A model generated the notes under the pieces. The model was given only the letters and a program-made list of their open reading frames with translations, made no database searches and was not told where the DNA came from. A stretch of 57,352 nt of DNA from contig JAJDBX010000010.1 of assembly GCA_029261135.1 (NCBI GenBank), forward strand, positions 1 to 57,352, in the 5' to 3' direction. Below are positions 1-57,352 of the stretch, in pieces. How positions within the stretch are numbered: position 1 is the first letter of the stretch; each line of letters begins with the position of its first letter. The DNA comes from Nitrospirota bacterium (lineage in GTDB: Bacteria; Nitrospirota; Nitrospiria; SBBL01; JAADHI01). The translations under genes were made by a program, and so were the position numbers.

Positions 1-342
1 AGTGTACAGAATGAATGTAACCTGTTTGACCGCAAAGCGTTTGAAGAAGGCGTGGTGGACTATTGTGAAAAAGAAGGGATCGCCTTTTTGCCTTACAGCC
101 CGGTGGGTGGACACGGGAAGCATAAACGCAGATCCAAAGATTCATTTTTACAAGAAATTGCTGAACGCAATAAGATGACGACTTATCAAGTCGCCTTGCT
201 TTGGTTGTTGGTGAAGTCTCCTGTTATGATTCCCATTCCCGGCGCAAGTCGCCCCGAAAGTGCAAAAAGCAGTGCCGCAGCGATGTCGTTGACACTTTCA
301 TCAGAAGACATTGCAGGTATCGACAAACATGGCCTATCATAA
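1..342 (+). CDS. Aldo/keto reductase, C-terminal part (5' end outside window)
   Basis: The frame is open from base 1, so the start lies upstream of the window. The visible 113 residues read VQNECNLFDR, then LPYSPVGGHG, then a C-terminal block with MIPIPGASRPESAKSSAAA. These are the end of the (beta/alpha)8 barrel of aldo/keto reductases, including the IPGA/R-S segment that contacts the NADP(H) 2'-phosphate. The family reduces aldehydes and ketones in the cytoplasm. The catalytic Tyr/Lys/His half is not in the window, so activity cannot be judged. The stop is TAA at 340-342 and an 80-bp gap follows. Confidence 0.9.
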   Translation, partial: SVQNECNLFDRKAFEEGVVDYCEKEGIAFLPYSPVGGHGKHKRRSKDSFLQEIAERNKMTTYQVALLWLLVKSPVMIPIPGASRPESAKSSAAAMSLTLSSEDIAGIDKHGLS

Positions 343-423
343 AAAGTAATTGGATTTGTTTTATCTGAATGGGACTTTGGAGCCGGATCAAATCGTGAAC
401 CCGCTCATCTTACACGTAATCTT

Positions 424-777
424 ATGAGAAAATCTTTTAAAGCGGCCCTTTTATCCTGTGTGCTGGGTTCAGGTGCCGGTCATCTTTACCTGAAGCGATA
501 TCGGCGGGGTGCGATCTTAATTATGAGCACGCTCTCTTGTTTGTTGGTGATTCTCACTCAAGCCCTGCAGCAAGCAGAAGTGGTTTTTGAAAAACTCGGG
601 CCCGAACGTGGGATGGTCAGTTTTGATGAGATTGCTGTCTTGCTCTCAGAAACATCCAGCAGTAGCGATTTTTTGATGATGAACACCGTCACGATGTTGC
701 TGATGGTGATTTGGACGATTGGAATTGTGGATGCCTATAAAATCGGAAGAGAAATGGAAAGTGAGAAATCACCCTGA
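424..777 (+). CDS. Small membrane protein, TM2/DUF5683-like
   Basis: 117 residues. The N-terminus (LSCVLGSGAGHLYLKRYRRG) resembles the GxGHxYLxRxxxG turn of TM2/DUF5683-type proteins. A hydrophobic helix follows (about residues 30-47), then a polar stretch of about 45 residues and a second helix (about 87-104) ending in DAYKIGRE. This is a two-helix inner-membrane protein of unknown role. No strong Shine-Dalgarno sequence precedes the ATG. It sits between the reductase and a Rieske gene, with nothing to tie the three functionally. Confidence 0.7.
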   Translation: MRKSFKAALLSCVLGSGAGHLYLKRYRRGAILIMSTLSCLLVILTQALQQAEVVFEKLGPERGMVSFDEIAVLLSETSSSSDFLMMNTVTMLLMVIWTIGIVDAYKIGREMESEKSP

Positions 778-848
778 ATGCGGTTTATGTGGTTTCATGC
801 TTTAACCGGCGAAGCCTAAGCGCTTCACCATAAAACAAGGAGAAGAAA

Positions 849-1196
849 ATGGCCTTACATTCAGTATGTTCGGAAGAAGATATTCCCTTGGGTGAAAAGA
901 AAGCGGTGAAGGTAGATGGGGAAAAAATTCTCATTTTCCATCTTGAAGACGGGTTTTATGCGACACAGAATAGTTGTACACACATGGCGGCTCCATTGAG
1001 CAAAGGCAAGGTGATTGATCTCGAACGCATTCAATGCCCTTTTCACCGGGCGCGGTTTGATATTCGTAGCGGCGAAGTCCTTGATTGGGCGAATTTCCCG
1101 CCGGGCATCCAAATTTTCAATTTCATACGAAGCGAAAAAGCCCTCAAAACCTACAAAGTGACCAGGCAAGAAGGAAACCTGATGGTCGAGGTTTAA
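849..1196 (+). CDS. Rieske [2Fe-2S] ferredoxin
   Basis: 115 residues with both Rieske cluster boxes: CTHMAAPL (CxH, about residue 42) and CPFHRARFD (CxxH, about residue 63). The length and fold match free-standing Rieske ferredoxins such as the NirD-like or dioxygenase ferredoxin-component families, which pass electrons in the cytoplasm. There is no signal peptide or membrane anchor. AGGAG lies just upstream of the ATG. No oxygenase or nitrite reductase large subunit is next to it, so its partner is unknown. Confidence 0.9.
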   Translation: MALHSVCSEEDIPLGEKKAVKVDGEKILIFHLEDGFYATQNSCTHMAAPLSKGKVIDLERIQCPFHRARFDIRSGEVLDWANFPPGIQIFNFIRSEKALKTYKVTRQEGNLMVEV

Positions 1197-1226
1197 TCGG
1201 GACAAACAGTCACAAGTTCGCTCAAT

Positions 1227-1832
1227 TCATACGCCCAAGCGGAACAGGGCGACGACCTTGCCCAAGATTTCGACAGTGCTGTCTTGTTCGGTAATCACGA
1301 TGGGAGAAAAGGCGGGGTTTTCGGGTTGTAGTATGATTTCGTTTTGTCGCTTGATCAGGCGTTTAACGGTCGCTTCGCCCTCAATCATGGCGACAACCGT
1401 TTCGCCGGTTTCGGCATCGGATTGTGGTTTCACCAAGACGAGGTCACCGTTGAGTATGCCCGCATCTTTCATACTCTCCCCTTGAACCTTGAGTAAAAAA
1501 ACATCTTTCCATCGGGCAATAGTGGGATCGAGCATAAGGTGGCCGAGCAGATGTTCTTCGGCCAATATGGGTGATCCAGCGGCGACCCTGCCTAGAATAG
1601 GTACGGATCGGCCGGAAGTCTGACCGATGACTTCGATGGCCCGCGCACCTTTCCCTTTACGGAGATAGCCTTTTTTCTCAAGCGCAATCAAATGTTTTTC
1701 GATTGCACGTGTGCCGACGATTTCAAAATACTTGGCAATCTCCCGAAGAGAAGGGGGATAGCCCTGGGTTTCGATGGTCTTAGAAATCATATCCAATACC
1801 TCTTTTTGTCGTTGGGTTAGTAGGGTAGACAT
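1227..1832 (-). CDS. lexA: LexA repressor, SOS regulator
   Basis: 201 residues, the normal LexA length. An N-terminal winged helix (LTQRQKEVLDMI ... YPPSLREIAKYF) binds operators. The C-terminal S24 peptidase domain has the Ala85-Gly86 cleavage bond (VAAGSP), catalytic Ser120 (GESM) and Lys157 (TVKRL). RecA-stimulated self-cleavage releases the SOS regulon. GGAAGG precedes the ATG. Its upstream region is where the transposable element at 1904-17353 inserted, 71 bp before the start codon. The gene itself is intact. Confidence 0.97.
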   Translation of the reverse strand: MSTLLTQRQKEVLDMISKTIETQGYPPSLREIAKYFEIVGTRAIEKHLIALEKKGYLRKGKGARAIEVIGQTSGRSVPILGRVAAGSPILAEEHLLGHLMLDPTIARWKDVFLLKVQGESMKDAGILNGDLVLVKPQSDAETGETVVAMIEGEATVKRLIKRQNEIILQPENPAFSPIVITEQDSTVEILGKVVALFRLGV

Positions 1833-1842
1833 TTGCCTTCCA

Positions 1843-1870
1843 ATTTAAGGGATCAGAATAAATTTGTCAA
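1843..1870 (-). promoter_or_regulatory. Candidate lexA promoter
   Basis: On the minus strand TTGACA (1870-1865) is followed 17 bp later by TAAATT, a good sigma-70 match in sequence and spacing. The -10 abuts the ribosome-binding site, so the leader would be very short; another -10 is possible. The prophage end lies about 34 bp upstream of the -35. No LexA operator is recognisable by eye. Confidence 0.4.
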
Positions 1871-1898
1871 GAGGGTCTAATAAGAAAAAATAGGTTCT

Positions 1899-1903
1899 AT
1901 TTT
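1899..1903. repeat. Target-site duplication, methylase side (ATTTT)
   Basis: ATTTT directly precedes the TG terminus and is matched by ATTTT directly after the CA terminus at 17354-17358. The match stops at exactly 5 bp: the sixth base differs. It is A/T-rich and so weak alone, but it falls precisely where the inverted ends predict it. Confidence 0.7.
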
Positions 1904-1910
1904 TGTAACC

Positions 1911-1952
1911 GGACATCAGGCGTGAGCGGTTGGGACATTAAGCGTGAGCGAT
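1911..1952 (+). repeat. Two tandem transposase-type end sites (methylase end)
   Basis: GGACATCAGGCGTGAGCGGT (1911-1930) and GGACATTAAGCGTGAGCGAT (1933-1952) lie in the same orientation with a 22-bp period. Both point inward from the TG terminus. The outer copy is identical over 23 bp, inverted, to the outermost copy at the other end. Adjacent sites with a 22-bp period are how Mu arranges R1 and R2. Inferred role: MuA-like transposase binding. Confidence 0.75.
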
Positions 1953-1984
1953 AACTTTGAACTTAATCGGCTGGATCGGGTCAC

Positions 1985-2776
1985 TTATCCACAGTTAAAG
2001 ATGTTTGCGGGGGTGTAGTTCATTACAAGAAGTTCTCCAACGTTTTTGGTCTCTATTTTTCCTATACTATAGGTTGTCTTGACCTCCTCAATTTGAAAGT
2101 CTTTGAAGATCTCCCGAATCTCCGGCACATCATTTATCGACAACATAAAACGACCTTTAATCGCCTTTAAAATGGTCTTTAAATTATCAAAATCCGATGA
2201 CCTAAACACATTTTTGCCGTAGTCATCCTCACAGCCCCAATACGGGGGATCAATATAGAAAAAAGTTTCAGGCCGATCATAATTAGAGATCAGTTTTTCA
2301 TAACTGAGGTTTTCGATATAAGCCCGCGCCAGCCTCAAATGTACAGCCGAGAGGTCTTCCTCGATTCTTAAAATATTAATTCGAGGAGGTGCAGTGGGCG
2401 CATATCCGAAAGACTGATTTTTTACACGTGCACCATAGCTACTCTTTAATAGATAATAAAATCTGGCCGCCCTTTGAATATCAGTTAAAGTTGTCGGATT
2501 CTCCTCTAAAAGTCGATTAAATTCATCCCTTGCCGCCAGAGTCCATCGAAAGTACCTCACAAACTCGTCGAGGTGATTCTGGATCACCCGGTACAAGGTG
2601 ACGAGATCGGAATTGATATCGTTTATCACTTCAACTTTTGAGGGCGACTTTTTAAAAAATATCCATGCTGCTCCGGCGAAGACTTCGCAATAACATGTGT
2701 GAGGTGGAAATTTCGGGATAATCGTATCTGCAAGCCCTGATTTACCCCCGAGATACGCCAAAAAACTATTCATCAC
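1985..2776 (-). CDS. D12-class DNA adenine N6-methyltransferase
   Basis: 263 residues from a GTG at 2776, or 262 from the ATG at 2773. It has the SAM-binding FxGG-like N-terminus (LAYLGGKSGL, CEVFAGAAWIFF) and the catalytic DPPYWG motif (about residue 176), the layout of Dam/D12 class enzymes that methylate adenine at the exocyclic amine. It is the last gene of the prophage, between the tail operon and the end sites. That is where Mu has its modification gene mom, so protection of phage DNA from host restriction is the likely role. An AGGA lies 7-10 bases upstream. Its start overlaps the stop of a 29-codon ORF, suggesting translational coupling. The target sequence cannot be read from the protein. 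Confidence 0.9.
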   Translation of the reverse strand: MMNSFLAYLGGKSGLADTIIPKFPPHTCYCEVFAGAAWIFFKKSPSKVEVINDINSDLVTLYRVIQNHLDEFVRYFRWTLAARDEFNRLLEENPTTLTDIQRAARFYYLLKSSYGARVKNQSFGYAPTAPPRINILRIEEDLSAVHLRLARAYIENLSYEKLISNYDRPETFFYIDPPYWGCEDDYGKNVFRSSDFDNLKTILKAIKGRFMLSINDVPEIREIFKDFQIEEVKTTYSIGKIETKNVGELLVMNYTPANIFNCG

Positions 2777-2862
2777 ACAGGTTCCTTTTCATTGATTTTT
2801 TGGAATCGCCCTGCTATCTTTCTCTCCGCCCTTCGTAGGGTGTGCGGAGGGTAGCGGGTCAT
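2773..2862 (-). CDS. Possible 29-residue leader ORF coupled to the methylase
   Basis: ATG at 2862 with AGGAC a few bases upstream; the stop TGA (2775-2773) overlaps the GTG start of the methylase by four bases. The peptide is basic (MTRYPPHTLRRAERKIAG...). The frame stays open somewhat further upstream. Mu places the small regulator com in the same spot with an overlapping start, but no zinc-finger cysteines are present here, so no homology is claimed. It could equally be a non-coding repeat sequence. Confidence 0.3.
   Translation of the reverse strand: MTRYPPHTLRRAERKIAGRFQKINEKEPV
2828..2852. repeat. GC-rich hairpin between tail operon and methylase
   Basis: CTCCGC and GCGGAG pair around a short loop, with CCC/GGG pairing inside. 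It has no T-tract on either side, so it is not a normal intrinsic terminator. It lies inside the 29-codon ORF and could affect translation of the methylase. Confidence 0.35.
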
Positions 2863-2934
2863 CCCGTCCTGTGCTTCTTTCACGGGGTTGAGGGAGCGAC
2901 AACTCCCAAGACTACTCTTCGCCTCTTTATTTCA

Positions 2935-4431
2935 TCATCCCATCACCTCTTTAAAATTGAACTGAAGATCCGGCAGCAGCGTGTTGTAAAACTCTCCCGA
3001 TTCTTTGCTGTCGTCGATCATGAGCATCGGGCTTTGGCCTGCCTCCCATTGCACGGCGAAGGGGTGCTTTTCTTCGTCTCGATGATGCGGGAGCCAGTCA
3101 TTTTGGTAGCGCAGTAGTTCCGCGTCTGATAGCGCTTCGAACATTCCTCGTCGGACGCGCTGCTTAAAATGGCGAATCGCATGCTCTACCCCCGATCGCG
3201 CCTGAAAGACAGTCTCTTTATATTTTATTTGATTGGGCTTAAATGGCAATATCGGGTCGAAAGGCATCGACCATTTCTCACATAACAGAATTTCTGAGGC
3301 TTCCTGGAATGTTGACGATACAATGGAATAAATCGGGAAGATTGCGGGTGTAAAGTCAGTCAGAGAGACTGCGGCATCGGGCAGGTTTGTTGATGGCATA
3401 AGCTCTTGATCCTCGACTGCCACAGTATATCCCGTCCTGTCGCTGGCAGTCCTCCTGCCCATTAAGGACGTTATCCTTATCAATAGACCTGGATCAAATA
3501 TGACCAACGATGACACATTCACTTGCTCAAAAAGATAAATTTCGTCAACCCAGGCATCAAGCGCACTGAAGGTTTCCAGCCTAAGTTTTGATCCGGTTAA
3601 AATGTCATGATCGGTCGGCGTGAGGTCAACGGAATGCCAACCCTCCGCGACGGTAAATCCTGGGGACCATTCTGTAGTGGAAACAGTGCCGGAAGAAGGA
3701 TTGCTGAACGTAACATTCAAAGGCAAAAATGCCGCTCTATTTTCCACCGTTATCTTGATATCACCCACAGGCCAAGTTCCACTCGTACGGCACTTTACAA
3801 TCAACCTATATGCCCGCCCTTTGATCAAAGGATATTTTATCCCCTGCTCCACATAGAGGCTCGATCTATCACCAAGGTCGATCATTAAATCTGCGGAGCC
3901 TAAAATCGGGGTTGTTAAATTTACACCGGTGGTATCAGCAGTCCCGCCAACACTTGCTTTTAACCAAGGGGCCATAAACCCACTTTCAAACCCTCCATTG
4001 TCGATGAAATTGGGAAGATGAATATCAATGGTTGCATTATATGCGGACTTCCACACGGCATATTTTTGCCCGTCGGCGAGATGTTTTACAGGATTTCCGG
4101 CGAGGGCTTTAACATCAACCAACGCCCTTCTTATCTCACATGCTCCGGTGTCGGTAGTTGCTGGTGTCTCCCAAACTGTTGCAGTGTCTGTTGATGCAAC
4201 CCAATCCACGATGTGGTATTTGTTACCTGACGCAGGGAAATAGAGGATATAGGAGTTAAACTTGTCATCAGAGTCAGCCCCATTATCTGTGATCAAGGTG
4301 AACGTGGAAAGCGCAAAAGTCCTTTGGGCTTGATTGGGCGTTGCTCCCGTGGCCGAGGCATAAACCGTGCCATCGCCCAGACCATTTTCAGCGAGACGTA
4401 GGGTGTTTTTTATATAGAGAATTGGCGGCAT
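2935..4431 (-). CDS. Phage tail fibre/receptor-binding-like protein
   Basis: 498 residues, no signal peptide. Residues about 140-310 contain a beta-rich segment (FIDNGGFESGFMAPWLKAS ... VDEIYLFEQV) with the pattern of carbohydrate-binding modules, which start NGGFESG. The C-terminal 130 residues (IRHFKQRVRRGMFEALSDAE...) end in FNFKEVMG and look like a baseplate-attachment region. It is the distal gene of the tail operon, starting at the base next to the preceding stop. A role at the tail tip in host recognition is inferred from position and the sugar-binding-like domain. Confidence 0.6.
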   Translation of the reverse strand: MPPILYIKNTLRLAENGLGDGTVYASATGATPNQAQRTFALSTFTLITDNGADSDDKFNSYILYFPASGNKYHIVDWVASTDTATVWETPATTDTGACEIRRALVDVKALAGNPVKHLADGQKYAVWKSAYNATIDIHLPNFIDNGGFESGFMAPWLKASVGGTADTTGVNLTTPILGSADLMIDLGDRSSLYVEQGIKYPLIKGRAYRLIVKCRTSGTWPVGDIKITVENRAAFLPLNVTFSNPSSGTVSTTEWSPGFTVAEGWHSVDLTPTDHDILTGSKLRLETFSALDAWVDEIYLFEQVNVSSLVIFDPGLLIRITSLMGRRTASDRTGYTVAVEDQELMPSTNLPDAAVSLTDFTPAIFPIYSIVSSTFQEASEILLCEKWSMPFDPILPFKPNQIKYKETVFQARSGVEHAIRHFKQRVRRGMFEALSDAELLRYQNDWLPHHRDEEKHPFAVQWEAGQSPMLMIDDSKESGEFYNTLLPDLQFNFKEVMG

Positions 4432-4815
4432 TTATTTCCCAAATTTCCATGTTTTTCTATCGAATTTAGAATAATTGATGGTCTTCTTCCCATCCGTTGT
4501 CACAGTTTCATAATCCGCCGGAAATTTGTACGCCTCAACATGTACATAATGCTTTCCTGCTTCGTGATGTGTCGGAGTTCCTAAGATCTCATGGTCTAAT
4601 ACAAATCCCCTTTGCCTTTGCAGGATATTACCCGCGTCGTCAACGGTAAGGAGAATTTTAGGCTGTATAATAGTATCTACCTCTACACCGCCGATCAATT
4701 CTGTTTTAAGAACCTTACCATTTACTTGGGAAACTTGAACATCGTGTCGCTTAAAAGTTCCAGTTTCGTCATCAACCTCTAAATATCCGTTTCCATCTTT
4801 TATTAATCGCCCCAT
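4432..4815 (-). CDS. Small phage tail-operon protein, unknown
   Basis: 127 residues, polar, no membrane segment. It begins MGRLIKDGNGYLEVDDETG and ends GKKTINYSKFDRKTWKFGK. I do not recognise the family. It is packed between two tail-fibre-like genes, 9 bp after the upstream stop and directly abutting the downstream start, so it is almost certainly translated as part of the tail module. A fibre chaperone or small baseplate part is possible but not shown. Confidence 0.6.
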   Translation of the reverse strand: MGRLIKDGNGYLEVDDETGTFKRHDVQVSQVNGKVLKTELIGGVEVDTIIQPKILLTVDDAGNILQRQRGFVLDHEILGTPTHHEAGKHYVHVEAYKFPADYETVTTDGKKTINYSKFDRKTWKFGK

Positions 4816-4824
4816 TTTTGCTCC

Positions 4825-5907
4825 TTACCCATCATTTAAAACAAGTGCAGACATCCCACATAGACCGCTCAATACTGACATTGTTCCACTGCCGCATCGT
4901 CCGGTCACTTTAAGTTTTAATGTTCCTGCCGTGGTGATGTGAAAAATCCCTGACATACTAAAACTGTTCTGAACAGCTCTCATGTATGGCTGAGAAGTCA
5001 GTGATATAAATTGATTGGAGAACAGCCCAACGCCTGTGCCTGAATCTTTAATAGCAGAAATCTCAACAAAGTCATCGGTTGTAACTTTATCAACACCATT
5101 AAGAAGTACATTAACAAGCACTCTATCCCCGACATTAACCGTGCCTAAGTCAAGACCTGTCAATATATCTGTGACTGTCGTTGTGACTGTCGCGTTAGCA
5201 ACATTGTTTGCATCCACCTCAGTACGTCTAATTCTACTGACAGAGACGATGCCCGCCGTAACTTCTCCGGTACTGTCAATTGAGAACACACCGACCCTTG
5301 TTCCAGCTGCTGGCTTGTATGCTAAGTCCACCGTGCTGTTGAGCACGTTAAACACCAAATCCCATGAGTTGAGGGCCGCATTCTCTTGGGTTAAGTCGTC
5401 GTTGAGATTAGTTGATATCCCGTAAGTTTCTGCCGCCCGCTTAAATAATTGAAACCCAAATCTATCAGCCACATCCTTTCTTTTTAACCCATTAGCGGCG
5501 GATATCACATTAGCCCGATCTTCGTGCATCACAGTCGCGGGGTTCAGCAAAATGTAATGGTCGTTTTGAGTCACGTATATGAGGTCGGCTTGAATATTTA
5601 AGACTAAATCACCAGGCCCGATATTGACATAACCTGTGCCATGCTGCTTTGCGACATTTTTTGCCACGAAAACATCAACAGTTAGGCTTGTGGTGGAAGT
5701 ATTCGTAACAATAGGCTTATAACTGATTCTTAAGCCATTTGTTAAGGAGGCAAAAGCAGTTGTTGTCGTGACCGTTTGGGCATTAGCTGTGCCACCACCG
5801 ACCCCGACAATTGCACTACCATCGCGGAGTGCGAGCAAGCCATCTGCTGTTTTAGTGGCAATTGCTACATCTACCTGATCTGTCAATTTGGGTGTGTCAA
5901 AAGCCAT
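4825..5907 (-). CDS. Phage tail fibre-like structural protein
   Basis: 360 residues rich in Thr, Val, Asn and Ala. It has beta-strand-like repeats (TVTTTTAFASLTNGLRISY, SIDSTGEVTAGIVSVSRIRR) and a glycine/cysteine-rich C-terminal tip (RCGSGTMSVLSGLCGMSAL). This composition is typical of trimeric tail-fibre shafts. The ATG abuts the stop of the 1274-residue hub gene. The exact family is not recognised. Confidence 0.6.
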   Translation of the reverse strand: MAFDTPKLTDQVDVAIATKTADGLLALRDGSAIVGVGGGTANAQTVTTTTAFASLTNGLRISYKPIVTNTSTTSLTVDVFVAKNVAKQHGTGYVNIGPGDLVLNIQADLIYVTQNDHYILLNPATVMHEDRANVISAANGLKRKDVADRFGFQLFKRAAETYGISTNLNDDLTQENAALNSWDLVFNVLNSTVDLAYKPAAGTRVGVFSIDSTGEVTAGIVSVSRIRRTEVDANNVANATVTTTVTDILTGLDLGTVNVGDRVLVNVLLNGVDKVTTDDFVEISAIKDSGTGVGLFSNQFISLTSQPYMRAVQNSFSMSGIFHITTAGTLKLKVTGRCGSGTMSVLSGLCGMSALVLNDG

Positions 5908-8900
5908 TTAATACCCCTTTACGCCCCAATCGATCGTCGCCCCGACATCAACATTGTCCGAGGCGCGAAAGATTTGCATCGTGCATCCTGTTTTTGTTTT
6001 GGATGTCAGTTTTAAATATAAGGCCACGGTCATATTTTGAATCGCAATGGAGGTGACCCCTGGAATGTTGTTGAATACACGGTTATATGACACAACCTTT
6101 CCCCCCACTGGAATAATCTCGTCCTCTCGTGAATCTATTATGTCTGGTACATCTGAAATTGTTGCCAAGGCCGATATACCGATATTTGATGCACCATCAT
6201 CATTTGTTAATGTTATTTTAGGTTTCGTGAATCTGTAATCCTTGTCTGATTGAGACACTTGAGAAAAAGGAGTGTAAACTACCCCATCATCTGATTCTGA
6301 ATACTCTGTCAAAAAACTTGTCCCGATGGGGTCAGGGATGATGACACTGCCTGTTTCAATCGAAAGCCGGATACCTGAAATAATTGCTCCTAAATCAATC
6401 GGGTCACCTTCAAAAGTGCCACTTACCCGTGTGCCACGAAGGCCAAGCACCCCAGTGGCTGCACTGACAAGTTCCGTTGCACCTGAAACCAAATCATCAG
6501 TTGAACCGATCCATAAGTTATTTGTTGCCGCTTCCCTGATTAATCCAATAATTGTTCCTGGCCAGCCATCACTCTGATAATCTTTTGTTACGATGACATT
6601 ACGATTTTTTAAATCGAAAATTGTTATCGTTATTGCTGTGGCGACGAACGAATATCTCCCCGAAGTGTTTATTGCTGATATTAAATAAGTCTTGCTACCT
6701 GGCACGGTCGGGGCAACGGTTGTAAAGCTGTTTGTCTGGATTTCTGAGCCAATCTCAACAGAGGATGTCCATGAACTCCCCCACCTGATTTCATAGCCCT
6801 TGATGTCCTTGTCAGTGTTATTATCCCAATGGAACACGAGCTTATCGCCTACTTGATCAACAAAAAAGCCTGTCACATTGGCGGGGGGAAAAGCTTTCCC
6901 TGAAAATATCCTTGTCCCAATGGCCGTCTGGCCATCCTCATCGGTCACGCGGATGGCAACGGTGATACTTTGATAAGGCAGATTGAGCGTGGTTGAATTT
7001 CCAACAACCTCTGCATTGAAACCCTCCCCCGCCACATAGGATAGATCCCATTCGACAAGAGAAATTCCCCCTGTCACACCATAAGACCCAGAGGAGAGTA
7101 CAACGGATAGGGGTTGATCCGGTGCAGAAATAGAATAATTGATCACCGGTACCGGAGCAGAAACCACCCGAATAATCTTGGTTGCAATATGTTGTCCACC
7201 CAAAGCACTTGTCACCCTTAGGGCTATTATTTTGAAACCCGTTGCCGTTGAATCATAAGGAAAAGCCGCCGGAGTCACACCAGTAGCATCTACTGTGAAA
7301 TTGGCTCCGTCATAATCTTTATCCCATTCCCAAGTTACAATTGACCCACCAGAATTATTGTCATGCGATGCTGAACCATTCACCGTCACATTTAAAGTCG
7401 GTGAACCCGATATAGGACTTGCAGTAAAAGCGGCAGTCGGTAACTTATCTATGGCGACCGCTTCGATCAATGCCCACGAAATAAATCCCCCTTTAACGTG
7501 AATCTGTTTTTTAATCGCCATGAATTGGGTGCCCACTGCACCCAATTCACCTTTTTTGATATAGACGGGCGTGGTGACATCAACGTACTCCCCGACCTGC
7601 ACCCCGATTTCATTCAATGCCGTTTTGCAACCATAAGGGATAATGCCATTCTTTTTGTGCTTTACCTCGCGTTTTGCCACTCGAAGTGCAATGGTTTCAC
7701 CATGATACGTTTCTTCATTTCCGAGATATTTGGTTTTGATAACGCGATCCGCGACATGGGATTCTGCCCCAGGTGCCCAATCATCCTGAGCGTCAATATC
7801 GATGTCACCACCTGTGCCGGAAAACTTCCCGTCCATATGAAGATCATACTTAACGAAACATTGATTGATGATACTTTTAGGCAAACCGGACTTCTGGACA
7901 TCTCCAAGTGCAAGCACATCCTCATCCCATGTCGCAACAGAGGTGTCCAATCGTGGGAATTGTACAATTTCTAAAATACCATCCTCTTGAGCTAGCAAAT
8001 ACGCACCGACCAAATCCAGAATGTCTTTGACTTCCGATGCGGCCTCCACTTCTTCTTTTAGCTCTCGATGAGTGATCCATAATGTTGTTGTGTCACTTGC
8101 CTTGATATTTGTCTCAAGACTATCAAAGGTTGACGTCCTGATATACCTGGGCAAAATTCCAACCTCCGAGCGAATGATCTTTTTCATCGCGTTGATAAGA
8201 GTATCGCCCTTAAACGTGCGCCGGATTTTAGAGGTATCAATCTTTATTTTATTTGTTTTCGGGATTTTTTGGTTCAAATTTGTTGTGTAGTCCTCTGCCG
8301 CCAAGGTAATTAATCCATGCGTAAATTGAAAATCAGTCACCTTGCCGGAAAACAAAAGTAGCAAGTCGTTTTCCGATGAAGCATCCGGGCGATGTCCTAA
8401 TCGGTATTCAATAGGCAAATTCAGAAGATTTGATTGGATCAAATACCGATTAATTAAACCTCCTAAATCAATAATCTCAAATGAGTAGGTACCCCGCTTG
8501 GTGATCCTGCCCCTGACATCCAATTCGGTTGAAATTGAGGACACATTGTGTAGTGCAGAGACATCCGCAAAGGGAATTTTGCCACTTGATACAACGATCT
8601 GCTCTTTGGGAAATATTGGATTTGCGCCATTAAATTGATGGGTTCGGAGGCCATTGGTGGTTGATGTAAATGTAACCTCTAAAATATAATATCGTTTTAA
8701 GGTTGATATCGTGATACTCGAAATGCTTGATGGATCAATCACCCCCAAATCAAGGGTTTTGGCTCCCAGTGAATCACCAGCCCAAGCATGATATGAAACA
8801 CTGGTTTCCTGCCTCAGCCCGGTGATGGCATCGATCATCGCCGCAGGGGTGTCCTGAATAGACCAGGCCCCATTTGCTGTCGGGACTTCACCTAAGTCAA

Positions 8901-9732
8901 ATTGAACTTGCAGGAGTGGAACAGGGGATGAGTCATATTGGTAAAAGTTTGCCTTTAAATACAATTCAATATTAAGATCCCCTGGCCCCGACCTTTCTGA
9001 ATGATTAATCCGTTTGTTTTGTCCCGACCACTTAATACTGAATTGTGGGATATCATCCCCGATAGCCTGGTACACGAGAACAAATGCGTATTGAGCACCT
9101 GCCTCCAGAATAAAATCAAAAATAAATTCGTGATCTGTAGGGGATGCCGGGGCCAAAGGAATCGTGTGTATATCAAATGTAGTGGAACTTTCCACTCCTC
9201 CACCAAATGCTTGATTAACAAATTCCGGGACATTGAAATCAATTAAATCCCCATCCTTTACTTTATAAAGTCGCCCCTTTAAAACGACTTGACCTGCCTG
9301 ACTTCCTATCCTGGATTCTGCTCTAAGTTTTATTGTGATCGATTTTAATTTAGATGCAAATTGAATGTCTTCATCTATCGAAAATGTCTGTAATACGTAT
9401 GGAATCACAGGATCATGTCCCCCCTGCGCCTCACTAAGTCTTACCAAGATGCCAGTGTGTGAAATATATCCACCTGGATCAAAAATCATTCTCCCGCCAG
9501 GGAAATCAGTGCCCTGTCCCAATGCATTAAGTGGGGACGCTAAAGAGGGATCTGGATAAACCTGTTCAATGTCCCGCTTTGTCGCAATATTGGCGAGATT
9601 GCTGTTTACGTCCACATAGGTTTGTGTTGACCGAGGTGCGTCGAGAACGGACGTGGTGACCTTGACCATTTCAACAGGTTCAAAGGTTCCGGCATCCAAC
9701 GCGGCCTTCATTTTTGGTGGTATTGCTAACAT
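5908..9732 (-). CDS. Tail hub/tip protein with PKD and FN3-like domains
   Basis: 1274 residues, the largest gene of the prophage. The N-terminal third is beta-rich. The middle (about 380-720) contains SISTELDVRGRITKRGTYSF and FSGKVTDFQFTHGLITLAAEDY, a pattern of tail hub proteins of Mu-like siphophages. About residues 760-850 form a PKD domain (AAFTASPISGSPTLNVTVNG ... SIVTWEWDKDYDG), followed by a second PKD-like segment and an FN3-like module (KLVFHWDNNTDKDIKGYEIRW). It follows tape measure, the normal place for distal tail/hub proteins. PKD and FN3 modules usually mediate surface or polysaccharide contacts. Confidence 0.75.
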   Translation of the reverse strand: MLAIPPKMKAALDAGTFEPVEMVKVTTSVLDAPRSTQTYVDVNSNLANIATKRDIEQVYPDPSLASPLNALGQGTDFPGGRMIFDPGGYISHTGILVRLSEAQGGHDPVIPYVLQTFSIDEDIQFASKLKSITIKLRAESRIGSQAGQVVLKGRLYKVKDGDLIDFNVPEFVNQAFGGGVESSTTFDIHTIPLAPASPTDHEFIFDFILEAGAQYAFVLVYQAIGDDIPQFSIKWSGQNKRINHSERSGPGDLNIELYLKANFYQYDSSPVPLLQVQFDLGEVPTANGAWSIQDTPAAMIDAITGLRQETSVSYHAWAGDSLGAKTLDLGVIDPSSISSITISTLKRYYILEVTFTSTTNGLRTHQFNGANPIFPKEQIVVSSGKIPFADVSALHNVSSISTELDVRGRITKRGTYSFEIIDLGGLINRYLIQSNLLNLPIEYRLGHRPDASSENDLLLLFSGKVTDFQFTHGLITLAAEDYTTNLNQKIPKTNKIKIDTSKIRRTFKGDTLINAMKKIIRSEVGILPRYIRTSTFDSLETNIKASDTTTLWITHRELKEEVEAASEVKDILDLVGAYLLAQEDGILEIVQFPRLDTSVATWDEDVLALGDVQKSGLPKSIINQCFVKYDLHMDGKFSGTGGDIDIDAQDDWAPGAESHVADRVIKTKYLGNEETYHGETIALRVAKREVKHKKNGIIPYGCKTALNEIGVQVGEYVDVTTPVYIKKGELGAVGTQFMAIKKQIHVKGGFISWALIEAVAIDKLPTAAFTASPISGSPTLNVTVNGSASHDNNSGGSIVTWEWDKDYDGANFTVDATGVTPAAFPYDSTATGFKIIALRVTSALGGQHIATKIIRVVSAPVPVINYSISAPDQPLSVVLSSGSYGVTGGISLVEWDLSYVAGEGFNAEVVGNSTTLNLPYQSITVAIRVTDEDGQTAIGTRIFSGKAFPPANVTGFFVDQVGDKLVFHWDNNTDKDIKGYEIRWGSSWTSSVEIGSEIQTNSFTTVAPTVPGSKTYLISAINTSGRYSFVATAITITIFDLKNRNVIVTKDYQSDGWPGTIIGLIREAATNNLWIGSTDDLVSGATELVSAATGVLGLRGTRVSGTFEGDPIDLGAIISGIRLSIETGSVIIPDPIGTSFLTEYSESDDGVVYTPFSQVSQSDKDYRFTKPKITLTNDDGASNIGISALATISDVPDIIDSREDEIIPVGGKVVSYNRVFNNIPGVTSIAIQNMTVALYLKLTSKTKTGCTMQIFRASDNVDVGATIDWGVKGY

Positions 9733-11709
9733 CTATGTTCTCTCAAAGGCGATTTGCACATCGCCGAAATTGCCATTGGATCGTTTCAGTTCATCCCCCA
9801 AAGCCGCAGAGGCGTTTGCCCAGACCTCATGCCAATCAACGGACGCTGGATCAAGGGCATGCACGTTTAAAGTCACTTGCGGTGCGGGTTGTTGGTTTTG
9901 ATTTCCATTAAAATCTGTTCTCGGCCCTGTCCGATCCGCGCCGATCAACGGGGTTCCGCCACCGCCACCGCCACCGGTTGACCCAAAACTTGTGGCCGAA
10001 ATCCGCGCAACATTAGCAAGGCCCAAGCCCACAACCGAAGCCGCTGCCGCTATATTGTAGGGATATGGGACACTGGCAAGAGCTTTGTTTGCTCCGGCGT
10101 AGGTATCAGTAATTGCCTGTGCAATATTAAAAACCTTCACGGCATTAAATAGAGCTTTGTTCTTCTGCCCGGTAAAAATAAAGAGCGCATTTGCAAAATT
10201 GGCAGCCGCGCTGAAGCTATCAGATCTTGCCTGTGTTTTCAGATTTTCGATCCTTTGAATTTCAGCTAATTCATTTTCAGCAACACTGATACGAAGTTGT
10301 GCCGCATCAAGAAACATCTGCCCCAAACGCTCTTGATGGCTGGCTTCCGCCGCCTCAATGTTCTGCTGATCTAATGCTCTGATTAAAAACGCTTCTCCCA
10401 TCGCTTCTTGTTGTCTTGCTAACTTATCGGCCAAAAATTGCTTTTGGGCTTCTGCTGCAATGCCAAATCCGGCATCTTCTTGCAGAAGACTCGCATCAGA
10501 AAGGGGAAGTTGTGCGGGTATCCCAGATTGTAGTGAGGCCGCAAGCGCATTCTTTCCCGCTGTTTTGGCTCTAAATTCCTCGAGTCTATTTTCCAGTTTG
10601 TCAAAGAATTTTCCAACATCTTCCAAAGCACTTGATCTTTCCCTCGCACTCAAGAAAAATTTTCCAGCCTCTGATTCCAGTCGATTTATTTCATCGGCGA
10701 ATTTAGCGGCTTGACCCGTAGTTGTCCCGAGTGTATCTGATATTCTAGCTAGAAAAAGATTGAATTGGAGCATATTTGCAGATGCTAATTTTACGCTTCC
10801 CTGTAGTTCATCCAACCAATTCAAAAATTCAATGACAGCCTCGATCCCAGACCTCAACCCACTGATAATGTTTCTGCCGAGGTCAGTACCCAAATTCTTC
10901 AATCCACCCGTGTCACGCAACTTTTCGATCTCTTCGGTCACAAGCGACAACCCGGCTTTTGCAAAATCTACAAGGCCACCCTTCGCACTCGCAAATTCAT
11001 CTTTTGCCTGACTGATTTGGTCGCCGAAATTTGACATGATTCCGGTTAGGGTTTCCATATTTTTTTTAGCGGCCCCTACTGCAGATGCTCCCATCGCCTT
11101 GATCAATTTACTTATGGCATCTCGGCCCAATTTCCCCTTTACTGCCAATGCATCAAGCTCTTTTTTACTTTTGTCCATTGCCTTTGAAAGCAGCTCCCAA
11201 ACAGGAACACCCCGCTCAATCAACTGGTTTGCCTCTTCAGCCTGGAATTTTTGTTTTGTCCATGCCTGTCCGACGGCAAGCACAACTCCCATCAATCGAT
11301 CTTGACCACCGCCAAGTTTTGATGAGATGTCAACGAGAGATTGCATAGTGCCATTCATTACATCAAGACCTAAAGCTTTGGCCCGAACAAATGCTTGCGT
11401 TACCCCTTCGAGCGATAATGGCGTTGTTTTGGCAAAATCTTTGACCCAGGCTAAGGCTTGCTGTCCTGCTAATGCTGACCCCTGCAACGCTTCAAGCTGG
11501 ATTCCTAAATTTTCGAAGGATGAAGCAGTAGATAAAAGTGATTTTATAACCAAACCCAGCCCCGCCGCCCCCGCTAATGCGACAAAGGCGGTTCTCAAAT
11601 TAAACACCATCGAGCGCAGTCGGTTTCCCACGCCGAGAATGCGACTCACGGTCTTAGAGGCAAAATCCTTGGCGCGGATGACGATTTTAGTTTCGAGATC
11701 GTTTCCCAT
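9733..11709 (-). CDS. Phage tail tape measure protein
   Basis: 658 residues, mainly helical. The N-terminus has a hydrophobic stretch (AFVALAGAAGLGLVIKSLL) followed by the conserved tape-measure block FENLGIQLEALQGSALAGQQ ... FAKTTPLSLEGVTQAF ... GVVLAVGQAWTKQKFQAEEA. Coiled-coil sections fill the centre, and another hydrophobic stretch lies near residues 545-580. A glycine-rich linker precedes the C-terminus. The gene follows the two chaperone frames, as in most long-tailed phages. Its length sets tail length; by the usual rule of about 0.15 nm per residue this would be a tail near 100 nm. Confidence 0.9.
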   Translation of the reverse strand: MGNDLETKIVIRAKDFASKTVSRILGVGNRLRSMVFNLRTAFVALAGAAGLGLVIKSLLSTASSFENLGIQLEALQGSALAGQQALAWVKDFAKTTPLSLEGVTQAFVRAKALGLDVMNGTMQSLVDISSKLGGGQDRLMGVVLAVGQAWTKQKFQAEEANQLIERGVPVWELLSKAMDKSKKELDALAVKGKLGRDAISKLIKAMGASAVGAAKKNMETLTGIMSNFGDQISQAKDEFASAKGGLVDFAKAGLSLVTEEIEKLRDTGGLKNLGTDLGRNIISGLRSGIEAVIEFLNWLDELQGSVKLASANMLQFNLFLARISDTLGTTTGQAAKFADEINRLESEAGKFFLSARERSSALEDVGKFFDKLENRLEEFRAKTAGKNALAASLQSGIPAQLPLSDASLLQEDAGFGIAAEAQKQFLADKLARQQEAMGEAFLIRALDQQNIEAAEASHQERLGQMFLDAAQLRISVAENELAEIQRIENLKTQARSDSFSAAANFANALFIFTGQKNKALFNAVKVFNIAQAITDTYAGANKALASVPYPYNIAAAASVVGLGLANVARISATSFGSTGGGGGGGTPLIGADRTGPRTDFNGNQNQQPAPQVTLNVHALDPASVDWHEVWANASAALGDELKRSNGNFGDVQIAFERT

Positions 11710-11712
11710 AGC

Positions 11713-11810
11713 TAAATCCCCCTTTGTTAAAGTGGGAAGATAAAAGGAGTTCCTTTTTATTTCACAAAAGCCCTTACCCCACTTAGAAAAAGGGGGGCAA
11801 GGGGGGATTT
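11713..11810. repeat. Palindromic repeat between chaperone and tape-measure genes
   Basis: AAATCCCCCTTTGTTAAAG at 11713 is answered by inverted sequence at 11777-11810 (CCCACTT ... AGGGGG ... GGGGGGATTT). The two arms can pair over most of their length with an interior loop that carries the tape-measure ribosome-binding site (AAGGAG near 11743, other strand orientation considered). It resembles dispersed REP-like elements and may attenuate transcription into tape measure. Confidence 0.45.
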
Positions 11811-12557
11811 ATTTCTTTGGTTTCTCTTTTGGTTTCTCTTTTGGTTTTTCATTCAATCCATCCAATGCTTCGGCCTCAATCACTTTAAAGGCGTCCATCG
11901 TGAGATTGTCCTGATCTTCCAGGCCTCCGGCGCGTGGGAGGGAATGCCGTAAAATCCCGCAGCCGAAACCGGTAGGAAGCTGGCTATGGCAATCCCAAAA
12001 TAGAGCGACCAAAGCATCCGATTCCGGCGTGATATAGGTCGCCGGGCATTCATGCAGAATAATCCCGGCGGCCAAAGAGAAAACCGCCTTGGGGTTTCCC
12101 TCGCCGTAACAGTTCCGCTTGTGCGTGAGACCCTTCTCTTCGCAGTCGTCTTGCGTCCATCTCTTTTTTGCCGCCTTTAGTCCCCAGCGGACGGCGGCCC
12201 GGAGTTTTTTATTTCGTCCGGCCCCAGGGTAGATGCATCTTCCATCGCATCGATAATCTCAGTAATCAGCACCGTCATACCGGGCGCGTCATAGAGTTGC
12301 TCTGCCGTCGTGATCGCCTGATGTGTTAGGAAATTCGTCAAATTTTCGATCTTGCCCACATTGTCGAAAAACTGCCGCTCCTGAATTTCTGCCGCATTAT
12401 CTGTGAAATCATCGCGGAAACCTTTTCTCAGCTTCCGTTTGATCTGCTTCGCGTAGGCTTGAATATCCCGACGCGTCAGCGGTTTAATTTCAACCGTGAT
12501 CGGATAGTCTTTTTCCCTGTTGCCGTTCCAAGCCGGGATATATTTAAGGTATTCCAT
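11809..12557 (-). CDS. Tail assembly chaperone GT, made by -1 frameshift
   Basis: About 249 residues if ribosomes slip once at the heptamer A AAA AAC (12210-12204). The second frame has no convincing start of its own; the first start-like codon is a TTG at 12075. It is open all the way back to the slip site, reading LRAAVRWGLKAAKKRW, then QDDCEEKGLTHKRNCYGEG and a Lys/Pro-rich end. The frame after slipping matches a -1 shift exactly. This reproduces the G/GT chaperone pair of lambda- and Mu-like tails, where a few percent of product is extended and recruits tape measure for tube polymerisation. Confidence 0.75.
12177..12557 (-). CDS. Tail assembly chaperone G (zero-frame product)
   Basis: 126 residues from the ATG at 12557 (MEYLKYIPAWNG), preceded by GAGGGAC; the longer frame to 12635 has no better start and overlaps the tube gene. 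The body is helical and charged (VEIKPLTRRDIQAYAKQIKR), as in tail chaperones. It lies between tail tube and tape measure, the conserved place for this gene. Near its 3' end the slippery heptamer allows continuation into the -1 frame. It stops at TAA 12179-12177 without slipping. Confidence 0.8.
   Translation of the reverse strand: MEYLKYIPAWNGNREKDYPITVEIKPLTRRDIQAYAKQIKRKLRKGFRDDFTDNAAEIQERQFFDNVGKIENLTNFLTHQAITTAEQLYDAPGMTVLITEIIDAMEDASTLGPDEIKNSGPPSAGD
12204..12210 (-). promoter_or_regulatory. Programmed -1 ribosomal frameshift site, A AAA AAC
   Basis: Read on the minus strand in the chaperone frame the codons are ATA AAA AAC, giving the canonical X XXY YYZ heptamer. A GC-rich stretch follows (CCGGGCCGCCGTCCGCTGGGG), which could form the stimulatory structure. 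The -1 frame is open for about 130 further codons. Confidence 0.8.
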
Positions 12558-12603
12558 GTTTTTGTCCCTCTCTTTTGTTGGTTGTTGTTTCAAAAAGCCC
12601 CCG

Positions 12604-13635
12604 TTAATCATAGGTCTGCGTTGCCTCATCCTCACCCGTCGTCGGCAGGGCGGATCCGCTCAAGGTGACCATTGCCTCATCGTCGTCATTGGTTTCGATG
12701 GCCGGAATCTCCAACTCCACCTTGTTCATGTCGAATTTCACGCGATTCGCGGCGGTGTCACCCGCGATCAATTGCAGATCGTACTGAATCAACTTTTGCG
12801 CGCCGGTTAAATATTTAAAGTTCGGCCTTGAGAGGTAAATTTCACTCTCGAAGCTGACTTCCCGTTTTTGCGCGCTGTAAAAACCATCCGGTGTGGCTGA
12901 TCCGTAGGTTTTATTCCGAATACTTCGATTGGCTTTGACCGTAATGGTGTGCGACACCGATTTCACCTCGACGGCATCAAGCTGAAACGATCCGGCGATG
13001 CCGGAAATCACCACGCCCGACGTTGTCCCCGTGAGTATGTTGGGCGTCACGACAGCCCCGATCGATTGTGCACCCACGATAATCGGGCTGACCTGAACCA
13101 CGTCGCCGATCGGCTCTGCTGACACCGTGTGGCCCGTTGATGATCCGACGTCAATTTTCGAGCCGGTGGAGAAATTGACCGCATCACCAGGCTGAACCGT
13201 GATCGAAGCCTCCCCGCCAATTAAGGCGGCGGCAAGCGTGGAATATCCCGTTTGAATGATTTCTGCTGCTTGGCCCGTGATTTCCACGGTGGCTTCATCA
13301 TCTCCAGGCAAGCTGTAGACAATCTGATCCGGCACAAAGCCTTTGATATGCCATGCCGCGAAATCGGCGACAAAATGGACACTCAAGCCAAAAAGTGTGT
13401 CTTCCGGATGTTTAGAGAAAGAATTCACCACGCTGACACCACCACTGACCGCCTGTGCGCCATACAAGTGCTTTTCAAACAATGCCAAATCCGAGGCAAC
13501 CCCCAATGAACCTGATGCGATGAGATTCGCCTTGATCGTCAATTCTCCGGACTTTTTTGATATCTTGCCTTCATGAATTTCTGGGCCGTGGGTCTCTCCC
13601 TTTTGAGCGCTGTTATCGTTGCCGGAATCAGCCAT
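12604..13635 (-). CDS. Phage tail tube protein, probably N-terminally truncated
   Basis: 343 residues from the ATG at 13635. The start MADSGNDNSAQKGETHGPEI runs straight into the segment KSGELTIKANLIASGSLGVA ... LFEKHLYGAQAVSGG, which in tail tubes of Mu-like siphophages lies well inside the protein. The usual N-terminal portion is therefore absent. The frame is open further upstream to 14145, but that stretch is the antisense of a clear plus-strand gene and does not read like tail tube. The C-terminal half (IAGSFQLDAVEV ... SFESEIYLSRPNFKYLTGAQ) is intact. The tail encoded here may not assemble. Confidence 0.7.
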   Translation of the reverse strand: MADSGNDNSAQKGETHGPEIHEGKISKKSGELTIKANLIASGSLGVASDLALFEKHLYGAQAVSGGVSVVNSFSKHPEDTLFGLSVHFVADFAAWHIKGFVPDQIVYSLPGDDEATVEITGQAAEIIQTGYSTLAAALIGGEASITVQPGDAVNFSTGSKIDVGSSTGHTVSAEPIGDVVQVSPIIVGAQSIGAVVTPNILTGTTSGVVISGIAGSFQLDAVEVKSVSHTITVKANRSIRNKTYGSATPDGFYSAQKREVSFESEIYLSRPNFKYLTGAQKLIQYDLQLIAGDTAANRVKFDMNKVELEIPAIETNDDDEAMVTLSGSALPTTGEDEATQTYD

Positions 13636-14136
13636 GTCCTGAGCCGCTACTATCTGCTGGCGGTCGAACGTGAAAAATACCGGCAGACCCTCTTTAGTGA
13701 AAAGCTGAAAGCGTATCGGGAAATATCGGAAGCGATCCATAAATTCAATGTCGCTCTCGCCAGGCTGCTTCCTGAGTTGCTGCGTTTTATCGTATCGCCG
13801 AAGAAGCGCCCTGAAGGCATCGAAGCTGCATTCGATCTCGCCGCTAATATCTACAATGTTCTTGATCGCCATATCTTCCTCATTCCAAATAAGACTGTTG
13901 ATCGGGTGCCCTTTGGATCCCAATGTGAAGAGCCAGATCCAGCGCTCAAAGACACGACGTCTATACTGAGAGAATTTGAAGTACTTCATGAGCGGGCTTT
14001 CGAGCTTCTCAACCTCCTGCGGGAGGATCTTGGCATTGAAGAGTTTTCCTATAAACTTGCAAAACGATCGCTCCTTTCTCTCGTAAAATCCTCCTTTATC
14101 GGGCTTTGCTTGAGGATTAAGAGCCTGTTTCGATAA
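13573..14136 (+). CDS. Phage-borne membrane protein of unknown function (moron)
   Basis: 187 residues. An N-terminal membrane helix (FWAVGLSLLSAVIVAGISHV) is followed by a charged helical region with REKYRQTLFSEKLKAYREI, a pattern common in small phage or superinfection-related membrane proteins. It runs opposite to the tail operon and overlaps the first 63 bp of the tail-tube gene head to head. No Shine-Dalgarno sequence precedes the ATG and a stop lies just upstream in frame. It occupies the place of the lost head and early genes, so it probably arrived with or after the deletion. It could act in exclusion of other phages, but that is speculation. Confidence 0.65.
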   Translation: MNFWAVGLSLLSAVIVAGISHVLSRYYLLAVEREKYRQTLFSEKLKAYREISEAIHKFNVALARLLPELLRFIVSPKKRPEGIEAAFDLAANIYNVLDRHIFLIPNKTVDRVPFGSQCEEPDPALKDTTSILREFEVLHERAFELLNLLREDLGIEEFSYKLAKRSLLSLVKSSFIGLCLRIKSLFR

Positions 14137-14141
14137 ACAGT

Positions 14142-14567
14142 TCATTTCCGCTTCTTCTCCAATTCTCTAATCTTATTTTGTAGTTTTTCCCGTTCGAGCC
14201 TGAGCCTTACAATTTCCAGGGCTTGGGTTTCAGTTGAATCTAAAAAGGTGCAGGCCATTGGTTCGGCAAATATTTTTAAGAGAGACAAAGAGCCGGTGAC
14301 TTTACAAAATGCCGGGATGATCTCGGCAGGCAAGCGATGCCCTTCTGCACTTTCCGAACAATATTTATCCAGCATTTCTTTTGTGAGATCACGATCCATG
14401 AGTTCTGAGATGCGCGCGGCGATTTGATATCGCGAGAGTGGGCAGTTTTTGATGGCTTTTACGAGAGCGGCCCGGACAAGATGAGGAATATCTGCAAAAT
14501 TTCCTTCCCTTATATCCAGAAGCAAAAGCTGCTCCGGCACTGTCCGGTTATTTTTAGAATTAGACAT
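14142..14567 (-). CDS. Mu-like early-region DNA-binding protein
   Basis: 141 residues. The central part, CPLSRYQIAARISELMDRDL, then EGHRLPAEIIPAFCKVTGSL, is a helix-turn-helix block that I associate with early regulatory proteins of Mu-like prophages. The C-terminus is a charged coiled coil (LEREKLQNKIRELEKKRK). In intact relatives such genes lie near the transposase genes; here none is left. The gene starts 66 bp from a divergent zinc-ribbon gene. Regulatory role is inferred. Confidence 0.6.
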   Translation of the reverse strand: MSNSKNNRTVPEQLLLLDIREGNFADIPHLVRAALVKAIKNCPLSRYQIAARISELMDRDLTKEMLDKYCSESAEGHRLPAEIIPAFCKVTGSLSLLKIFAEPMACTFLDSTETQALEIVRLRLEREKLQNKIRELEKKRK

Positions 14568-14633
14568 TGCGCCCGTTTTATCCTTTTGCTACTCTGAAGC
14601 CGTTCTCAGGGGCGAAAAAGTTTGGAGATATCC

Positions 14634-14978
14634 ATGCAATCTAATTACGTAATCTGTGAAAATCCATCGTGTTCTTTTAGTGGGCGTGGATGGAAAGGGA
14701 GTATTAAGTTTTGTCCTGAATGTGGAGAGAAAGTGCTTTATGAGTGCCCTCATTGTGATAACCTCCACATCCGATCCACGGAGTTCACAAGTAAAGGGCA
14801 GATGTTTTGTAAACTGTGCGGAGAACGCATTAAACCGCCCCCGGAAAAAGAATCTCGCCCGAAAAATCCGAAACTTTCACTGGTTCCCAAGGAGAAGCCC
14901 CACAAAAAACGCAGCAAACAGAATCAAAATCAGGCGGATAATGGCGGGCTTCCCGGCAGGCCGGACAAACCAGCATAA
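14634..14978 (+). CDS. Small zinc-ribbon protein
   Basis: 114 residues from the ATG at 14634, which has GGAG six bases upstream; an in-frame ATG at 14622 is less well placed. Four Cys pairs are visible: CENPSC, CPECGEK, CPHC and CKLCGERIK, forming two zinc ribbons. The C-terminal third is Lys/Pro-rich and low in complexity. Its last 149 bp overlap the end of the convergent gene 14830-15174, which also encodes zinc-binding motifs. Function unknown; nucleic-acid binding is plausible. Confidence 0.6.
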   Translation: MQSNYVICENPSCSFSGRGWKGSIKFCPECGEKVLYECPHCDNLHIRSTEFTSKGQMFCKLCGERIKPPPEKESRPKNPKLSLVPKEKPHKKRSKQNQNQADNGGLPGRPDKPA

Positions 14979-15174
14979 GGGGGCGCAAATCTTCACGGCA
15001 TCGGCAAAAATTTTGATCGCTTTCAAACGGCGCGACGCACTTTGTGCAGAGACCGGAGCCATCTGAGATAAGGACTTCTTCGAGGTCGTCCAGGAATGCT
15101 TCAAAGCGTTGTGTAAAAAGCCGCTTGAGGTGGAAGAATTTTTGATAATCAGACTCGGTGACTATTCGCTTCAT
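14830..15174 (-). CDS. Small zinc-finger phage protein
   Basis: 114 residues with a GGAGG five bases before the ATG. The N-terminal half is a charged helix (YQKFFHLKRLFTQRFEAFLD). The C-terminal half has CTKC, FCRC, CPAC and CVFCG, enough for two zinc sites. It is the second gene leftward from the repressor/ner switch, 11 bp after the 77-residue HTH gene, so it belongs to the early lytic transcript. The 3' third overlaps the convergent zinc-ribbon gene. Specific function unknown. Confidence 0.6.
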   Translation of the reverse strand: MKRIVTESDYQKFFHLKRLFTQRFEAFLDDLEEVLISDGSGLCTKCVAPFESDQNFCRCREDLRPLMLVCPACREARHYPPDFDSVCCVFCGASPWEPVKVSDFSGEILFPGAV

Positions 15175-15185
15175 GATGCCTCCAT

Positions 15186-15419
15186 TTATGCCGCGTCCTC
15201 TATTGGGAAAATCTCCTCCAGGGGGACGTTTAAAAATTTGGCGATTTTTTTGCGGATGGGCCAGCAGATGCGGGTGCCATGTACAACATGGTGCACGATC
15301 CGGTAGTGCGCCCCTATTTTTTTTGCCATATAATTAATCTTGGTCTCACGATCCGGATCTAAGTAGAGGAGTAGTTCTTTTATTTTTTTTGTGTTTGGCT
15401 TGGTCAAAACTGAACTCAT
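15186..15419 (-). CDS. Cro/Ner-like small helix-turn-helix regulator
   Basis: 77 residues. It reads as one XRE-like HTH domain: INYMAKKIGAHYRIVHHVV for the first helices and PIRKKIAKFLNVPLEEIFP for the last. It is transcribed leftward and divergently from the S24 repressor with only 28 bp between the two start codons, the layout of cI/cro in lambda and c/ner in Mu. The expected role is to shut off repressor transcription and damp the early promoter. Confidence 0.7.
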   Translation of the reverse strand: MSSVLTKPNTKKIKELLLYLDPDRETKINYMAKKIGAHYRIVHHVVHGTRICWPIRKKIAKFLNVPLEEIFPIEDAA

Positions 15420-15429
15420 TTTTAAATAT

Positions 15430-15444
15430 TATTGAATATCAATA
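15430..15444. promoter_or_regulatory. Operator dyad between repressor and Ner-like gene
   Basis: TATTGAATATCAATA is a perfect dyad (six-base arms, three-base centre) in the 28-bp gap between the divergent starts. The ATTGAATAT half reappears in the intragenic dyad at 15631-15650. A repressor or Ner binding site is inferred. Confidence 0.6.
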
Positions 15445-15447
15445 TAT

Positions 15448-16167
15448 ATGTCAACATTAAAATCGAAAATCAATAAAGAAAATAATACAACAGGGGAAAG
15501 ATTGCGGTATATCAGGAAATTATCCGATATAAGCCAGGTTGAATTCGCAAATTCTGTTGGAATATCACAGGGACACCTATCGTCATTGGAATCCGATAAA
15601 GAGAAAGTGACGGAAACGATTGCGATTGCCATTGAATATAGATATTCAATAAGCGGGGACTGGCTGCTTACTGGGGAAGGCCTACAAGAAAAACAGGATC
15701 ACCACATAAGTGAGGCTGCCGGAATATATGCGGCTAAATCACCAGAAGAAGGTTTTACACTTGTTCCAAAGTATGACATCGAGGCCAGCGCCGGTGGCGG
15801 GCGAGTGATTCACAGTGAGCAGGTTGTAGACCATCTGACATTTAAAACCTCCTGGATTCGAGGTGTACTGGGTCTTGATCCGAAGAATTTGATTTTAATC
15901 TCGGCTGTCGGCGACTCAATGGAGCCGACAATAAGAGCGGGCGACCTTCTATTATTAGACAGAGCAGTTGAAAGTATCGTTGATGATGCACTTTATTCGA
16001 TTTTGATTAATGATGTTCTTTTGATTAAACGTATTCAGCGACTTTTTGATGCCTCTGTCTTGGTGAAGTCGGATAATCCGGCCTACCAAACACAAACACT
16101 AAGCAAGACACAGGCGGAGGATTTGCAGGTCATCGGTCGCTTGGTCTGGGTGGGGAGACGGGTTTAG
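15448..16167 (+). CDS. Prophage repressor, XRE-type HTH plus S24 LexA-like peptidase
   Basis: 239 residues. HTH at about 16-55 (GERLRYIRKLSDISQVEFAN, VGISQGHLSSLES). The C-terminal S24 domain has the Ala115-Gly116 cleavage site (ASAGGG), Ser157 (GDSMEPT) and Lys194 (LLIKRIQ), so RecA-dependent self-cleavage and SOS induction are expected. No Shine-Dalgarno lies before the ATG, which follows an operator dyad by three bases; leaderless translation, as in lambda cI, is possible. It diverges from the Ner-like gene. It appears intact, so it may still repress related phages. Confidence 0.88.
   Translation: MSTLKSKINKENNTTGERLRYIRKLSDISQVEFANSVGISQGHLSSLESDKEKVTETIAIAIEYRYSISGDWLLTGEGLQEKQDHHISEAAGIYAAKSPEEGFTLVPKYDIEASAGGGRVIHSEQVVDHLTFKTSWIRGVLGLDPKNLILISAVGDSMEPTIRAGDLLLLDRAVESIVDDALYSILINDVLLIKRIQRLFDASVLVKSDNPAYQTQTLSKTQAEDLQVIGRLVWVGRRV
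15631..15650. promoter_or_regulatory. Intragenic operator-like palindrome in the repressor gene
   Basis: ATTGAATATAGATATTCAAT has perfect 9-bp arms around AG and shares ATTGAATAT with the intergenic dyad about 200 bp away. It encodes IEYRYSI, so the symmetry is not explained by codon choice alone. It may be a second operator that allows looping or autorepression. Confidence 0.55.
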
Positions 16168-16197
16168 AAAACTTCTTTTTATATGAGGAGAAAATAA

Positions 16198-16851
16198 ATG
16201 AGAATACCAATTGTTTTTATCGTAGTTACTCCCTTCCTTTTTGGTTGCATGATGCCGCTCAATCTCCCAATGACTTCTACTTTAAATGATCTTGTTTCGA
16301 TGGGCACAAAAACAAACGGCAAAGAAAATATTTCTTTTGAATACAAATCCAATATTTTGGATGGCGTGATTAAACCGTTTGGAAAAGATCGATCTGAAGA
16401 ACAGGCAATGCACCCAGGGTTTGGACATTCTGAGTCGGTGACTCTTGGCAGAATGCTGAAAGAGTATATGCATAACAAATTCTCGAAAATTTCACAAGAC
16501 GGGGAAACCAAGATAACGATTTTATTAAAGGATTTTTGGATTGAGCAATATTCGACTGAGAGTAAGGACAAGCAATCGATGGTCGCATTATTTGGGGGCG
16601 AAATTAATATTATTTCTATAGCAAAAGTGAAGGTTCAGTTTACGATAAATAGGAGGGGAAAAGAGGAGATTAAGGTTGTTACAGCTACCACCGAAGACGT
16701 GTTTGTCTCAGGGATTGGGACAGGAACAACCACAAGCTTTGCCCATCGAGGTAACGATTCTATCGAATATGTTCATGCCCGGAACATCAATAAAGCGAAC
16801 AATAAAGTGATCATGATTTTCAATTCATACCTCGAAGAAAAGGGGCTGTAA
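16198..16851 (+). CDS. Prophage-carried lipoprotein, unknown
   Basis: 217 residues. A lipoprotein signal (IPIVFIVVTPFLFGC) puts the acylated Cys at residue 17. The mature part is mixed alpha/beta (VTLGRMLKEYMHNKFSKI, TKITILLKDFWIEQY), similar in style to outer-membrane lipoproteins of unknown function. GAGGAG precedes the ATG. It lies between the repressor and the prophage end on the strand expressed in lysogens, the typical place for a lysogenic-conversion gene that changes the host surface. Family not recognised. Confidence 0.65.
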   Translation: MRIPIVFIVVTPFLFGCMMPLNLPMTSTLNDLVSMGTKTNGKENISFEYKSNILDGVIKPFGKDRSEEQAMHPGFGHSESVTLGRMLKEYMHNKFSKISQDGETKITILLKDFWIEQYSTESKDKQSMVALFGGEINIISIAKVKVQFTINRRGKEEIKVVTATTEDVFVSGIGTGTTTSFAHRGNDSIEYVHARNINKANNKVIMIFNSYLEEKGL

Positions 16852-16913
16852 TGATTAATGTTATCAACAGATTTGTTTTTGAGTTACCCACAGGGAAAAC
16901 AGGGTTTTGAAAT

Positions 16914-17051
16914 GCGCCTTGGATTTTTCACTTAAAGGCAATCCTAGAGGCAAAGAGTGCTTATAAGTTATTGATTCTTAAAGGCTTGGACATTATGCGT
17001 GAGCGGTAAGTGCGTGCGCCTTGGATTGCGCCTTGGATTGCGCCTTGGATT
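16914..17051 (+). repeat. GCGCCTTGGATT repeats (1 + 3 tandem)
   Basis: Three perfect head-to-tail 12-mers occupy 17016-17051 and an isolated copy sits at 16914-16925. They lie inside the prophage end, close to the plus-oriented end site at 16988-17007. Function unknown; iteron-like protein binding is possible. Confidence 0.75.
16988..17007 (+). repeat. End-site copy in opposite orientation
   Basis: GGACATTATGCGTGAGCGGT differs from the outer site at three positions. Unlike the three outer copies of this end it points outward, 346 bp from the terminus. Confidence 0.65.
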
Positions 17052-17149
17052 GCATGATTTTATGCTGTTTAAGGAATAAATGGCGATGGGTGGATGTGCC
17101 GGAAAGCCTTATTTAAAGGGCTTTAAACGCTTTTTAAAATTTTTAAATA

Positions 17150-17220
17150 ACCGCTCACGCCAAATGGCCGAAGGCCAAAAAACGGGGTTATCCACAGGAT
17201 ACCGCTCACGCTTAATGTCC
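17150..17220 (-). repeat. Two internal transposase-type end sites (repressor end)
   Basis: Minus-strand copies at 17150-17169 (diverged) and 17201-17220 (GGACATTAAGCGTGAGCGGT). With the outermost copy at 17327 they give one site near the end and two set back by more than 100 bp, like L1, L2 and L3 of Mu. Confidence 0.65.
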
Positions 17221-17326
17221 AAGAGCAAAAGCGTCGCCGCCGTCTTAAAACCCTTTTTTATTATTATTTTTCAAAGACTTAACCCGTAAAAACCCGTCTT
17301 ATCCCGCAATATCCCGCCTTCTTCCA

Positions 17327-17346
17327 ACCGCTCACGCCTGATGTCC
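17327..17346 (-). repeat. Outermost end site (repressor end)
   Basis: On the minus strand this reads GGACATCAGGCGTGAGCGGT, identical to 1911-1930, with identity running on to 23 bp. The distance to the CA terminus at 17353 is 7 bp, exactly as at the other end. Confidence 0.8.
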
Positions 17347-17353
17347 ATTCACA

Positions 17354-17358
17354 ATTTT
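17354..17358. repeat. Target-site duplication, repressor side (ATTTT)
   Basis: ATTTT follows the CA terminus directly and matches 1899-1903. Confidence 0.7.
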
Positions 17359-17456
17359 TTCTGGAAGAGAGCTTTTTAATCAAACACAAATTTTACTGGC
17401 AATCGCCCAGTGAAGTATCGTATCAATACAACTTTAATATTTAGTTTAGGAAGACG

Positions 17457-17891
17457 ATGTCAGCATCTGAAGACAAAGACAAAATGGTTGCAAAAAAATG
17501 GAAGATGAATGCGAAGAAAGTGGCCTTTGCAAAAGCCTTCCCCGGGCGTGTAAAAGATTGGAATGAGACGAAGGGAAAAAAGGTCGAAGAGGTCATCAAG
17601 CTAGAAAAAATAAAAATCGAGCTTGTGATCTTTAGCGACACAACATTTATTTTCGTGCCGAACCCGGATGATAATCCAGCCCTCCTAATCCGATCCCTCT
17701 TGAATGCGAAACCTTATTTGGCAAGCCATTATAAAGAAGCTTATGGAACACTGGATCAGCTTATTGGTTTAGATAAGGAATTACAAGGTATGGCACGATT
17801 GGAAAATATCATGGGTGCCATTCGAAATAATTATCCTGAAATACCCGAATTGAAAACCGAGTTAAAAAAATTTCTAGGAGAGATTGAATAA
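17457..17891 (+). CDS. Hypothetical protein
   Basis: 144 residues, very lysine-rich at the start (VAKKWKMNAKKVAFAKAF) and helical at the end (LKTELKKFLGEIE), with no membrane segment. TAGGA stands nine bases before the ATG. It lies outside the prophage, 98 bp beyond its right end, and was upstream of lexA in divergent orientation before the insertion. I do not recognise the family. Confidence 0.5.
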   Translation: MSASEDKDKMVAKKWKMNAKKVAFAKAFPGRVKDWNETKGKKVEEVIKLEKIKIELVIFSDTTFIFVPNPDDNPALLIRSLLNAKPYLASHYKEAYGTLDQLIGLDKELQGMARLENIMGAIRNNYPEIPELKTELKKFLGEIE

Positions 17892-18092
17892 GGTTTGGTC
17901 AGAACTCACTCATAGTGACTTCAAGCGCTTCAAAGGATTCTTGGAATTGCAAAGATATTTGTGCTTATTGATCCGGCAGAGATTGAACAAATGCTCAAAC
18001 AAAACAATAAAGAGCCCCTTTTCTCCAAATCTTGTTCCTAGTTTCTGATTCGGATATAGTACAGTTGTTTGATCTTAATAGAGGGTCACGTT

Positions 18093-18695
18093 TTGATCTC
18101 TTTTAAAAATCTATTCAAAAGGCAGCATTACCCCAATCCGGCCATCAATACGCTCTTTTATACTGTGGGTCAGTTTGATGATACAGTCGAAGAGATGGTG
18201 TCCCTGCTGCCAAAGCTGGCAGAGACCTATCAGGAGGGAGGCACCTACCTCCTTCACAAAACCTTACTGAGCCAGTTTGAAGAATATGATGTCCAATATG
18301 GGCAGGATCTCTCCATCCAGATTGACGAGGAAAAAAGTGAGCGCATGCTGCGTAAAATTATGAGCCTGATGCTGGTCTCTTTTTTTAGAGCGCTTTCATC
18401 TCATTTTCCAGATGGGCCCTATCCCTCCGCTCTAAGCGATGCACTTCATTATGAAATTTATCAGTCTCTGCCGGATGAGGATAGTTTCGTTGATTATTTG
18501 ACCTACGAAAATAGAAACTTTGAAGACTCGAGAATGGCACCCGCTTATAAATTTGGAAATGATATTGCAGAGATTCTTTCCATCCCTGATTTGTCTTTTT
18601 CCTTCATGGTCGCCCAGCAAGTGGCTGTCATTTCTGATATCTCGAATAGATTGATGCGCTGGGTGTTTTTCGATGAGCCCATCGAACAGAACTGA
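18093..18695 (+). CDS. Hypothetical protein
   Basis: 200 residues from the TTG at 18093, which has GAGGG at 18081-18085; a TTG at 18069 is in frame but lacks such a site. It is acidic and mostly helical (FDDTVEEMVSLLPKLAETYQ, MLRKIMSLMLVSFFRALS). No signal peptide or known motif is seen. It ends 8 bp before a vanZ-like gene and is probably cotranscribed with it. Function unknown. Confidence 0.6.
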   Translation: MISFKNLFKRQHYPNPAINTLFYTVGQFDDTVEEMVSLLPKLAETYQEGGTYLLHKTLLSQFEEYDVQYGQDLSIQIDEEKSERMLRKIMSLMLVSFFRALSSHFPDGPYPSALSDALHYEIYQSLPDEDSFVDYLTYENRNFEDSRMAPAYKFGNDIAEILSIPDLSFSFMVAQQVAVISDISNRLMRWVFFDEPIEQN

Positions 18696-18703
18696 CCTCT
18701 TTA

Positions 18704-19306
18704 ATGAAACGTTATGCGATTCCGATCTTATGGATGGTTTTCATGTTTATCTTGTCGACAGATCTGGGGTCGATGGAGAATACCCGCCATTTTCTTGATC
18801 CATTATTTGATTTTCTTTTTTCAGACCTAAGTCAAGCAGATTTGTTGTCGATTCAAATCGTCATTCGGAAATTGGCTCATCTCACGGAGTATGCCATTCT
18901 GTCAGCACTATGGTTTTTGGTGTTTAATCAAGCGGAAGGGAGAGCAGGGGCTTCTCCTGTTCTGTATGCGCTTTTGATTTCTGTGGCCTATGCCGGTCTC
19001 GATGAACTTCATCATGTGTTTGTCCAATCTCGCACAGGCAGCATTATCGATATTGGCATCGATTCTATGGGGGCAGGATTGGGTTTGACCATTTCTAAAG
19101 GGGCGATGCTTGTATCCATCTCATCAGGGATGAAGAAAAAAATGAAGTGTTTCGGCTGGTGGTTTTCCTGGGGTGGTTTTTCTACCATTATGGTACTCAT
19201 TGTTTTGAAGGGGGGCACCTTGGTTTTTTGGCAAATGTTCTTATTAACCTTGCTTGTCGGTGTTGCCGCAGGGGTCGGAGGAATCGCTTATTATGGGAGG
19301 CGCTGA
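18704..19306 (+). CDS. VanZ-family membrane protein
   Basis: 200 residues with five or six predicted membrane helices. It has the VanZ family landmarks: an N-terminal helix ending in LSTDL, RKLAHLTEYAILSALWF at about 66-82, and DELHHVFVQSRTGSIIDIGI at about 104-123. VanZ proteins are integral membrane proteins with poorly defined function; the founding member lowers teicoplanin susceptibility. Two extra helices at the C-terminus make it longer than the core domain. Confidence 0.85.
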   Translation: MKRYAIPILWMVFMFILSTDLGSMENTRHFLDPLFDFLFSDLSQADLLSIQIVIRKLAHLTEYAILSALWFLVFNQAEGRAGASPVLYALLISVAYAGLDELHHVFVQSRTGSIIDIGIDSMGAGLGLTISKGAMLVSISSGMKKKMKCFGWWFSWGGFSTIMVLIVLKGGTLVFWQMFLLTLLVGVAAGVGGIAYYGRR

Positions 19307-19456
19307 ATCAAGTCATGAATTGTAAGTTCATGGCAAAAAATCCCCGCTTCTGCGTTGTAAATTTTAAAAATACCAGGATGCCCTCTACAATTTTCGCCTT
19401 AAATCGAAATATTTTATCTCCTGAAAAATTCCACCCAGACTTAATCAGAGCTTCCT

Positions 19457-20236
19457 ATGGCTGCGAAGCTTAAGTTTCTGTCATCTGTAGAAGCCTTGCT
19501 TGGGTTTATCTTCCCGGAAGTCTGCAGAGCGTGCGGTGTTTCGATTAATCTCAGCCAGAATAATCAAAAATCATATTCTCCCAAAAATAGTTTCTTTTGC
19601 GGCGATTGTTGGGAAAAAATAATACGGATAAAGGGTCCGTTTTGCCCGATCTGTTCGGCACCTTTTCGATCTGAAATGACAATGCTTCATAGCCCCGGAC
19701 ATCAATGTGGCGATTGCCGTGAAGACCCCCCCTATTTTTCCAAAGCCATCAGCCCTTATCCTTATGAAGGGGTGTTGGCCAAAGCCATTCAGTTGTTGAA
19801 GTATGAGAAGCATTCCGCTTTGTCGAAAACCCTTGTGTCTCTTTGTATGGATGAGCTATTACAGCTAGAGATCGATTGTGTTGCGGCGATTCCTTTGCAT
19901 ATCACTCGCTTGCGAGAAAGAGAGTTTAATCAGTCTCTGTTATTAGCCAAGGAAGTTGCACGATGTCTGAACAGGCCTTTAATTGTGAATCTGATGAAAC
20001 GAACGCGTGAAACACAGGCACAGGTGGGTTTGTCTAAAAATAAACGGAAAAAAAATATTCAGGGCGCTTTTTCTGTGCTATCTCCTGAATGTGTTGTTGG
20101 ACAGCGCATTGTATTGCTTGATGATGTGTACACAACGGGGTCAACTTTGAAAGAAGGCGCAAAAACCTTGGTGAGATCGGGTGCAAAAGAAGTGGTGGTG
20201 ATGGCGCCGGCAAGAATGGTTCTTGGAAACGCGTGA
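19457..20236 (+). CDS. comF: ComF-family phosphoribosyltransferase-like protein
   Basis: 259 residues. Two Cys-rich ribbons open the protein (CRACGVS ... CGDCWEKI, then CPICSAPF ... CGDCRED). A PRTase fold follows, ending in the PRPP-binding loop VLLDDVYTTGSTLKEGAKTL (about 216-235). ComF proteins support DNA uptake during transformation, and homologues are widespread in non-competent bacteria with unclear function. The ATG overlaps another frame but ribbon and PRTase order is complete. Confidence 0.9.
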   Translation: MAAKLKFLSSVEALLGFIFPEVCRACGVSINLSQNNQKSYSPKNSFFCGDCWEKIIRIKGPFCPICSAPFRSEMTMLHSPGHQCGDCREDPPYFSKAISPYPYEGVLAKAIQLLKYEKHSALSKTLVSLCMDELLQLEIDCVAAIPLHITRLREREFNQSLLLAKEVARCLNRPLIVNLMKRTRETQAQVGLSKNKRKKNIQGAFSVLSPECVVGQRIVLLDDVYTTGSTLKEGAKTLVRSGAKEVVVMAPARMVLGNA

Positions 20237-20379
20237 ATCCCAAGAGACCAGGAGTTGAGAAGAGGGAAGATTGACCTGGATGTGATACATATGGTAAAAC
20301 TCAAAGGTTTTTGAATAGAGTAATAATGGCCCTCGTTCCGCAATGACTTGTGGGGCTTCAACCAGGAGGAGGTATAGAT
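20237..20379 (+). promoter_or_regulatory. Leader of the rpsF operon, possible S6:S18 binding RNA
   Basis: A TTGACC near 20261 may be a -35. Just before the ribosome-binding site, CCGCAA and TTGTGG can pair around TGAC, placing a CCG at the base of a small hairpin. Autoregulatory S6:S18 leaders also display a CCG next to a stem. The match is by eye only. Confidence 0.25.
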
Positions 20380-20820
20380 TTGGCTGTAAAAACTTCAAAA
20401 CGTGCGAGTAGTGACAAAATCGCGTCACCCGAACAACCCAAACAACTTATTTTAAATCCTTACGAATCTGTTCTTATCCTCAAAGCAACGCTTACCGATG
20501 AAGAAGTCGATGTCGTTTTAGAGAAAGTCAAGGCTTTGATTGAAGAGAAGGGCGGCGAGATTGTTTCTTCCGACAATTGGGGAAAGAAAAAGTTGGCTTA
20601 CGAAGTGCAAAAGGAGCGTAGAGGCATTTATATCGTCATGCATTTTAAGGGAACGAGTGCAACGATTATAGAATTGGAACGGATCTATCGCTTTTCTGAA
20701 TCCATTATTAAATTTATGAATATCAGGATCGAAGCTGCAGATTTAGGGAAAAGTCAGCCGATTAAAGAAGACAAGGCTTTTTCTTATAAGGGAGCTGCCT
20801 CAGGAAGAGGCTGGAAATGA
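20380..20820 (+). CDS. rpsF: Ribosomal protein bS6
   Basis: 146 residues from a TTG at 20380, seven bases after a very strong AGGAGGAGG; upstream in-frame codons lack such a site. The S6 core runs from YESVLILKATLTDEEVDVVL to the conserved LERIYRFSESIIKFM. S6 binds 16S rRNA with bS18 on the small subunit platform. About 30 extra residues precede the core. The stop overlaps the ssb start (ATGA), in the usual rpsF-ssb-rpsR order. Confidence 0.95.
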   Translation: MAVKTSKRASSDKIASPEQPKQLILNPYESVLILKATLTDEEVDVVLEKVKALIEEKGGEIVSSDNWGKKKLAYEVQKERRGIYIVMHFKGTSATIIELERIYRFSESIIKFMNIRIEAADLGKSQPIKEDKAFSYKGAASGRGWK

Positions 20821-21206
20821 CTAGTTTCAATAAAACTATCCTGATGGGGAACTTAACGAAAGACCCTGAAATTCGTTATACGCCCAGTGGAACGGCGGTC
20901 GCAAATTTTGGTCTTGCTGTCAATCATCGCTATAAACAAGGTGATGAAATGAAAGATGAAGTCTGTTTTGTCGATATTGTCGTTTTTGGGAAGCAGGCAG
21001 AAAATTGCGGGCAGTACCTTTCAAAAGGACAGGGTGTGATTATTGATGGCCGTCTGCAACAGCGTCGTTGGGAGAGTGATGATGGACAGAAACGCAGTAA
21101 ACATGAAGTGGTTGCGCAATCTGTTCAATTTTTGCCGAAACGACAATCGGGGCAAAGTGAAGAACGTGAGGCTGTTTCCTCAGGATCCGAAGACGTCCCA
21201 TTTTAG
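20817..21206 (+). CDS. ssb: Single-stranded DNA-binding protein
   Basis: 129 residues. OB-fold motifs include NKTILMGNLTKDPEIRYTPS, then VCFVDIVVFGKQAENCGQYL. A short disordered linker leads to the acidic tip SEDVPF, the peptide that recruits RecO, PriA and other partners. It overlaps rpsF by four bases and is followed by rpsR, so it is made with the ribosomal proteins. It is shorter than E. coli SSB because the linker is short. Confidence 0.96.
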   Translation: MTSFNKTILMGNLTKDPEIRYTPSGTAVANFGLAVNHRYKQGDEMKDEVCFVDIVVFGKQAENCGQYLSKGQGVIIDGRLQQRRWESDDGQKRSKHEVVAQSVQFLPKRQSGQSEEREAVSSGSEDVPF

Positions 21207-21243
21207 CTAGCTTATTAAGCCCCCAATCGTAGGAGATAATTCA

Positions 21244-21471
21244 GTGGAAAAGAAGTATACAAATCGTAGGCGTGTTTGTCGGTTTTGTGCAGAAAAAAAG
21301 ACAGAAATTTCATACAAAGAGGTCTCTGTTTTGACGTTTTTTTTAACAGAACGGGGGAAGATTATTCCTAGACGTATTTCCGGGAATTGCACATCACATC
21401 AAAAACAACTCACGCGGGCCATTAAACGTGCCCGAAATATCGCTATGCTTGCATTTGTTATTGAGCGATAG
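21244..21471 (+). CDS. rpsR: Ribosomal protein bS18
   Basis: 75 residues from a GTG, with AGGAGA eight bases upstream. It carries the S18 core (VLTFFLTERGKIIPRRISG ... HQKQLTRAIKRARNIAML). CRFC near the start and a later Cys suggest a zinc-containing (C+) variant, in part. It ends the rpsF-ssb-rpsR operon; rplI, often the next gene, is not here. A strong terminator follows. Confidence 0.96.
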   Translation: MEKKYTNRRRVCRFCAEKKTEISYKEVSVLTFFLTERGKIIPRRISGNCTSHQKQLTRAIKRARNIAMLAFVIER

Positions 21472-21507
21472 TTCCCTTATCCATCCGCAATAATACGTTC
21501 GCATCAA

Positions 21508-21535
21508 AAGAACCCTCAATCCTGAGGGTTCTTTA
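21508..21535 (+). terminator. Intrinsic terminator of the rpsF-ssb-rpsR operon
   Basis: AAGAACCCTCA and TGAGGGTTCTT form an 11-bp perfect stem around ATCC, followed by a short T-rich run. Confidence 0.85.
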
Positions 21536-21604
21536 TTGACCCACAAAGGCGAAATTGATATATTCTAGCGTCTAATATTCTTGATGATAAGGAAGGGATC
21601 TGAG

Positions 21605-21976
21605 ATGAATATTGAAGAAAGTAGTGGAATAGATCGTAGAGAAGGTACAAGGGTTCCCTTCATGGTTGTGGAAATTCAAGGAGAACATTCCAATAAAATA
21701 TTTTTAGCACAGAGTGAAAATGTGAGTAAAGGCGGTCTGTTCTTCTCTTCACCCGAATCAATGAAAATTGGGGATCGCGTCCCGATTGAGTTTATATTGC
21801 CGGACAACAAAACGGTCTTTCGCTGTATGAGTGAAGTGATGTGGAAAAAAACGGTCGATAAGTCCGGTTTTGCATCTGAAGGTGTGGGTATTCGCTTCGT
21901 TGATCTTGATGAGGAGAAAAAACAAATTATCAGTGATTGGATTGATCATGAAGAAGAGAAAGAACTCGGTCATTAA
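21605..21976 (+). CDS. PilZ-domain protein
   Basis: 123 residues from the ATG at 21605 (GGAAGGG upstream). It is a lone PilZ domain: RREGTRVPF supplies the RxxxR motif (about residues 11-15) and ENVSKGGLFF the (D/N)xSxxG motif (about 43-48), the two parts that bind cyclic-di-GMP. It is a candidate effector for the diguanylate cyclase at 53227-54690, though they are far apart. The next gene starts directly after its stop. Confidence 0.85.
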   Translation: MNIEESSGIDRREGTRVPFMVVEIQGEHSNKIFLAQSENVSKGGLFFSSPESMKIGDRVPIEFILPDNKTVFRCMSEVMWKKTVDKSGFASEGVGIRFVDLDEEKKQIISDWIDHEEEKELGH

Positions 21977-22540
21977 ATGAAACAGCTTCATCAAAAACAT
22001 ATAAAAGCCACGTTTTTTTATTTCTCATTTTGTCTTACTTTAATTTTTTCAATGTTCTGGTTCGCCGGAACACCTGTTGAGGCATCAGAAGCGACCAATC
22101 AACCGGTCGGAAAAGCAGATGTTTTTAAAGCTGAAGTTTTTAAAGTGATCGACGGGGATACCATCCGTTTAAAAGACGGTACACTCATTCGCTACCTCGG
22201 CATCGATACCCCGGAGTTGAGGCGTAAGGTGGACAATCGATGGGTTTATGATCCAGAACCGTTTGCTGAAGAAGCAGCCGAATACAATAAAAAAATGGTT
22301 GAAGGTAAAGAGGTTTTGATTGAGACCGACCCCGTTCAAAAGCACGATAAATTTGGACGATTATTGGCCTACATCTATATTGATAGAGTGCTCGTGAATG
22401 AAGAACTCCTAAAGCAAGGTCTTGCCAAAACGAAGACGCCCTCCTTGTTTATGAAGCACCGCATTCGTTTTTGGTCCTTAGAAGAAATGGCCTGGACGAG
22501 TAAAAGGGGTCTTTGGGCCAATGAGGACATGGTTCGGTAA
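21977..22540 (+). CDS. Secreted thermonuclease-family (SNase) nuclease
   Basis: 187 residues. An N-terminal hydrophobic signal (TFFYFSFCLTLIFSMFWFAG) ends near residue 35. The SNase fold follows with VIDGDTIRL (Ca-binding Asp), IRYLGIDTPEL and HDKFGRLLAYIYID, matching the Arg/Glu catalytic pattern of staphylococcal nuclease. It hydrolyses DNA or RNA in the periplasm or outside the cell. The ATG directly follows the PilZ stop and its own stop directly abuts the next gene. Confidence 0.9.
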   Translation: MKQLHQKHIKATFFYFSFCLTLIFSMFWFAGTPVEASEATNQPVGKADVFKAEVFKVIDGDTIRLKDGTLIRYLGIDTPELRRKVDNRWVYDPEPFAEEAAEYNKKMVEGKEVLIETDPVQKHDKFGRLLAYIYIDRVLVNEELLKQGLAKTKTPSLFMKHRIRFWSLEEMAWTSKRGLWANEDMVR

Positions 22541-23026
22541 ATGGAGACGCCCATCCCCAATTTCTATTTCATGGGCGTTCAGTTTCTTCATCTTCTTGCA
22601 CTTTCTGTTTGGGTGGGAGGCATTATCCTTATTCAAGGTGTCATGACCCCGACGCTCTTTAAATCTCTCCCAGCTCAGCCGATGGCTGAGCACCTGGTTT
22701 ATGAAGTTTCCCTTAAGTTTCACCATATTACCCTTTTTTGCACAGCCACCTTGATCATAACGGGCGTCATCAAGTTTTTGCGATGGGAGAACTTAACGCC
22801 TTGGAATTTTATTCGTTATGCGGCGATATGCGTCATGTCTTTGGTTTCACTCTACATGGCTTTCAAAATGAATCAGAAGAAACAAGCTTTTCTTTTGTCC
22901 GAAGCATCCGAAGGGGAGGAAGGATTGCAGCAGGAACCTTTAAGGAATAATCACTTCAATCTTTTGTCAGGCAAGTTGATGATGTTGTCATTGGTCTGTG
23001 GTGTTACAGCCCTCCTCATGGCTTGA
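22541..23026 (+). CDS. DUF4149-like membrane protein
   Basis: 161 residues with four membrane helices. It begins with FLHLLALSVWVGGIILIQGV, a pattern shared by DUF4149 and CopD-type membrane proteins, with a conserved His on the helix (FLHLLAL) and another pair at KFHHITLF. These histidines may bind haem or metal. Function is unknown. It is translated directly after the nuclease. Confidence 0.7.
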   Translation: METPIPNFYFMGVQFLHLLALSVWVGGIILIQGVMTPTLFKSLPAQPMAEHLVYEVSLKFHHITLFCTATLIITGVIKFLRWENLTPWNFIRYAAICVMSLVSLYMAFKMNQKKQAFLLSEASEGEEGLQQEPLRNNHFNLLSGKLMMLSLVCGVTALLMA

Positions 23027-23044
23027 GGTCGATATTTTTAGAAT

Positions 23045-23734
23045 ATGACAACATGGAGGAAGAACTTGTTTAAGTTATCGGCACAACTTTTTTTTGTTTT
23101 TGTTTTTTTATTTCTATTTACTTCTTGTGCGACCTCCTTTAAACCAAAAACATATCATGTTGGATATCGGGAAGTGGGTTTGGCCTCTTGGTATGGCAAA
23201 GATTTCCACGGTAGGCCGACGGCCAGCGGGGAGATCTACAATATGTTTGGCATCTCTGCAGCGCATAAATCGCTCCCGCTTGGCACCCTTCTACTTGTGA
23301 CGGATCTCGAAACAGGGAAAAGCGTTGAAGCCAAAGTGAATGACCGTGGCCCCTTTGTTCAAAAACGGATTTTAGATCTTTCTTATGGTGCTGCGAGGCA
23401 ACTTGGGATTGTAGGGCCTGGACTTGCTAAAGTTGAGATCAAGGTAATTGGCCGTTTTCCGATTTTTCTCCCCGAATCCGTTGTTGAGAAAGCCTTTTTT
23501 GTCCAGGTGGGATCGTATCAAGTGAAGGAGAATGCCCTACGCATGAAGAATCAAGTGGCCCGTTTTTATCAGCAGGTGGCTGTGAAATCATTTGAGACAT
23601 CCCAGGGTCGTATGTATCGTGTCCATCTCGGGCCATACGAGACGGAGGAAGAGGCACGCTCTACTGTAGGACAACTGCGTTCAGAACGTTCTTTGGGGGG
23701 AGTGATCTCCCCGATTGTGGTTTCAAATCATTAA
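23045..23734 (+). CDS. rlpA: RlpA-family lipoprotein with SPOR domain
   Basis: 229 residues. A lipoprotein signal ends at FTSC (Cys about 28). The double-psi beta-barrel carries GLASWYGKDFHGRPTASGE, then AAHKSLPLGT and VNDRGPFV with the catalytic Asp of RlpA. A C-terminal SPOR domain (FFVQVGSYQVKENALRMKNQ) binds denuded septal glycan. RlpA is a lytic transglycosylase that helps daughter cells separate. Domain order and length are standard. Confidence 0.92.
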   Translation: MTTWRKNLFKLSAQLFFVFVFLFLFTSCATSFKPKTYHVGYREVGLASWYGKDFHGRPTASGEIYNMFGISAAHKSLPLGTLLLVTDLETGKSVEAKVNDRGPFVQKRILDLSYGAARQLGIVGPGLAKVEIKVIGRFPIFLPESVVEKAFFVQVGSYQVKENALRMKNQVARFYQQVAVKSFETSQGRMYRVHLGPYETEEEARSTVGQLRSERSLGGVISPIVVSNH

Positions 23735-23782
23735 AATCAGATCAAAGAAAATAGAACTATTGAAATAAAGAACAGGTGTTTC

Positions 23783-24592
23783 ATGTCTGAAAGTTTTGAT
23801 CAATTGGTCTCCGTGATGACGCGCTTGCGCGCAGATGGAGGATGTCCTTGGGATAGAGAACAGACGCACGACAGCTTAAAGCCTTATTTAATTGAAGAGG
23901 CCTACGAAGTCCTCGAAGCGATTGAGTCTGGAAGGGCGGAACCGCTTCAAGAAGAGTTGGGCGATATTTTATTTCAGGTGCTTTTTCATGCACAAATTGC
24001 GAAAGAGAATAGCCACTTTGATATCGAAGCTGTTTTAAAAACAACGATCGATAAAATGACCCATCGCCACCCGCACGTTTTTTCGAAAGAAAACAGGGAT
24101 GGAGAAGGCGCATCGGAAAATGTTGGATTAGATAGCAAAATGGTTTTGGCACGATGGGAAGCCCTAAAAAAGAAGGAACCCAGAAACAAATTTCGAAAAT
24201 CAGCACTTGATGGCGTCCCTTCAACACTGCCCGCGCTATTGCGTGCCCAGCAAGTTCAATCCAGAGCGGCTCGCGTTGGCTTTGATTGGAAAGATCTCAG
24301 GCCCGTTTACGAGAAGATTGAAGAAGAGAAGCGGGAACTCCAGGAGGCGGTTGACGAAGGGGTGCAGGATCGTATAGAAAGTGAGCTGGGGGATCTTCTT
24401 TTCTCCATTGTCAATTATGCCCGGTTTTTAAAGGTCAATCCCGAGGATGCCTTGCGCGGGGCTACGGGGCGCTTTATTGAACGATTTCATTTAATGGAAA
24501 AGGATCTTAAAAATACAGGACAGATATTTGAGACCTTATCATTAGATGAAATGAATGATCTTTGGGAGAAAGCAAAATCAAAACTGGCTTAA
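23783..24592 (+). CDS. mazG: MazG nucleoside triphosphate pyrophosphohydrolase
   Basis: 269 residues, full-length two-domain MazG. The first domain has CPWDREQTHDSLKPYLIEEA and ELGDILFQVLFHAQIA; the second has EEEKRELQEAV and ELGDLLFSIVNYARFL. The paired EExxE and ExxD motifs bind Mg2+. It hydrolyses NTPs and dNTPs to NMPs and pyrophosphate, clearing damaged nucleotides and lowering the (p)ppGpp response. Confidence 0.95.
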   Translation: MSESFDQLVSVMTRLRADGGCPWDREQTHDSLKPYLIEEAYEVLEAIESGRAEPLQEELGDILFQVLFHAQIAKENSHFDIEAVLKTTIDKMTHRHPHVFSKENRDGEGASENVGLDSKMVLARWEALKKKEPRNKFRKSALDGVPSTLPALLRAQQVQSRAARVGFDWKDLRPVYEKIEEEKRELQEAVDEGVQDRIESELGDLLFSIVNYARFLKVNPEDALRGATGRFIERFHLMEKDLKNTGQIFETLSLDEMNDLWEKAKSKLA

Positions 24593-24622
24593 GTCATTGG
24601 TTTGAAATGAGAGGGACATAAA

Positions 24623-25096
24623 ATGAGCCAGGGGCGTATTATTACTGTTTTACTGCTGATGATTGCGGGTTTCGGGGTCATGGTTCATCTTTTTACTGCT
24701 GCGATTGCCCCCCCAGAAGCCGATCCAAGCGTCGCATCGTTTAATTTGTCGCGTCCAAGAGCCCCTGCTGAGGCGAGAAAACTAGTGAATCCCATCCCTT
24801 TTTCGCAGAAAATGCTTGAAAGAGGGAGAGATATCTACCATGAAAAAGGGGGTTGTTATGTTTGTCATGGTGATAGTGGAAAAGGGGATGGCGAAGCAGG
24901 TGTCCTGCTTGCCCCGAAGCCCACGGATTTGACGAACGGAAACTTCCAGTTACTCCGGAAAGATGGTGAAATGTGGTGGGCTATTAAACACGGTGTTGAA
25001 GGAACCGGCATGTTTTCCTATGCCCCACGAACGATTACCGAAGAGGAAGCGTGGATCGTGATTCATTATATTAGGACTTTAAATGAGGCGTCTTAA
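24623..25096 (+). CDS. Class I cytochrome c, membrane-anchored or secreted
   Basis: 157 residues. One hydrophobic N-terminal helix (IITVLLLMIAGFGVMVHLFT) is either a signal anchor or cleaved. One haem site, CYVCH (about residue 78), and a probable Met ligand in GTGMFSYAP. It shares GKGDG, the GTGM ligand and ITEEEAW with the cytochromes at 42152 and 42567, so the three are paralogues. It is a periplasmic electron carrier whose partners are not in the window. Confidence 0.88.
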   Translation: MSQGRIITVLLLMIAGFGVMVHLFTAAIAPPEADPSVASFNLSRPRAPAEARKLVNPIPFSQKMLERGRDIYHEKGGCYVCHGDSGKGDGEAGVLLAPKPTDLTNGNFQLLRKDGEMWWAIKHGVEGTGMFSYAPRTITEEEAWIVIHYIRTLNEAS

Positions 25097-25130
25097 TATT
25101 TTTGTATGAAATTGAGGAATGTTCTCCTTC

Positions 25131-26453
25131 TTAAGGAGAAGGTGTGGCTTCGGTTTTTAGCGGAGAAAAAAGGCCGGATTCTTTTTTGATTTGAAGGATG
25201 GCCACTTCTCTGTCAAAAATTGTATTGATGTGCTGGCGTTCTGCGTCGAGCAGGGTTGCATTGGCATCGAGCACTTCTATATTCGTTCCCAAACCCACCT
25301 CAAATTGCCGTTCTGCCAGAGAGAAGGCTTCTTTGGCAAAGCGCACCCGATCCTTAAGATGTTTTAATTCGCTGGTTAAAGCCAAGAGCGTCAACCGTGT
25401 TCGCCGCACTTGTGTGGCGATTTCATCTTGGCGACGTTTTTTGTTTAAGCGTGACTGACGGTGGCGAGACCTTGCTTGTGCCAATTCAGAGGCATGCAGC
25501 ATCCCTTCAAAAATGGGAACCTCCAATGTCAAGAGGGCTAAACGATCATTTTTCACGAGGAAAGAACTTTCTGGATCTTGATCGGCCCAACGATACTGGA
25601 GTTCAAGGGACAGTGAGGGTAGAAACCCACCACGGGAAAATTTAACCTCTTCTTTGGCCTTCTCAATTCCAATCACATCTTGCTTGAGTTCGATCCTGTT
25701 TTCATGAGCCATTGAAATCCATTCCACTTCAGAGCGATCTGAAATGGAGACGGGGGCAGGGTCTTTTAAGGTAAATGATCCTTCAATGCGTGCGAGCAGT
25801 GCCAGTTGATCTTTTGCCTCCAAAGCTTCATTTCGCGCACGGATCAATTTTGCCTGTGCATCCGATAATTCTGCTGCCGCCCGAAAAAGGACGGTTTTTG
25901 TGACCTCTCCGACCTCCAGTTGTTTCTCTGCGCTTCTACGGTGTTCGGTGAGACGTTCAACTTCCTTAAGTTCGATCTCCACGTTGTTGTTGGTTTTGAG
26001 GGTATCATAGTAGGCTGTGGCAATTGCAAAAAAGAGATCTTCTTTTGTCTGTTGAACTTGGAGCCATCCGCCTTTTCGGCCTAGTTTGGCGCTTCGAAAC
26101 CTTGCCATTGCCCGACCCCCTCTGTAGAGGGGCTGCTCTAGTGTAAGATTGAAGTCGCTTGAAGACTTGGAGCGTACGGTAAAACCACTGCTTTTAATTT
26201 CATCAGGGCGACGTAAATAATCGAAGCTCGCTGTGATATTAGGGTATAAAAAGCTCCGTATCCGTCTCACTTCATCTTCAGATTGAATCAGGTCTTCTCG
26301 GGAGATGGCGATAGACTCACTTCGAACGATGGCGGAACGATAAGCATCTTCCAAAGTGATCATCTGCTCATTTTCTGAGGCGGCAAAAAGTGGGAAATTG
26401 AATAATATGGCGATTCCGAGCGATATCAAAAACTGGGCGATCTTTTTTTGCAT
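25131..26453 (-). CDS. TolC-family outer membrane efflux protein
   Basis: 440 residues from the ATG at 26453, with GGAGG four bases upstream; the longer frame to 26483 is less likely. A signal peptide (QFLISLGIAILFNFPLFAA) is followed by two OEP repeats (EDAYRSAIVRSESIAISRED; later the coiled region FAKEAFSLAERQFEVGLGTN). It forms the trimeric outer-membrane channel of a tripartite exporter. It is the last gene of the HlyD-ABC-permease operon, so it is the dedicated outlet. Confidence 0.9.
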   Translation of the reverse strand: MQKKIAQFLISLGIAILFNFPLFAASENEQMITLEDAYRSAIVRSESIAISREDLIQSEDEVRRIRSFLYPNITASFDYLRRPDEIKSSGFTVRSKSSSDFNLTLEQPLYRGGRAMARFRSAKLGRKGGWLQVQQTKEDLFFAIATAYYDTLKTNNNVEIELKEVERLTEHRRSAEKQLEVGEVTKTVLFRAAAELSDAQAKLIRARNEALEAKDQLALLARIEGSFTLKDPAPVSISDRSEVEWISMAHENRIELKQDVIGIEKAKEEVKFSRGGFLPSLSLELQYRWADQDPESSFLVKNDRLALLTLEVPIFEGMLHASELAQARSRHRQSRLNKKRRQDEIATQVRRTRLTLLALTSELKHLKDRVRFAKEAFSLAERQFEVGLGTNIEVLDANATLLDAERQHINTIFDREVAILQIKKESGLFSPLKTEATPSP

Positions 26454-26496
26454 GGGTCCTCCGTGAGCCGACATTCTAATCATTTACTTCCTTTTT

Positions 26497-27615
26497 TTAA
26501 AGGGTTCGTTTGTAGATTTGTGTGGAGATCAGGGTCATCAGCGTGGTAAAGCCCAACAAAAAGAGCAAATCTCCTTGCACTGCGGGCCATTCCATGCCTT
26601 TAAAGAGAATGGATTTCAAGGCATGAACGGCATAGCTTTCAGGATTGACTTTTGAAAAGGCATGGAGCCAATCGGGGAAGCTTTCCACGGGGTAGACAGC
26701 ACCGCTCGGGAAAAAGAAAATAATATTCAGGAAGCCGCCAAAGAGACCGACGATTCTAGGATGATCTACCCGCGCAAGGAAGATGCACATCATGCTGAGC
26801 AGACCTGTCGCCGTCAGCATAATAACCAGTAATACCGCAAAAAAAGAAGAGAGGCCTCCGGCCACTTGTAAATCAGTGAGCAGAATACCGGTCCCGAGTA
26901 CGATGAGGGCAACCAGGGTGGTGACAATGACGCCGCTGATGAGTATGCCCAAAACAAGTTCGCCTTTTGTTAGGGGGGTGGACAGGTAGGATTCATGCAC
27001 CCCTAAAAATCGATCCATCACCAGGTTAAAGGCCCCTGTGGTCATGGTGCCCATAAAGATGGCCATGACGATTGCACCGGGGACGATTGAAGCATCATAA
27101 TCCAGTTTCCTGTAGAGTTCGAGTTGGCGGAGTTGGGGTTCGTGACGATTAGGGCGGATTGATATGGCATCAATTCTCAGGTAAGAAAATGCTTCCGTAA
27201 TCGATTGTTGCAAGGTTGCCGCAGAAACGGCGTCCGTATTGTCGAGCATCAATGCGACTTCGGGACTTGTGCCACGAGCAATATTTTTTGAAAAACCCGG
27301 TGGGATAATGACTGCACCTTTGAGTTTCCCTTCTCGGACGGCCCTCTCGCTTTCGAGTGGATCATGTTGCACGATCAAATGAATCGTATTGGGCCCTGCT
27401 TCCAAGGCATACAGGCGGTCGATCATTCGCTTGGCGTAAGGGCCGTGATCTTGGTCGATTACGGCAAGTGGGAGTTTTTTGAGTGTGCCCTGAAAAGAGT
27501 TTCCGATGACCAAAAGATAGACGATGGGTAGCAAGACGTTAGAAAGGATAGAAAGCGGGTTTCGCATGAATTTTCGAAGATCTCGTTCTACAAAAGCCAA
27601 GACGTGTGTGAACAT
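26497..27615 (-). CDS. ABC-2 type transporter permease
   Basis: 372 residues. One N-terminal helix (LSILSNVLLPIVYLLVIGNS), a large external domain (about 45-170), then five helices containing the ABC-2 signature region (AIFMGTMTTGAFNLVMDRFLGVHESYLSTP). It matches the YhiI/YbhS/YbhR family of exporters. It follows its ATPase by two bases. Only one permease gene is present, so it probably works as a homodimer. Substrate unknown; drugs or lipids are usual. Confidence 0.92.
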   Translation of the reverse strand: MFTHVLAFVERDLRKFMRNPLSILSNVLLPIVYLLVIGNSFQGTLKKLPLAVIDQDHGPYAKRMIDRLYALEAGPNTIHLIVQHDPLESERAVREGKLKGAVIIPPGFSKNIARGTSPEVALMLDNTDAVSAATLQQSITEAFSYLRIDAISIRPNRHEPQLRQLELYRKLDYDASIVPGAIVMAIFMGTMTTGAFNLVMDRFLGVHESYLSTPLTKGELVLGILISGVIVTTLVALIVLGTGILLTDLQVAGGLSSFFAVLLVIMLTATGLLSMMCIFLARVDHPRIVGLFGGFLNIIFFFPSGAVYPVESFPDWLHAFSKVNPESYAVHALKSILFKGMEWPAVQGDLLFLLGFTTLMTLISTQIYKRTL

Positions 27616-27617
27616 CT

Positions 27618-28685
27618 TTATCCTCCCATCTTTCGAGGGACACCCGCACCAATAAAGAAATTGACCTTTTGTCCCTCTTCTTTTCGAATGGAGCGACCGG
27701 TGTAGTGGATAAAAACATCTTCGAGCGAAGCCTGTTTGAGTCCGATTGAAAGGATAGTTAAATTGGATTCCTGGAATTTTCCCATTAAAATTGGGACGGA
27801 GGTCACACCATTGGTGACGAAGACCTGTATGCGAAGCTGCTCTGAAATTTCCCCTATCGTTTCGTGTGAAACTTGTTGCACAAAGGCATGTTCAGAAATC
27901 TGTGAAATGATAGATTCTATTGAGGTGTCTTCGTTTGGGGCGTCAGTGCCATTGCTGAGTGAGGGCTGTTCGATCACGACTTCTACAATATTACCGCCCG
28001 GGATGCCCTTTTTAAGTGCTTCGGGTGTATCCAGAATAATGATTTTCCCCTGATCAATGATTGCAATGCGATCACAGAGGAAGTCGGCTTCATCCATGTA
28101 ATGTGTGGTGAGAAAAATGGTGAGTTGCTCATCGCGGCGAAACTCCTGTAGCAATTCCCAGACAACGCGGCGTGACTGTGGGTCGAGCCCGATGGTGGGT
28201 TCATCCAAAAATAAAATTTTAGGGCGATGGATGAGCCCTCGCGCGATTTCGAGCCGCCGCCGCATCCCGCCCGAATAGGTCGCGACCAAATCGTCGGCCC
28301 GAGTACTTAAATCGACGCGTTCGAGCAGGGTTTTGATTCGATTTTGCCTTTCTTTTAAAGAGACGCCATAATAACGCGCATAGATATCCAGATTTTCCCG
28401 CCCCGTGAGATCGAGATCGGTGGTCATGGCCTGGGAGACCACCCCGATGTTTTGGCGCACTTGATCCGGGTGTTTCACGACGTCAAATCCATTGACCGAG
28501 GCGAAACCGGCTGTGGGTTTGATGAGTCCGGTCAACATCCGGATGAGTGTCGTTTTGCCTGCGCCATTCGGCCCGAGTGATCCAAAACACGTCCCTGTCT
28601 CAATCTCAAAATTGATGTGATCGATGGCAAGGAGTGATCTGTAACGCTTGATGAGGTTTTTGACGACAACGGCGGTGTCATTCAT
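27618..28685 (-). CDS. ABC transporter ATP-binding protein
   Basis: 355 residues. Walker A LGPNGAGKTTLIRML (about 33-47), signature YSGGMRRRLEIARGL, Walker B KILFLDEPTIGLDP and switch His in TTHYMDEAD are all intact. The domain is that of DrrA/CcmA-type multidrug exporters. The C-terminal 120 residues form an extra regulatory domain. It pairs with the permease at 26497 and the periplasmic adaptor at 28693. Confidence 0.95.
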   Translation of the reverse strand: MNDTAVVVKNLIKRYRSLLAIDHINFEIETGTCFGSLGPNGAGKTTLIRMLTGLIKPTAGFASVNGFDVVKHPDQVRQNIGVVSQAMTTDLDLTGRENLDIYARYYGVSLKERQNRIKTLLERVDLSTRADDLVATYSGGMRRRLEIARGLIHRPKILFLDEPTIGLDPQSRRVVWELLQEFRRDEQLTIFLTTHYMDEADFLCDRIAIIDQGKIIILDTPEALKKGIPGGNIVEVVIEQPSLSNGTDAPNEDTSIESIISQISEHAFVQQVSHETIGEISEQLRIQVFVTNGVTSVPILMGKFQESNLTILSIGLKQASLEDVFIHYTGRSIRKEEGQKVNFFIGAGVPRKMGG

Positions 28686-28692
28686 CCCAATA

Positions 28693-29631
28693 TTATGGCC
28701 CCTTTTTTAAAGGGAGAGATTCAAAGAAAATGCGGGCCCGAACGGTCATCCCCGGCTTCAAGAAGCCTTCATGGGATGAGATGCCGATTTTGACACGAAA
28801 GGTTTTGATGTCTTGCCGACCCCGTGTGGTATCGCGCTGTGTGGCAAAGGCGCCCGCTGTTCCAATTTCCGTGATTTTACCAGGAAAAGGGTCATTCTGT
28901 GCTGAATCTAAATAGAGGTCCGCGCGTCCACCAATACGGATTTTCCCGACGGCCCCTTCCTCAAGATCCACACGTGCCCAAATCGACTCAGGGTCAATCA
29001 GCGTCATAATTGTGGTGCCGGGAGAAACCATCTCTCCGACTTCGTAGGCTTTTAATGTGACCAGCCCAGCAATCGGAGCATGTATTTCACCTTCTTTTAA
29101 GCGCACTTGAAAAAGCTTCAGGTGGGTTTGGTGTTGCTCTCGTTCTGCTTCTGCCGTATGGAGGCGTGCGTTCGCAATATTCACTTGGGCAAGAGCCAGC
29201 TCATGGTCTGTCGTGGCTTTGTCCCGCTTGGCCGTAGAGATCAAGCTATCATTGTAGAGTTTCGTGATACGATTTAAATTCCGAAGTGCTTCTGCCAAAA
29301 CCGCTTTTTCTTTTTCGAGAATTGCTTTTGCCGTTAATATTTCGGCATCCCCTCGGTTTACATCGGCTTCGGCCTGCGCCGCCTCAGCAGCCATTTCTTC
29401 CATTTCAAATTGAACAATGGTTTCACCTGCCGCGACGCGATCTCCTTCGTTGTATGGAAGCGATTGAATTCGCTCGCTGATTTTTGTGCTGAGATAAACC
29501 TCTGTCGCTTCAATAATGCCCACCCGGTCAACATAATTCGGGTTCTCCTTTTCTTTAATAAAGGGAAAGCCTGCAAAGGAAACCACGACGCCAACTGAGA
29601 TCAATAGGATCGTAAAGAGTCGTCCTGTCAT
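28693..29631 (-). CDS. HlyD/EmrA-family periplasmic adaptor
   Basis: 312 residues. One N-terminal membrane anchor (LFTILLISVGVVVSFAGFPF), then lipoyl halves (ATEVYLSTKISERIQSLPYN; IHAPIAGLVTLKAYEVGEMV) split by a long coiled-coil hairpin (about 75-180), and a beta-barrel part. It bridges the ABC permease to TolC. First gene of the operon hlyD-ATPase-permease-tolC. Similar to YbhG or MacA in layout. Confidence 0.9.
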   Translation of the reverse strand: MTGRLFTILLISVGVVVSFAGFPFIKEKENPNYVDRVGIIEATEVYLSTKISERIQSLPYNEGDRVAAGETIVQFEMEEMAAEAAQAEADVNRGDAEILTAKAILEKEKAVLAEALRNLNRITKLYNDSLISTAKRDKATTDHELALAQVNIANARLHTAEAEREQHQTHLKLFQVRLKEGEIHAPIAGLVTLKAYEVGEMVSPGTTIMTLIDPESIWARVDLEEGAVGKIRIGGRADLYLDSAQNDPFPGKITEIGTAGAFATQRDTTRGRQDIKTFRVKIGISSHEGFLKPGMTVRARIFFESLPLKKGP

Positions 29632-29831
29632 AACCGAAAAATCGTCCTCTTTTGTTTTACCTAAAAGCGAATCTTGAAGGCAGAATTATACACAAACTAG
29701 GAGGGGATTGTCTGGATGGAGGTTTGGGTGTAGATATTGTTTTAAAAAGGAAGTCTCTCATTAATAACCTCCTCTAGGGGAACGATGAGGTGAAAGTACT
29801 TTTTTAAAACAGAAAACATGTATAATCGATC

Positions 29832-30296
29832 ATGGATCTTTTTGAAGAATTGACCCAACTCACCTCAAAATTTGAAAAAGAAAATATCGAATATGCCCTC
29901 TGCGGCGGTCTTGCAATGGCCGTTTATGCTTTTCCCCGTGCAACGATTGATATCGATATTTTAATCGAAGCCAAAACTTTGGAAAAAGCAAAAAAAACCG
30001 CAAGGGATCTGGGGTTTACCTTTGACGCAGGACTCATGCAGTTTAAAGACGGGGCGATTCAAATCTATCGTTTAACGAAGGTGAGGAAAGATTCTAGTGA
30101 TTCTTTGATCTTGGATATGTTACTGGTCACACCCGAGATCAAAGAAGCTTGGGAAACAAAACAACGTTTAAGATGGGATCAGGGCGAACTCCCCGTTGTT
30201 TCTCCCGAAGGGCTGATTCAACTTAAATCTTTCCGTCAAAACGGACAAGATCAGGATGACATCAAACATTTGAGGAAATTCATTGATGAAAGTTGA
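29832..30296 (+). CDS. Nucleotidyltransferase-fold protein (AbiEii/MNT-like)
   Basis: 154 residues. It has the minimal polymerase-beta core: CGGLAMAVYAFPR followed by ATIDIDILIE, giving the GG...DxD signature (Asp about 39 and 41). Homologues occur as the toxin-like half of nucleotidyltransferase TA systems and as metabolic adenylyltransferases. TATAAT ends five bases before the ATG and no Shine-Dalgarno is present, so the mRNA may be leaderless. A small ORF overlaps its end and leads into a hicA fragment. Confidence 0.7.
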   Translation: MDLFEELTQLTSKFEKENIEYALCGGLAMAVYAFPRATIDIDILIEAKTLEKAKKTARDLGFTFDAGLMQFKDGAIQIYRLTKVRKDSSDSLILDMLLVTPEIKEAWETKQRLRWDQGELPVVSPEGLIQLKSFRQNGQDQDDIKHLRKFIDES

Positions 30297-30459
30297 CATG
30301 CGCCCGGAAGCCATTTCAAAGCGATTAAAGCAAAGCAGTGATCTCCGGAGGCTCTGTTTCTCGCTAGCCGGGGAAAGGCAAAAAATCAGCCCTAAAGAAA
30401 AGCCTTGTCACGGTATCGGGCAAACCGGGAGACGATTTGGCGCAAGGCACACTGAATAG
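30286..30459 (+). pseudogene. Small partner gene of the nucleotidyltransferase, 3' end lost
   Basis: 57 codons overlapping the preceding gene by 11 bases. The start MRPEAISKRLKQSSDLRRLC looks like the short helical partner usually found after such nucleotidyltransferases, normally about 90 residues. After residue 30 the frame reads through sequence that makes sense only in another frame (hicA), so the C-terminus is an artefact of a fusion deletion. Confidence 0.5.
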
Positions 30460-30547
30460 CGTTCTCAAACAGGCGGGAATAAAGGAGGTAGCTTTCTCCC
30501 TAAACTATTGTCGGATACCGATTAAAATGATTTCTATGTTGCAATAG
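30368..30547 (+). pseudogene. HicA toxin fragment
   Basis: The frame starting after the TAG at 30365 reads KKSLVTVSGKPGDDLAQGTL, then NSVLKQAGIKE, the C-terminal half of HicA mRNA interferases. The N-terminal half with the catalytic His is gone and the 3' tail after AGIKE does not match HicA. No hicB follows. This is a remnant of a toxin-antitoxin pair. Confidence 0.6.
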
Positions 30548-30691
30548 TAAAAGTCAAACGTAGACTTGACCCCAGTTCTTCTTCATTTAACCAGATGAAG
30601 CAGAGCAATATAGCCCTGTTTATTTCTAATCTTTTCAATACCCCCTTTAGGTGAAGAGATTTACCTTATGATAAGTCGTTAGGCTTTTAGA

Positions 30692-31156
30692 ATGAATCAC
30701 AATTTGCACGTCGTGTACCTAGTCGGTGTGAATCATCAAATCCAGTTCACGAAAACAAATTGGGGGCCAGAACAGAAAGCGGACATCCAAGCTTTAGAAG
30801 ATTACTTAGTAACAAAATCCAATGAATTGAACATTGATCTATTAGCGGAAGAATTCTTTGAGGAGATTCTGGAAATGAATCATGCAACAGGTTGCACAGT
30901 TAGGGATGCGGCTCATCGATGTGAAAAGCCACATCTATTTTGTGATGCCACAAATCTAGAAAGAGAAAGTCTGGGGATAGATACTTCCGATAAGCGAGAA
31001 AACTTTTGGTTAGAAAATCTAAAGAAATCAGGAAAAAGCTCAGTTCTATTTGTGTGTGGTAGTGATCATTTGACGAGTTTTTCAAACAAGTTGAATGCCC
31101 AGGGTGTTGAAACTAATGAATTAAGCGATGGCTGGGGGGCTGGAATGTATGTATAA
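30692..31156 (+). CDS. Conserved hypothetical protein
   Basis: 154 residues, soluble. Segments such as VYLVGVNHQIQF, DLLAEEFFEEIL, TVRDAAHRCEKPHLFCDA and VLFVCGSDHLTSF look like a conserved enzyme-like alpha/beta fold with His and Glu residues in strand ends. The style recalls TraB/ChaN-type proteins but I cannot confirm it. It stands alone between decayed TA genes. Confidence 0.6.
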   Translation: MNHNLHVVYLVGVNHQIQFTKTNWGPEQKADIQALEDYLVTKSNELNIDLLAEEFFEEILEMNHATGCTVRDAAHRCEKPHLFCDATNLERESLGIDTSDKRENFWLENLKKSGKSSVLFVCGSDHLTSFSNKLNAQGVETNELSDGWGAGMYV

Positions 31157-31265
31157 GTAAATGGGGCAAGTAAACTTTAACTCTTATTGATTGAAATTTG
31201 CTCCTCGTGAAGTGTTTCCAGATTACTGGCCAGCGTTTCATTCAGAGATCCTGCTTTTTTCTTTT

Positions 31266-31306
31266 CTTCTAAAATGAGGCTAATAGAAATAGCCTCATTT
31301 TAGAAG
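31266..31306. terminator. Perfect 17-bp palindrome between convergent genes
   Basis: CTTCTAAAATGAGGCTA pairs perfectly with its inverse across a 7-base loop. It lies between a plus-strand gene ending at 31156 and a minus-strand pseudogene ending at 31342. No clear T-tract follows on either strand, so it may be a terminator that depends on its strong stem or an RNA-processing site. Confidence 0.5.
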
Positions 31307-31341
31307 TCCCATCACCATTGCCCGATAAGACCGGGCGATCT

Positions 31342-31659
31342 TTATCCATGGGAGTGAAGTAATTTAGAGGGAATGGCCTTGACGGTGCGCCACGATTTCG
31401 AGCTACGTTCAGCTTGCCATAAATCATAATTCTTCTGTAAATTCAGCCAAAGATCAGGCGTTGTCTTAAAGGCGCGAGACAAGCGCAAAGCCATATCCGG
31501 AGTAATAGCGCCTCTTTCATTGATAATTTTAGACAAGGTTTATCTCGATACACCAAGGGTTTCTGCCATATCCTTGATCGTAATGGGCAATGGCACCAAA
31601 TAATTCGCTTTAATGATCTTGCCGGGGTGTACTGGCTGCCTGCTCATTTTTTTCATCAT
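31342..31659 (-). pseudogene. HigA-type antitoxin with an internal stop codon
   Basis: Read through, the product is a typical 105-residue HigA: SRQPVHPGKIIKANYL, then IKDMAETLGVSR-stop-TLSKI, then INERGAITPDMALRLSRAF. Codon 40 is TAA where relatives have a basic residue, consistent with AAA to TAA. The rest of the frame is intact. No higB toxin lies upstream, where ppsR ends 9 bp away. An orphan, inactivated antitoxin. Confidence 0.8.
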
Positions 31660-31667
31660 GGAACCTT

Positions 31668-32501
31668 TTAAGTCAGAAGGTTTCTTTTACGGATGAGGGC
31701 TCTCACATCGGTTGCGACTTCCTCAACGGCGCGGCCGGTGACATCGATGATCCCCCATTTAGGGTGCTGCCGATAGATTTCCCGGCAGTAGTTCAATTCC
31801 TGAACGATGGCATCAATCCTGGCGTAATCGCTTTGCTTTTGTTTAAGCTTCTTTAAGCGGGCCGTCCTGATTTCCATGAGCCGGTGGGGGTCAATGATGA
31901 GCGCGATGACGCGGTTTTGATCGATCTCGTCAAGTACGGTTGGAATCGGGATATCCAAAACCAAGGGGATATTGGAGACTTTCAATCCAAAGCGAGCGAG
32001 ATAGATCGATAGGGGGGTTTTAGCGGTTCGAGAAGGACCGACCAATACGATGTCTGCGTCACCCGTCCCCTGAAGGTTTTGTCCATCGTCGTGTTTCACC
32101 GTGAACTGAACGGCTTCAACTCGCCCAAAATACTCTGTGTCGATACGATGAATCCGGCCCGGATCTGATTGGGGTTCCCGATCTAAAAAGTGTTTCAATG
32201 CGGTTAAAATAGGGCCGAGGAGATCGACAGCAAGCAAGCCTGTTTTGGGTGCCATTTCCCGCATTTTTAGACGAAGGGATTTTGCGACAAAGGTAAAAAT
32301 GATCAGCGCCCCTTTTTCTTTGGCCTCTTTTAAGATCTCTGTAATGTGTTCTTGGGTTCGGACGTAGCGTCTTCTCACTAAAACCGTTTTGGTATCTGAA
32401 AACTGAGCCAGTGCCGCCAGTGATATTTTTTCAGCCGTCTCTGCTGTCGAATCTGAGACGATAAAAATCGTCGGGGTGTGATTGTTTTCTTTTTTTTTCA
32501 T
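31668..32501 (-). CDS. ppsR: Phosphoenolpyruvate synthase regulatory kinase/phosphorylase
   Basis: 277 residues, DUF299 family. It has the N-terminal IFIVSDSTAETAEKIS and the P-loop-like VLVGPSRTAKTPLSIYLA (about 151-168). These bifunctional enzymes inactivate PEP synthase or pyruvate phosphate dikinase by ADP-dependent phosphorylation and reverse it with phosphate. The target gene is not in the window. It is the last gene of the folC-lptD-ppsR run. Confidence 0.95.
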   Translation of the reverse strand: MKKKENNHTPTIFIVSDSTAETAEKISLAALAQFSDTKTVLVRRRYVRTQEHITEILKEAKEKGALIIFTFVAKSLRLKMREMAPKTGLLAVDLLGPILTALKHFLDREPQSDPGRIHRIDTEYFGRVEAVQFTVKHDDGQNLQGTGDADIVLVGPSRTAKTPLSIYLARFGLKVSNIPLVLDIPIPTVLDEIDQNRVIALIIDPHRLMEIRTARLKKLKQKQSDYARIDAIVQELNYCREIYRQHPKWGIIDVTGRAVEEVATDVRALIRKRNLLT

Positions 32502-32512
32502 ATCCCCTTCTC

Positions 32513-34726
32513 TTATTGCTCTGGGCTAATCCCCCCCAGACCTTTGAGCGTGATTAAAAATGAAAATTCTGTGCGGTCAAAAAATTCAATATAAGAGAGT
32601 GAAACTCCCCAACACTGCGCATTGTATGTCAGGATATGATCAATCTCAACCAATTCACCCTGATCGGCCTCATAAAAAACCCTGTTGATGTATTGGAGGC
32701 CCCAAGGCGTGTTCAGGGCCACTTCTCCCGACCAGAAATCGACTTCCGGTGTGACCGTTTCCCGGTCTCCTAGATAGTAGGGATTAAAAAGATCTCCTTT
32801 TTTAGGGAGGGCGCCGTCATGGCTTGTGCGTTGGCGGGCTTTAATATTGACATAAGACGTCATTTTTACGTCGATGTCGGTATTCACTGAAGTGATCTGC
32901 CCATCGTAGAGATCATAAAAAGTATCCACTTCTAAAGAAATAGGCGACCAGGGCCGTAGGTGAAGTTCTGTCCTTAGATCTGAAAAACGATGTCCATTGT
33001 TCAATGATTCAGTAGAAATTTTATCGGGATGGTAGGTTTCTGTGAACCGGAGAGAGACTTTTTCCTCTGGGATGCCTCTGCGATTTATTTTTAGGAATCG
33101 CTGTATCAGTGTGGCTGTGATGTTTTGTCGATCATGAAGGGTGTCGATCTCATCAATTTCATAAATGTTGGCTTCATCCCTCACGGCGATCTTTTCATAA
33201 AAGATCTCGGCGCTGATGTTTTGTGTGGTTTCGCCCCAATGGGTGGCGGAATTGCCTCGTAGCGTGATGCCTGTGGGGACGACTTTACGACTTAGCGTGA
33301 TGTTCTCGGGAATGATTATAGGGCCGTTCACATCCTGGTTCTGATTCCCATACTGATACCATGTTTCGCGGAATGCGGCCCATGGGGTGAGTGTGGCTTT
33401 TTTCCCGAGGGATATGGGCAAAGAGATTTTGGGATAGAGATCCACCCTTATCAGATTCAGCCCGCCTTCACTCCAAAAATTGACCGCCGTGCTGTCAAAG
33501 TTGAAATATAAGGGCGCATTGCCCGGACGATATTCGATTAGGCTGTATCCGATTTCCGGCAGCTTTTGGGGGGTGTTGTTATTGCTCGCTTGTGTGAGAT
33601 CTTGTGTGTATCGGGCCAAAAGGTAAGCGTATGAGCTGTCCCCCAGATAGGTCAAGGAGAGATTCGATTCAATGTTTTGTTGCGCACGGGCTGAGGTCTG
33701 ATTTGAGAGGTCTCTTAGATTGCTGTTGAGGTTGATGTATTTTAAGTCCAGTTTTCCTTCAAGCCGTGATGAGAATTTCTGCAAATGGTTTAAACGCACC
33801 TCCCAACGATCCACATTGTCTTCTTTGTCTTTAAAGAAATCGGCATTTAATTCTCCATGTGCGTTTTTGGACAAAACATAGCGATATTGAAGGCCGATGC
33901 CCTGCCCTTTTTTGTCTCGATCTTCAAATTCGAGGGTGGCATCTTGGTTTTCGGCCAAGGCTAGAAAGAGTTCTTGTTTATATCGAAAACCATATTTATT
34001 GCTGTAACCGATTCGGGGGATCAAAAGTCCCGATTGGCGGTTTTGTGTTGCTGGATAGATAAAATAGGGGAGATAAAAAATCGGGACGTCTTTGACATAA
34101 AAACGGGTATGTTTTGCGATCAGGTATTCATCTACCGTTAAATCAAGGTTCCCGGCGCGAATACGCCAAGCCGGGTTTTCCTGGCAATCACAGGCTGTAA
34201 AAGAGCTTGATTTGAATTCAAATCGGTCGATTTCATGTCGGATAATTTCATCCCCTTCTAGGTAATAGTTATTCTCTTTGATAAAAAGTCTGCCATGATA
34301 AAGTTTACCGAGCTTTGTATTGAGATTCATTTCAATCCGCTCTGCGTCCATATTGTTTTGGCCATCAAAATAACGAATATGCCCCATCGCAGAAACCACT
34401 CCTGTTTTTCCCTTTAGGCGGAGCATATCTGCTTTCAAATGGGTGGAACCTTGTTTCGCTTCGGTGTGCCCTTCCGCAAAGTAGATGTCTAGTTCTTTCA
34501 AGTATTGTAGTCGGTCTGCTTTTAGATAAACGGGTTCCTCGCTATTCCCGAAGATTTCGGCTGCGTGCGAATCAAATGAAGCAAGTTTGATTGCGCTAAA
34601 ACAGAAAAATAGAAAAAAAAAGAGTTTCAAGCTATATCGTAGAGACCGAAGGCCCTTAGGGATAGATGCAGAAAGGTTTTTAGAAGGACGTCCCTCAGAT
34701 GGGAAAACACCGAAACGGCAGGACAT
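32513..34726 (-). CDS. lptD: LPS-assembly outer membrane protein LptD
   Basis: 737 residues. A hydrophobic signal (LKLFFFLFFCFSAIKLA) lies about 35 residues in, so the true start may be later. The OstA-like beta-taco follows (PVYLKADRLQYLKELDIYFA), then CDCQENPAWRIRAGNLDL and a C-terminal 26-strand barrel. Cys in CDC and in NAQCWGVSLS can make the disulfides that mature LptD. It inserts lipopolysaccharide in the outer membrane, which marks the host as a diderm. Start abuts the folC stop. Confidence 0.93.
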   Translation of the reverse strand: MSCRFGVFPSEGRPSKNLSASIPKGLRSLRYSLKLFFFLFFCFSAIKLASFDSHAAEIFGNSEEPVYLKADRLQYLKELDIYFAEGHTEAKQGSTHLKADMLRLKGKTGVVSAMGHIRYFDGQNNMDAERIEMNLNTKLGKLYHGRLFIKENNYYLEGDEIIRHEIDRFEFKSSSFTACDCQENPAWRIRAGNLDLTVDEYLIAKHTRFYVKDVPIFYLPYFIYPATQNRQSGLLIPRIGYSNKYGFRYKQELFLALAENQDATLEFEDRDKKGQGIGLQYRYVLSKNAHGELNADFFKDKEDNVDRWEVRLNHLQKFSSRLEGKLDLKYINLNSNLRDLSNQTSARAQQNIESNLSLTYLGDSSYAYLLARYTQDLTQASNNNTPQKLPEIGYSLIEYRPGNAPLYFNFDSTAVNFWSEGGLNLIRVDLYPKISLPISLGKKATLTPWAAFRETWYQYGNQNQDVNGPIIIPENITLSRKVVPTGITLRGNSATHWGETTQNISAEIFYEKIAVRDEANIYEIDEIDTLHDRQNITATLIQRFLKINRRGIPEEKVSLRFTETYHPDKISTESLNNGHRFSDLRTELHLRPWSPISLEVDTFYDLYDGQITSVNTDIDVKMTSYVNIKARQRTSHDGALPKKGDLFNPYYLGDRETVTPEVDFWSGEVALNTPWGLQYINRVFYEADQGELVEIDHILTYNAQCWGVSLSYIEFFDRTEFSFLITLKGLGGISPEQ

Positions 34727-36088
34727 CTATCCTCGAATGAGAGAAGGCGGAGTGCCTTGAAGTTCGCCCTTTGCCTCTCCGATGGTATAAAAAGAACCCG
34801 TAATCACAAGCATATCTTGAGGCTTGATTTTTGATCTGACGTAGGTGACGGCATCTGAAACGGTCTTTTGAACTGTAATGAGCCCCCGCTTTTTTAAGCC
34901 TTCTCTAAATAGAGCGGAGGTGATTTCTCCTATTTCTTTTGGGTTCGCAGCGCGTTTGATTTCAGGACGTGTGAGCACGAATTCGTCTGTCCAGGAAATG
35001 AGCGGAGAAATCATATCACGAATGTGTTTGTCTTTCATGATCCCGCTAATGAGCCAATGTTTTCCTTGATGTTCAGGGTCAATTTCATTTAAAAAGGCCC
35101 CTAAGGCTCTTGTGCCTGCAGGGTTATGTGCGCCATCCAGCAAAATGAGTGGATCTTTTTGGATAATTTCGAGCCGGCCGGCAAGCCTCACCTTTTTTAA
35201 GCCCTCAATAATATCGGATTCAGAGATATGAAGTCCCTGTTCTTGAAGTGATTCAAGGATGCCCATGGTGGTCGCCGTGTTTTCGACTTGATGTTTTCCC
35301 AAAAGAGGAAGCTCTATGAAGTATTCTTTTATCCCTGAGTAATGGACTTTGAGTGGCTCAGCCAATGTTTTTGAATTTGGAAGAGAAAAGAGGGAGGCCG
35401 ATTTTTTTCCTCCAAGTTCCAACAAGGGCGCTTTTTTGAGTCGGGCGACCTCTTTTATAATCGAAATAACTTCAGGTTGTGATGCCGAGGAAACGACAGG
35501 AACCGCTTCTTTAATGATGCCTGCTTTTTCACTGGCGACTTCAGAAATGGTGGAGCCCAGATATTGTTCGTGATCAAGGTCGATGTTGGTGATTGAAGAA
35601 ACCAGTGGACGGAGCAAATTGGTTGCGTCATATTTTCCGCCCAAGCCCACCTCCACAACTGCAAAATCTACTTTCTTTTCAGCAAAATAAATAAAGGCCA
35701 GCCCCGTTGTAAATTCAAAAAAACTAATTTTTTTTGCAAGTCGAGGTGTTCGGGTTTCCAGTTTTTCACGTAGACAATCTGTAAGCCGAACGACATCTTT
35801 TTGGGAAATAGGGCGCCCGTTAATCTGGATACGTTCAGAGAAATCGAGTATGTGCGGTGAGGTGTAAAGCCCGACTTGATATTTCGACTCCTGAAGTACG
35901 GTGGCGACCATTGAAGCGGTTGAGCCTTTTCCGTTTGTCCCCGCAATATGAATCGATTTAAATGACTGTTCTGGATGATTAAAGAGGGAGAGCAGGGATG
36001 TTATGCGAGCCAGGCCGGGTCTGACGCCATGTGACTGCATTTGAAAGAGATAGTCTATCGTTTCAGAATAAGCCATCATCGGGGTCAT
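34727..36088 (-). CDS. folC: Folylpolyglutamate/dihydrofolate synthase
   Basis: 453 residues. P-loop HIAGTNGKGSTASMV, then VEVGLGGKYDATN and LLDGAHNPAGTRALG, the Mur-ligase-like set of FolC. It adds glutamate to dihydropteroate and to folates. Start may be the inner ATG (MAYSETIDYLF). It is part of the folate theme with pabB and pabC downstream, though on a separate transcript. Confidence 0.95.
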   Translation of the reverse strand: MTPMMAYSETIDYLFQMQSHGVRPGLARITSLLSLFNHPEQSFKSIHIAGTNGKGSTASMVATVLQESKYQVGLYTSPHILDFSERIQINGRPISQKDVVRLTDCLREKLETRTPRLAKKISFFEFTTGLAFIYFAEKKVDFAVVEVGLGGKYDATNLLRPLVSSITNIDLDHEQYLGSTISEVASEKAGIIKEAVPVVSSASQPEVISIIKEVARLKKAPLLELGGKKSASLFSLPNSKTLAEPLKVHYSGIKEYFIELPLLGKHQVENTATTMGILESLQEQGLHISESDIIEGLKKVRLAGRLEIIQKDPLILLDGAHNPAGTRALGAFLNEIDPEHQGKHWLISGIMKDKHIRDMISPLISWTDEFVLTRPEIKRAANPKEIGEITSALFREGLKKRGLITVQKTVSDAVTYVRSKIKPQDMLVITGSFYTIGEAKGELQGTPPSLIRG

Positions 36089-36392
36089 TTAAGCATATGG
36101 CAAGAAATTTTTCAAGAATGCCCTATTGAAACAAGAGAATGGCTTTGAATCTCCAGTAAAAAAAAGTCAATAGGTCTTCAATGCACTTCCCTGTAAAACT
36201 GCTATTATTGAAGTTGAATATAGAATGAATCTACACATCTGATTACTCCATATCGCGCATGAAATAGCGGTTTTTTTATCTTGAGTCCTCTCAGCAGAGA
36301 GGGGTAAGTCCTTTGTTTACAAAATCGAGGATATCAGTTTGAGGCGTTTGCGCGCAGATTTTTACCCGAAACTTGTTCAAGAGGGAGGGAAT
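36089..36392. other. Intergenic region, no gene seen
   Basis: About 300 bp between divergently oriented folC and a small lipoprotein gene. A T7 run follows a weak stem near 36255-36280. No coding frame or clear promoter is seen. Confidence 0.5.
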
Positions 36393-36644
36393 ATGAAGGT
36401 AGAGCCATCAAAATATTTTCTTATCGCATTATTTGTGAGTATATTGCTTTTTCAAGGATGTAGCAGTTATGCACCTGTGTCTGTGAGTCAATGTGTGGAG
36501 GTCGTAAAGCATACAAAAAAAATGTTAGGGCGTATGGCACCAAAACGTAAAAGAATGATGGTGGATTGTAAAAAAGCGACAGATGAAGCGCGAGGCTGTA
36601 TTATGGCTGCCACCACAAAAATTCAGATTGCACACTGTGTCTAA
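36393..36644 (+). CDS. Small lipoprotein
   Basis: 83 residues from the ATG at 36393 (GGGAGGG upstream). The signal FLIALFVSILLFQGCSSY gives a lipidated Cys near residue 23. The mature part is Lys-rich and holds four further Cys (QCVEVVKH, VDCKKA, RGCIMA, AHCV), suggesting two disulfides. No family is recognised. Confidence 0.65.
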   Translation: MKVEPSKYFLIALFVSILLFQGCSSYAPVSVSQCVEVVKHTKKMLGRMAPKRKRMMVDCKKATDEARGCIMAATTKIQIAHCV

Positions 36645-36711
36645 GCCATCATTGACGGTGCATAAACCCAGAGAGCATCACAAGCATCATATGATCAATT
36701 AGGTGAAATGT

Positions 36712-37188
36712 ATGTTTCCTGTTGTCCTATTTCAACCGAAAATCCCACCCAATACAGGGAATATTATCCGACTTTGCGCGAATAGCGGTGCTGATTTGCA
36801 TTTAATCGAGCCCCTCGGTTTTGAATTGGATGACAAAAAGCTGCTTCGCGCCGGTTTGGACTATCGGGAGTTTGTAAGTATAAAAGTCCATGCTTCTTTG
36901 GAAGTCTTCATCAGCACTGAAAACCCGACCCGTTTACTTGCCTGTTCTAAATTTGGTCGACGTCATTACCACGAGCTTGCTTTTAAAAAGGGTGATGCAC
37001 TTCTTTTTGGTTCCGAAACAGAGGGTTTGCCAAAGGCAGTAAGAGATCGTCTTCCTGCTGAACATTTGCTCCGAATCCCAATGCTTCCCAATAACAGAAG
37101 TTTAAATCTATCGAATGCTGTGGCAGTGGTTTTTTATGAAGCCTGGCGGCAGCATGGTTTTCAGGGTTCAAGCACGCACTTGTTTTGA
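36712..37188 (+). CDS. trmL: tRNA (cytidine/uridine-34 2'-O)-methyltransferase
   Basis: 158 residues from the ATG at 36712. SPOUT fold with the trefoil-knot motifs: [33 protein letters not shown] and [20 protein letters not shown]. Length equals E. coli TrmL, which methylates the wobble base ribose of tRNA-Leu. AGGTG precedes the start. Confidence 0.95.
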
Positions 37189-37332
37189 CCGTATGATTCT
37201 CAAAGACCGATTTTTTATCCAATCATAGATTTAAAACGTGTAATCAGAAAATAAGAACACCCTCGAAATGAAATATTGATGTGGGCTGTTGAACCTTGCC
37301 GATACTTTTTTTTTGTGGTAGGTTAAAAGCAC

Positions 37333-38655
37333 ATGTTTTTTGAAATTACCCTGATTTTTCTTCTAATCTTGGCAAATGGCTTTTTTTCTTCAGCTGAAAT
37401 AGCAGTCATCGCCGCTCGTAAAAGCCAACTCAAAGAACTTTCTGAAGAAGGAAATCGGCATGCTGGATTTATTCAATCGCTCCAGAATAATCCAGAGCGT
37501 TTTCTTGCGACCGTACAGATTGGGGTCACACTCTTAGGGTCAGCCGCGGCGGCTCTAGGTGGTGTTGTTGCAGTGGGGGCCATCCAACCGTTCATAGAAA
37601 AAATTCCTTTATTCAATTCTTTTGGCAAATTGGCTTCTGTTGGTGTTGTTGTTTTATCTATTTCATATGTCACCCTCGTTTTGGGGGAATTGGTTCCAAA
37701 ATCACTTGCTTTAAAATATCCTGATCAAATCGCACTTGCTCTGGCAAAGCCGATAAGGCTTTTAACTCAAATACTTCGACCGATCGTAAAATTACTGACA
37801 GCCTCTACGCGTATTTTTGTCGGTAAAGACAGTGGGAAGGTTTTTAGCCGAAATTTTGTTTCAGAAGATGAAATTAAATACTTGTTAAAAGAAGGGCGAG
37901 AGAAGGGCGTTTTTGATGCGACGGAACAAGAACTTATTCATAGTATTTTTGAATTTACCGATATTTCAGTTAAGGAAGTGATGGTGGCTCGACCGAAGAT
38001 GCTCGGGATTCAAGTGGATACGCCTTCTCAAGAAATATTAACCTTTGTTTCTGAACATAACCATTCGAGGTATCCCGTTTATGAAGACAGTCTAAATAAT
38101 ATTATCGGCATACTCTATTTCAAAGATCTTCTTTCTGTCCTCTCCGCAAAAAAAGAGGTTGTTTTAAAAGGTTTGCTTCACTCGACCTATTTTGTCCCTG
38201 AAACAATGATGATTAGTCATCTCTTGAAGGAATTGCAACATCGTCGTCTTCAAATGGCGATTGTGATTGATGAATATGGAACCGTTGCAGGATTGGTGAC
38301 GATGGAAGATCTGATTGAAGAGATTGTGGGTGAAATTCAGGATGAATATGAAGATGAAGGGCGTTCTGTTGAACGACTCAAGGACGGTTCATGGGTGATT
38401 GATGCGTCTTTGAGTATTCGAGATTTAAGCAGTGATTATGGTTTACCGGTGCCTGAGTCTGCTGAGTACGAGACACTTGGCGGATTTATCCTCGCGCAGT
38501 TACAGGAGATGCCGAAAGGGGGCGAGATTATTCAATACGACCAATATAAATATACGATTGTAGATATGGAAGGTCGCCGTATTTCTAAGCTCAAGGTGGA
38601 AAAAGATCACAGTTCAAAACCTGTTGAGCCCCTGCCTAAGTCAAACCTTTCGTAA
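37333..38655 (+). CDS. CNNM/CorC-family hemolysin-like membrane protein
   Basis: 440 residues. DUF21/CNNM membrane domain (about 1-190, with SSAEIAVIAARKSQLKEL and ATVQIGVTLLGSAAAALGG), two CBS domains (about 210-335, MVARPKMLGIQVD; VIDEYGTVAGLVTMEDLIEE) and a C-terminal CorC/HlyC domain. The family takes part in Mg2+ or Co2+ transport or resistance. The start has no strong ribosome-binding site but fits the domain boundary. Confidence 0.93.
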   Translation: MFFEITLIFLLILANGFFSSAEIAVIAARKSQLKELSEEGNRHAGFIQSLQNNPERFLATVQIGVTLLGSAAAALGGVVAVGAIQPFIEKIPLFNSFGKLASVGVVVLSISYVTLVLGELVPKSLALKYPDQIALALAKPIRLLTQILRPIVKLLTASTRIFVGKDSGKVFSRNFVSEDEIKYLLKEGREKGVFDATEQELIHSIFEFTDISVKEVMVARPKMLGIQVDTPSQEILTFVSEHNHSRYPVYEDSLNNIIGILYFKDLLSVLSAKKEVVLKGLLHSTYFVPETMMISHLLKELQHRRLQMAIVIDEYGTVAGLVTMEDLIEEIVGEIQDEYEDEGRSVERLKDGSWVIDASLSIRDLSSDYGLPVPESAEYETLGGFILAQLQEMPKGGEIIQYDQYKYTIVDMEGRRISKLKVEKDHSSKPVEPLPKSNLS

Positions 38656-38674
38656 GCTTCTTTCCTCCTATTTT

Positions 38675-39532
38675 TTATTTGATTTTTTCAAATATTTTAT
38701 TTCTTAGTTTTTGGTGTAATAATTGAGAGGTCTTTCCTGGGATGCCAGATCCAATTTTGTGACCGTTTACCCGTGTAAGGGGGAGTAACTCTATCCCGGT
38801 ATTTGTTAGAAATGCTTCTTCCGCATTTATGAGGCTTTGGGGCAGGTAGCATCCTTCTTCAACTGTGATGCCTTCTTTTTTTGCGAGATCAATGACAATA
38901 CTGCGTGTCACCCCTTCTAAAATTGATGTTTTTGGTGATGGCGTCTTGAGGATGCCTTGGTCGATAAAAAAAAGGTTGCTGACCGTCCCTTCCGAAAGAT
39001 AGCCTTCTGCACTGAGCAATATCCGTTCAAAAAGGTCTTCTTCTTTTTTTTCAAGTTTTGCCAGGATATTATTTAAAAAATTGAGTGATTTCACGGAAGC
39101 CCCTTTCCCTGTGGCGCTGCTTCTTGGGATAGATACGATATCGGCGGAAACCCCCTGTTGATGCAAATTGGGGTGAAGGCCAACAAAAGGGCGCGCTGTA
39201 ATGACGACCGTTCTTTTTTTACAGAGATCGGGTCGGAGGGGAAATTGGTGTTCACCTCGGGTAATGGTTAAGCGAAGGATGGCCTCTTTTAGAACATTTC
39301 TTTGGAGGGTTTCATTGAGACCCAGAGCAAGTTGCTTGGGCGATGGAATGGACATGTGTAAACGCAATGCCGAATCTGAAAGGCGCCTGAGGTGTTGAGA
39401 CAACGCAAAAATCTGACCCTTGTATGCCCGCAGGGTTTCAAAGAGCCCGTCTCCATAGAGGAAGCCATAGTCAAAAACAGATACTTTGGCTTCCTCTTCC
39501 GAAACAAATCGATCATTGAGATAAATCCACAT
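38675..39532 (-). CDS. pabC: Class IV aminotransferase, probably aminodeoxychorismate lyase
   Basis: 285 residues. PLP fold-type IV: VFDYGFLYGDGLFETLRAYK, catalytic Lys in ASVKSLNFLNNILAK, and SEGTVSNLFFIDQG. Branched-chain and D-amino-acid aminotransferases look alike, but location 8 bp after pabB argues for cleavage of aminodeoxychorismate to p-aminobenzoate and pyruvate. Confidence 0.88.
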   Translation of the reverse strand: MWIYLNDRFVSEEEAKVSVFDYGFLYGDGLFETLRAYKGQIFALSQHLRRLSDSALRLHMSIPSPKQLALGLNETLQRNVLKEAILRLTITRGEHQFPLRPDLCKKRTVVITARPFVGLHPNLHQQGVSADIVSIPRSSATGKGASVKSLNFLNNILAKLEKKEEDLFERILLSAEGYLSEGTVSNLFFIDQGILKTPSPKTSILEGVTRSIVIDLAKKEGITVEEGCYLPQSLINAEEAFLTNTGIELLPLTRVNGHKIGSGIPGKTSQLLHQKLRNKIFEKIK

Positions 39533-39540
39533 GATAGGGT

Positions 39541-41031
39541 TTATCCTATGTTTGTCGGTAAATTTAAGGCCTCTATGAGTGCGGCGGCTTTTTGAAGTGT
39601 TTCTTGATATTCTTGTTCTGGGTTTGAATCTGCCACAATGCCAGCACCGACCTGAAAGGACAAAACATCTTTATTTCGAACCCAGGTTCGAATCGCGATG
39701 TTTAAATCCATCTCGCCATCAAAACCGATATAGCCAATCGAACCGGTGTAGATCCCCCTTGGTTTTTGTTCGAGTTCTGAGATAATTTCCATGCATCGTA
39801 TCTTGGGAACGCCCGTGATGGTTCCGCCGGGGAAAAGGGCTTTAAGCACCTGAAGCGCGGAGATGTTCTCCCGTAATTCGCCTTTAATGATGGAGACCAG
39901 ATGAGACACATGAGAGTATTTTTCCAGTACCATGAGCGCATGGACTGAAACTGTACCGTACTTGCAAACCTTTCCAAGGTCGTTTCGTTCTAAATCGACC
40001 AACATGAGATGTTCCGCGCGCTCTTTTTCACTTTGAAAAAGGTCGGTCACAAAGGCATGGTCTTGAACTGTGTTGCTTCCACGTGGTTTTGTGCCCGCAA
40101 TGGGTCTTGTTTCGACGGCTTGTCCGTCAGATTCATTGATAATGCGAACGAGGCGCTCTGGAGAGGCAGAAGCAATTTGAATCTTTCCAAAATTAAAATA
40201 GGATGCAAAGGGTGAGGGGTTGATTTCCCAAAGCCTTTTGTAAAGATTGAAAATCGACTCTGAGGCGTAGGGGGCATTGAATCGATGAGAAAGATTGGCT
40301 TGAAAAATATCTCCTGCCTTAATGTATTCTTTGGCGGCACACACCATATTAACGTAAGTTTCTTGTGAGCACGCTGTTGCGGTTTGAATCATTGGTGAGG
40401 ATAGTGTCTGTGTTTCATTTCGAGTGGGCGGTATGGGCGCCGTGATTTGTTTTTCGATGGATGCAATTTTTTCAAGACCTTCTTGATGGACAGCTTCGAC
40501 GGATTTTCCTAAAGTAATTTCTGGTGCAGGGTTGTAGATTATGTGGATTTTGTTTTGACGGTGATCAAAAATGACATAGAGGTTGAGAAAGAGGAGATAA
40601 ATATCAGGAAGGTCCGGTTTTTCTTGTGTTTCGGGTAATTTTTCAAATTGTTGAGCCAATTCATAACTAAAAAAACCGACCACGCCGCCAAAGGCGAAGG
40701 GAAGTTCATGGGGGAATTCCGAACGATCTGTTTTAAATTGGAATCGATCAAGCCAGCCTTGAAGGGCAATTAGAGGATCCCCTGTGCTTGAAAAAGATTG
40801 TGTTTCCCCTGAGATGAAGCAGTCAAAATGATTTATTTGTTGTTTACTTTGAAAGGTGCCAAAAGGTTGTCCCCCAAAAAGGGAGTAGTGTTCATCAAAC
40901 CATCCTCCTTCCGATCCGTGTAATAGGAAAGTTTGTTCACCCCATTCAATCTTTTGAAATACTTCAATCGGAGTGAGATTATTTGCAGATAGGGTTTTGG
41001 TGAGAAGTGATTCAGCTTTGAGCGGAATCAT
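39541..41031 (-). CDS. pabB: Aminodeoxychorismate/anthranilate synthase component I
   Basis: 496 residues from the ATG at 41031 (MIPLKAESLL), five bases after the previous stop; the longer open frame to 41280 is antisense-like overlap with the lipoprotein gene. Chorismate-binding motifs are complete: GDIFQANLSHRF, SPERLVRI, ETRPIAGTKPRG, MLVDLERNDLGKV, PGGTITGVPKIRCMEI, VGAGIVADSNPEQEY. The PIAGT motif has Ala where E. coli PabB has its catalytic Lys (PIKGT), as in TrpE-type enzymes and some PabBs. The pabC neighbour favours PabB. No glutaminase subunit is nearby. Confidence 0.85.
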   Translation of the reverse strand: MIPLKAESLLTKTLSANNLTPIEVFQKIEWGEQTFLLHGSEGGWFDEHYSLFGGQPFGTFQSKQQINHFDCFISGETQSFSSTGDPLIALQGWLDRFQFKTDRSEFPHELPFAFGGVVGFFSYELAQQFEKLPETQEKPDLPDIYLLFLNLYVIFDHRQNKIHIIYNPAPEITLGKSVEAVHQEGLEKIASIEKQITAPIPPTRNETQTLSSPMIQTATACSQETYVNMVCAAKEYIKAGDIFQANLSHRFNAPYASESIFNLYKRLWEINPSPFASYFNFGKIQIASASPERLVRIINESDGQAVETRPIAGTKPRGSNTVQDHAFVTDLFQSEKERAEHLMLVDLERNDLGKVCKYGTVSVHALMVLEKYSHVSHLVSIIKGELRENISALQVLKALFPGGTITGVPKIRCMEIISELEQKPRGIYTGSIGYIGFDGEMDLNIAIRTWVRNKDVLSFQVGAGIVADSNPEQEYQETLQKAAALIEALNLPTNIG

Positions 41032-41035
41032 CTGT

Positions 41036-41851
41036 TCAAGCGGGTCGCATACATCGAAAGCCGACATCGCTGATTGTCGCGTCAGGGGGGGCAAAAAGTC
41101 GAAAGGTTGCAGTTGAATGGTACCTGAGCAGTTCGTGTTGAATTTCGGTCGGATAGTGACCGATGGAAGACCAGGAGTTTCCACGAATGACCTTGAGCTG
41201 CTTTCCAAAACGATCACTTTTGTAAGTGCTGCCCGGATAAGGCTGGTACCAGTCAGAAGTCCATTCCCAAACATTTCCAATCATATCAAATGCCCCGTAG
41301 GAGCTTTTCCCTTGCGGGTATTTCCCAACGGGTGTCAAGTCTCCGGCCAATCCACCTATGTTTGCTTTTTGGGTATTGAAGTTTTTGCCCCAGGGATAGG
41401 GGAAATTTTCGATCCCTTTGGCGGCTTTTTCCCATTCTGCCTCACTTGGAAGCCGACCATTTTTTGAATGACAATAGGATTGTGCCTCAGCCCACTGAAT
41501 CATGACCACAGGGTAAGATTCTGTGCCGCGCGCATATGTGCCTCTTTCCCAATAAGGCGGCGGCGCATTTTCTGTTTTCAGAATAAACTTGGCATATTGT
41601 GTGTTTGTGACTTCAAATTGGTCGATATAATAGAGTGGGAGAAAAACTTTGTGGGCGGGCCCTTCATCCACAAACCAGGGCTTGACGATGCCGTGTTCCG
41701 CGGCGAGGTTTTTTTTGTCGACTGCATCCGTTCCCATGATGAATTCCCCTGCAGGAATGGCAATCATGCCTTCTGGCGGGTGACGAAAACAACCTGAATT
41801 AAAGACGGAAATAAGGAAAAGAATAAATGTCGGAATCTGAATTTTTTTCAT
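41036..41851 (-). CDS. Formylglycine-generating-enzyme-like lipoprotein
   Basis: 271 residues. Lipoprotein signal ending in FNSGC (Cys about 21). The sulfatase-modifying-factor fold is complete: IPAGEFIMGTDA, VTNTQYAKFIL, GRLPSEAEWEKAAKG, IGNVWEWTSDWY, VIRGNSW and DVGFRCMRPA. Most such proteins lack sulfatase substrates and serve structural or ligand-binding roles outside the inner membrane. It is cotranscribed with pabB by position. Confidence 0.88.
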   Translation of the reverse strand: MKKIQIPTFILFLISVFNSGCFRHPPEGMIAIPAGEFIMGTDAVDKKNLAAEHGIVKPWFVDEGPAHKVFLPLYYIDQFEVTNTQYAKFILKTENAPPPYWERGTYARGTESYPVVMIQWAEAQSYCHSKNGRLPSEAEWEKAAKGIENFPYPWGKNFNTQKANIGGLAGDLTPVGKYPQGKSSYGAFDMIGNVWEWTSDWYQPYPGSTYKSDRFGKQLKVIRGNSWSSIGHYPTEIQHELLRYHSTATFRLFAPPDATISDVGFRCMRPA

Positions 41852-41920
41852 GTGTCATGTCCATTGAAAGCGGCGTCATTTTACTGAAGCCAGGAATGGG
41901 GTGTCAACTTAAAAAAAAAC

Positions 41921-41950
41921 TTGACAGTTTTGTAAATCAATCTATATAGT
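41921..41950 (+). promoter_or_regulatory. Strong sigma-70 promoter for the cytochrome c pair
   Basis: TTGACA at 41921-41926 and TATAGT at 41945-41950 with 18 bp between (or TATATA at 41943 with 16 bp). An A-tract lies directly upstream. Transcription would begin near 41957. Confidence 0.75.
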
Positions 41951-41954
41951 GTGC

Positions 41955-42068
41955 GTCGCTATCCCGAATAGACTCATTCTCATAACCAAAAAGATGAAAA
42001 TGAATGAGGTAATCATGACACCTTGGGGATGTAGCGGGCTACCTAAGTTGCTGTATCGGTTTTTTTAT
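41955..42068 (+). ncRNA. Candidate structured leader RNA or small RNA
   Basis: Between the promoter and a T7 run at 42060-42066, CGCTATCCC (41957-41965) can pair with GGGATGTAGCG (42026-42036) with a two-base bulge. Inside is a second hairpin (CTCATT 41973-41978 with AATGAG 42003-42008). No recognised riboswitch consensus fits fully; the CCTTGGGGATGTAGC part only superficially resembles the yybP-ykoY motif. It could be a regulated leader for the cytochromes or an independent sRNA. Confidence 0.4.
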
Positions 42069-42151
42069 GTGAGATAAACTCATTTGAAAACATACAATTC
42101 AACTTTGTCGATAAATTTCAATAAGATCATTTAGAAATGGCGGAGGTATAA

Positions 42152-42595
42152 ATGAAATTTGGTAAGATAGCTTTAGCATTTGCAGTTGTGTCAATTTTTG
42201 GAGCCAGTGCAATCGGTTTTGCGGCGGAGAAAGATCCATTAGCTCCGCGTGTTCCTGCTGATGATATGGAAGAAGCAAAAGAGTGGAAGAACCCTAAAAA
42301 ATCAACAGCAGCCAACATTGCCAAAGGGAAAGCCCTTTTTACAGGTAAAGCCACTTGCTTTACTTGTCATGGAAATGAAGGAAGAGGCGACGGCGTCGCT
42401 GGAGCAGCACTTGATCCTTCTCCAAGAAACTTCCACAATCCCGGCTTGAAAAAGAAAACAGACGGAGAGTTTTTTTATGTCATTAGCAATGGCATTGAAG
42501 GAACCGGAATGATTTCCTACGCACCGGGTATTATTACCGAAGAAGAAGCTGCTTTGATCATTACTTATGAGAGAAGCCTTCACGACAAAAAATAG
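42152..42595 (+). CDS. Secreted class I cytochrome c
   Basis: 147 residues. Sec signal peptide (KIALAFAVVSIFGASAIGFA, cleaved near AAE). One haem site CFTCH (about residue 69), then GNEGRGDG, DPSPRNF and the probable axial Met in GTGMISYAP. Preceded by GGAGG. It is a small periplasmic electron carrier, paralogous to the next gene and to the one at 24623. Confidence 0.92.
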   Translation: MKFGKIALAFAVVSIFGASAIGFAAEKDPLAPRVPADDMEEAKEWKNPKKSTAANIAKGKALFTGKATCFTCHGNEGRGDGVAGAALDPSPRNFHNPGLKKKTDGEFFYVISNGIEGTGMISYAPGIITEEEAALIITYERSLHDKK

Positions 42596-43049
42596 TTTTT
42601 TGCGTGTGTTCAATTTGAAACAGGCGATTTGGTGGAGTGTTCCGACTTTTGTACTGCTCGTGACACTTTCTTTTGCAGCTGAGGCGGACTTATCGAATAA
42701 ACGGGTGCCTGCAGAAAAATTAAAAGAGATACAAGCGCTTAAAAACCCTTTTGAAGCTTCTCCTGAGAATATTTCTAAAGGGAAGGTGCTTTATCAAACG
42801 CAGGCTACATGTTTTACTTGCCATGGAAAAGAAGGTCGGGGGGATGGATTAGCTGCACCGGGTCTTGACCCTTCTCCCAGAAATTTCACAAGCGCTGGTT
42901 TTCATTCAATGAGAACGGATGGGGAGCTCTTTTGGGTTATTAAAAAAGGGATTCCTGGTACAGCTATGATGCCGATGGTGGGTAGTGTGATCACCGAAGA
43001 AGAGGCATGGCTCGTTCTCTTGTACGAAAGAAGTTTAGGCAGGAGATAA
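42567..43049 (+). CDS. Secreted class I cytochrome c, second copy
   Basis: 160 residues. It overlaps the preceding gene by 29 bases, so the two are translationally linked. The signal helix lies about 20-37 (WWSVPTFVLLVTLSFAAEA). Haem site CFTCH (about 90), then GKEGRGDG, DPSPRNF and GTAMMPM for the Met ligand. Close paralogue of 42152; a tandem duplication. A terminator follows 28 bp downstream. Confidence 0.9.
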   Translation: MREAFTTKNSFLRVFNLKQAIWWSVPTFVLLVTLSFAAEADLSNKRVPAEKLKEIQALKNPFEASPENISKGKVLYQTQATCFTCHGKEGRGDGLAAPGLDPSPRNFTSAGFHSMRTDGELFWVIKKGIPGTAMMPMVGSVITEEEAWLVLLYERSLGRR

Positions 43050-43076
43050 ACCGGACACCATAAACACCTCATATGG

Positions 43077-43114
43077 TATAAAAAAAGGGAGCCTAAGAGG
43101 TTCCCTTTTTTTAT
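43077..43114 (+). terminator. Intrinsic terminator after the cytochromes
   Basis: AAAAAAAGGGAGCCT and AGGTTCCCTTTTTTT form a long stem around AAG with A- and T-tracts. It would work on both strands, ending the cytochrome transcript and possibly mnmC. Confidence 0.85.
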
Positions 43115-43158
43115 ACTTCATTATTCATCCGAAACACTTGTTTATATTAAAACAGCGG

Positions 43159-45105
43159 TTAAGACTGGGCCTTTGATTTCTTAAAGGCGCGGATAATGAA
43201 CCTTGCAGGATTTAATGCTTGTTGTGTTTTGATAGAAACAGGTATAGGCTCATTGTTGATCTGGCTTGCAAGCAATTCTGCAGATAGAAAGCTAGTGGTC
43301 AGCCCCTTTGTGCCATGTCCGACATTGAGATATAAACCCTTCAAATATTGTGCTCTTGGATAGGTTGATAAGGATTTTCCTTTTTGAATGTCATGATATT
43401 GAGCCTTAAAGAAATCCATATCTGGTACCGGACCAACTATAGGTATTCTATCTGGCGTGAGTGCTCTGACGGCCGCATGCCCTTTCAGTACCTGAGTTTT
43501 AAAATCAAACACTGTCGGCAGATGCTGTTCTAATTTTTCTTGGTTTTTTTCCTGATCTGCTTGTCTTAAATTCCTAAGCCCATCCCCCCTGATGAAAGTT
43601 GCTCCTATCACATGTTCCCCCTCCGTTGCAGGTAAGATATAACCGCCATAACAAATGGCGCAGCGAATATTTTTACTGGCCGCTGTTGTCGGAATAAGAC
43701 TCATTTGACCTCTCGCGGGGCTGAGAGGGAGCCAATCGAATGCTTCAAACTGTGTTGCCTGAACGGCATTCGCCAGGATAAGGGTTTCGGATGCTGTGAT
43801 GAGTTGATGGTTTTGATTATAGATTTGCCACTGATTTTCACGTGCAAGCAGATGCTGAACCCGGGTGTTGAGATGTGGTTTAATTCGGCCTGATGTATTT
43901 TGAATGAGAGATTGGCAGAGCCGCAGGGGATTGAGCCATCCCCCCATGGGGAAATACAATGCTTCACTCTGGATTTCAATCCCAGCGAGTTTGCTGGCTT
44001 GATTCGACGATACGGCTTGTACAAAATCGGGGTCACATTTTAGTTTATCAATTTGTTTTTTGATTCGGGCGCTGGAGGCCAATTGGAGGATTCCGCCCTG
44101 ATTCCAATGAATATCTGGATTTTCATTATTTAAAACCCTGAGCTGTCGAATGGCTTTGAAAAAAGCAGCGGCATAAAATTGGCTCTCTGGACTTTCATCC
44201 AAACTTATTCGAGGCATGAGGAGGCCGACTGGGTTTCCAGAGCCTTCTTGGGCGATGTGCTCACGCTGTTCAATCAAGTCAATCTGCCAACCCCGCTGTG
44301 CCAAGGCCCAGGCCGTCGTAATACCGGCAATGCCGCCTCCAACAACAATCGCGTGTTTTACTTTATCTTCTGATTGTGGCAGTTCAAACCAGGGGGTTTT
44401 GAGATTAGGCGCACTTTCTTTTGAAAAAGTCCCTCTCAACATCTCACGCTTTTGATCATAACCTTTTATTTTTTCTACATTAAAGCCGACTTCGGATAAT
44501 CCGCGTCGCACAAGACCCGCTGCCGTGAAGGTGCTGAAGCTGGTATTTTTTTTGCTGAGTCCTGCAATTTTTTGAAAGACAGGTTTTGTCCACATTTCCG
44601 GGTTTTTTTCTGGTGAAAACCCGTCCAAATACCAGGCATCCACGTTGGCGCTCATTTGCTTCAGTCCTGTTTCGACATCGCCCAAAATAAATGTGAGCAC
44701 AACACGGTGCTTAAAGAGGGGAATGTGATGAAATCCAGGCACAGCAGGGGGGTAATGGAGGATGAACTCGGAAAGCAGGTGATTAAGTTGAGGCCAGTGC
44801 GAAAGGGCTTGTCGTAGATCTTCTTGGCTTAAGGGGAATTTATCTATGGCGATGTACTGCAAGCACGCAGTGTCATTGCTAGATTTTAACCAGTGATGAA
44901 CTGTCGTCAGAAAATTAAGTCCGGATCCAAAACCTGTTTCAGCAATGACGAACTGCTTTTTTCCTCTCCAGCGCTCCGGCAGATGATTGTTGTGTAAAAA
45001 AACATATTCTTTTTCAGCCATCCCATTTTCACGAGAAAAATAGATGTCAAAAAACTGAAGATTAAAGGGCTGACCTGATAGCCAAGAGATTTTTGCATGT
45101 TTCAT
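43159..45105 (-). CDS. mnmC: Bifunctional tRNA mnm5s2U biosynthesis enzyme MnmC
   Basis: 648 residues. The N-terminal methyltransferase domain has ETGFGSGLNFLTTVHHW and DAWYLDGFSPEKNPEMW. The FAD oxidoreductase domain begins at about 248 with IVVGGGIAGITTAWALAQRG. It removes the carboxymethyl group of cmnm5U34 and methylates the product in tRNAs for Lys, Glu and Gln. Length and domain order match E. coli MnmC. Confidence 0.95.
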   Translation of the reverse strand: MKHAKISWLSGQPFNLQFFDIYFSRENGMAEKEYVFLHNNHLPERWRGKKQFVIAETGFGSGLNFLTTVHHWLKSSNDTACLQYIAIDKFPLSQEDLRQALSHWPQLNHLLSEFILHYPPAVPGFHHIPLFKHRVVLTFILGDVETGLKQMSANVDAWYLDGFSPEKNPEMWTKPVFQKIAGLSKKNTSFSTFTAAGLVRRGLSEVGFNVEKIKGYDQKREMLRGTFSKESAPNLKTPWFELPQSEDKVKHAIVVGGGIAGITTAWALAQRGWQIDLIEQREHIAQEGSGNPVGLLMPRISLDESPESQFYAAAFFKAIRQLRVLNNENPDIHWNQGGILQLASSARIKKQIDKLKCDPDFVQAVSSNQASKLAGIEIQSEALYFPMGGWLNPLRLCQSLIQNTSGRIKPHLNTRVQHLLARENQWQIYNQNHQLITASETLILANAVQATQFEAFDWLPLSPARGQMSLIPTTAASKNIRCAICYGGYILPATEGEHVIGATFIRGDGLRNLRQADQEKNQEKLEQHLPTVFDFKTQVLKGHAAVRALTPDRIPIVGPVPDMDFFKAQYHDIQKGKSLSTYPRAQYLKGLYLNVGHGTKGLTTSFLSAELLASQINNEPIPVSIKTQQALNPARFIIRAFKKSKAQS

Positions 45106-45143
45106 GCAAAAGGTCGTTTCATTCTAGGTTAAACTCAGATGGG

Positions 45144-45815
45144 TTATTGAAAGGGATTGACATATTTTTCGTAATATTCTTTAGAACGATCCTGGGCTTC
45201 CAGTAAAATTTTTGGATCAAGTTGTGTAATGAGTTGGGTTCTGTTTTTTATGGCTTGTTGATTGCCCTGAGCGGCGGAAAGGTTCATCCAGATATAAGCT
45301 TCTGTAAGGTCTTTTTTGACGCCCTTGCCGTGAAAATACATCACCCCCAGAGAGTTTTGGGCTTTTGCATTCCCATTTTCTGCAGATTTGAGAAACCACT
45401 CGGCGGCCACTTTAAAATCGATTGCGATGCTTTCTCCATTAACCGACAATAATCCGAGGTTGTATTGTGCTTCGGCATTGCCTTGTGCTGCAGACTTCAA
45501 ATACCATTGTCTGGCTTTCTTAAAATCTTGTGTCGTTCCTAAGCCCAGATAGTACAAAACGCCAAGGTTCACTTGAGCATCGGCATTGCCTTGTGCTGCC
45601 GACTTTCTAAACCAACGTTTTGCCTTAATATAACTTTTGGGTTGGAGCTGCCCGTTTACGAACTTCAAGCCCAAAATAAATTGAGATTGTGCATCCCCTT
45701 GTTCTGCTCGTTGAACTAAAGCAGCGATTGTTTGTTGCTTGGGTTCAGCAGTGACTGTGGCGGGAAGAAAAGAGATCAATAGAATCGAAAAGACTAAATA
45801 TGATTGAAAACGCAT
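45144..45815 (-). CDS. Secreted Sel1-repeat protein
   Basis: 223 residues from the ATG at 45815 (AAAGGA upstream); the longer frame lacks a site. A signal peptide (YLVFSILLISFLPATVTA) is followed by four Sel1-like repeats, e.g. GNADAQVNLGVLYYLGLGTT and GNAEAQYNLGLLSVNGE. Sel1 proteins act as scaffolds in periplasmic or secreted complexes. Target unknown. Confidence 0.88.
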   Translation of the reverse strand: MRFQSYLVFSILLISFLPATVTAEPKQQTIAALVQRAEQGDAQSQFILGLKFVNGQLQPKSYIKAKRWFRKSAAQGNADAQVNLGVLYYLGLGTTQDFKKARQWYLKSAAQGNAEAQYNLGLLSVNGESIAIDFKVAAEWFLKSAENGNAKAQNSLGVMYFHGKGVKKDLTEAYIWMNLSAAQGNQQAIKNRTQLITQLDPKILLEAQDRSKEYYEKYVNPFQ

Positions 45816-45857
45816 TAAGACATTCCTTTCAAATAGGGTCTGTGTATTGAATACCAT

Positions 45858-46197
45858 AAAGCAAATGAATAGGAAAGAGCCTTTATTGGACAGAGGGTTT
45901 ATTTTGAGTGAATTAGTGCTACCTAAAGTTATTTGAAAAGTTTCCGATAACCTTGTGGGGCTTTGTGTTGGCTATGGCTGTTTGCTGTTGCATTTTGAAA
46001 TGCTTTTCTAATGCAATGACGATTTTGTTCTCTTGATGCGTTTTAAGTCGAAAATTTAAGGAAATTTCCAAAAAATATTAGGATTTTAAATGCAGAATAA
46101 AGATTTTGTTGCCCCAAAAACCAAGTTGGATCTTATCCAGTGCTTAATCATAAAATAATGTGTCAATAAACAGACGATTATTTTAAGTCGAGGTATA
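45858..46197. other. Intergenic region before the chemosensory operon
   Basis: A/T-rich and free of coding frames. TTTTAAGTCGA occurs twice (near 46041 and 46180), the second immediately before the ribosome-binding site GAGG. No sigma-54 or FliA consensus was recognised. The operon promoter should lie here. Confidence 0.45.
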
Positions 46198-47721
46198 ATG
46201 TTAAGTGACATGAATATTGTTTTGACAAGAGAGGATATTCTGCTTTTTCGAGATTTTATTCAAATGCATACAGGTATATTATTCAAAGAATCTGAATTTT
46301 ATGCCATTAAAAACGTCCTGCAGAATGCCTTGGAAAAAGAAAATTTCCAAAGTTTTGATGAATATGTTCCTTATTTAAAATCAAGAGAAGGGTCGATTCA
46401 TCTTCAATCGATGATTTCTCTGCTTACAACAAATGAGACCTATTTTTTTCGTGGAAAACCCCATTTTGATTGTCTTGAACAATATATTTTGCCCAAGATT
46501 ATAGAGAGGGAATTGCCCCAATCTAAAAGCATTTCAATTTGGAGTGCAGGTTGTTCTACGGGCGAGGAAGTGTATTCTATCGCAATCCTTTTAAAAAAAC
46601 TATTGTCTCAAACAAATGGATGGAATATTGATATTGTCGGAACAGATATTGACGAAGTGGCCTTAGCAAGTGCAGTGAAAGGGGTCTATCGTCCATGGTC
46701 ATTTCGAGGGCTTGGGGGTGATGTCGTTTCGAGCGCTTTTGACCACGATGGCGATTATTACAAGATTAAAAACGCTTACAAATCTCTCGTCACTTTTAAA
46801 AAAAATAATCTCATCTCTGACCTTCCACCGGAGGCAAGAAATAATCGTAAGAAATTCGATATTATTTTTTGCAGGAATGTCACGATTTATTTTGAGCAGA
46901 AGACAAGCATTGCCCTTGCATCAAAATTCTATAATGTACTAGACGAAGAGGGTGCATTAATTGTAGGAGGTGCAGAACACTCTGCTGAAACCTACGGTAT
47001 CTTTAAAGCAAAAACTTTTCCAGAGGCAATTATTTATCAAAAGAAGTTGATAGATTATGACTCTGGAAAAGTTTTTGCACCTTATCCCGACAAAAGACTC
47101 ACGAAGCGCGCGGATCACAATCATGAAAAAAACACTATAAACCGTCAAAAGATAAATAAATCCCGTGTTTCTTCAGAGCACTTCAAGGGAGCAACCCCGA
47201 TGAAAAAAAATGATTCTTTCGTTGGGAATCGGGATGTTTTTATTGATGCGGTACAATTTTATTTTGAAAAAAATTATGCCATGGCCATTGGTCGTTTTTT
47301 GAAGATTATGTCTGTTAACCCGCTTAACGCCAGCGCATCTTGGATGCTTTCTCATATCTATGCCAACAGAGGTGATTTTGAAGCGGCCGAGTACTGGTCT
47401 AAAAAAGCCATTAAAATTGATGCTTTATTTAAAGAACCCTATTACACGCTTTCAACAATTTTCATGGCCAGGGGAATGTTAGATGAATCGATGGATATGA
47501 TCAAAAAAGCGATTTACATCGATCAGGGTTTTATTGTCGGTCATTTTGCAATGGGTAACATTTATAACTTAATGACACTGCCAAAAGAGGCTGAAGATTG
47601 TTTTAAAAGAGCAAGAGCCTTATTGACTTCTGATTCAGCTGAAGAGCTCATTTTTGAAACGGAAATTATGGCTGTGGGTGTGCTTCAAAAATTATTAAAT
47701 TTGGAAGCGATTAAATCATGA
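46198..47721 (+). CDS. cheR: CheR-type methyltransferase with C-terminal TPRs (WspC-like)
   Basis: 507 residues. CheR N-domain (about 8-75), then SAM-binding WSAGCSTGEEVYSIAILL (about 117-134) and DIIFCRNVTIYF. From about 345 on, TPR helices (MAIGRFLKIMSVNPLNASAS, GDFEAAEYWSKKAIKIDA). This fusion is typical of WspC and FrzF, which methylate receptors of non-flagellar pathways. GAGG precedes the ATG. First gene of the operon; overlaps the next by four bases. Confidence 0.92.
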   Translation: MLSDMNIVLTREDILLFRDFIQMHTGILFKESEFYAIKNVLQNALEKENFQSFDEYVPYLKSREGSIHLQSMISLLTTNETYFFRGKPHFDCLEQYILPKIIERELPQSKSISIWSAGCSTGEEVYSIAILLKKLLSQTNGWNIDIVGTDIDEVALASAVKGVYRPWSFRGLGGDVVSSAFDHDGDYYKIKNAYKSLVTFKKNNLISDLPPEARNNRKKFDIIFCRNVTIYFEQKTSIALASKFYNVLDEEGALIVGGAEHSAETYGIFKAKTFPEAIIYQKKLIDYDSGKVFAPYPDKRLTKRADHNHEKNTINRQKINKSRVSSEHFKGATPMKKNDSFVGNRDVFIDAVQFYFEKNYAMAIGRFLKIMSVNPLNASASWMLSHIYANRGDFEAAEYWSKKAIKIDALFKEPYYTLSTIFMARGMLDESMDMIKKAIYIDQGFIVGHFAMGNIYNLMTLPKEAEDCFKRARALLTSDSAEELIFETEIMAVGVLQKLLNLEAIKS

Positions 47722-48176
47722 CACTCGTGACTTTTTCTTTAAAGGATGTCCATTATTCTCTTGATGTGAGTCATGTGGAAGAGGTGATTCCTTTACCTGA
47801 AATTACCCCTCTTGCAAAACTGCCGTCATTCTTTTGTGGAATGATTAACTTACGAGGGTGTGCTTTGCCCATTATTGATCTCAGAAAACGACTTGGGATA
47901 GAAGCAGAAGCTTATGAGTTATCGAATGACATCATTGTGATCAAATATCATGATAAAACCATTGGCTTGATTGTTGATAAAGTGCTTTCTGTCGTCGATG
48001 TTCTGGAAAAAGACATCATGTCTTCACCGACAGTCACTGAGGGTGTTGATATTCAATATATTTCTGGGGTTTTTCAATTAGAAACCTCTTTAATTACCTT
48101 GATCAATTTAGAAATGATTTTAAATATCTCCGAGGATGTTCTCACAAATTTTAATCTTCATTTAAGTGGTGTTTGA
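47718..48176 (+). CDS. cheW: CheW-type coupling protein 1
   Basis: 152 residues, one CheW domain: SLDVSHVEEVIPLPEITPLA, then GMINLRGCALPIIDLRKRLG and IGLIVDKVLSVVDV. It links receptor to CheA. Overlap with cheR (ATGA) implies coupled translation. Counterpart of WspB or WspD. Confidence 0.92.
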   Translation: MTLVTFSLKDVHYSLDVSHVEEVIPLPEITPLAKLPSFFCGMINLRGCALPIIDLRKRLGIEAEAYELSNDIIVIKYHDKTIGLIVDKVLSVVDVLEKDIMSSPTVTEGVDIQYISGVFQLETSLITLINLEMILNISEDVLTNFNLHLSGV

Positions 48177-48177
48177 T

Positions 48178-48852
48178 ATGGCTTTGAATAAGACAGATCG
48201 AAGCGAGGCAGTGGTATGGGAAAATTTTAAAGCGAGAGCTGAATCCCTTCGCGAAATGTCCCAAAAAATTAGGAAAATTTCGACCAATGAAAAAGAGCAT
48301 ATTTTCAAAGAGCGTGCAAATAACTTAAGACTCGAGAAGGGAACAACGACAGAAGATAAAGATCTACTGAATATGATTTCCTTTTATATTGAAGGAGAAT
48401 TATTTGGTGTTGAAGTCAAATATCTTCAGGAAGTTTATGAAGTGAGCCGAATTACAAGAATTCCATGCACACCGAAGATTCTTTCCGGACTCATTAATTA
48501 CAGAGGAAGTGTCCTCAGTATTGTGAATTTACGGGTTTTGTTTGGCCTTCAGTCAAAAGACTTTAGTGGTGAGACTGAAGCACAGGGGCAAGGAGAGGCA
48601 ATTGAGGCAGATAAGACCTATACAATACTGATCGTCGAATACAAGGATGCCAAAGCAGGGATTATGATTGATCAATTGGATAATTTACTTGAACTCGCCA
48701 AACCCGATATTCAACCTGTTTCGACATTTTTTCGCGATAAAAATAAAATCATAAAATCTGAAATGCTCATCAATAATCTCCCATTGCTCATCATCGATCC
48801 AGAGGAGATGTTGAATGATAAAAGACTCTTTATTAATGAAGACGTGTCTTAA
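48178..48852 (+). CDS. cheW: CheW-type coupling protein 2, with N-terminal extension
   Basis: 224 residues from the ATG at 48178. About 65 charged residues precede the CheW domain (GVEVKYLQEVYEVSRITRIP, GLINYRGSVLSIVNLRVLFG, AGIMIDQLDNLLELA). The pair of different CheWs in one operon is the WspB/WspD pattern. The extension may give a separate receptor or CheA interface. Confidence 0.9.
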   Translation: MALNKTDRSEAVVWENFKARAESLREMSQKIRKISTNEKEHIFKERANNLRLEKGTTTEDKDLLNMISFYIEGELFGVEVKYLQEVYEVSRITRIPCTPKILSGLINYRGSVLSIVNLRVLFGLQSKDFSGETEAQGQGEAIEADKTYTILIVEYKDAKAGIMIDQLDNLLELAKPDIQPVSTFFRDKNKIIKSEMLINNLPLLIIDPEEMLNDKRLFINEDVS

Positions 48853-48896
48853 TATTGAATATATGAATAATCCATCCAATTTAACGGAGGTGTGAG

Positions 48897-50423
48897 GTGA
48901 AACAGGAATTTTCGGGTTCTAAAACCACAATGCAGCGAAAGCTGATTGTGATCATTGCATTAACACTTGCGATAGGCTTGGGACTTATGTCTTTTTTTTC
49001 AATTCGAAATAATATTAAAGATATTAAAGAGGCGGAAGAAGCCAATATAGAGTTGCTCTCAAACGTGATTGTTGAAGGCATTAAAAATGCGATGGTCACA
49101 GGGAATGCGCCAATCGTAATCGGGTGGCTTGAAGGAATAAAACATTCGAATGGATTGGTTGAGCTAAAGGATTATCGAAGAGATGGTGTTGCGGCATTTG
49201 TTAATAACGACACCAGAGAAGATGTCAACAAATGGTTGAATTTTGAAAAATTCCCTTTAAGAAGGAAACCCAAAACACCCACAACTTTTTCAAGTGATCA
49301 CATGTCCGAGTTTCAGCAGGTGGTTGATAGTTCGAGTGCTGTTTCTTACGAAGAGGAAATAGACGGTGAATCTGTCAAGACCCGGCTTGTCCCTATCCTT
49401 AAAGACCAACGATGTATCTTATGTCATGGATATGAAGATCACCCCGTTCGAAGTATTCTTCAAATATCCATTTCAAAAACGGCCACGATTAATACGATTA
49501 ATAAAAATATCGCTTGGGCAATTCTTTCATCTGTGATTATGATTATTTTTATTGGTATTGTCATGAGTTTACTTATTAATCGGGAGGTGATTAAACCGAT
49601 TTCAGAAGCCATCTCAACGATTTCTTCTGTGGCAGCGAGTCAGGATCAGATTACTTCAGAGCAGGCATCTTCCGTTCATGAAGTTACCGCGACGATTGAA
49701 GAATTAAATGCCTCATCTAAGCAAGTGAAGTCAAAGGCCGAATCATTGGCCAGTCAATCACAAGAAGCGCTTTCCGTCTCACATGAAGGCCAAAAGGCGA
49801 TAGAAGAGAGTATCACTGAAATGACGGAAATAAAAAGTAAAGTCGCAGATATTGCCGAAGATGTCCTCGCATTGAGTGAAAATACAAATCAAATTGGTGC
49901 GATTATAAATGTCGTTGGAGATATTGCAAATAAAACGGATATGCTTGCTGTGAATGCGGCGATTGAGGCCGCCAAAGCGGCTGAACATGGAAAAGGATTT
50001 GCGGTAGTGGCTTCTGAAGTCCGTTCTCTTGCGGATCAAAGTAAAAAGGCCGCGGAAAAGATTGAATCGCTTATTCAAGAAATTCAGAATTCAGTGAATT
50101 CTACCGTCATGACCACGGAAGAGGGCGGGAAAAAAGTGGATATGGGTGTACATCATATCTTGAAAGCGGGTGAGACCATCAATGCAGCGATTGAAACGAT
50201 TAGTGCCACAGCCGGTGCCGCAAACGAAATTGCCATCGCCTCGCGACAAGAATCACTGGCGAATGAACAAGTGGCAGAGGCGATGGGGCATATCAACCAA
50301 GGCATGCAAAAATCAGCAATCGCGACCAGAGAATCACTGGCTTCTATTCAACAGTTACAAAAATTGATCGTAAAAAATAATCTAGAGATTAAAGAGATTA
50401 AAGAGATTTCAGACAAAGAATAA
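48897..50423 (+). CDS. Chemoreceptor (MCP) with haem c-type sensory motif
   Basis: 508 residues from a GTG preceded by GGAGGTG. Membrane helix 1 at about 15-33, sensory region 34-195, helix 2 at about 200-222, then the cytoplasmic coiled coil. The signalling tip is INVVGDIANKTDMLAVNAAI, then EAAKAAEHGKGFAVVASEVR. In the sensory half, RCILCHGYEDHPVR places a CxxCH at Cys173-Cys176-His177, as in DUF3365/Tll0287-type haem sensors. No CheR-docking pentapeptide is at the C-terminus. It is the WspA counterpart, with a probable redox or gas signal. Confidence 0.92.
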   Translation: MKQEFSGSKTTMQRKLIVIIALTLAIGLGLMSFFSIRNNIKDIKEAEEANIELLSNVIVEGIKNAMVTGNAPIVIGWLEGIKHSNGLVELKDYRRDGVAAFVNNDTREDVNKWLNFEKFPLRRKPKTPTTFSSDHMSEFQQVVDSSSAVSYEEEIDGESVKTRLVPILKDQRCILCHGYEDHPVRSILQISISKTATINTINKNIAWAILSSVIMIIFIGIVMSLLINREVIKPISEAISTISSVAASQDQITSEQASSVHEVTATIEELNASSKQVKSKAESLASQSQEALSVSHEGQKAIEESITEMTEIKSKVADIAEDVLALSENTNQIGAIINVVGDIANKTDMLAVNAAIEAAKAAEHGKGFAVVASEVRSLADQSKKAAEKIESLIQEIQNSVNSTVMTTEEGGKKVDMGVHHILKAGETINAAIETISATAGAANEIAIASRQESLANEQVAEAMGHINQGMQKSAIATRESLASIQQLQKLIVKNNLEIKEIKEISDKE

Positions 50424-50437
50424 ATTTGGGGAATCAA

Positions 50438-53188
50438 ATGGATCTCAATAAAGAAGAATTCGATCAGATTTTTGAGATTTTCAGAATTGAATGTGAGGAA
50501 CACATTCAAAACCTGAATAGGGCGCTGATTTCTTTAGAAGAAGACCCTGACCAGGCTGATCTTATTGAAGAAATTTTCCGAGAAGCGCACAGCTTAAAAG
50601 GTGCGGCGCGGATGATTAATTTCAAAACAATAGAAGGTATTGCCCATCACATGGAGACTATTCTGGGCAAAATTAAAAATAATGAGTTAGAACTATCACC
50701 TAAGATCAGTGACTTGATTTTAAAAGGCTTAGATACGATTGAGGGTATTGTTGAAAATATCTCCGAAGGAGGGGAAGAAAGTGATGAGGATACCTCAAAG
50801 ATTCTGAAACAATTAACCCAAGTCTCCAAGGAGACAATTGCTGTTCAAGAAGAAAAAGATATAAAGACATCTAAAACAAAACAACAGAAAAAACAAAAGA
50901 TAAAAAATGATTTAAGTCTTTTTTCGGAAGAGACGCATGACGCCCATAAAATATTGATCGATAGTCTGAATGAAATTAAAAAAAATCCGAACAATCTTGA
51001 AGAAATTAAGAACGTTTTTGAACAATCCTATGCTTTAAAAGGAAGTGCGAGAATTGTAAAACATCTTGAAATGGGGGATCTCTCTTTTTCAATGGAAAAA
51101 TGTTTTCAAGCGCTTCTGAATAGTGAAGACCGAATCACATCCGCACGCGTCAATCTTTTTATCAAAGCGGCGTCCTTGCTCAAGACATTTATTACGCATA
51201 TCGAAAAGGAAAAAAGAATTAAACCTCCAGTAGAATATCAACAGATTGTGAGTGAAATAGATCGTTTCACAAAAGAAGTGACGCTTGCTCAATCGAAGAA
51301 TAGCCCACAAACAAAGAAAAAACGGGAGTCAAGGATCAGTCCCGTTGATGATAAAAAAACACTTAGCAAAACATCTGAGTCTGAAAAAGTGCTCAAAAAG
51401 AAAAAAATTCCCTTGTCCAAGACCATGAAAAGTTCTGTGCGTGTCAGTTCTGATAAGCTGGACAGTTTGATGGGACAGGCCGGAGAATTATTGATTATGA
51501 AATTAAAGGCTCGTCAGCGATTGGCCGATACGCAGTCCATTATCAATGACTATAGCGGCATGAGTCGTGACGTTAAAAGTAAGATGATCGAATTCAATAA
51601 AGCAAATCGTCACCCCGATGATCATCTCGATGCACACAAACGGGACGGTCAAAATTCACTTCTTCTAGAACTGGGTGGAAACCTCTCTCAAATTTCTGAT
51701 CGATTAGAGTTTTTACATAAATCTTTATTTGATGATTTTAGACAGTTTTCAATCATCATTGAAAGATTGCAGGATGATGTGAGGAAGACCCGGCTTTTTC
51801 CTTTCCAAAGAGTACTCGATCCCTTTCCGAGGATGGTAAGAGACCTGGCGATTTCAGTGGATAAAAAAGTAAAACTGGAAGTTTCTGGGGGCGCGATTGA
51901 ACTTGATAAGTATATTCTTGAGCAGATTAAAGACCCTATGATGCATATTATCCGTAATTGTATCGACCACGGCATTGAATTGCCAAAAGATCGGATTAAA
52001 CTGAAAAAATCAGAAGCCGGTTTGGTTAAAATTGAAGCGACTCAAAAGGGAAACAATGCCGTAATCAGGGTTTCTGATGATGGGAAGGGGATTCATCTTG
52101 AAAATATTATGCAATCTGCGATTGAAAAATCACTTTATACCCAAGAGGATATCAGTAAAATGAAGGAAAAACAGATATTGAATCTGATTTTTCATCCGGG
52201 TTTTTCGACCAGTGACATTGTTACCGATATTTCAGGAAGAGGGGTCGGTATGGATGTGGTTAAGGCCAATATCGAAAGACTCAACGGTACAATAGATATC
52301 GAAACGGAGTCCGAGAAGGGCAGTATATTTACGATGATTATTCCTCTGACCTTGAGCACGACACAATCCTTAAAGATTTCTGCCACTGGGGAAACATTTT
52401 TTCTCCCTGTAGACATGGTCGAGCGAATTATTAAAGTGGTTGAACATGATTTGCCGATTGTTGAAGGCTATCCCGCAATACATTATTCCGGTTCCTATAT
52501 TCCTTATGTGAGGCTTTCTTCCGTACTCGAACTTTCTGAAGATGATGCGAATCATCGTTTTATTCAAAAAAGACCTGTCGCCATACTAAAAACAGGAAAT
52601 ATGCTGGCTGCATTTGGAATGGATGATTTTTTAGGAGAAGAGGAAATTGTGATGAAAGGGCTGGGGCCATACATGAAAAGAATCCGAAATATATCGGGTG
52701 TGACGATCATGCGGGAAGGCACAATCGCTCCTGTTTTAAATGTGACAGATATGATCAATACCGTACATTTAAGAGGAATTTCACAAATCAAAGTGAGAGT
52801 TGAAAAGAAAAAGTCGATACGAGGTGTTTCGGTGCTGGTTGTTGATGATTCGGTCATGACCCGGACATTGACAAAAAATATCATCGAATCCTATGGATAT
52901 CGTGTGACCATTGCAGTCGATGGGCAAGACGCATTATCAAAACTTCAAGGCGAAAATTTTGATATCATTGTGAGCGATGTTCAGATGCCAAGTATGGATG
53001 GACTTGAGTTTACAGAACGTGTTAAGCAAGATGAGCGCTACAGAAATATTCCGGTTATTCTTATGAGTGCTTTAGAATCTTCGGAAGATAAAAAAAGAGG
53101 AATAGAAATGGGCGCTGATGCCTACATTGTCAAAAGTTCCTTTGAGCAAACGAACCTCATGAACACGATTAAACGTCTTATTGGATAG
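50438..53188 (+). CDS. cheA: CheA histidine kinase-receiver hybrid (WspE-like)
   Basis: 916 residues from the ATG at 50438 (GGGGAA upstream). Hpt1 with phospho-His51 (EAHSLKGAAR); a second Hpt-like domain where the His is Tyr198 (QSYALKGSAR); a basic linker; dimerisation and kinase domains (HIIRNCIDHGIELPKDRI, VSDDGKGIH, DISGRGVGMDVV); a CheW-like domain; and a C-terminal receiver (VLVVDDSVMTRT, IVSDVQMPSMDG, AYIVKSS). The internal receiver is the mark of WspE and FrzE types. Confidence 0.94.
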   Translation: MDLNKEEFDQIFEIFRIECEEHIQNLNRALISLEEDPDQADLIEEIFREAHSLKGAARMINFKTIEGIAHHMETILGKIKNNELELSPKISDLILKGLDTIEGIVENISEGGEESDEDTSKILKQLTQVSKETIAVQEEKDIKTSKTKQQKKQKIKNDLSLFSEETHDAHKILIDSLNEIKKNPNNLEEIKNVFEQSYALKGSARIVKHLEMGDLSFSMEKCFQALLNSEDRITSARVNLFIKAASLLKTFITHIEKEKRIKPPVEYQQIVSEIDRFTKEVTLAQSKNSPQTKKKRESRISPVDDKKTLSKTSESEKVLKKKKIPLSKTMKSSVRVSSDKLDSLMGQAGELLIMKLKARQRLADTQSIINDYSGMSRDVKSKMIEFNKANRHPDDHLDAHKRDGQNSLLLELGGNLSQISDRLEFLHKSLFDDFRQFSIIIERLQDDVRKTRLFPFQRVLDPFPRMVRDLAISVDKKVKLEVSGGAIELDKYILEQIKDPMMHIIRNCIDHGIELPKDRIKLKKSEAGLVKIEATQKGNNAVIRVSDDGKGIHLENIMQSAIEKSLYTQEDISKMKEKQILNLIFHPGFSTSDIVTDISGRGVGMDVVKANIERLNGTIDIETESEKGSIFTMIIPLTLSTTQSLKISATGETFFLPVDMVERIIKVVEHDLPIVEGYPAIHYSGSYIPYVRLSSVLELSEDDANHRFIQKRPVAILKTGNMLAAFGMDDFLGEEEIVMKGLGPYMKRIRNISGVTIMREGTIAPVLNVTDMINTVHLRGISQIKVRVEKKKSIRGVSVLVVDDSVMTRTLTKNIIESYGYRVTIAVDGQDALSKLQGENFDIIVSDVQMPSMDGLEFTERVKQDERYRNIPVILMSALESSEDKKRGIEMGADAYIVKSSFEQTNLMNTIKRLIG

Positions 53189-53226
53189 GTGTTTTTAATG
53201 GTGATATCTGAGAATAGGTCAATGGG

Positions 53227-54690
53227 ATGGCGCAGGTAAAACGGGTACTGCTTGTTGATGACAGCAAGACCCAGCTGACGATGGTGCAGATGGCCTTGTC
53301 AAAAATGGGAGTTGAGGTCTTAACGGCAGAAAACGGGATAGAAGGGGTGAGTCGTGCCTTTTTGGACAAACCGGATCTTATTGTCTCGGATGTGATGATG
53401 CCGGAACTCAACGGTTACCAGTTGTGCCGCCTTTTAAAAAGTGATCCAAAAACCGCTCACATCCCCATTATTCTATTGACCAGTTTAAGTCAACCTCAAG
53501 ATAAATTTTGGGGGATTCGAGCAGGGGCCGATCAATACATTGTAAAAAAATCGGATTTAACAGATTTAGGACTGACGATCCGTAAAATCCTTAAAAATAC
53601 CGAAAAAAATAAACAGATCAAAAAAGATGTCAATCTGACAAACAATAAAAGCACAGAATGGAAATCAATCAAAACGAATGTTAATCGCCTTTTAGATAAA
53701 TTACTTTTTGAATCGACCCTTGCAAGCGAAGCGAGGTTACTTGCCAATTATATTCACGATAAAGAAGACCTTCTCAAAGAAGTGATCGACCTTGCCAGCA
53801 GCCTGGTTGATTACTCCTGTTTGTGTCTCTGTCTTTTTGACCGAAAGGGGACCAAGTTATACTACGATCTGAAGCAAGCCCTCTCAGATAAAGAGCTGTC
53901 AAAGATCAAAGAAGATATTATAAAAATCACGGATGAGAGTAAGAAAAAAACCAGTATTGAGACTTTGTTATTTAAAGGGAGTCTGAAGATCAATAACAAA
54001 GCAAAGGGAAAAATCCTCTCTAAATTGATTGTTCCTTTGAATATCCATAATGAATGTATTGGTTATCTCTCCTTCCTCTCTACAAAGAAAAATGCTTTTG
54101 CGTCAAAAACTGAAGATATTATCTACTTGTTGGCTCATGATTTTTCTATGGTTTTTAAGCTGATGCTTTTATATGATGAAACGAAAGAATTGTCGATTAC
54201 GGATGGACTGACACAACTCTACAATAAACGATATTTTTTAGAAACTTTAGAAAAAGAATTTGTCAGGGCAAAAAGGTTCGGTAATGAACTTTCCGTTATT
54301 TTAATGGACATTGACCACTTTAAATCCGTGAATGATACCTACGGGCATGTACAAGGGGACAGTATTTTAAAGGAAATGGGCGAGATTATTAATCGAGGCA
54401 TTCGAAAGGTTGATTTTCCTGCACGTTATGGCGGAGAGGAGTTTATTATCATTACGCCCAATACAAACATTCAAGATGCCATTGAAATTGCGGAACGCGT
54501 CCGGGATATTACTGAAAAGTATGATTTCAAGACCGAGAAAAAACCATTAAGAATAACAATCAGTCTCGGTGTGGCAACAATGAATAAAACTATAACAAAT
54601 AAGACGTCCTTGATTAAGCGCGCCGATGGTGCCTTGTATCAGGCAAAAGACAGCGGCCGGAATCGAGTTTGTGTCGCAGAAAGTCATTGA
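53227..54690 (+). CDS. Response regulator diguanylate cyclase (WspR-like)
   Basis: 487 residues. Receiver domain (VLLVDDSKTQLTM, LIVSDVMMPELNGY, YIVKKSD), a central GAF-like segment (about 160-315) and a GGDEF domain. The active site is RYGGEEF and the inhibitory I-site RKVD lies five residues before it, so it should both make cyclic-di-GMP and be product-inhibited. Last gene of the chemosensory operon; phosphorylation by the CheA hybrid is the expected input. WspR lacks the GAF segment. Confidence 0.93.
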   Translation: MAQVKRVLLVDDSKTQLTMVQMALSKMGVEVLTAENGIEGVSRAFLDKPDLIVSDVMMPELNGYQLCRLLKSDPKTAHIPIILLTSLSQPQDKFWGIRAGADQYIVKKSDLTDLGLTIRKILKNTEKNKQIKKDVNLTNNKSTEWKSIKTNVNRLLDKLLFESTLASEARLLANYIHDKEDLLKEVIDLASSLVDYSCLCLCLFDRKGTKLYYDLKQALSDKELSKIKEDIIKITDESKKKTSIETLLFKGSLKINNKAKGKILSKLIVPLNIHNECIGYLSFLSTKKNAFASKTEDIIYLLAHDFSMVFKLMLLYDETKELSITDGLTQLYNKRYFLETLEKEFVRAKRFGNELSVILMDIDHFKSVNDTYGHVQGDSILKEMGEIINRGIRKVDFPARYGGEEFIIITPNTNIQDAIEIAERVRDITEKYDFKTEKKPLRITISLGVATMNKTITNKTSLIKRADGALYQAKDSGRNRVCVAESH

Positions 54691-55207
54691 TCTGTTTTGA
54701 TTTAGATTTGATCTAAGATTTACTAAGTGTTTCCATCTATAACTTCGGATTAATTAGGAACAGAAAGCAGCTTGGCCCCTCTTTCTTTTTTTACTAAACA
54801 TATCAAAATTTAAGTGTCAGTTTTTTTTTTGAAAACGATACTGCTTTATAAGCGGTTACGATAATTAAGCGTTCTAATAAAAGATAATAAGGTTGTTAAA
54901 AATCCTCAGCGTCACCAGTTCTTGATCTTCCACCCTTTAAGCAGCACACTCAGCCAAAAATTTAAAATCCTCTTCTAAAAAATTCAAAGTCAAATTTTTA
55001 ATAATAAAGGTTAATTACCCATTTTCTTTATTTGCCAAACGCGCCGAACTGTGGGTATTCGGAGTAGATAAGCGACATTATCGACTCATGTCCAGGGATA
55101 TTTTCAAGATTAACTGATATATGTTAGAGTAATATTATTCGTCTAATTAATACTTGACTTTATATATTTTAAAGTAATAGGCTTCTTCTGTCAGAATTTC
55201 TGATAAA
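54691..55207. other. A/T-rich intergenic region, no gene recognised
   Basis: About 500 bp between the chemosensory operon and a terminator. Short minus-strand frames near 54900-55010 (reading LNFLEEDFKFLAECAA) have no starts and are interrupted by stops; they might be a gene remnant but no family is recognised. Confidence 0.4.
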
Positions 55208-55235
55208 AAAAGCCCGTGCAGTCACACGGGCTTTT
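55208..55235 (+). terminator. Intrinsic terminator
   Basis: AAAAGCCCGTG and CACGGGCTTTT form a perfect 11-bp stem around CAGTCA, with A- and T-runs. It separates the chemosensory region from the restriction-modification locus. Confidence 0.85.
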
Positions 55236-55355
55236 AGACACTTTAACTAAGCAGGCCAAAGCCTAAACATCAGCTAAAGCGGCTTGATACAGCACGTGAA
55301 GTCTACTCCAAGTTGATGTTAATGACAATCCCTGCGCTAACTTTGGAGGAAAGAA

Positions 55356-55673
55356 ATGTCGAAAGTAGACACTATTTTATTAAAGGGAAGTTCTGGAATT
55401 AGCTACAATTTTGATGTATACCCATGGAGAGCACCTTTTAAGTCACTTGGTGCGGTGTATGCCGTGTTGAATCGAAACGCGAACAACTATTCCACTTTGT
55501 ATATAGGACAAACGAGCGACCTCAGCACCCGTTTTGAAAACCACCACAAACAAGGCTGTTTTGACCGCAATGGCAAAACGCATATCGGTATCCACCTTGA
55601 TTCCAGCGCCGCCAGCCAGTTGGCAAAGGAACGTGACTTGGTTGTCAATTACAATCCGGTCTGTAATGACTAA
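55356..55673 (+). CDS. GIY-YIG nuclease-domain protein
   Basis: 105 residues with GGAGGAAAG before the ATG. The GIY-YIG pattern is present: AVYAVLN, then LYIGQTSDLSTRFENHH with catalytic Arg, AKERDLV with the metal-binding Glu and NYNPVCN at the end. All key residues look intact. It directly precedes hsdS and hsdM, 16 bp apart, so it is likely part of that locus; its role there is unknown. Confidence 0.8.
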   Translation: MSKVDTILLKGSSGISYNFDVYPWRAPFKSLGAVYAVLNRNANNYSTLYIGQTSDLSTRFENHHKQGCFDRNGKTHIGIHLDSSAASQLAKERDLVVNYNPVCND

Positions 55674-55689
55674 GGCGATCTGAATAGCC

Positions 55690-56289
55690 ATGAATGCGCA
55701 AATGAAACGGATAACTGATTGTGCAGAAGTTTTACCTGGCTATGCCCTCAAGGCTCGTGCGGAGCACGAGCCTGAGGGCATCTATCAGATCATTATGGCC
55801 AAGCATCTTGATGATTGTACCCCATACACATACAGCGCAAACGATGAGCTACGCATGACGCCAAAAGGGTCGGTAAAGAAATATATCGTCCAGCAGGGTG
55901 ACGTGTTGTTTATCTCGCGTGGTGTCCGTAACTGCGCTTCAAAAATTGAGGATGTCCCCGAAAAAACTGTCGCTTCCGGCACATTTTATATTTTGCGGGC
56001 AAAAGCAGAATTAAATCCAGATTACCTCGCCTGGTGTTTAAATCAAGCGCCTATCCAAGCTCAAATTGGCCAGATCAGAACGGGTGCAGGCACACCCATC
56101 GTTCAAAGAGCTATGTTGGGTGATCTTGAAATACCATGTCCCGATATGGCAACACAAGAGAAGCTGGCAAGCCTGGGAAATCTAATGATAAAAGAACGAC
56201 AGTTGCGACAGGCACTAATAGCATCGACTGAACAATTACATCGTGCGATAGGGCAAGCGCTCATTGTCCAGCTTCGTCAGCCAATGTAA
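55690..56289 (+). CDS. hsdS: Half-size type I restriction specificity subunit
   Basis: 199 residues, about half a normal HsdS. One target-recognition domain (YIVQQGDVLFISRGVRNCAS, NPDYLAWCLNQAPIQAQIGQ, MLGDLEIPCPDMATQEKLAS) and one C-terminal helical spacer (LMIKERQLRQALIASTEQL). Single-TRD subunits work as dimers, recognising palindromic split sites. An imperfect 17-bp inverted repeat lies in the coding part at 55743-55780. It precedes hsdM, the reverse of the usual order. Confidence 0.85.
   Translation: MNAQMKRITDCAEVLPGYALKARAEHEPEGIYQIIMAKHLDDCTPYTYSANDELRMTPKGSVKKYIVQQGDVLFISRGVRNCASKIEDVPEKTVASGTFYILRAKAELNPDYLAWCLNQAPIQAQIGQIRTGAGTPIVQRAMLGDLEIPCPDMATQEKLASLGNLMIKERQLRQALIASTEQLHRAIGQALIVQLRQPM
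55743..55780. repeat. Inverted repeat inside hsdS
   Basis: TGCCCTCAAGGCTCGTGC and GCACGAGCCTGAGGGCA pair along 17 bp with one bulged A around GGA. It is in frame and encodes ALKARAEHEPEG. Confidence 0.75.
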
Positions 56290-56312
56290 AAAAATTTCGA
56301 GGAGAAACACAT

Positions 56313-57352
56313 ATGACAACAAAAGTTTCCCAGCAAGAAATTAACGATATCCTCTGGAAGGCCTGTGACTCTTTTCGAGGGACAGTCGATGCGGTGAACT
56401 ATAAAGATTACATCCTGGTAATGCTTTTCCTGAAGTTTATTTCAGATTTCTGGCGGGATCACTACGATCAATATTCGAAGCAATACAAGGGCGATCAAGA
56501 ACGCATCCTTCGTCGGATGGAACGCGAGCGCTTTGTTCTACCGGATCAAAGTTCTTACGACTATCTCTATGAACATCGAGAAGCGTCGAATGTAGGGGAG
56601 TTGATTAACATCGCTTTGGAGCACCTGGAAATGGTGAACAAGACAAAACTGCTGCATGTCTTCCAAGATGTGGACTTCAACTCCGAATCACGTTTGGGCA
56701 ATACCCGCAAGCGTAATCATATTCTAAAACATTTACTGGAAGACTTTTCTGATCCGCGCTTGGATCTGCGACCATCTCGCATTGGTAATCTGGATGTCAT
56801 CGGCAATGCCTATGAATTTCTCATCGGTAAATTTGCCGCAGGTGCAGGCAAAAAAGCGGGGGAATTTTATACCCCGCCGGAAGTCTCCATTCTTATTGCC
56901 AAATTATTAGCACCAAAACCCGGAGAGCGCATTTGTGACCCGGCCTGTGGGTCCGGTTCGCTATTGTTGAAGTGTGCCAAGGAAGTGGGTGAAGCTGATT
57001 ATTCGCTTTATGGCCAGGAGGCCATCAACAGTACCTGGGCATTGTGTATGATGAATATGTTCCTGCACGATGTAAACAATCCACGCATTGAACGTGGCGA
57101 TACCTTATTGGAGCCTCGGCTACTTGAAAATGACAAGCTGATGAAGTTTGATGTTGTCGTTGCCAATCCGCCATTTTCACTGGATAAATGGGGCGCTGAC
57201 CAGGCAGGCAAAGAATCCGAAACCTATAACCGCTGGCATCGTGGCGTGCCACCTAAAAGTAAGGCTGACTATGCCTTTATCTCACACATGGTGGAAACAA
57301 CAACGGAAGGGCATGGCCGCGTGGGTGTCGTTGTGCCGCATGGTGTGTTATT
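56313..57352 (+). CDS. hsdM: Type I DNA adenine methyltransferase subunit, 3' end outside window
   Basis: 346 codons visible, open to the window edge. CGAGGAGAAAC precedes the ATG. The N-terminal helical HsdM domain (NDILWKACDSFRGTVDAVNY) is followed by FYTPPEVSILIAKLL, the SAM motif CDPACGSGSLLLKCA and the catalytic NPPF (in VVANPPFSLDKWG). It methylates adenine in the sequence chosen by HsdS. hsdR is expected to the right. Confidence 0.95.
   Translation, partial: MTTKVSQQEINDILWKACDSFRGTVDAVNYKDYILVMLFLKFISDFWRDHYDQYSKQYKGDQERILRRMERERFVLPDQSSYDYLYEHREASNVGELINIALEHLEMVNKTKLLHVFQDVDFNSESRLGNTRKRNHILKHLLEDFSDPRLDLRPSRIGNLDVIGNAYEFLIGKFAAGAGKKAGEFYTPPEVSILIAKLLAPKPGERICDPACGSGSLLLKCAKEVGEADYSLYGQEAINSTWALCMMNMFLHDVNNPRIERGDTLLEPRLLENDKLMKFDVVVANPPFSLDKWGADQAGKESETYNRWHRGVPPKSKADYAFISHMVETTTEGHGRVGVVVPHGVL

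What the first reader, a model, noticed from the sequence alone, without database searches (positions are those of the whole stretch)
1985..16851. Tail-only transposable element without a transposase
The element keeps repressor, early switch, tail operon, methylase, accessory genes and intact ends, but no transposase, head, terminase or lysis genes. It could be a deletion remnant, a satellite moved by a helper Mu-like phage, or an early stage of a flexible tail-like particle (F-pyocin style).
Basis: inference. Interest (0 to 1): 0.65.

Follow-up and report, generated by a model that had tools for sequence, protein, structure and literature searches.

The report
Deletion remnant of a Mu-like prophage
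A 15-kb stretch upstream of a bacterial lexA gene is what is left of a Mu-like virus that inserted there and then lost its transposase, head and lysis genes, while keeping its end sites, its repressor switch and its tail genes; a second, independently formed remnant with the same layout turned up in another member of the phylum.

Summary
The element is real and slightly larger than stated: 1904-17353 (15,450 bp). It has TGT...ACA ends, a perfect 5-bp target duplication (ATTTT) and 20-bp end repeats spaced like MuA sites. It carries a D3112/DMS3-type c repressor, a ner-like gene, an early regulator, a tail module and a terminal Dam methylase, but no recognisable transposase, head or lysis gene. 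It is single copy, and no MuA relative was found in the host assembly (phylum Nitrospirota). In 92 of 105 distinct loci with the same early regulator a MuA gene was detected near it, nearly all directly downstream; a Nitrospira prophage keeps the full order, the regulator overlapping the A start codon. A second tail-only element was found in another Nitrospirota genome (17,454 bp, TSD AAAGC, same end layout). There the transposase N-terminus is fused to the last 38 residues of the tail tube, and the tail module and end sites differ, so the two arose independently. Best reading: a defective deletion derivative of a transposable siphophage, not a shared satellite lineage and not a finished tailocin. 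The open question is why two unrelated elements share nearly the same deletion span.

The parts
1904..17353 (.). whole element, 15,450 bp, TGT...ACA ends
   Evidence: termini TGTAACCGGACATCAGG / TGTGAATGGACATCAGG (inverted), TSD ATTTT on both sides
1899..1903 (.). target-site duplication ATTTT, left copy (72 bp upstream of lexA, 1227-1832 -)
17354..17358 (.). target-site duplication ATTTT, right copy
1911..1952 (+). two end-binding sites 22 bp apart at the Dam end (Mu R1/R2 layout)
17150..17346 (-). three end-binding sites at the repressor end (17327, 17201, 17150; Mu L1-L3-like layout); a further inverted copy at 16988-17007 (+)
1985..2776 (-). Dam-type DNA adenine methylase, terminal position as in MuM16-1 (46% identical)
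   Evidence: Pfam D12 8e-31, phrog_56 2e-92
2935..4431 (-). tail-operon protein, 498 aa (positional match to MuM16-1 p48)
   Evidence: position only
4432..4815 (-). tail-operon protein, 127 aa
   Evidence: position only
4825..5907 (-). tail-operon protein, 360 aa
   Evidence: position only
5908..9732 (-). 1274-aa tail tip/fibre-like protein; residues 950-1274 match tail fibre proteins (24-25% identity)
9733..11709 (-). tape measure protein, 658 aa; N-terminal domain 46-48% identical to transposable and other siphophages
   Evidence: Pfam TMP_3 1.2e-32
11713..11812 (.). MITE-like inverted repeat AAATCCCCC...GGGGGGATTT inside the tail operon
   Evidence: sequence
12177..12635 (-). probable tail assembly chaperone, 152 aa
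   Evidence: position between tube and tape measure; inference
12604..13572 (-). putative tail tube protein (phrog_290, weak); 5' end unresolved
   Evidence: E 7e-6
13573..14136 (+). 187-aa ORF with N-terminal hydrophobic helix, lying where A, B, head and lysis genes are missing; an in-register antisense ORF joins the tube frame, coding strand undecided
14142..14567 (-). early regulator r (phrog_2345; JBD30/D3112 orf3 family); its stop overlaps an ATG as r overlaps A in the Nitrospira prophage
14830..15174 (-). small zinc-ribbon-like ORF of the early region (weak)
15186..15419 (-). ner/Cro-like HTH protein, 77 aa (weak)
   Evidence: phrog_769 E 0.016, position
15426..15454 (-). candidate early promoter TTGACA-17-TAATAT reading towards ner, r and the tail genes
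   Evidence: 10 of 12 consensus bases; consensus match only, no more sites than in shuffles
15448..16167 (+). c repressor, HTH + S24 peptidase
   Evidence: best of 50,697 phage records are DMS3/D3112-like c repressors, 34% over 99%
16198..16851 (+). lipoprotein-like accessory gene, 217 aa, between c and the end
   Evidence: sequence; an analogous small lipoprotein follows c in G217:C139

Best explanation
It is a defective deletion derivative of a D3112/MuM16-1-like transposable siphophage. A phage transposed into the site upstream of lexA, giving TG...CA ends and the ATTTT duplication (shown by sequence; that it was full-length at insertion is inferred). One or more deletions then removed everything from the start of A through B, later regulators, lysis and head genes to the 5' part of the tail tube region (inferred from gene order in relatives). 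What remains is the repressor switch, a candidate early promoter now reading towards the tail genes, the tail module and Dam. The repressor is of the S24 (LexA-like, self-cleaving) type, so DNA damage could derepress the leftover genes, but without transposase, head and lysis genes the element can neither replicate nor be released by itself (inferred).
For: Intact ends, TSD and Mu-spaced sites; c of the DMS3/D3112 family; r is orf3 of JBD30/D3112, upstream of A there; in Nitrospira G059 the r homologue (46%) overlaps the A start, and B, terL and a tape measure gene follow; of 105 distinct r loci 92 have an A match near r, and several of the rest have a divergent A; no MuA relative in the host assembly; right-end gene order and Dam as in MuM16-1; single copy; a second, independently formed element with the same kind of deletion.
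Against: No parental phage with the same end sites was found, so the deletion is not demonstrated against an ancestor. The remaining tail ORFs are open, showing no general decay. Two unrelated elements share nearly the same deletion span, which chance alone makes somewhat unlikely. The assembly is about 95% complete.
Confidence: 0.8

Rival explanations
1. Non-autonomous (satellite-like) element: intact ends let a related phage's MuA move it in trans when both are in one cell.
For: Ends, end-site layout and TSD look fully intact; Mu-type transposases act in trans on paired ends (general knowledge of mini-Mu).
Against: Single copy; no MuA relative and no second set of end sites in the assembly; no clustered end sites in 395 sampled phylum genomes; G217 has different end sites and a different tail module, so there is no shared lineage.
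Confidence: 0.1
2. Early-stage flexible tail-like particle (F-pyocin style): the deletion put the tail operon under the damage-inducible early promoter.
For: Tail ORFs open; r and tail genes co-directional in both elements; S24-type repressor in both.
Against: No lysis genes recognised; in G217 the tube is cut to its last 38 residues; in the window the tube 5' end is unclear and a MITE-like repeat lies just upstream of the tape measure gene; no match in the same genus.
Confidence: 0.07
3. Assembly chimera joining a phage end to unrelated tail genes.
For: Genomes in this set include MAGs; no read data were available here.
Against: Both ends match each other and are flanked by one TSD in the window; a second element in another genome shows the same layout with its own TSD.
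Confidence: 0.03

Closest known systems
Casadabanvirus D3112/DMS3/JBD30 (transposable siphophages of Pseudomonas)
   Same: c repressor family and position, ner and orf3-type regulator order
   Different: those phages carry A, B, lysis and head genes and are about 37 kb; the tail module here differs
Shewanella phage vB_SspS_MuM16-1
   Same: tape measure N-terminal domain, order of tail genes, Dam methylase at the right end, c repressor (33%)
   Different: complete 37.9-kb phage; tube followed directly by a 1308-aa tape measure protein
Nitrospira prophage in G059:C12
   Same: r homologue (46%) with the same overlap to the following gene; host in the same class
   Different: retains A, B, terL and head-region genes
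G217:C139 element (Nitrospirota, other family)
   Same: TSD, Mu-type ends, c, r, transposase truncated, tail module, terminal Dam; no head genes found
   Different: different end-site sequence and lambda-like tail module; A'-tube fusion, so an independent deletion
Mini-Mu and defective Mu-like prophages
   Same: internal deletion with both ends kept
   Different: mini-Mu constructs are engineered; comparison from general knowledge

Membership tests
Mu-like transposable phage | TG...CA ends with 5-bp target duplication | tested here: met
   ATTTT/ATTTT
Mu-like transposable phage | multiple transposase sites arranged as in Mu | tested here: met
   8/30 and 8/134/185 against Mu 6/28 and 6/151
Mu-like transposable phage | c, ner, early regulator order | tested here: met
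   ner assignment weak
Mu-like transposable phage | MuA transposase and MuB | tested here: not met
   no such ORF in the element; no MuA relative in the assembly; MuB not searched genome-wide
Mu-like transposable phage | head, terminase and lysis genes | tested here: not met
   none among scanned ORFs of the element
F-type tailocin | complete non-contractile tail gene set with intact tube | tested here: inconclusive
   tube 5' end unresolved; lost in the G217 parallel
F-type tailocin | lysis cassette | tested here: not met
F-type tailocin | conserved locus across related strains | tested here: not met
   no tape measure match in the four same-genus genomes; strains of the same species not available
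Phage satellite | conserved gene set at several sites or in several genomes | tested here: not met
   no close relative of the tape measure, tube or 1274-aa proteins found
Phage satellite | mobilisation by a helper | not testable with these tools
   needs a cognate MuA or helper and an assay

The most novel reading that the evidence does not exclude
Nitrospirota carry a recurring kind of element in which deletion from transposase to tail tube leaves a repressor-controlled tail operon between intact transposition ends, maintained because the inducible tail gene products or the Dam methylase benefit the host, and movable in trans.
Probability: 0.08. Interest if true: 0.65.

Novelty: new member of a known kind. 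Interest (0 to 1): 0.3.

Why it matters
It shows transposable siphophages of the D3112 regulatory lineage in Nitrospirota and how they end up as grounded remnants. The parallel element makes a testable case of whether deletions that keep repressor, tail and ends are favoured, which bears on how tail-like particles start.

Tried and rejected
End-repeat hits in viral contigs L018/L019 lie inside coding sequence of an unrelated phage. Single-mismatch end-site hits in other phylum genomes are lone sites. The tape measure scan of genome contigs and the 1274-aa scan of viral contigs found nothing. AlphaFold without an alignment gave unusable models for the tube (pLDDT 31) and a weak all-helical one for the 187-aa ORF (pLDDT 50). 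Codon bias, composition and strand log-odds do not decide which strand codes at 13573-14136. PF02914 rang in no control genome, so that negative is uninformative. L113 (truncated A followed by inverted head genes) was set aside as a rearranged or misassembled phage. Loci L130 and L176 have a 723-aa ORF in the A position that was not identified.

Full report
Observation. Its tips are TGTAACCGGACATCAGGCGTGAGCGGTTGG and, from the other side, TGTGAATGGACATCAGGCGTGAGCGGTTGG; the five bases outside are ATTTT on both sides. So the element is 1904-17353, 15,450 bp, inserted 72 bp upstream of the lexA start codon. The end repeat occurs six times in the window (0.03 expected) and nowhere else in the assembly.

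End architecture. Measured from each tip, sites lie at 8 and 30 at the Dam end and at 8, 134 and 185 at the repressor end. The same script found Mu's own sites at 6 and 28 (right end) and 6 and 151 (left end). This is the layout of a Mu-type transpososome end pair, with a different binding sequence.

Genes. From the repressor end inward: a lipoprotein-like gene, a c repressor with S24 peptidase domain whose best matches among 50,697 phage records are DMS3/D3112-like c repressors, a weak ner-like HTH gene, a small zinc-ribbon-like ORF, and the regulator r (phrog_2345, orf3 of JBD30 and D3112). Then the tail module: putative tube (phrog_290, weak), probable chaperone, tape measure protein (TMP_3), a 1274-aa tip/fibre-like protein and three further proteins placed by position, then a D12 Dam methylase 46% identical to that at the end of MuM16-1. 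No transposase, head, terminase or lysis family was found.

What is missing, and from where. In the Nitrospira prophage G059:C12 the r homologue overlaps the start codon of a 652-aa MuA (phrog_310, 1e-95), followed by MuB, terL and a tape measure gene. I collected r-bearing loci from the phylum, IMG/VR and GTDB contigs. Of 105 distinct loci, 92 have an A match in the fetched stretch, nearly all directly downstream of r, and five more end too early to tell. Of the eight others, L126, L129 and L131 have a divergent A, L130 and L176 have an unidentified 723-aa ORF in that place, L072 is not Mu-like, L113 is rearranged, and L070 is described next. In the window r is followed instead by 570 bp of unresolved sequence and then the tail genes; its stop overlaps an ATG just as r overlaps A in G059. 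The gap therefore begins at the A start and ends in the tube region.

A second element. L070/L074 (G217:C139, same phylum, other family) carries lipoprotein, c (37% to ours), r, a transposase N-terminus, chaperone, tape measure, lambda-like tail tip, fibre and Dam, with no head gene recognised among the scanned ORFs. Its tips are TGTGATGAGACACATG and TGTAACGCGGCACATG, TSD AAAGC, length 17,454 bp, sites at 9/158 and 9/30. The transposase frame runs into the last 38 residues of a tail tube (match to the full 313-aa tube of L203, a Phage_tube_2 member). End sites and tail module differ from the window's, so this is an independent event.

Interpretation. The simplest account is that complete transposable phages inserted and then lost the A-to-tube segment. 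No MuA relative was detected in the host genome (PF09299, and a two-sequence A profile that did find relatives in other genomes of the class), the element is single copy, and the four same-genus genomes searched lack it. A satellite lineage would need a shared gene set, which was not found. A tailocin would need a tube and lysis genes; the first is lost in G217 and uncertain here, the second is absent as far as family searches reach.

Uncertainties. At 13573-14136 two in-register ORFs oppose each other: a plus-strand 187-aa protein with an N-terminal hydrophobic helix, and a minus-strand extension of the tube frame. Codon scores, composition and a strand log-odds test do not separate them, and neither has a relative in the databases searched. 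So it is open whether the tube here is truncated, replaced at its N-terminus or intact. No parent phage with the same ends was found. Head genes were not searched for in the rest of the host genome.

Literature. The 5-bp duplication and conserved 36-39 kb length of transposable phages are described in PMC8705779, and the Pseudomonas Mu-like group in PMC4378225; the searches made here found no report of tail-only derivatives with intact ends, but the library is partial.

Verdict. An ordinary kind of object, a defective Mu-like prophage, in a little-studied phylum; of modest added interest because a second independent case shares nearly the same deletion span.

Noticed in passing
G217:C139 (L070/L074), 3745-21198: Second tail-only Mu-type element with its own ends and TSD (AAAGC), next to a tRNA-Ser gene; transposase N-terminus fused to the tail tube C-terminus.
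   Followed up: yes
L113 (IMGVR_UViG_3300045950_000183), 3212-13259: r followed by a truncated transposase and then an inverted terminase, portal and minor head block; rearranged phage or misassembly.
   Followed up: partly
window 11713-11812: MITE-like inverted repeat AAATCCCCC...GGGGGGATTT directly upstream of the tape measure gene; its 22-bp core also occurs in L100.
   Followed up: partly
window 14622-15174: Two overlapping opposite ORFs, both with CxxC zinc-ribbon-like motifs; which is a gene is unclear.
   Followed up: no
window 1227-1832 and 1904: The element sits 72 bp upstream of lexA and may separate lexA from part of its promoter region.
   Followed up: no
G059:C12 (L040/L041): Mu-like prophage in a Nitrospira-class genome with A, B and terL, its tail end cut by the contig end; candidate left-end sites ATTCTCAAACTACTTGGAGGTT at L041 15660, 15703 and 15793.
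   Followed up: partly
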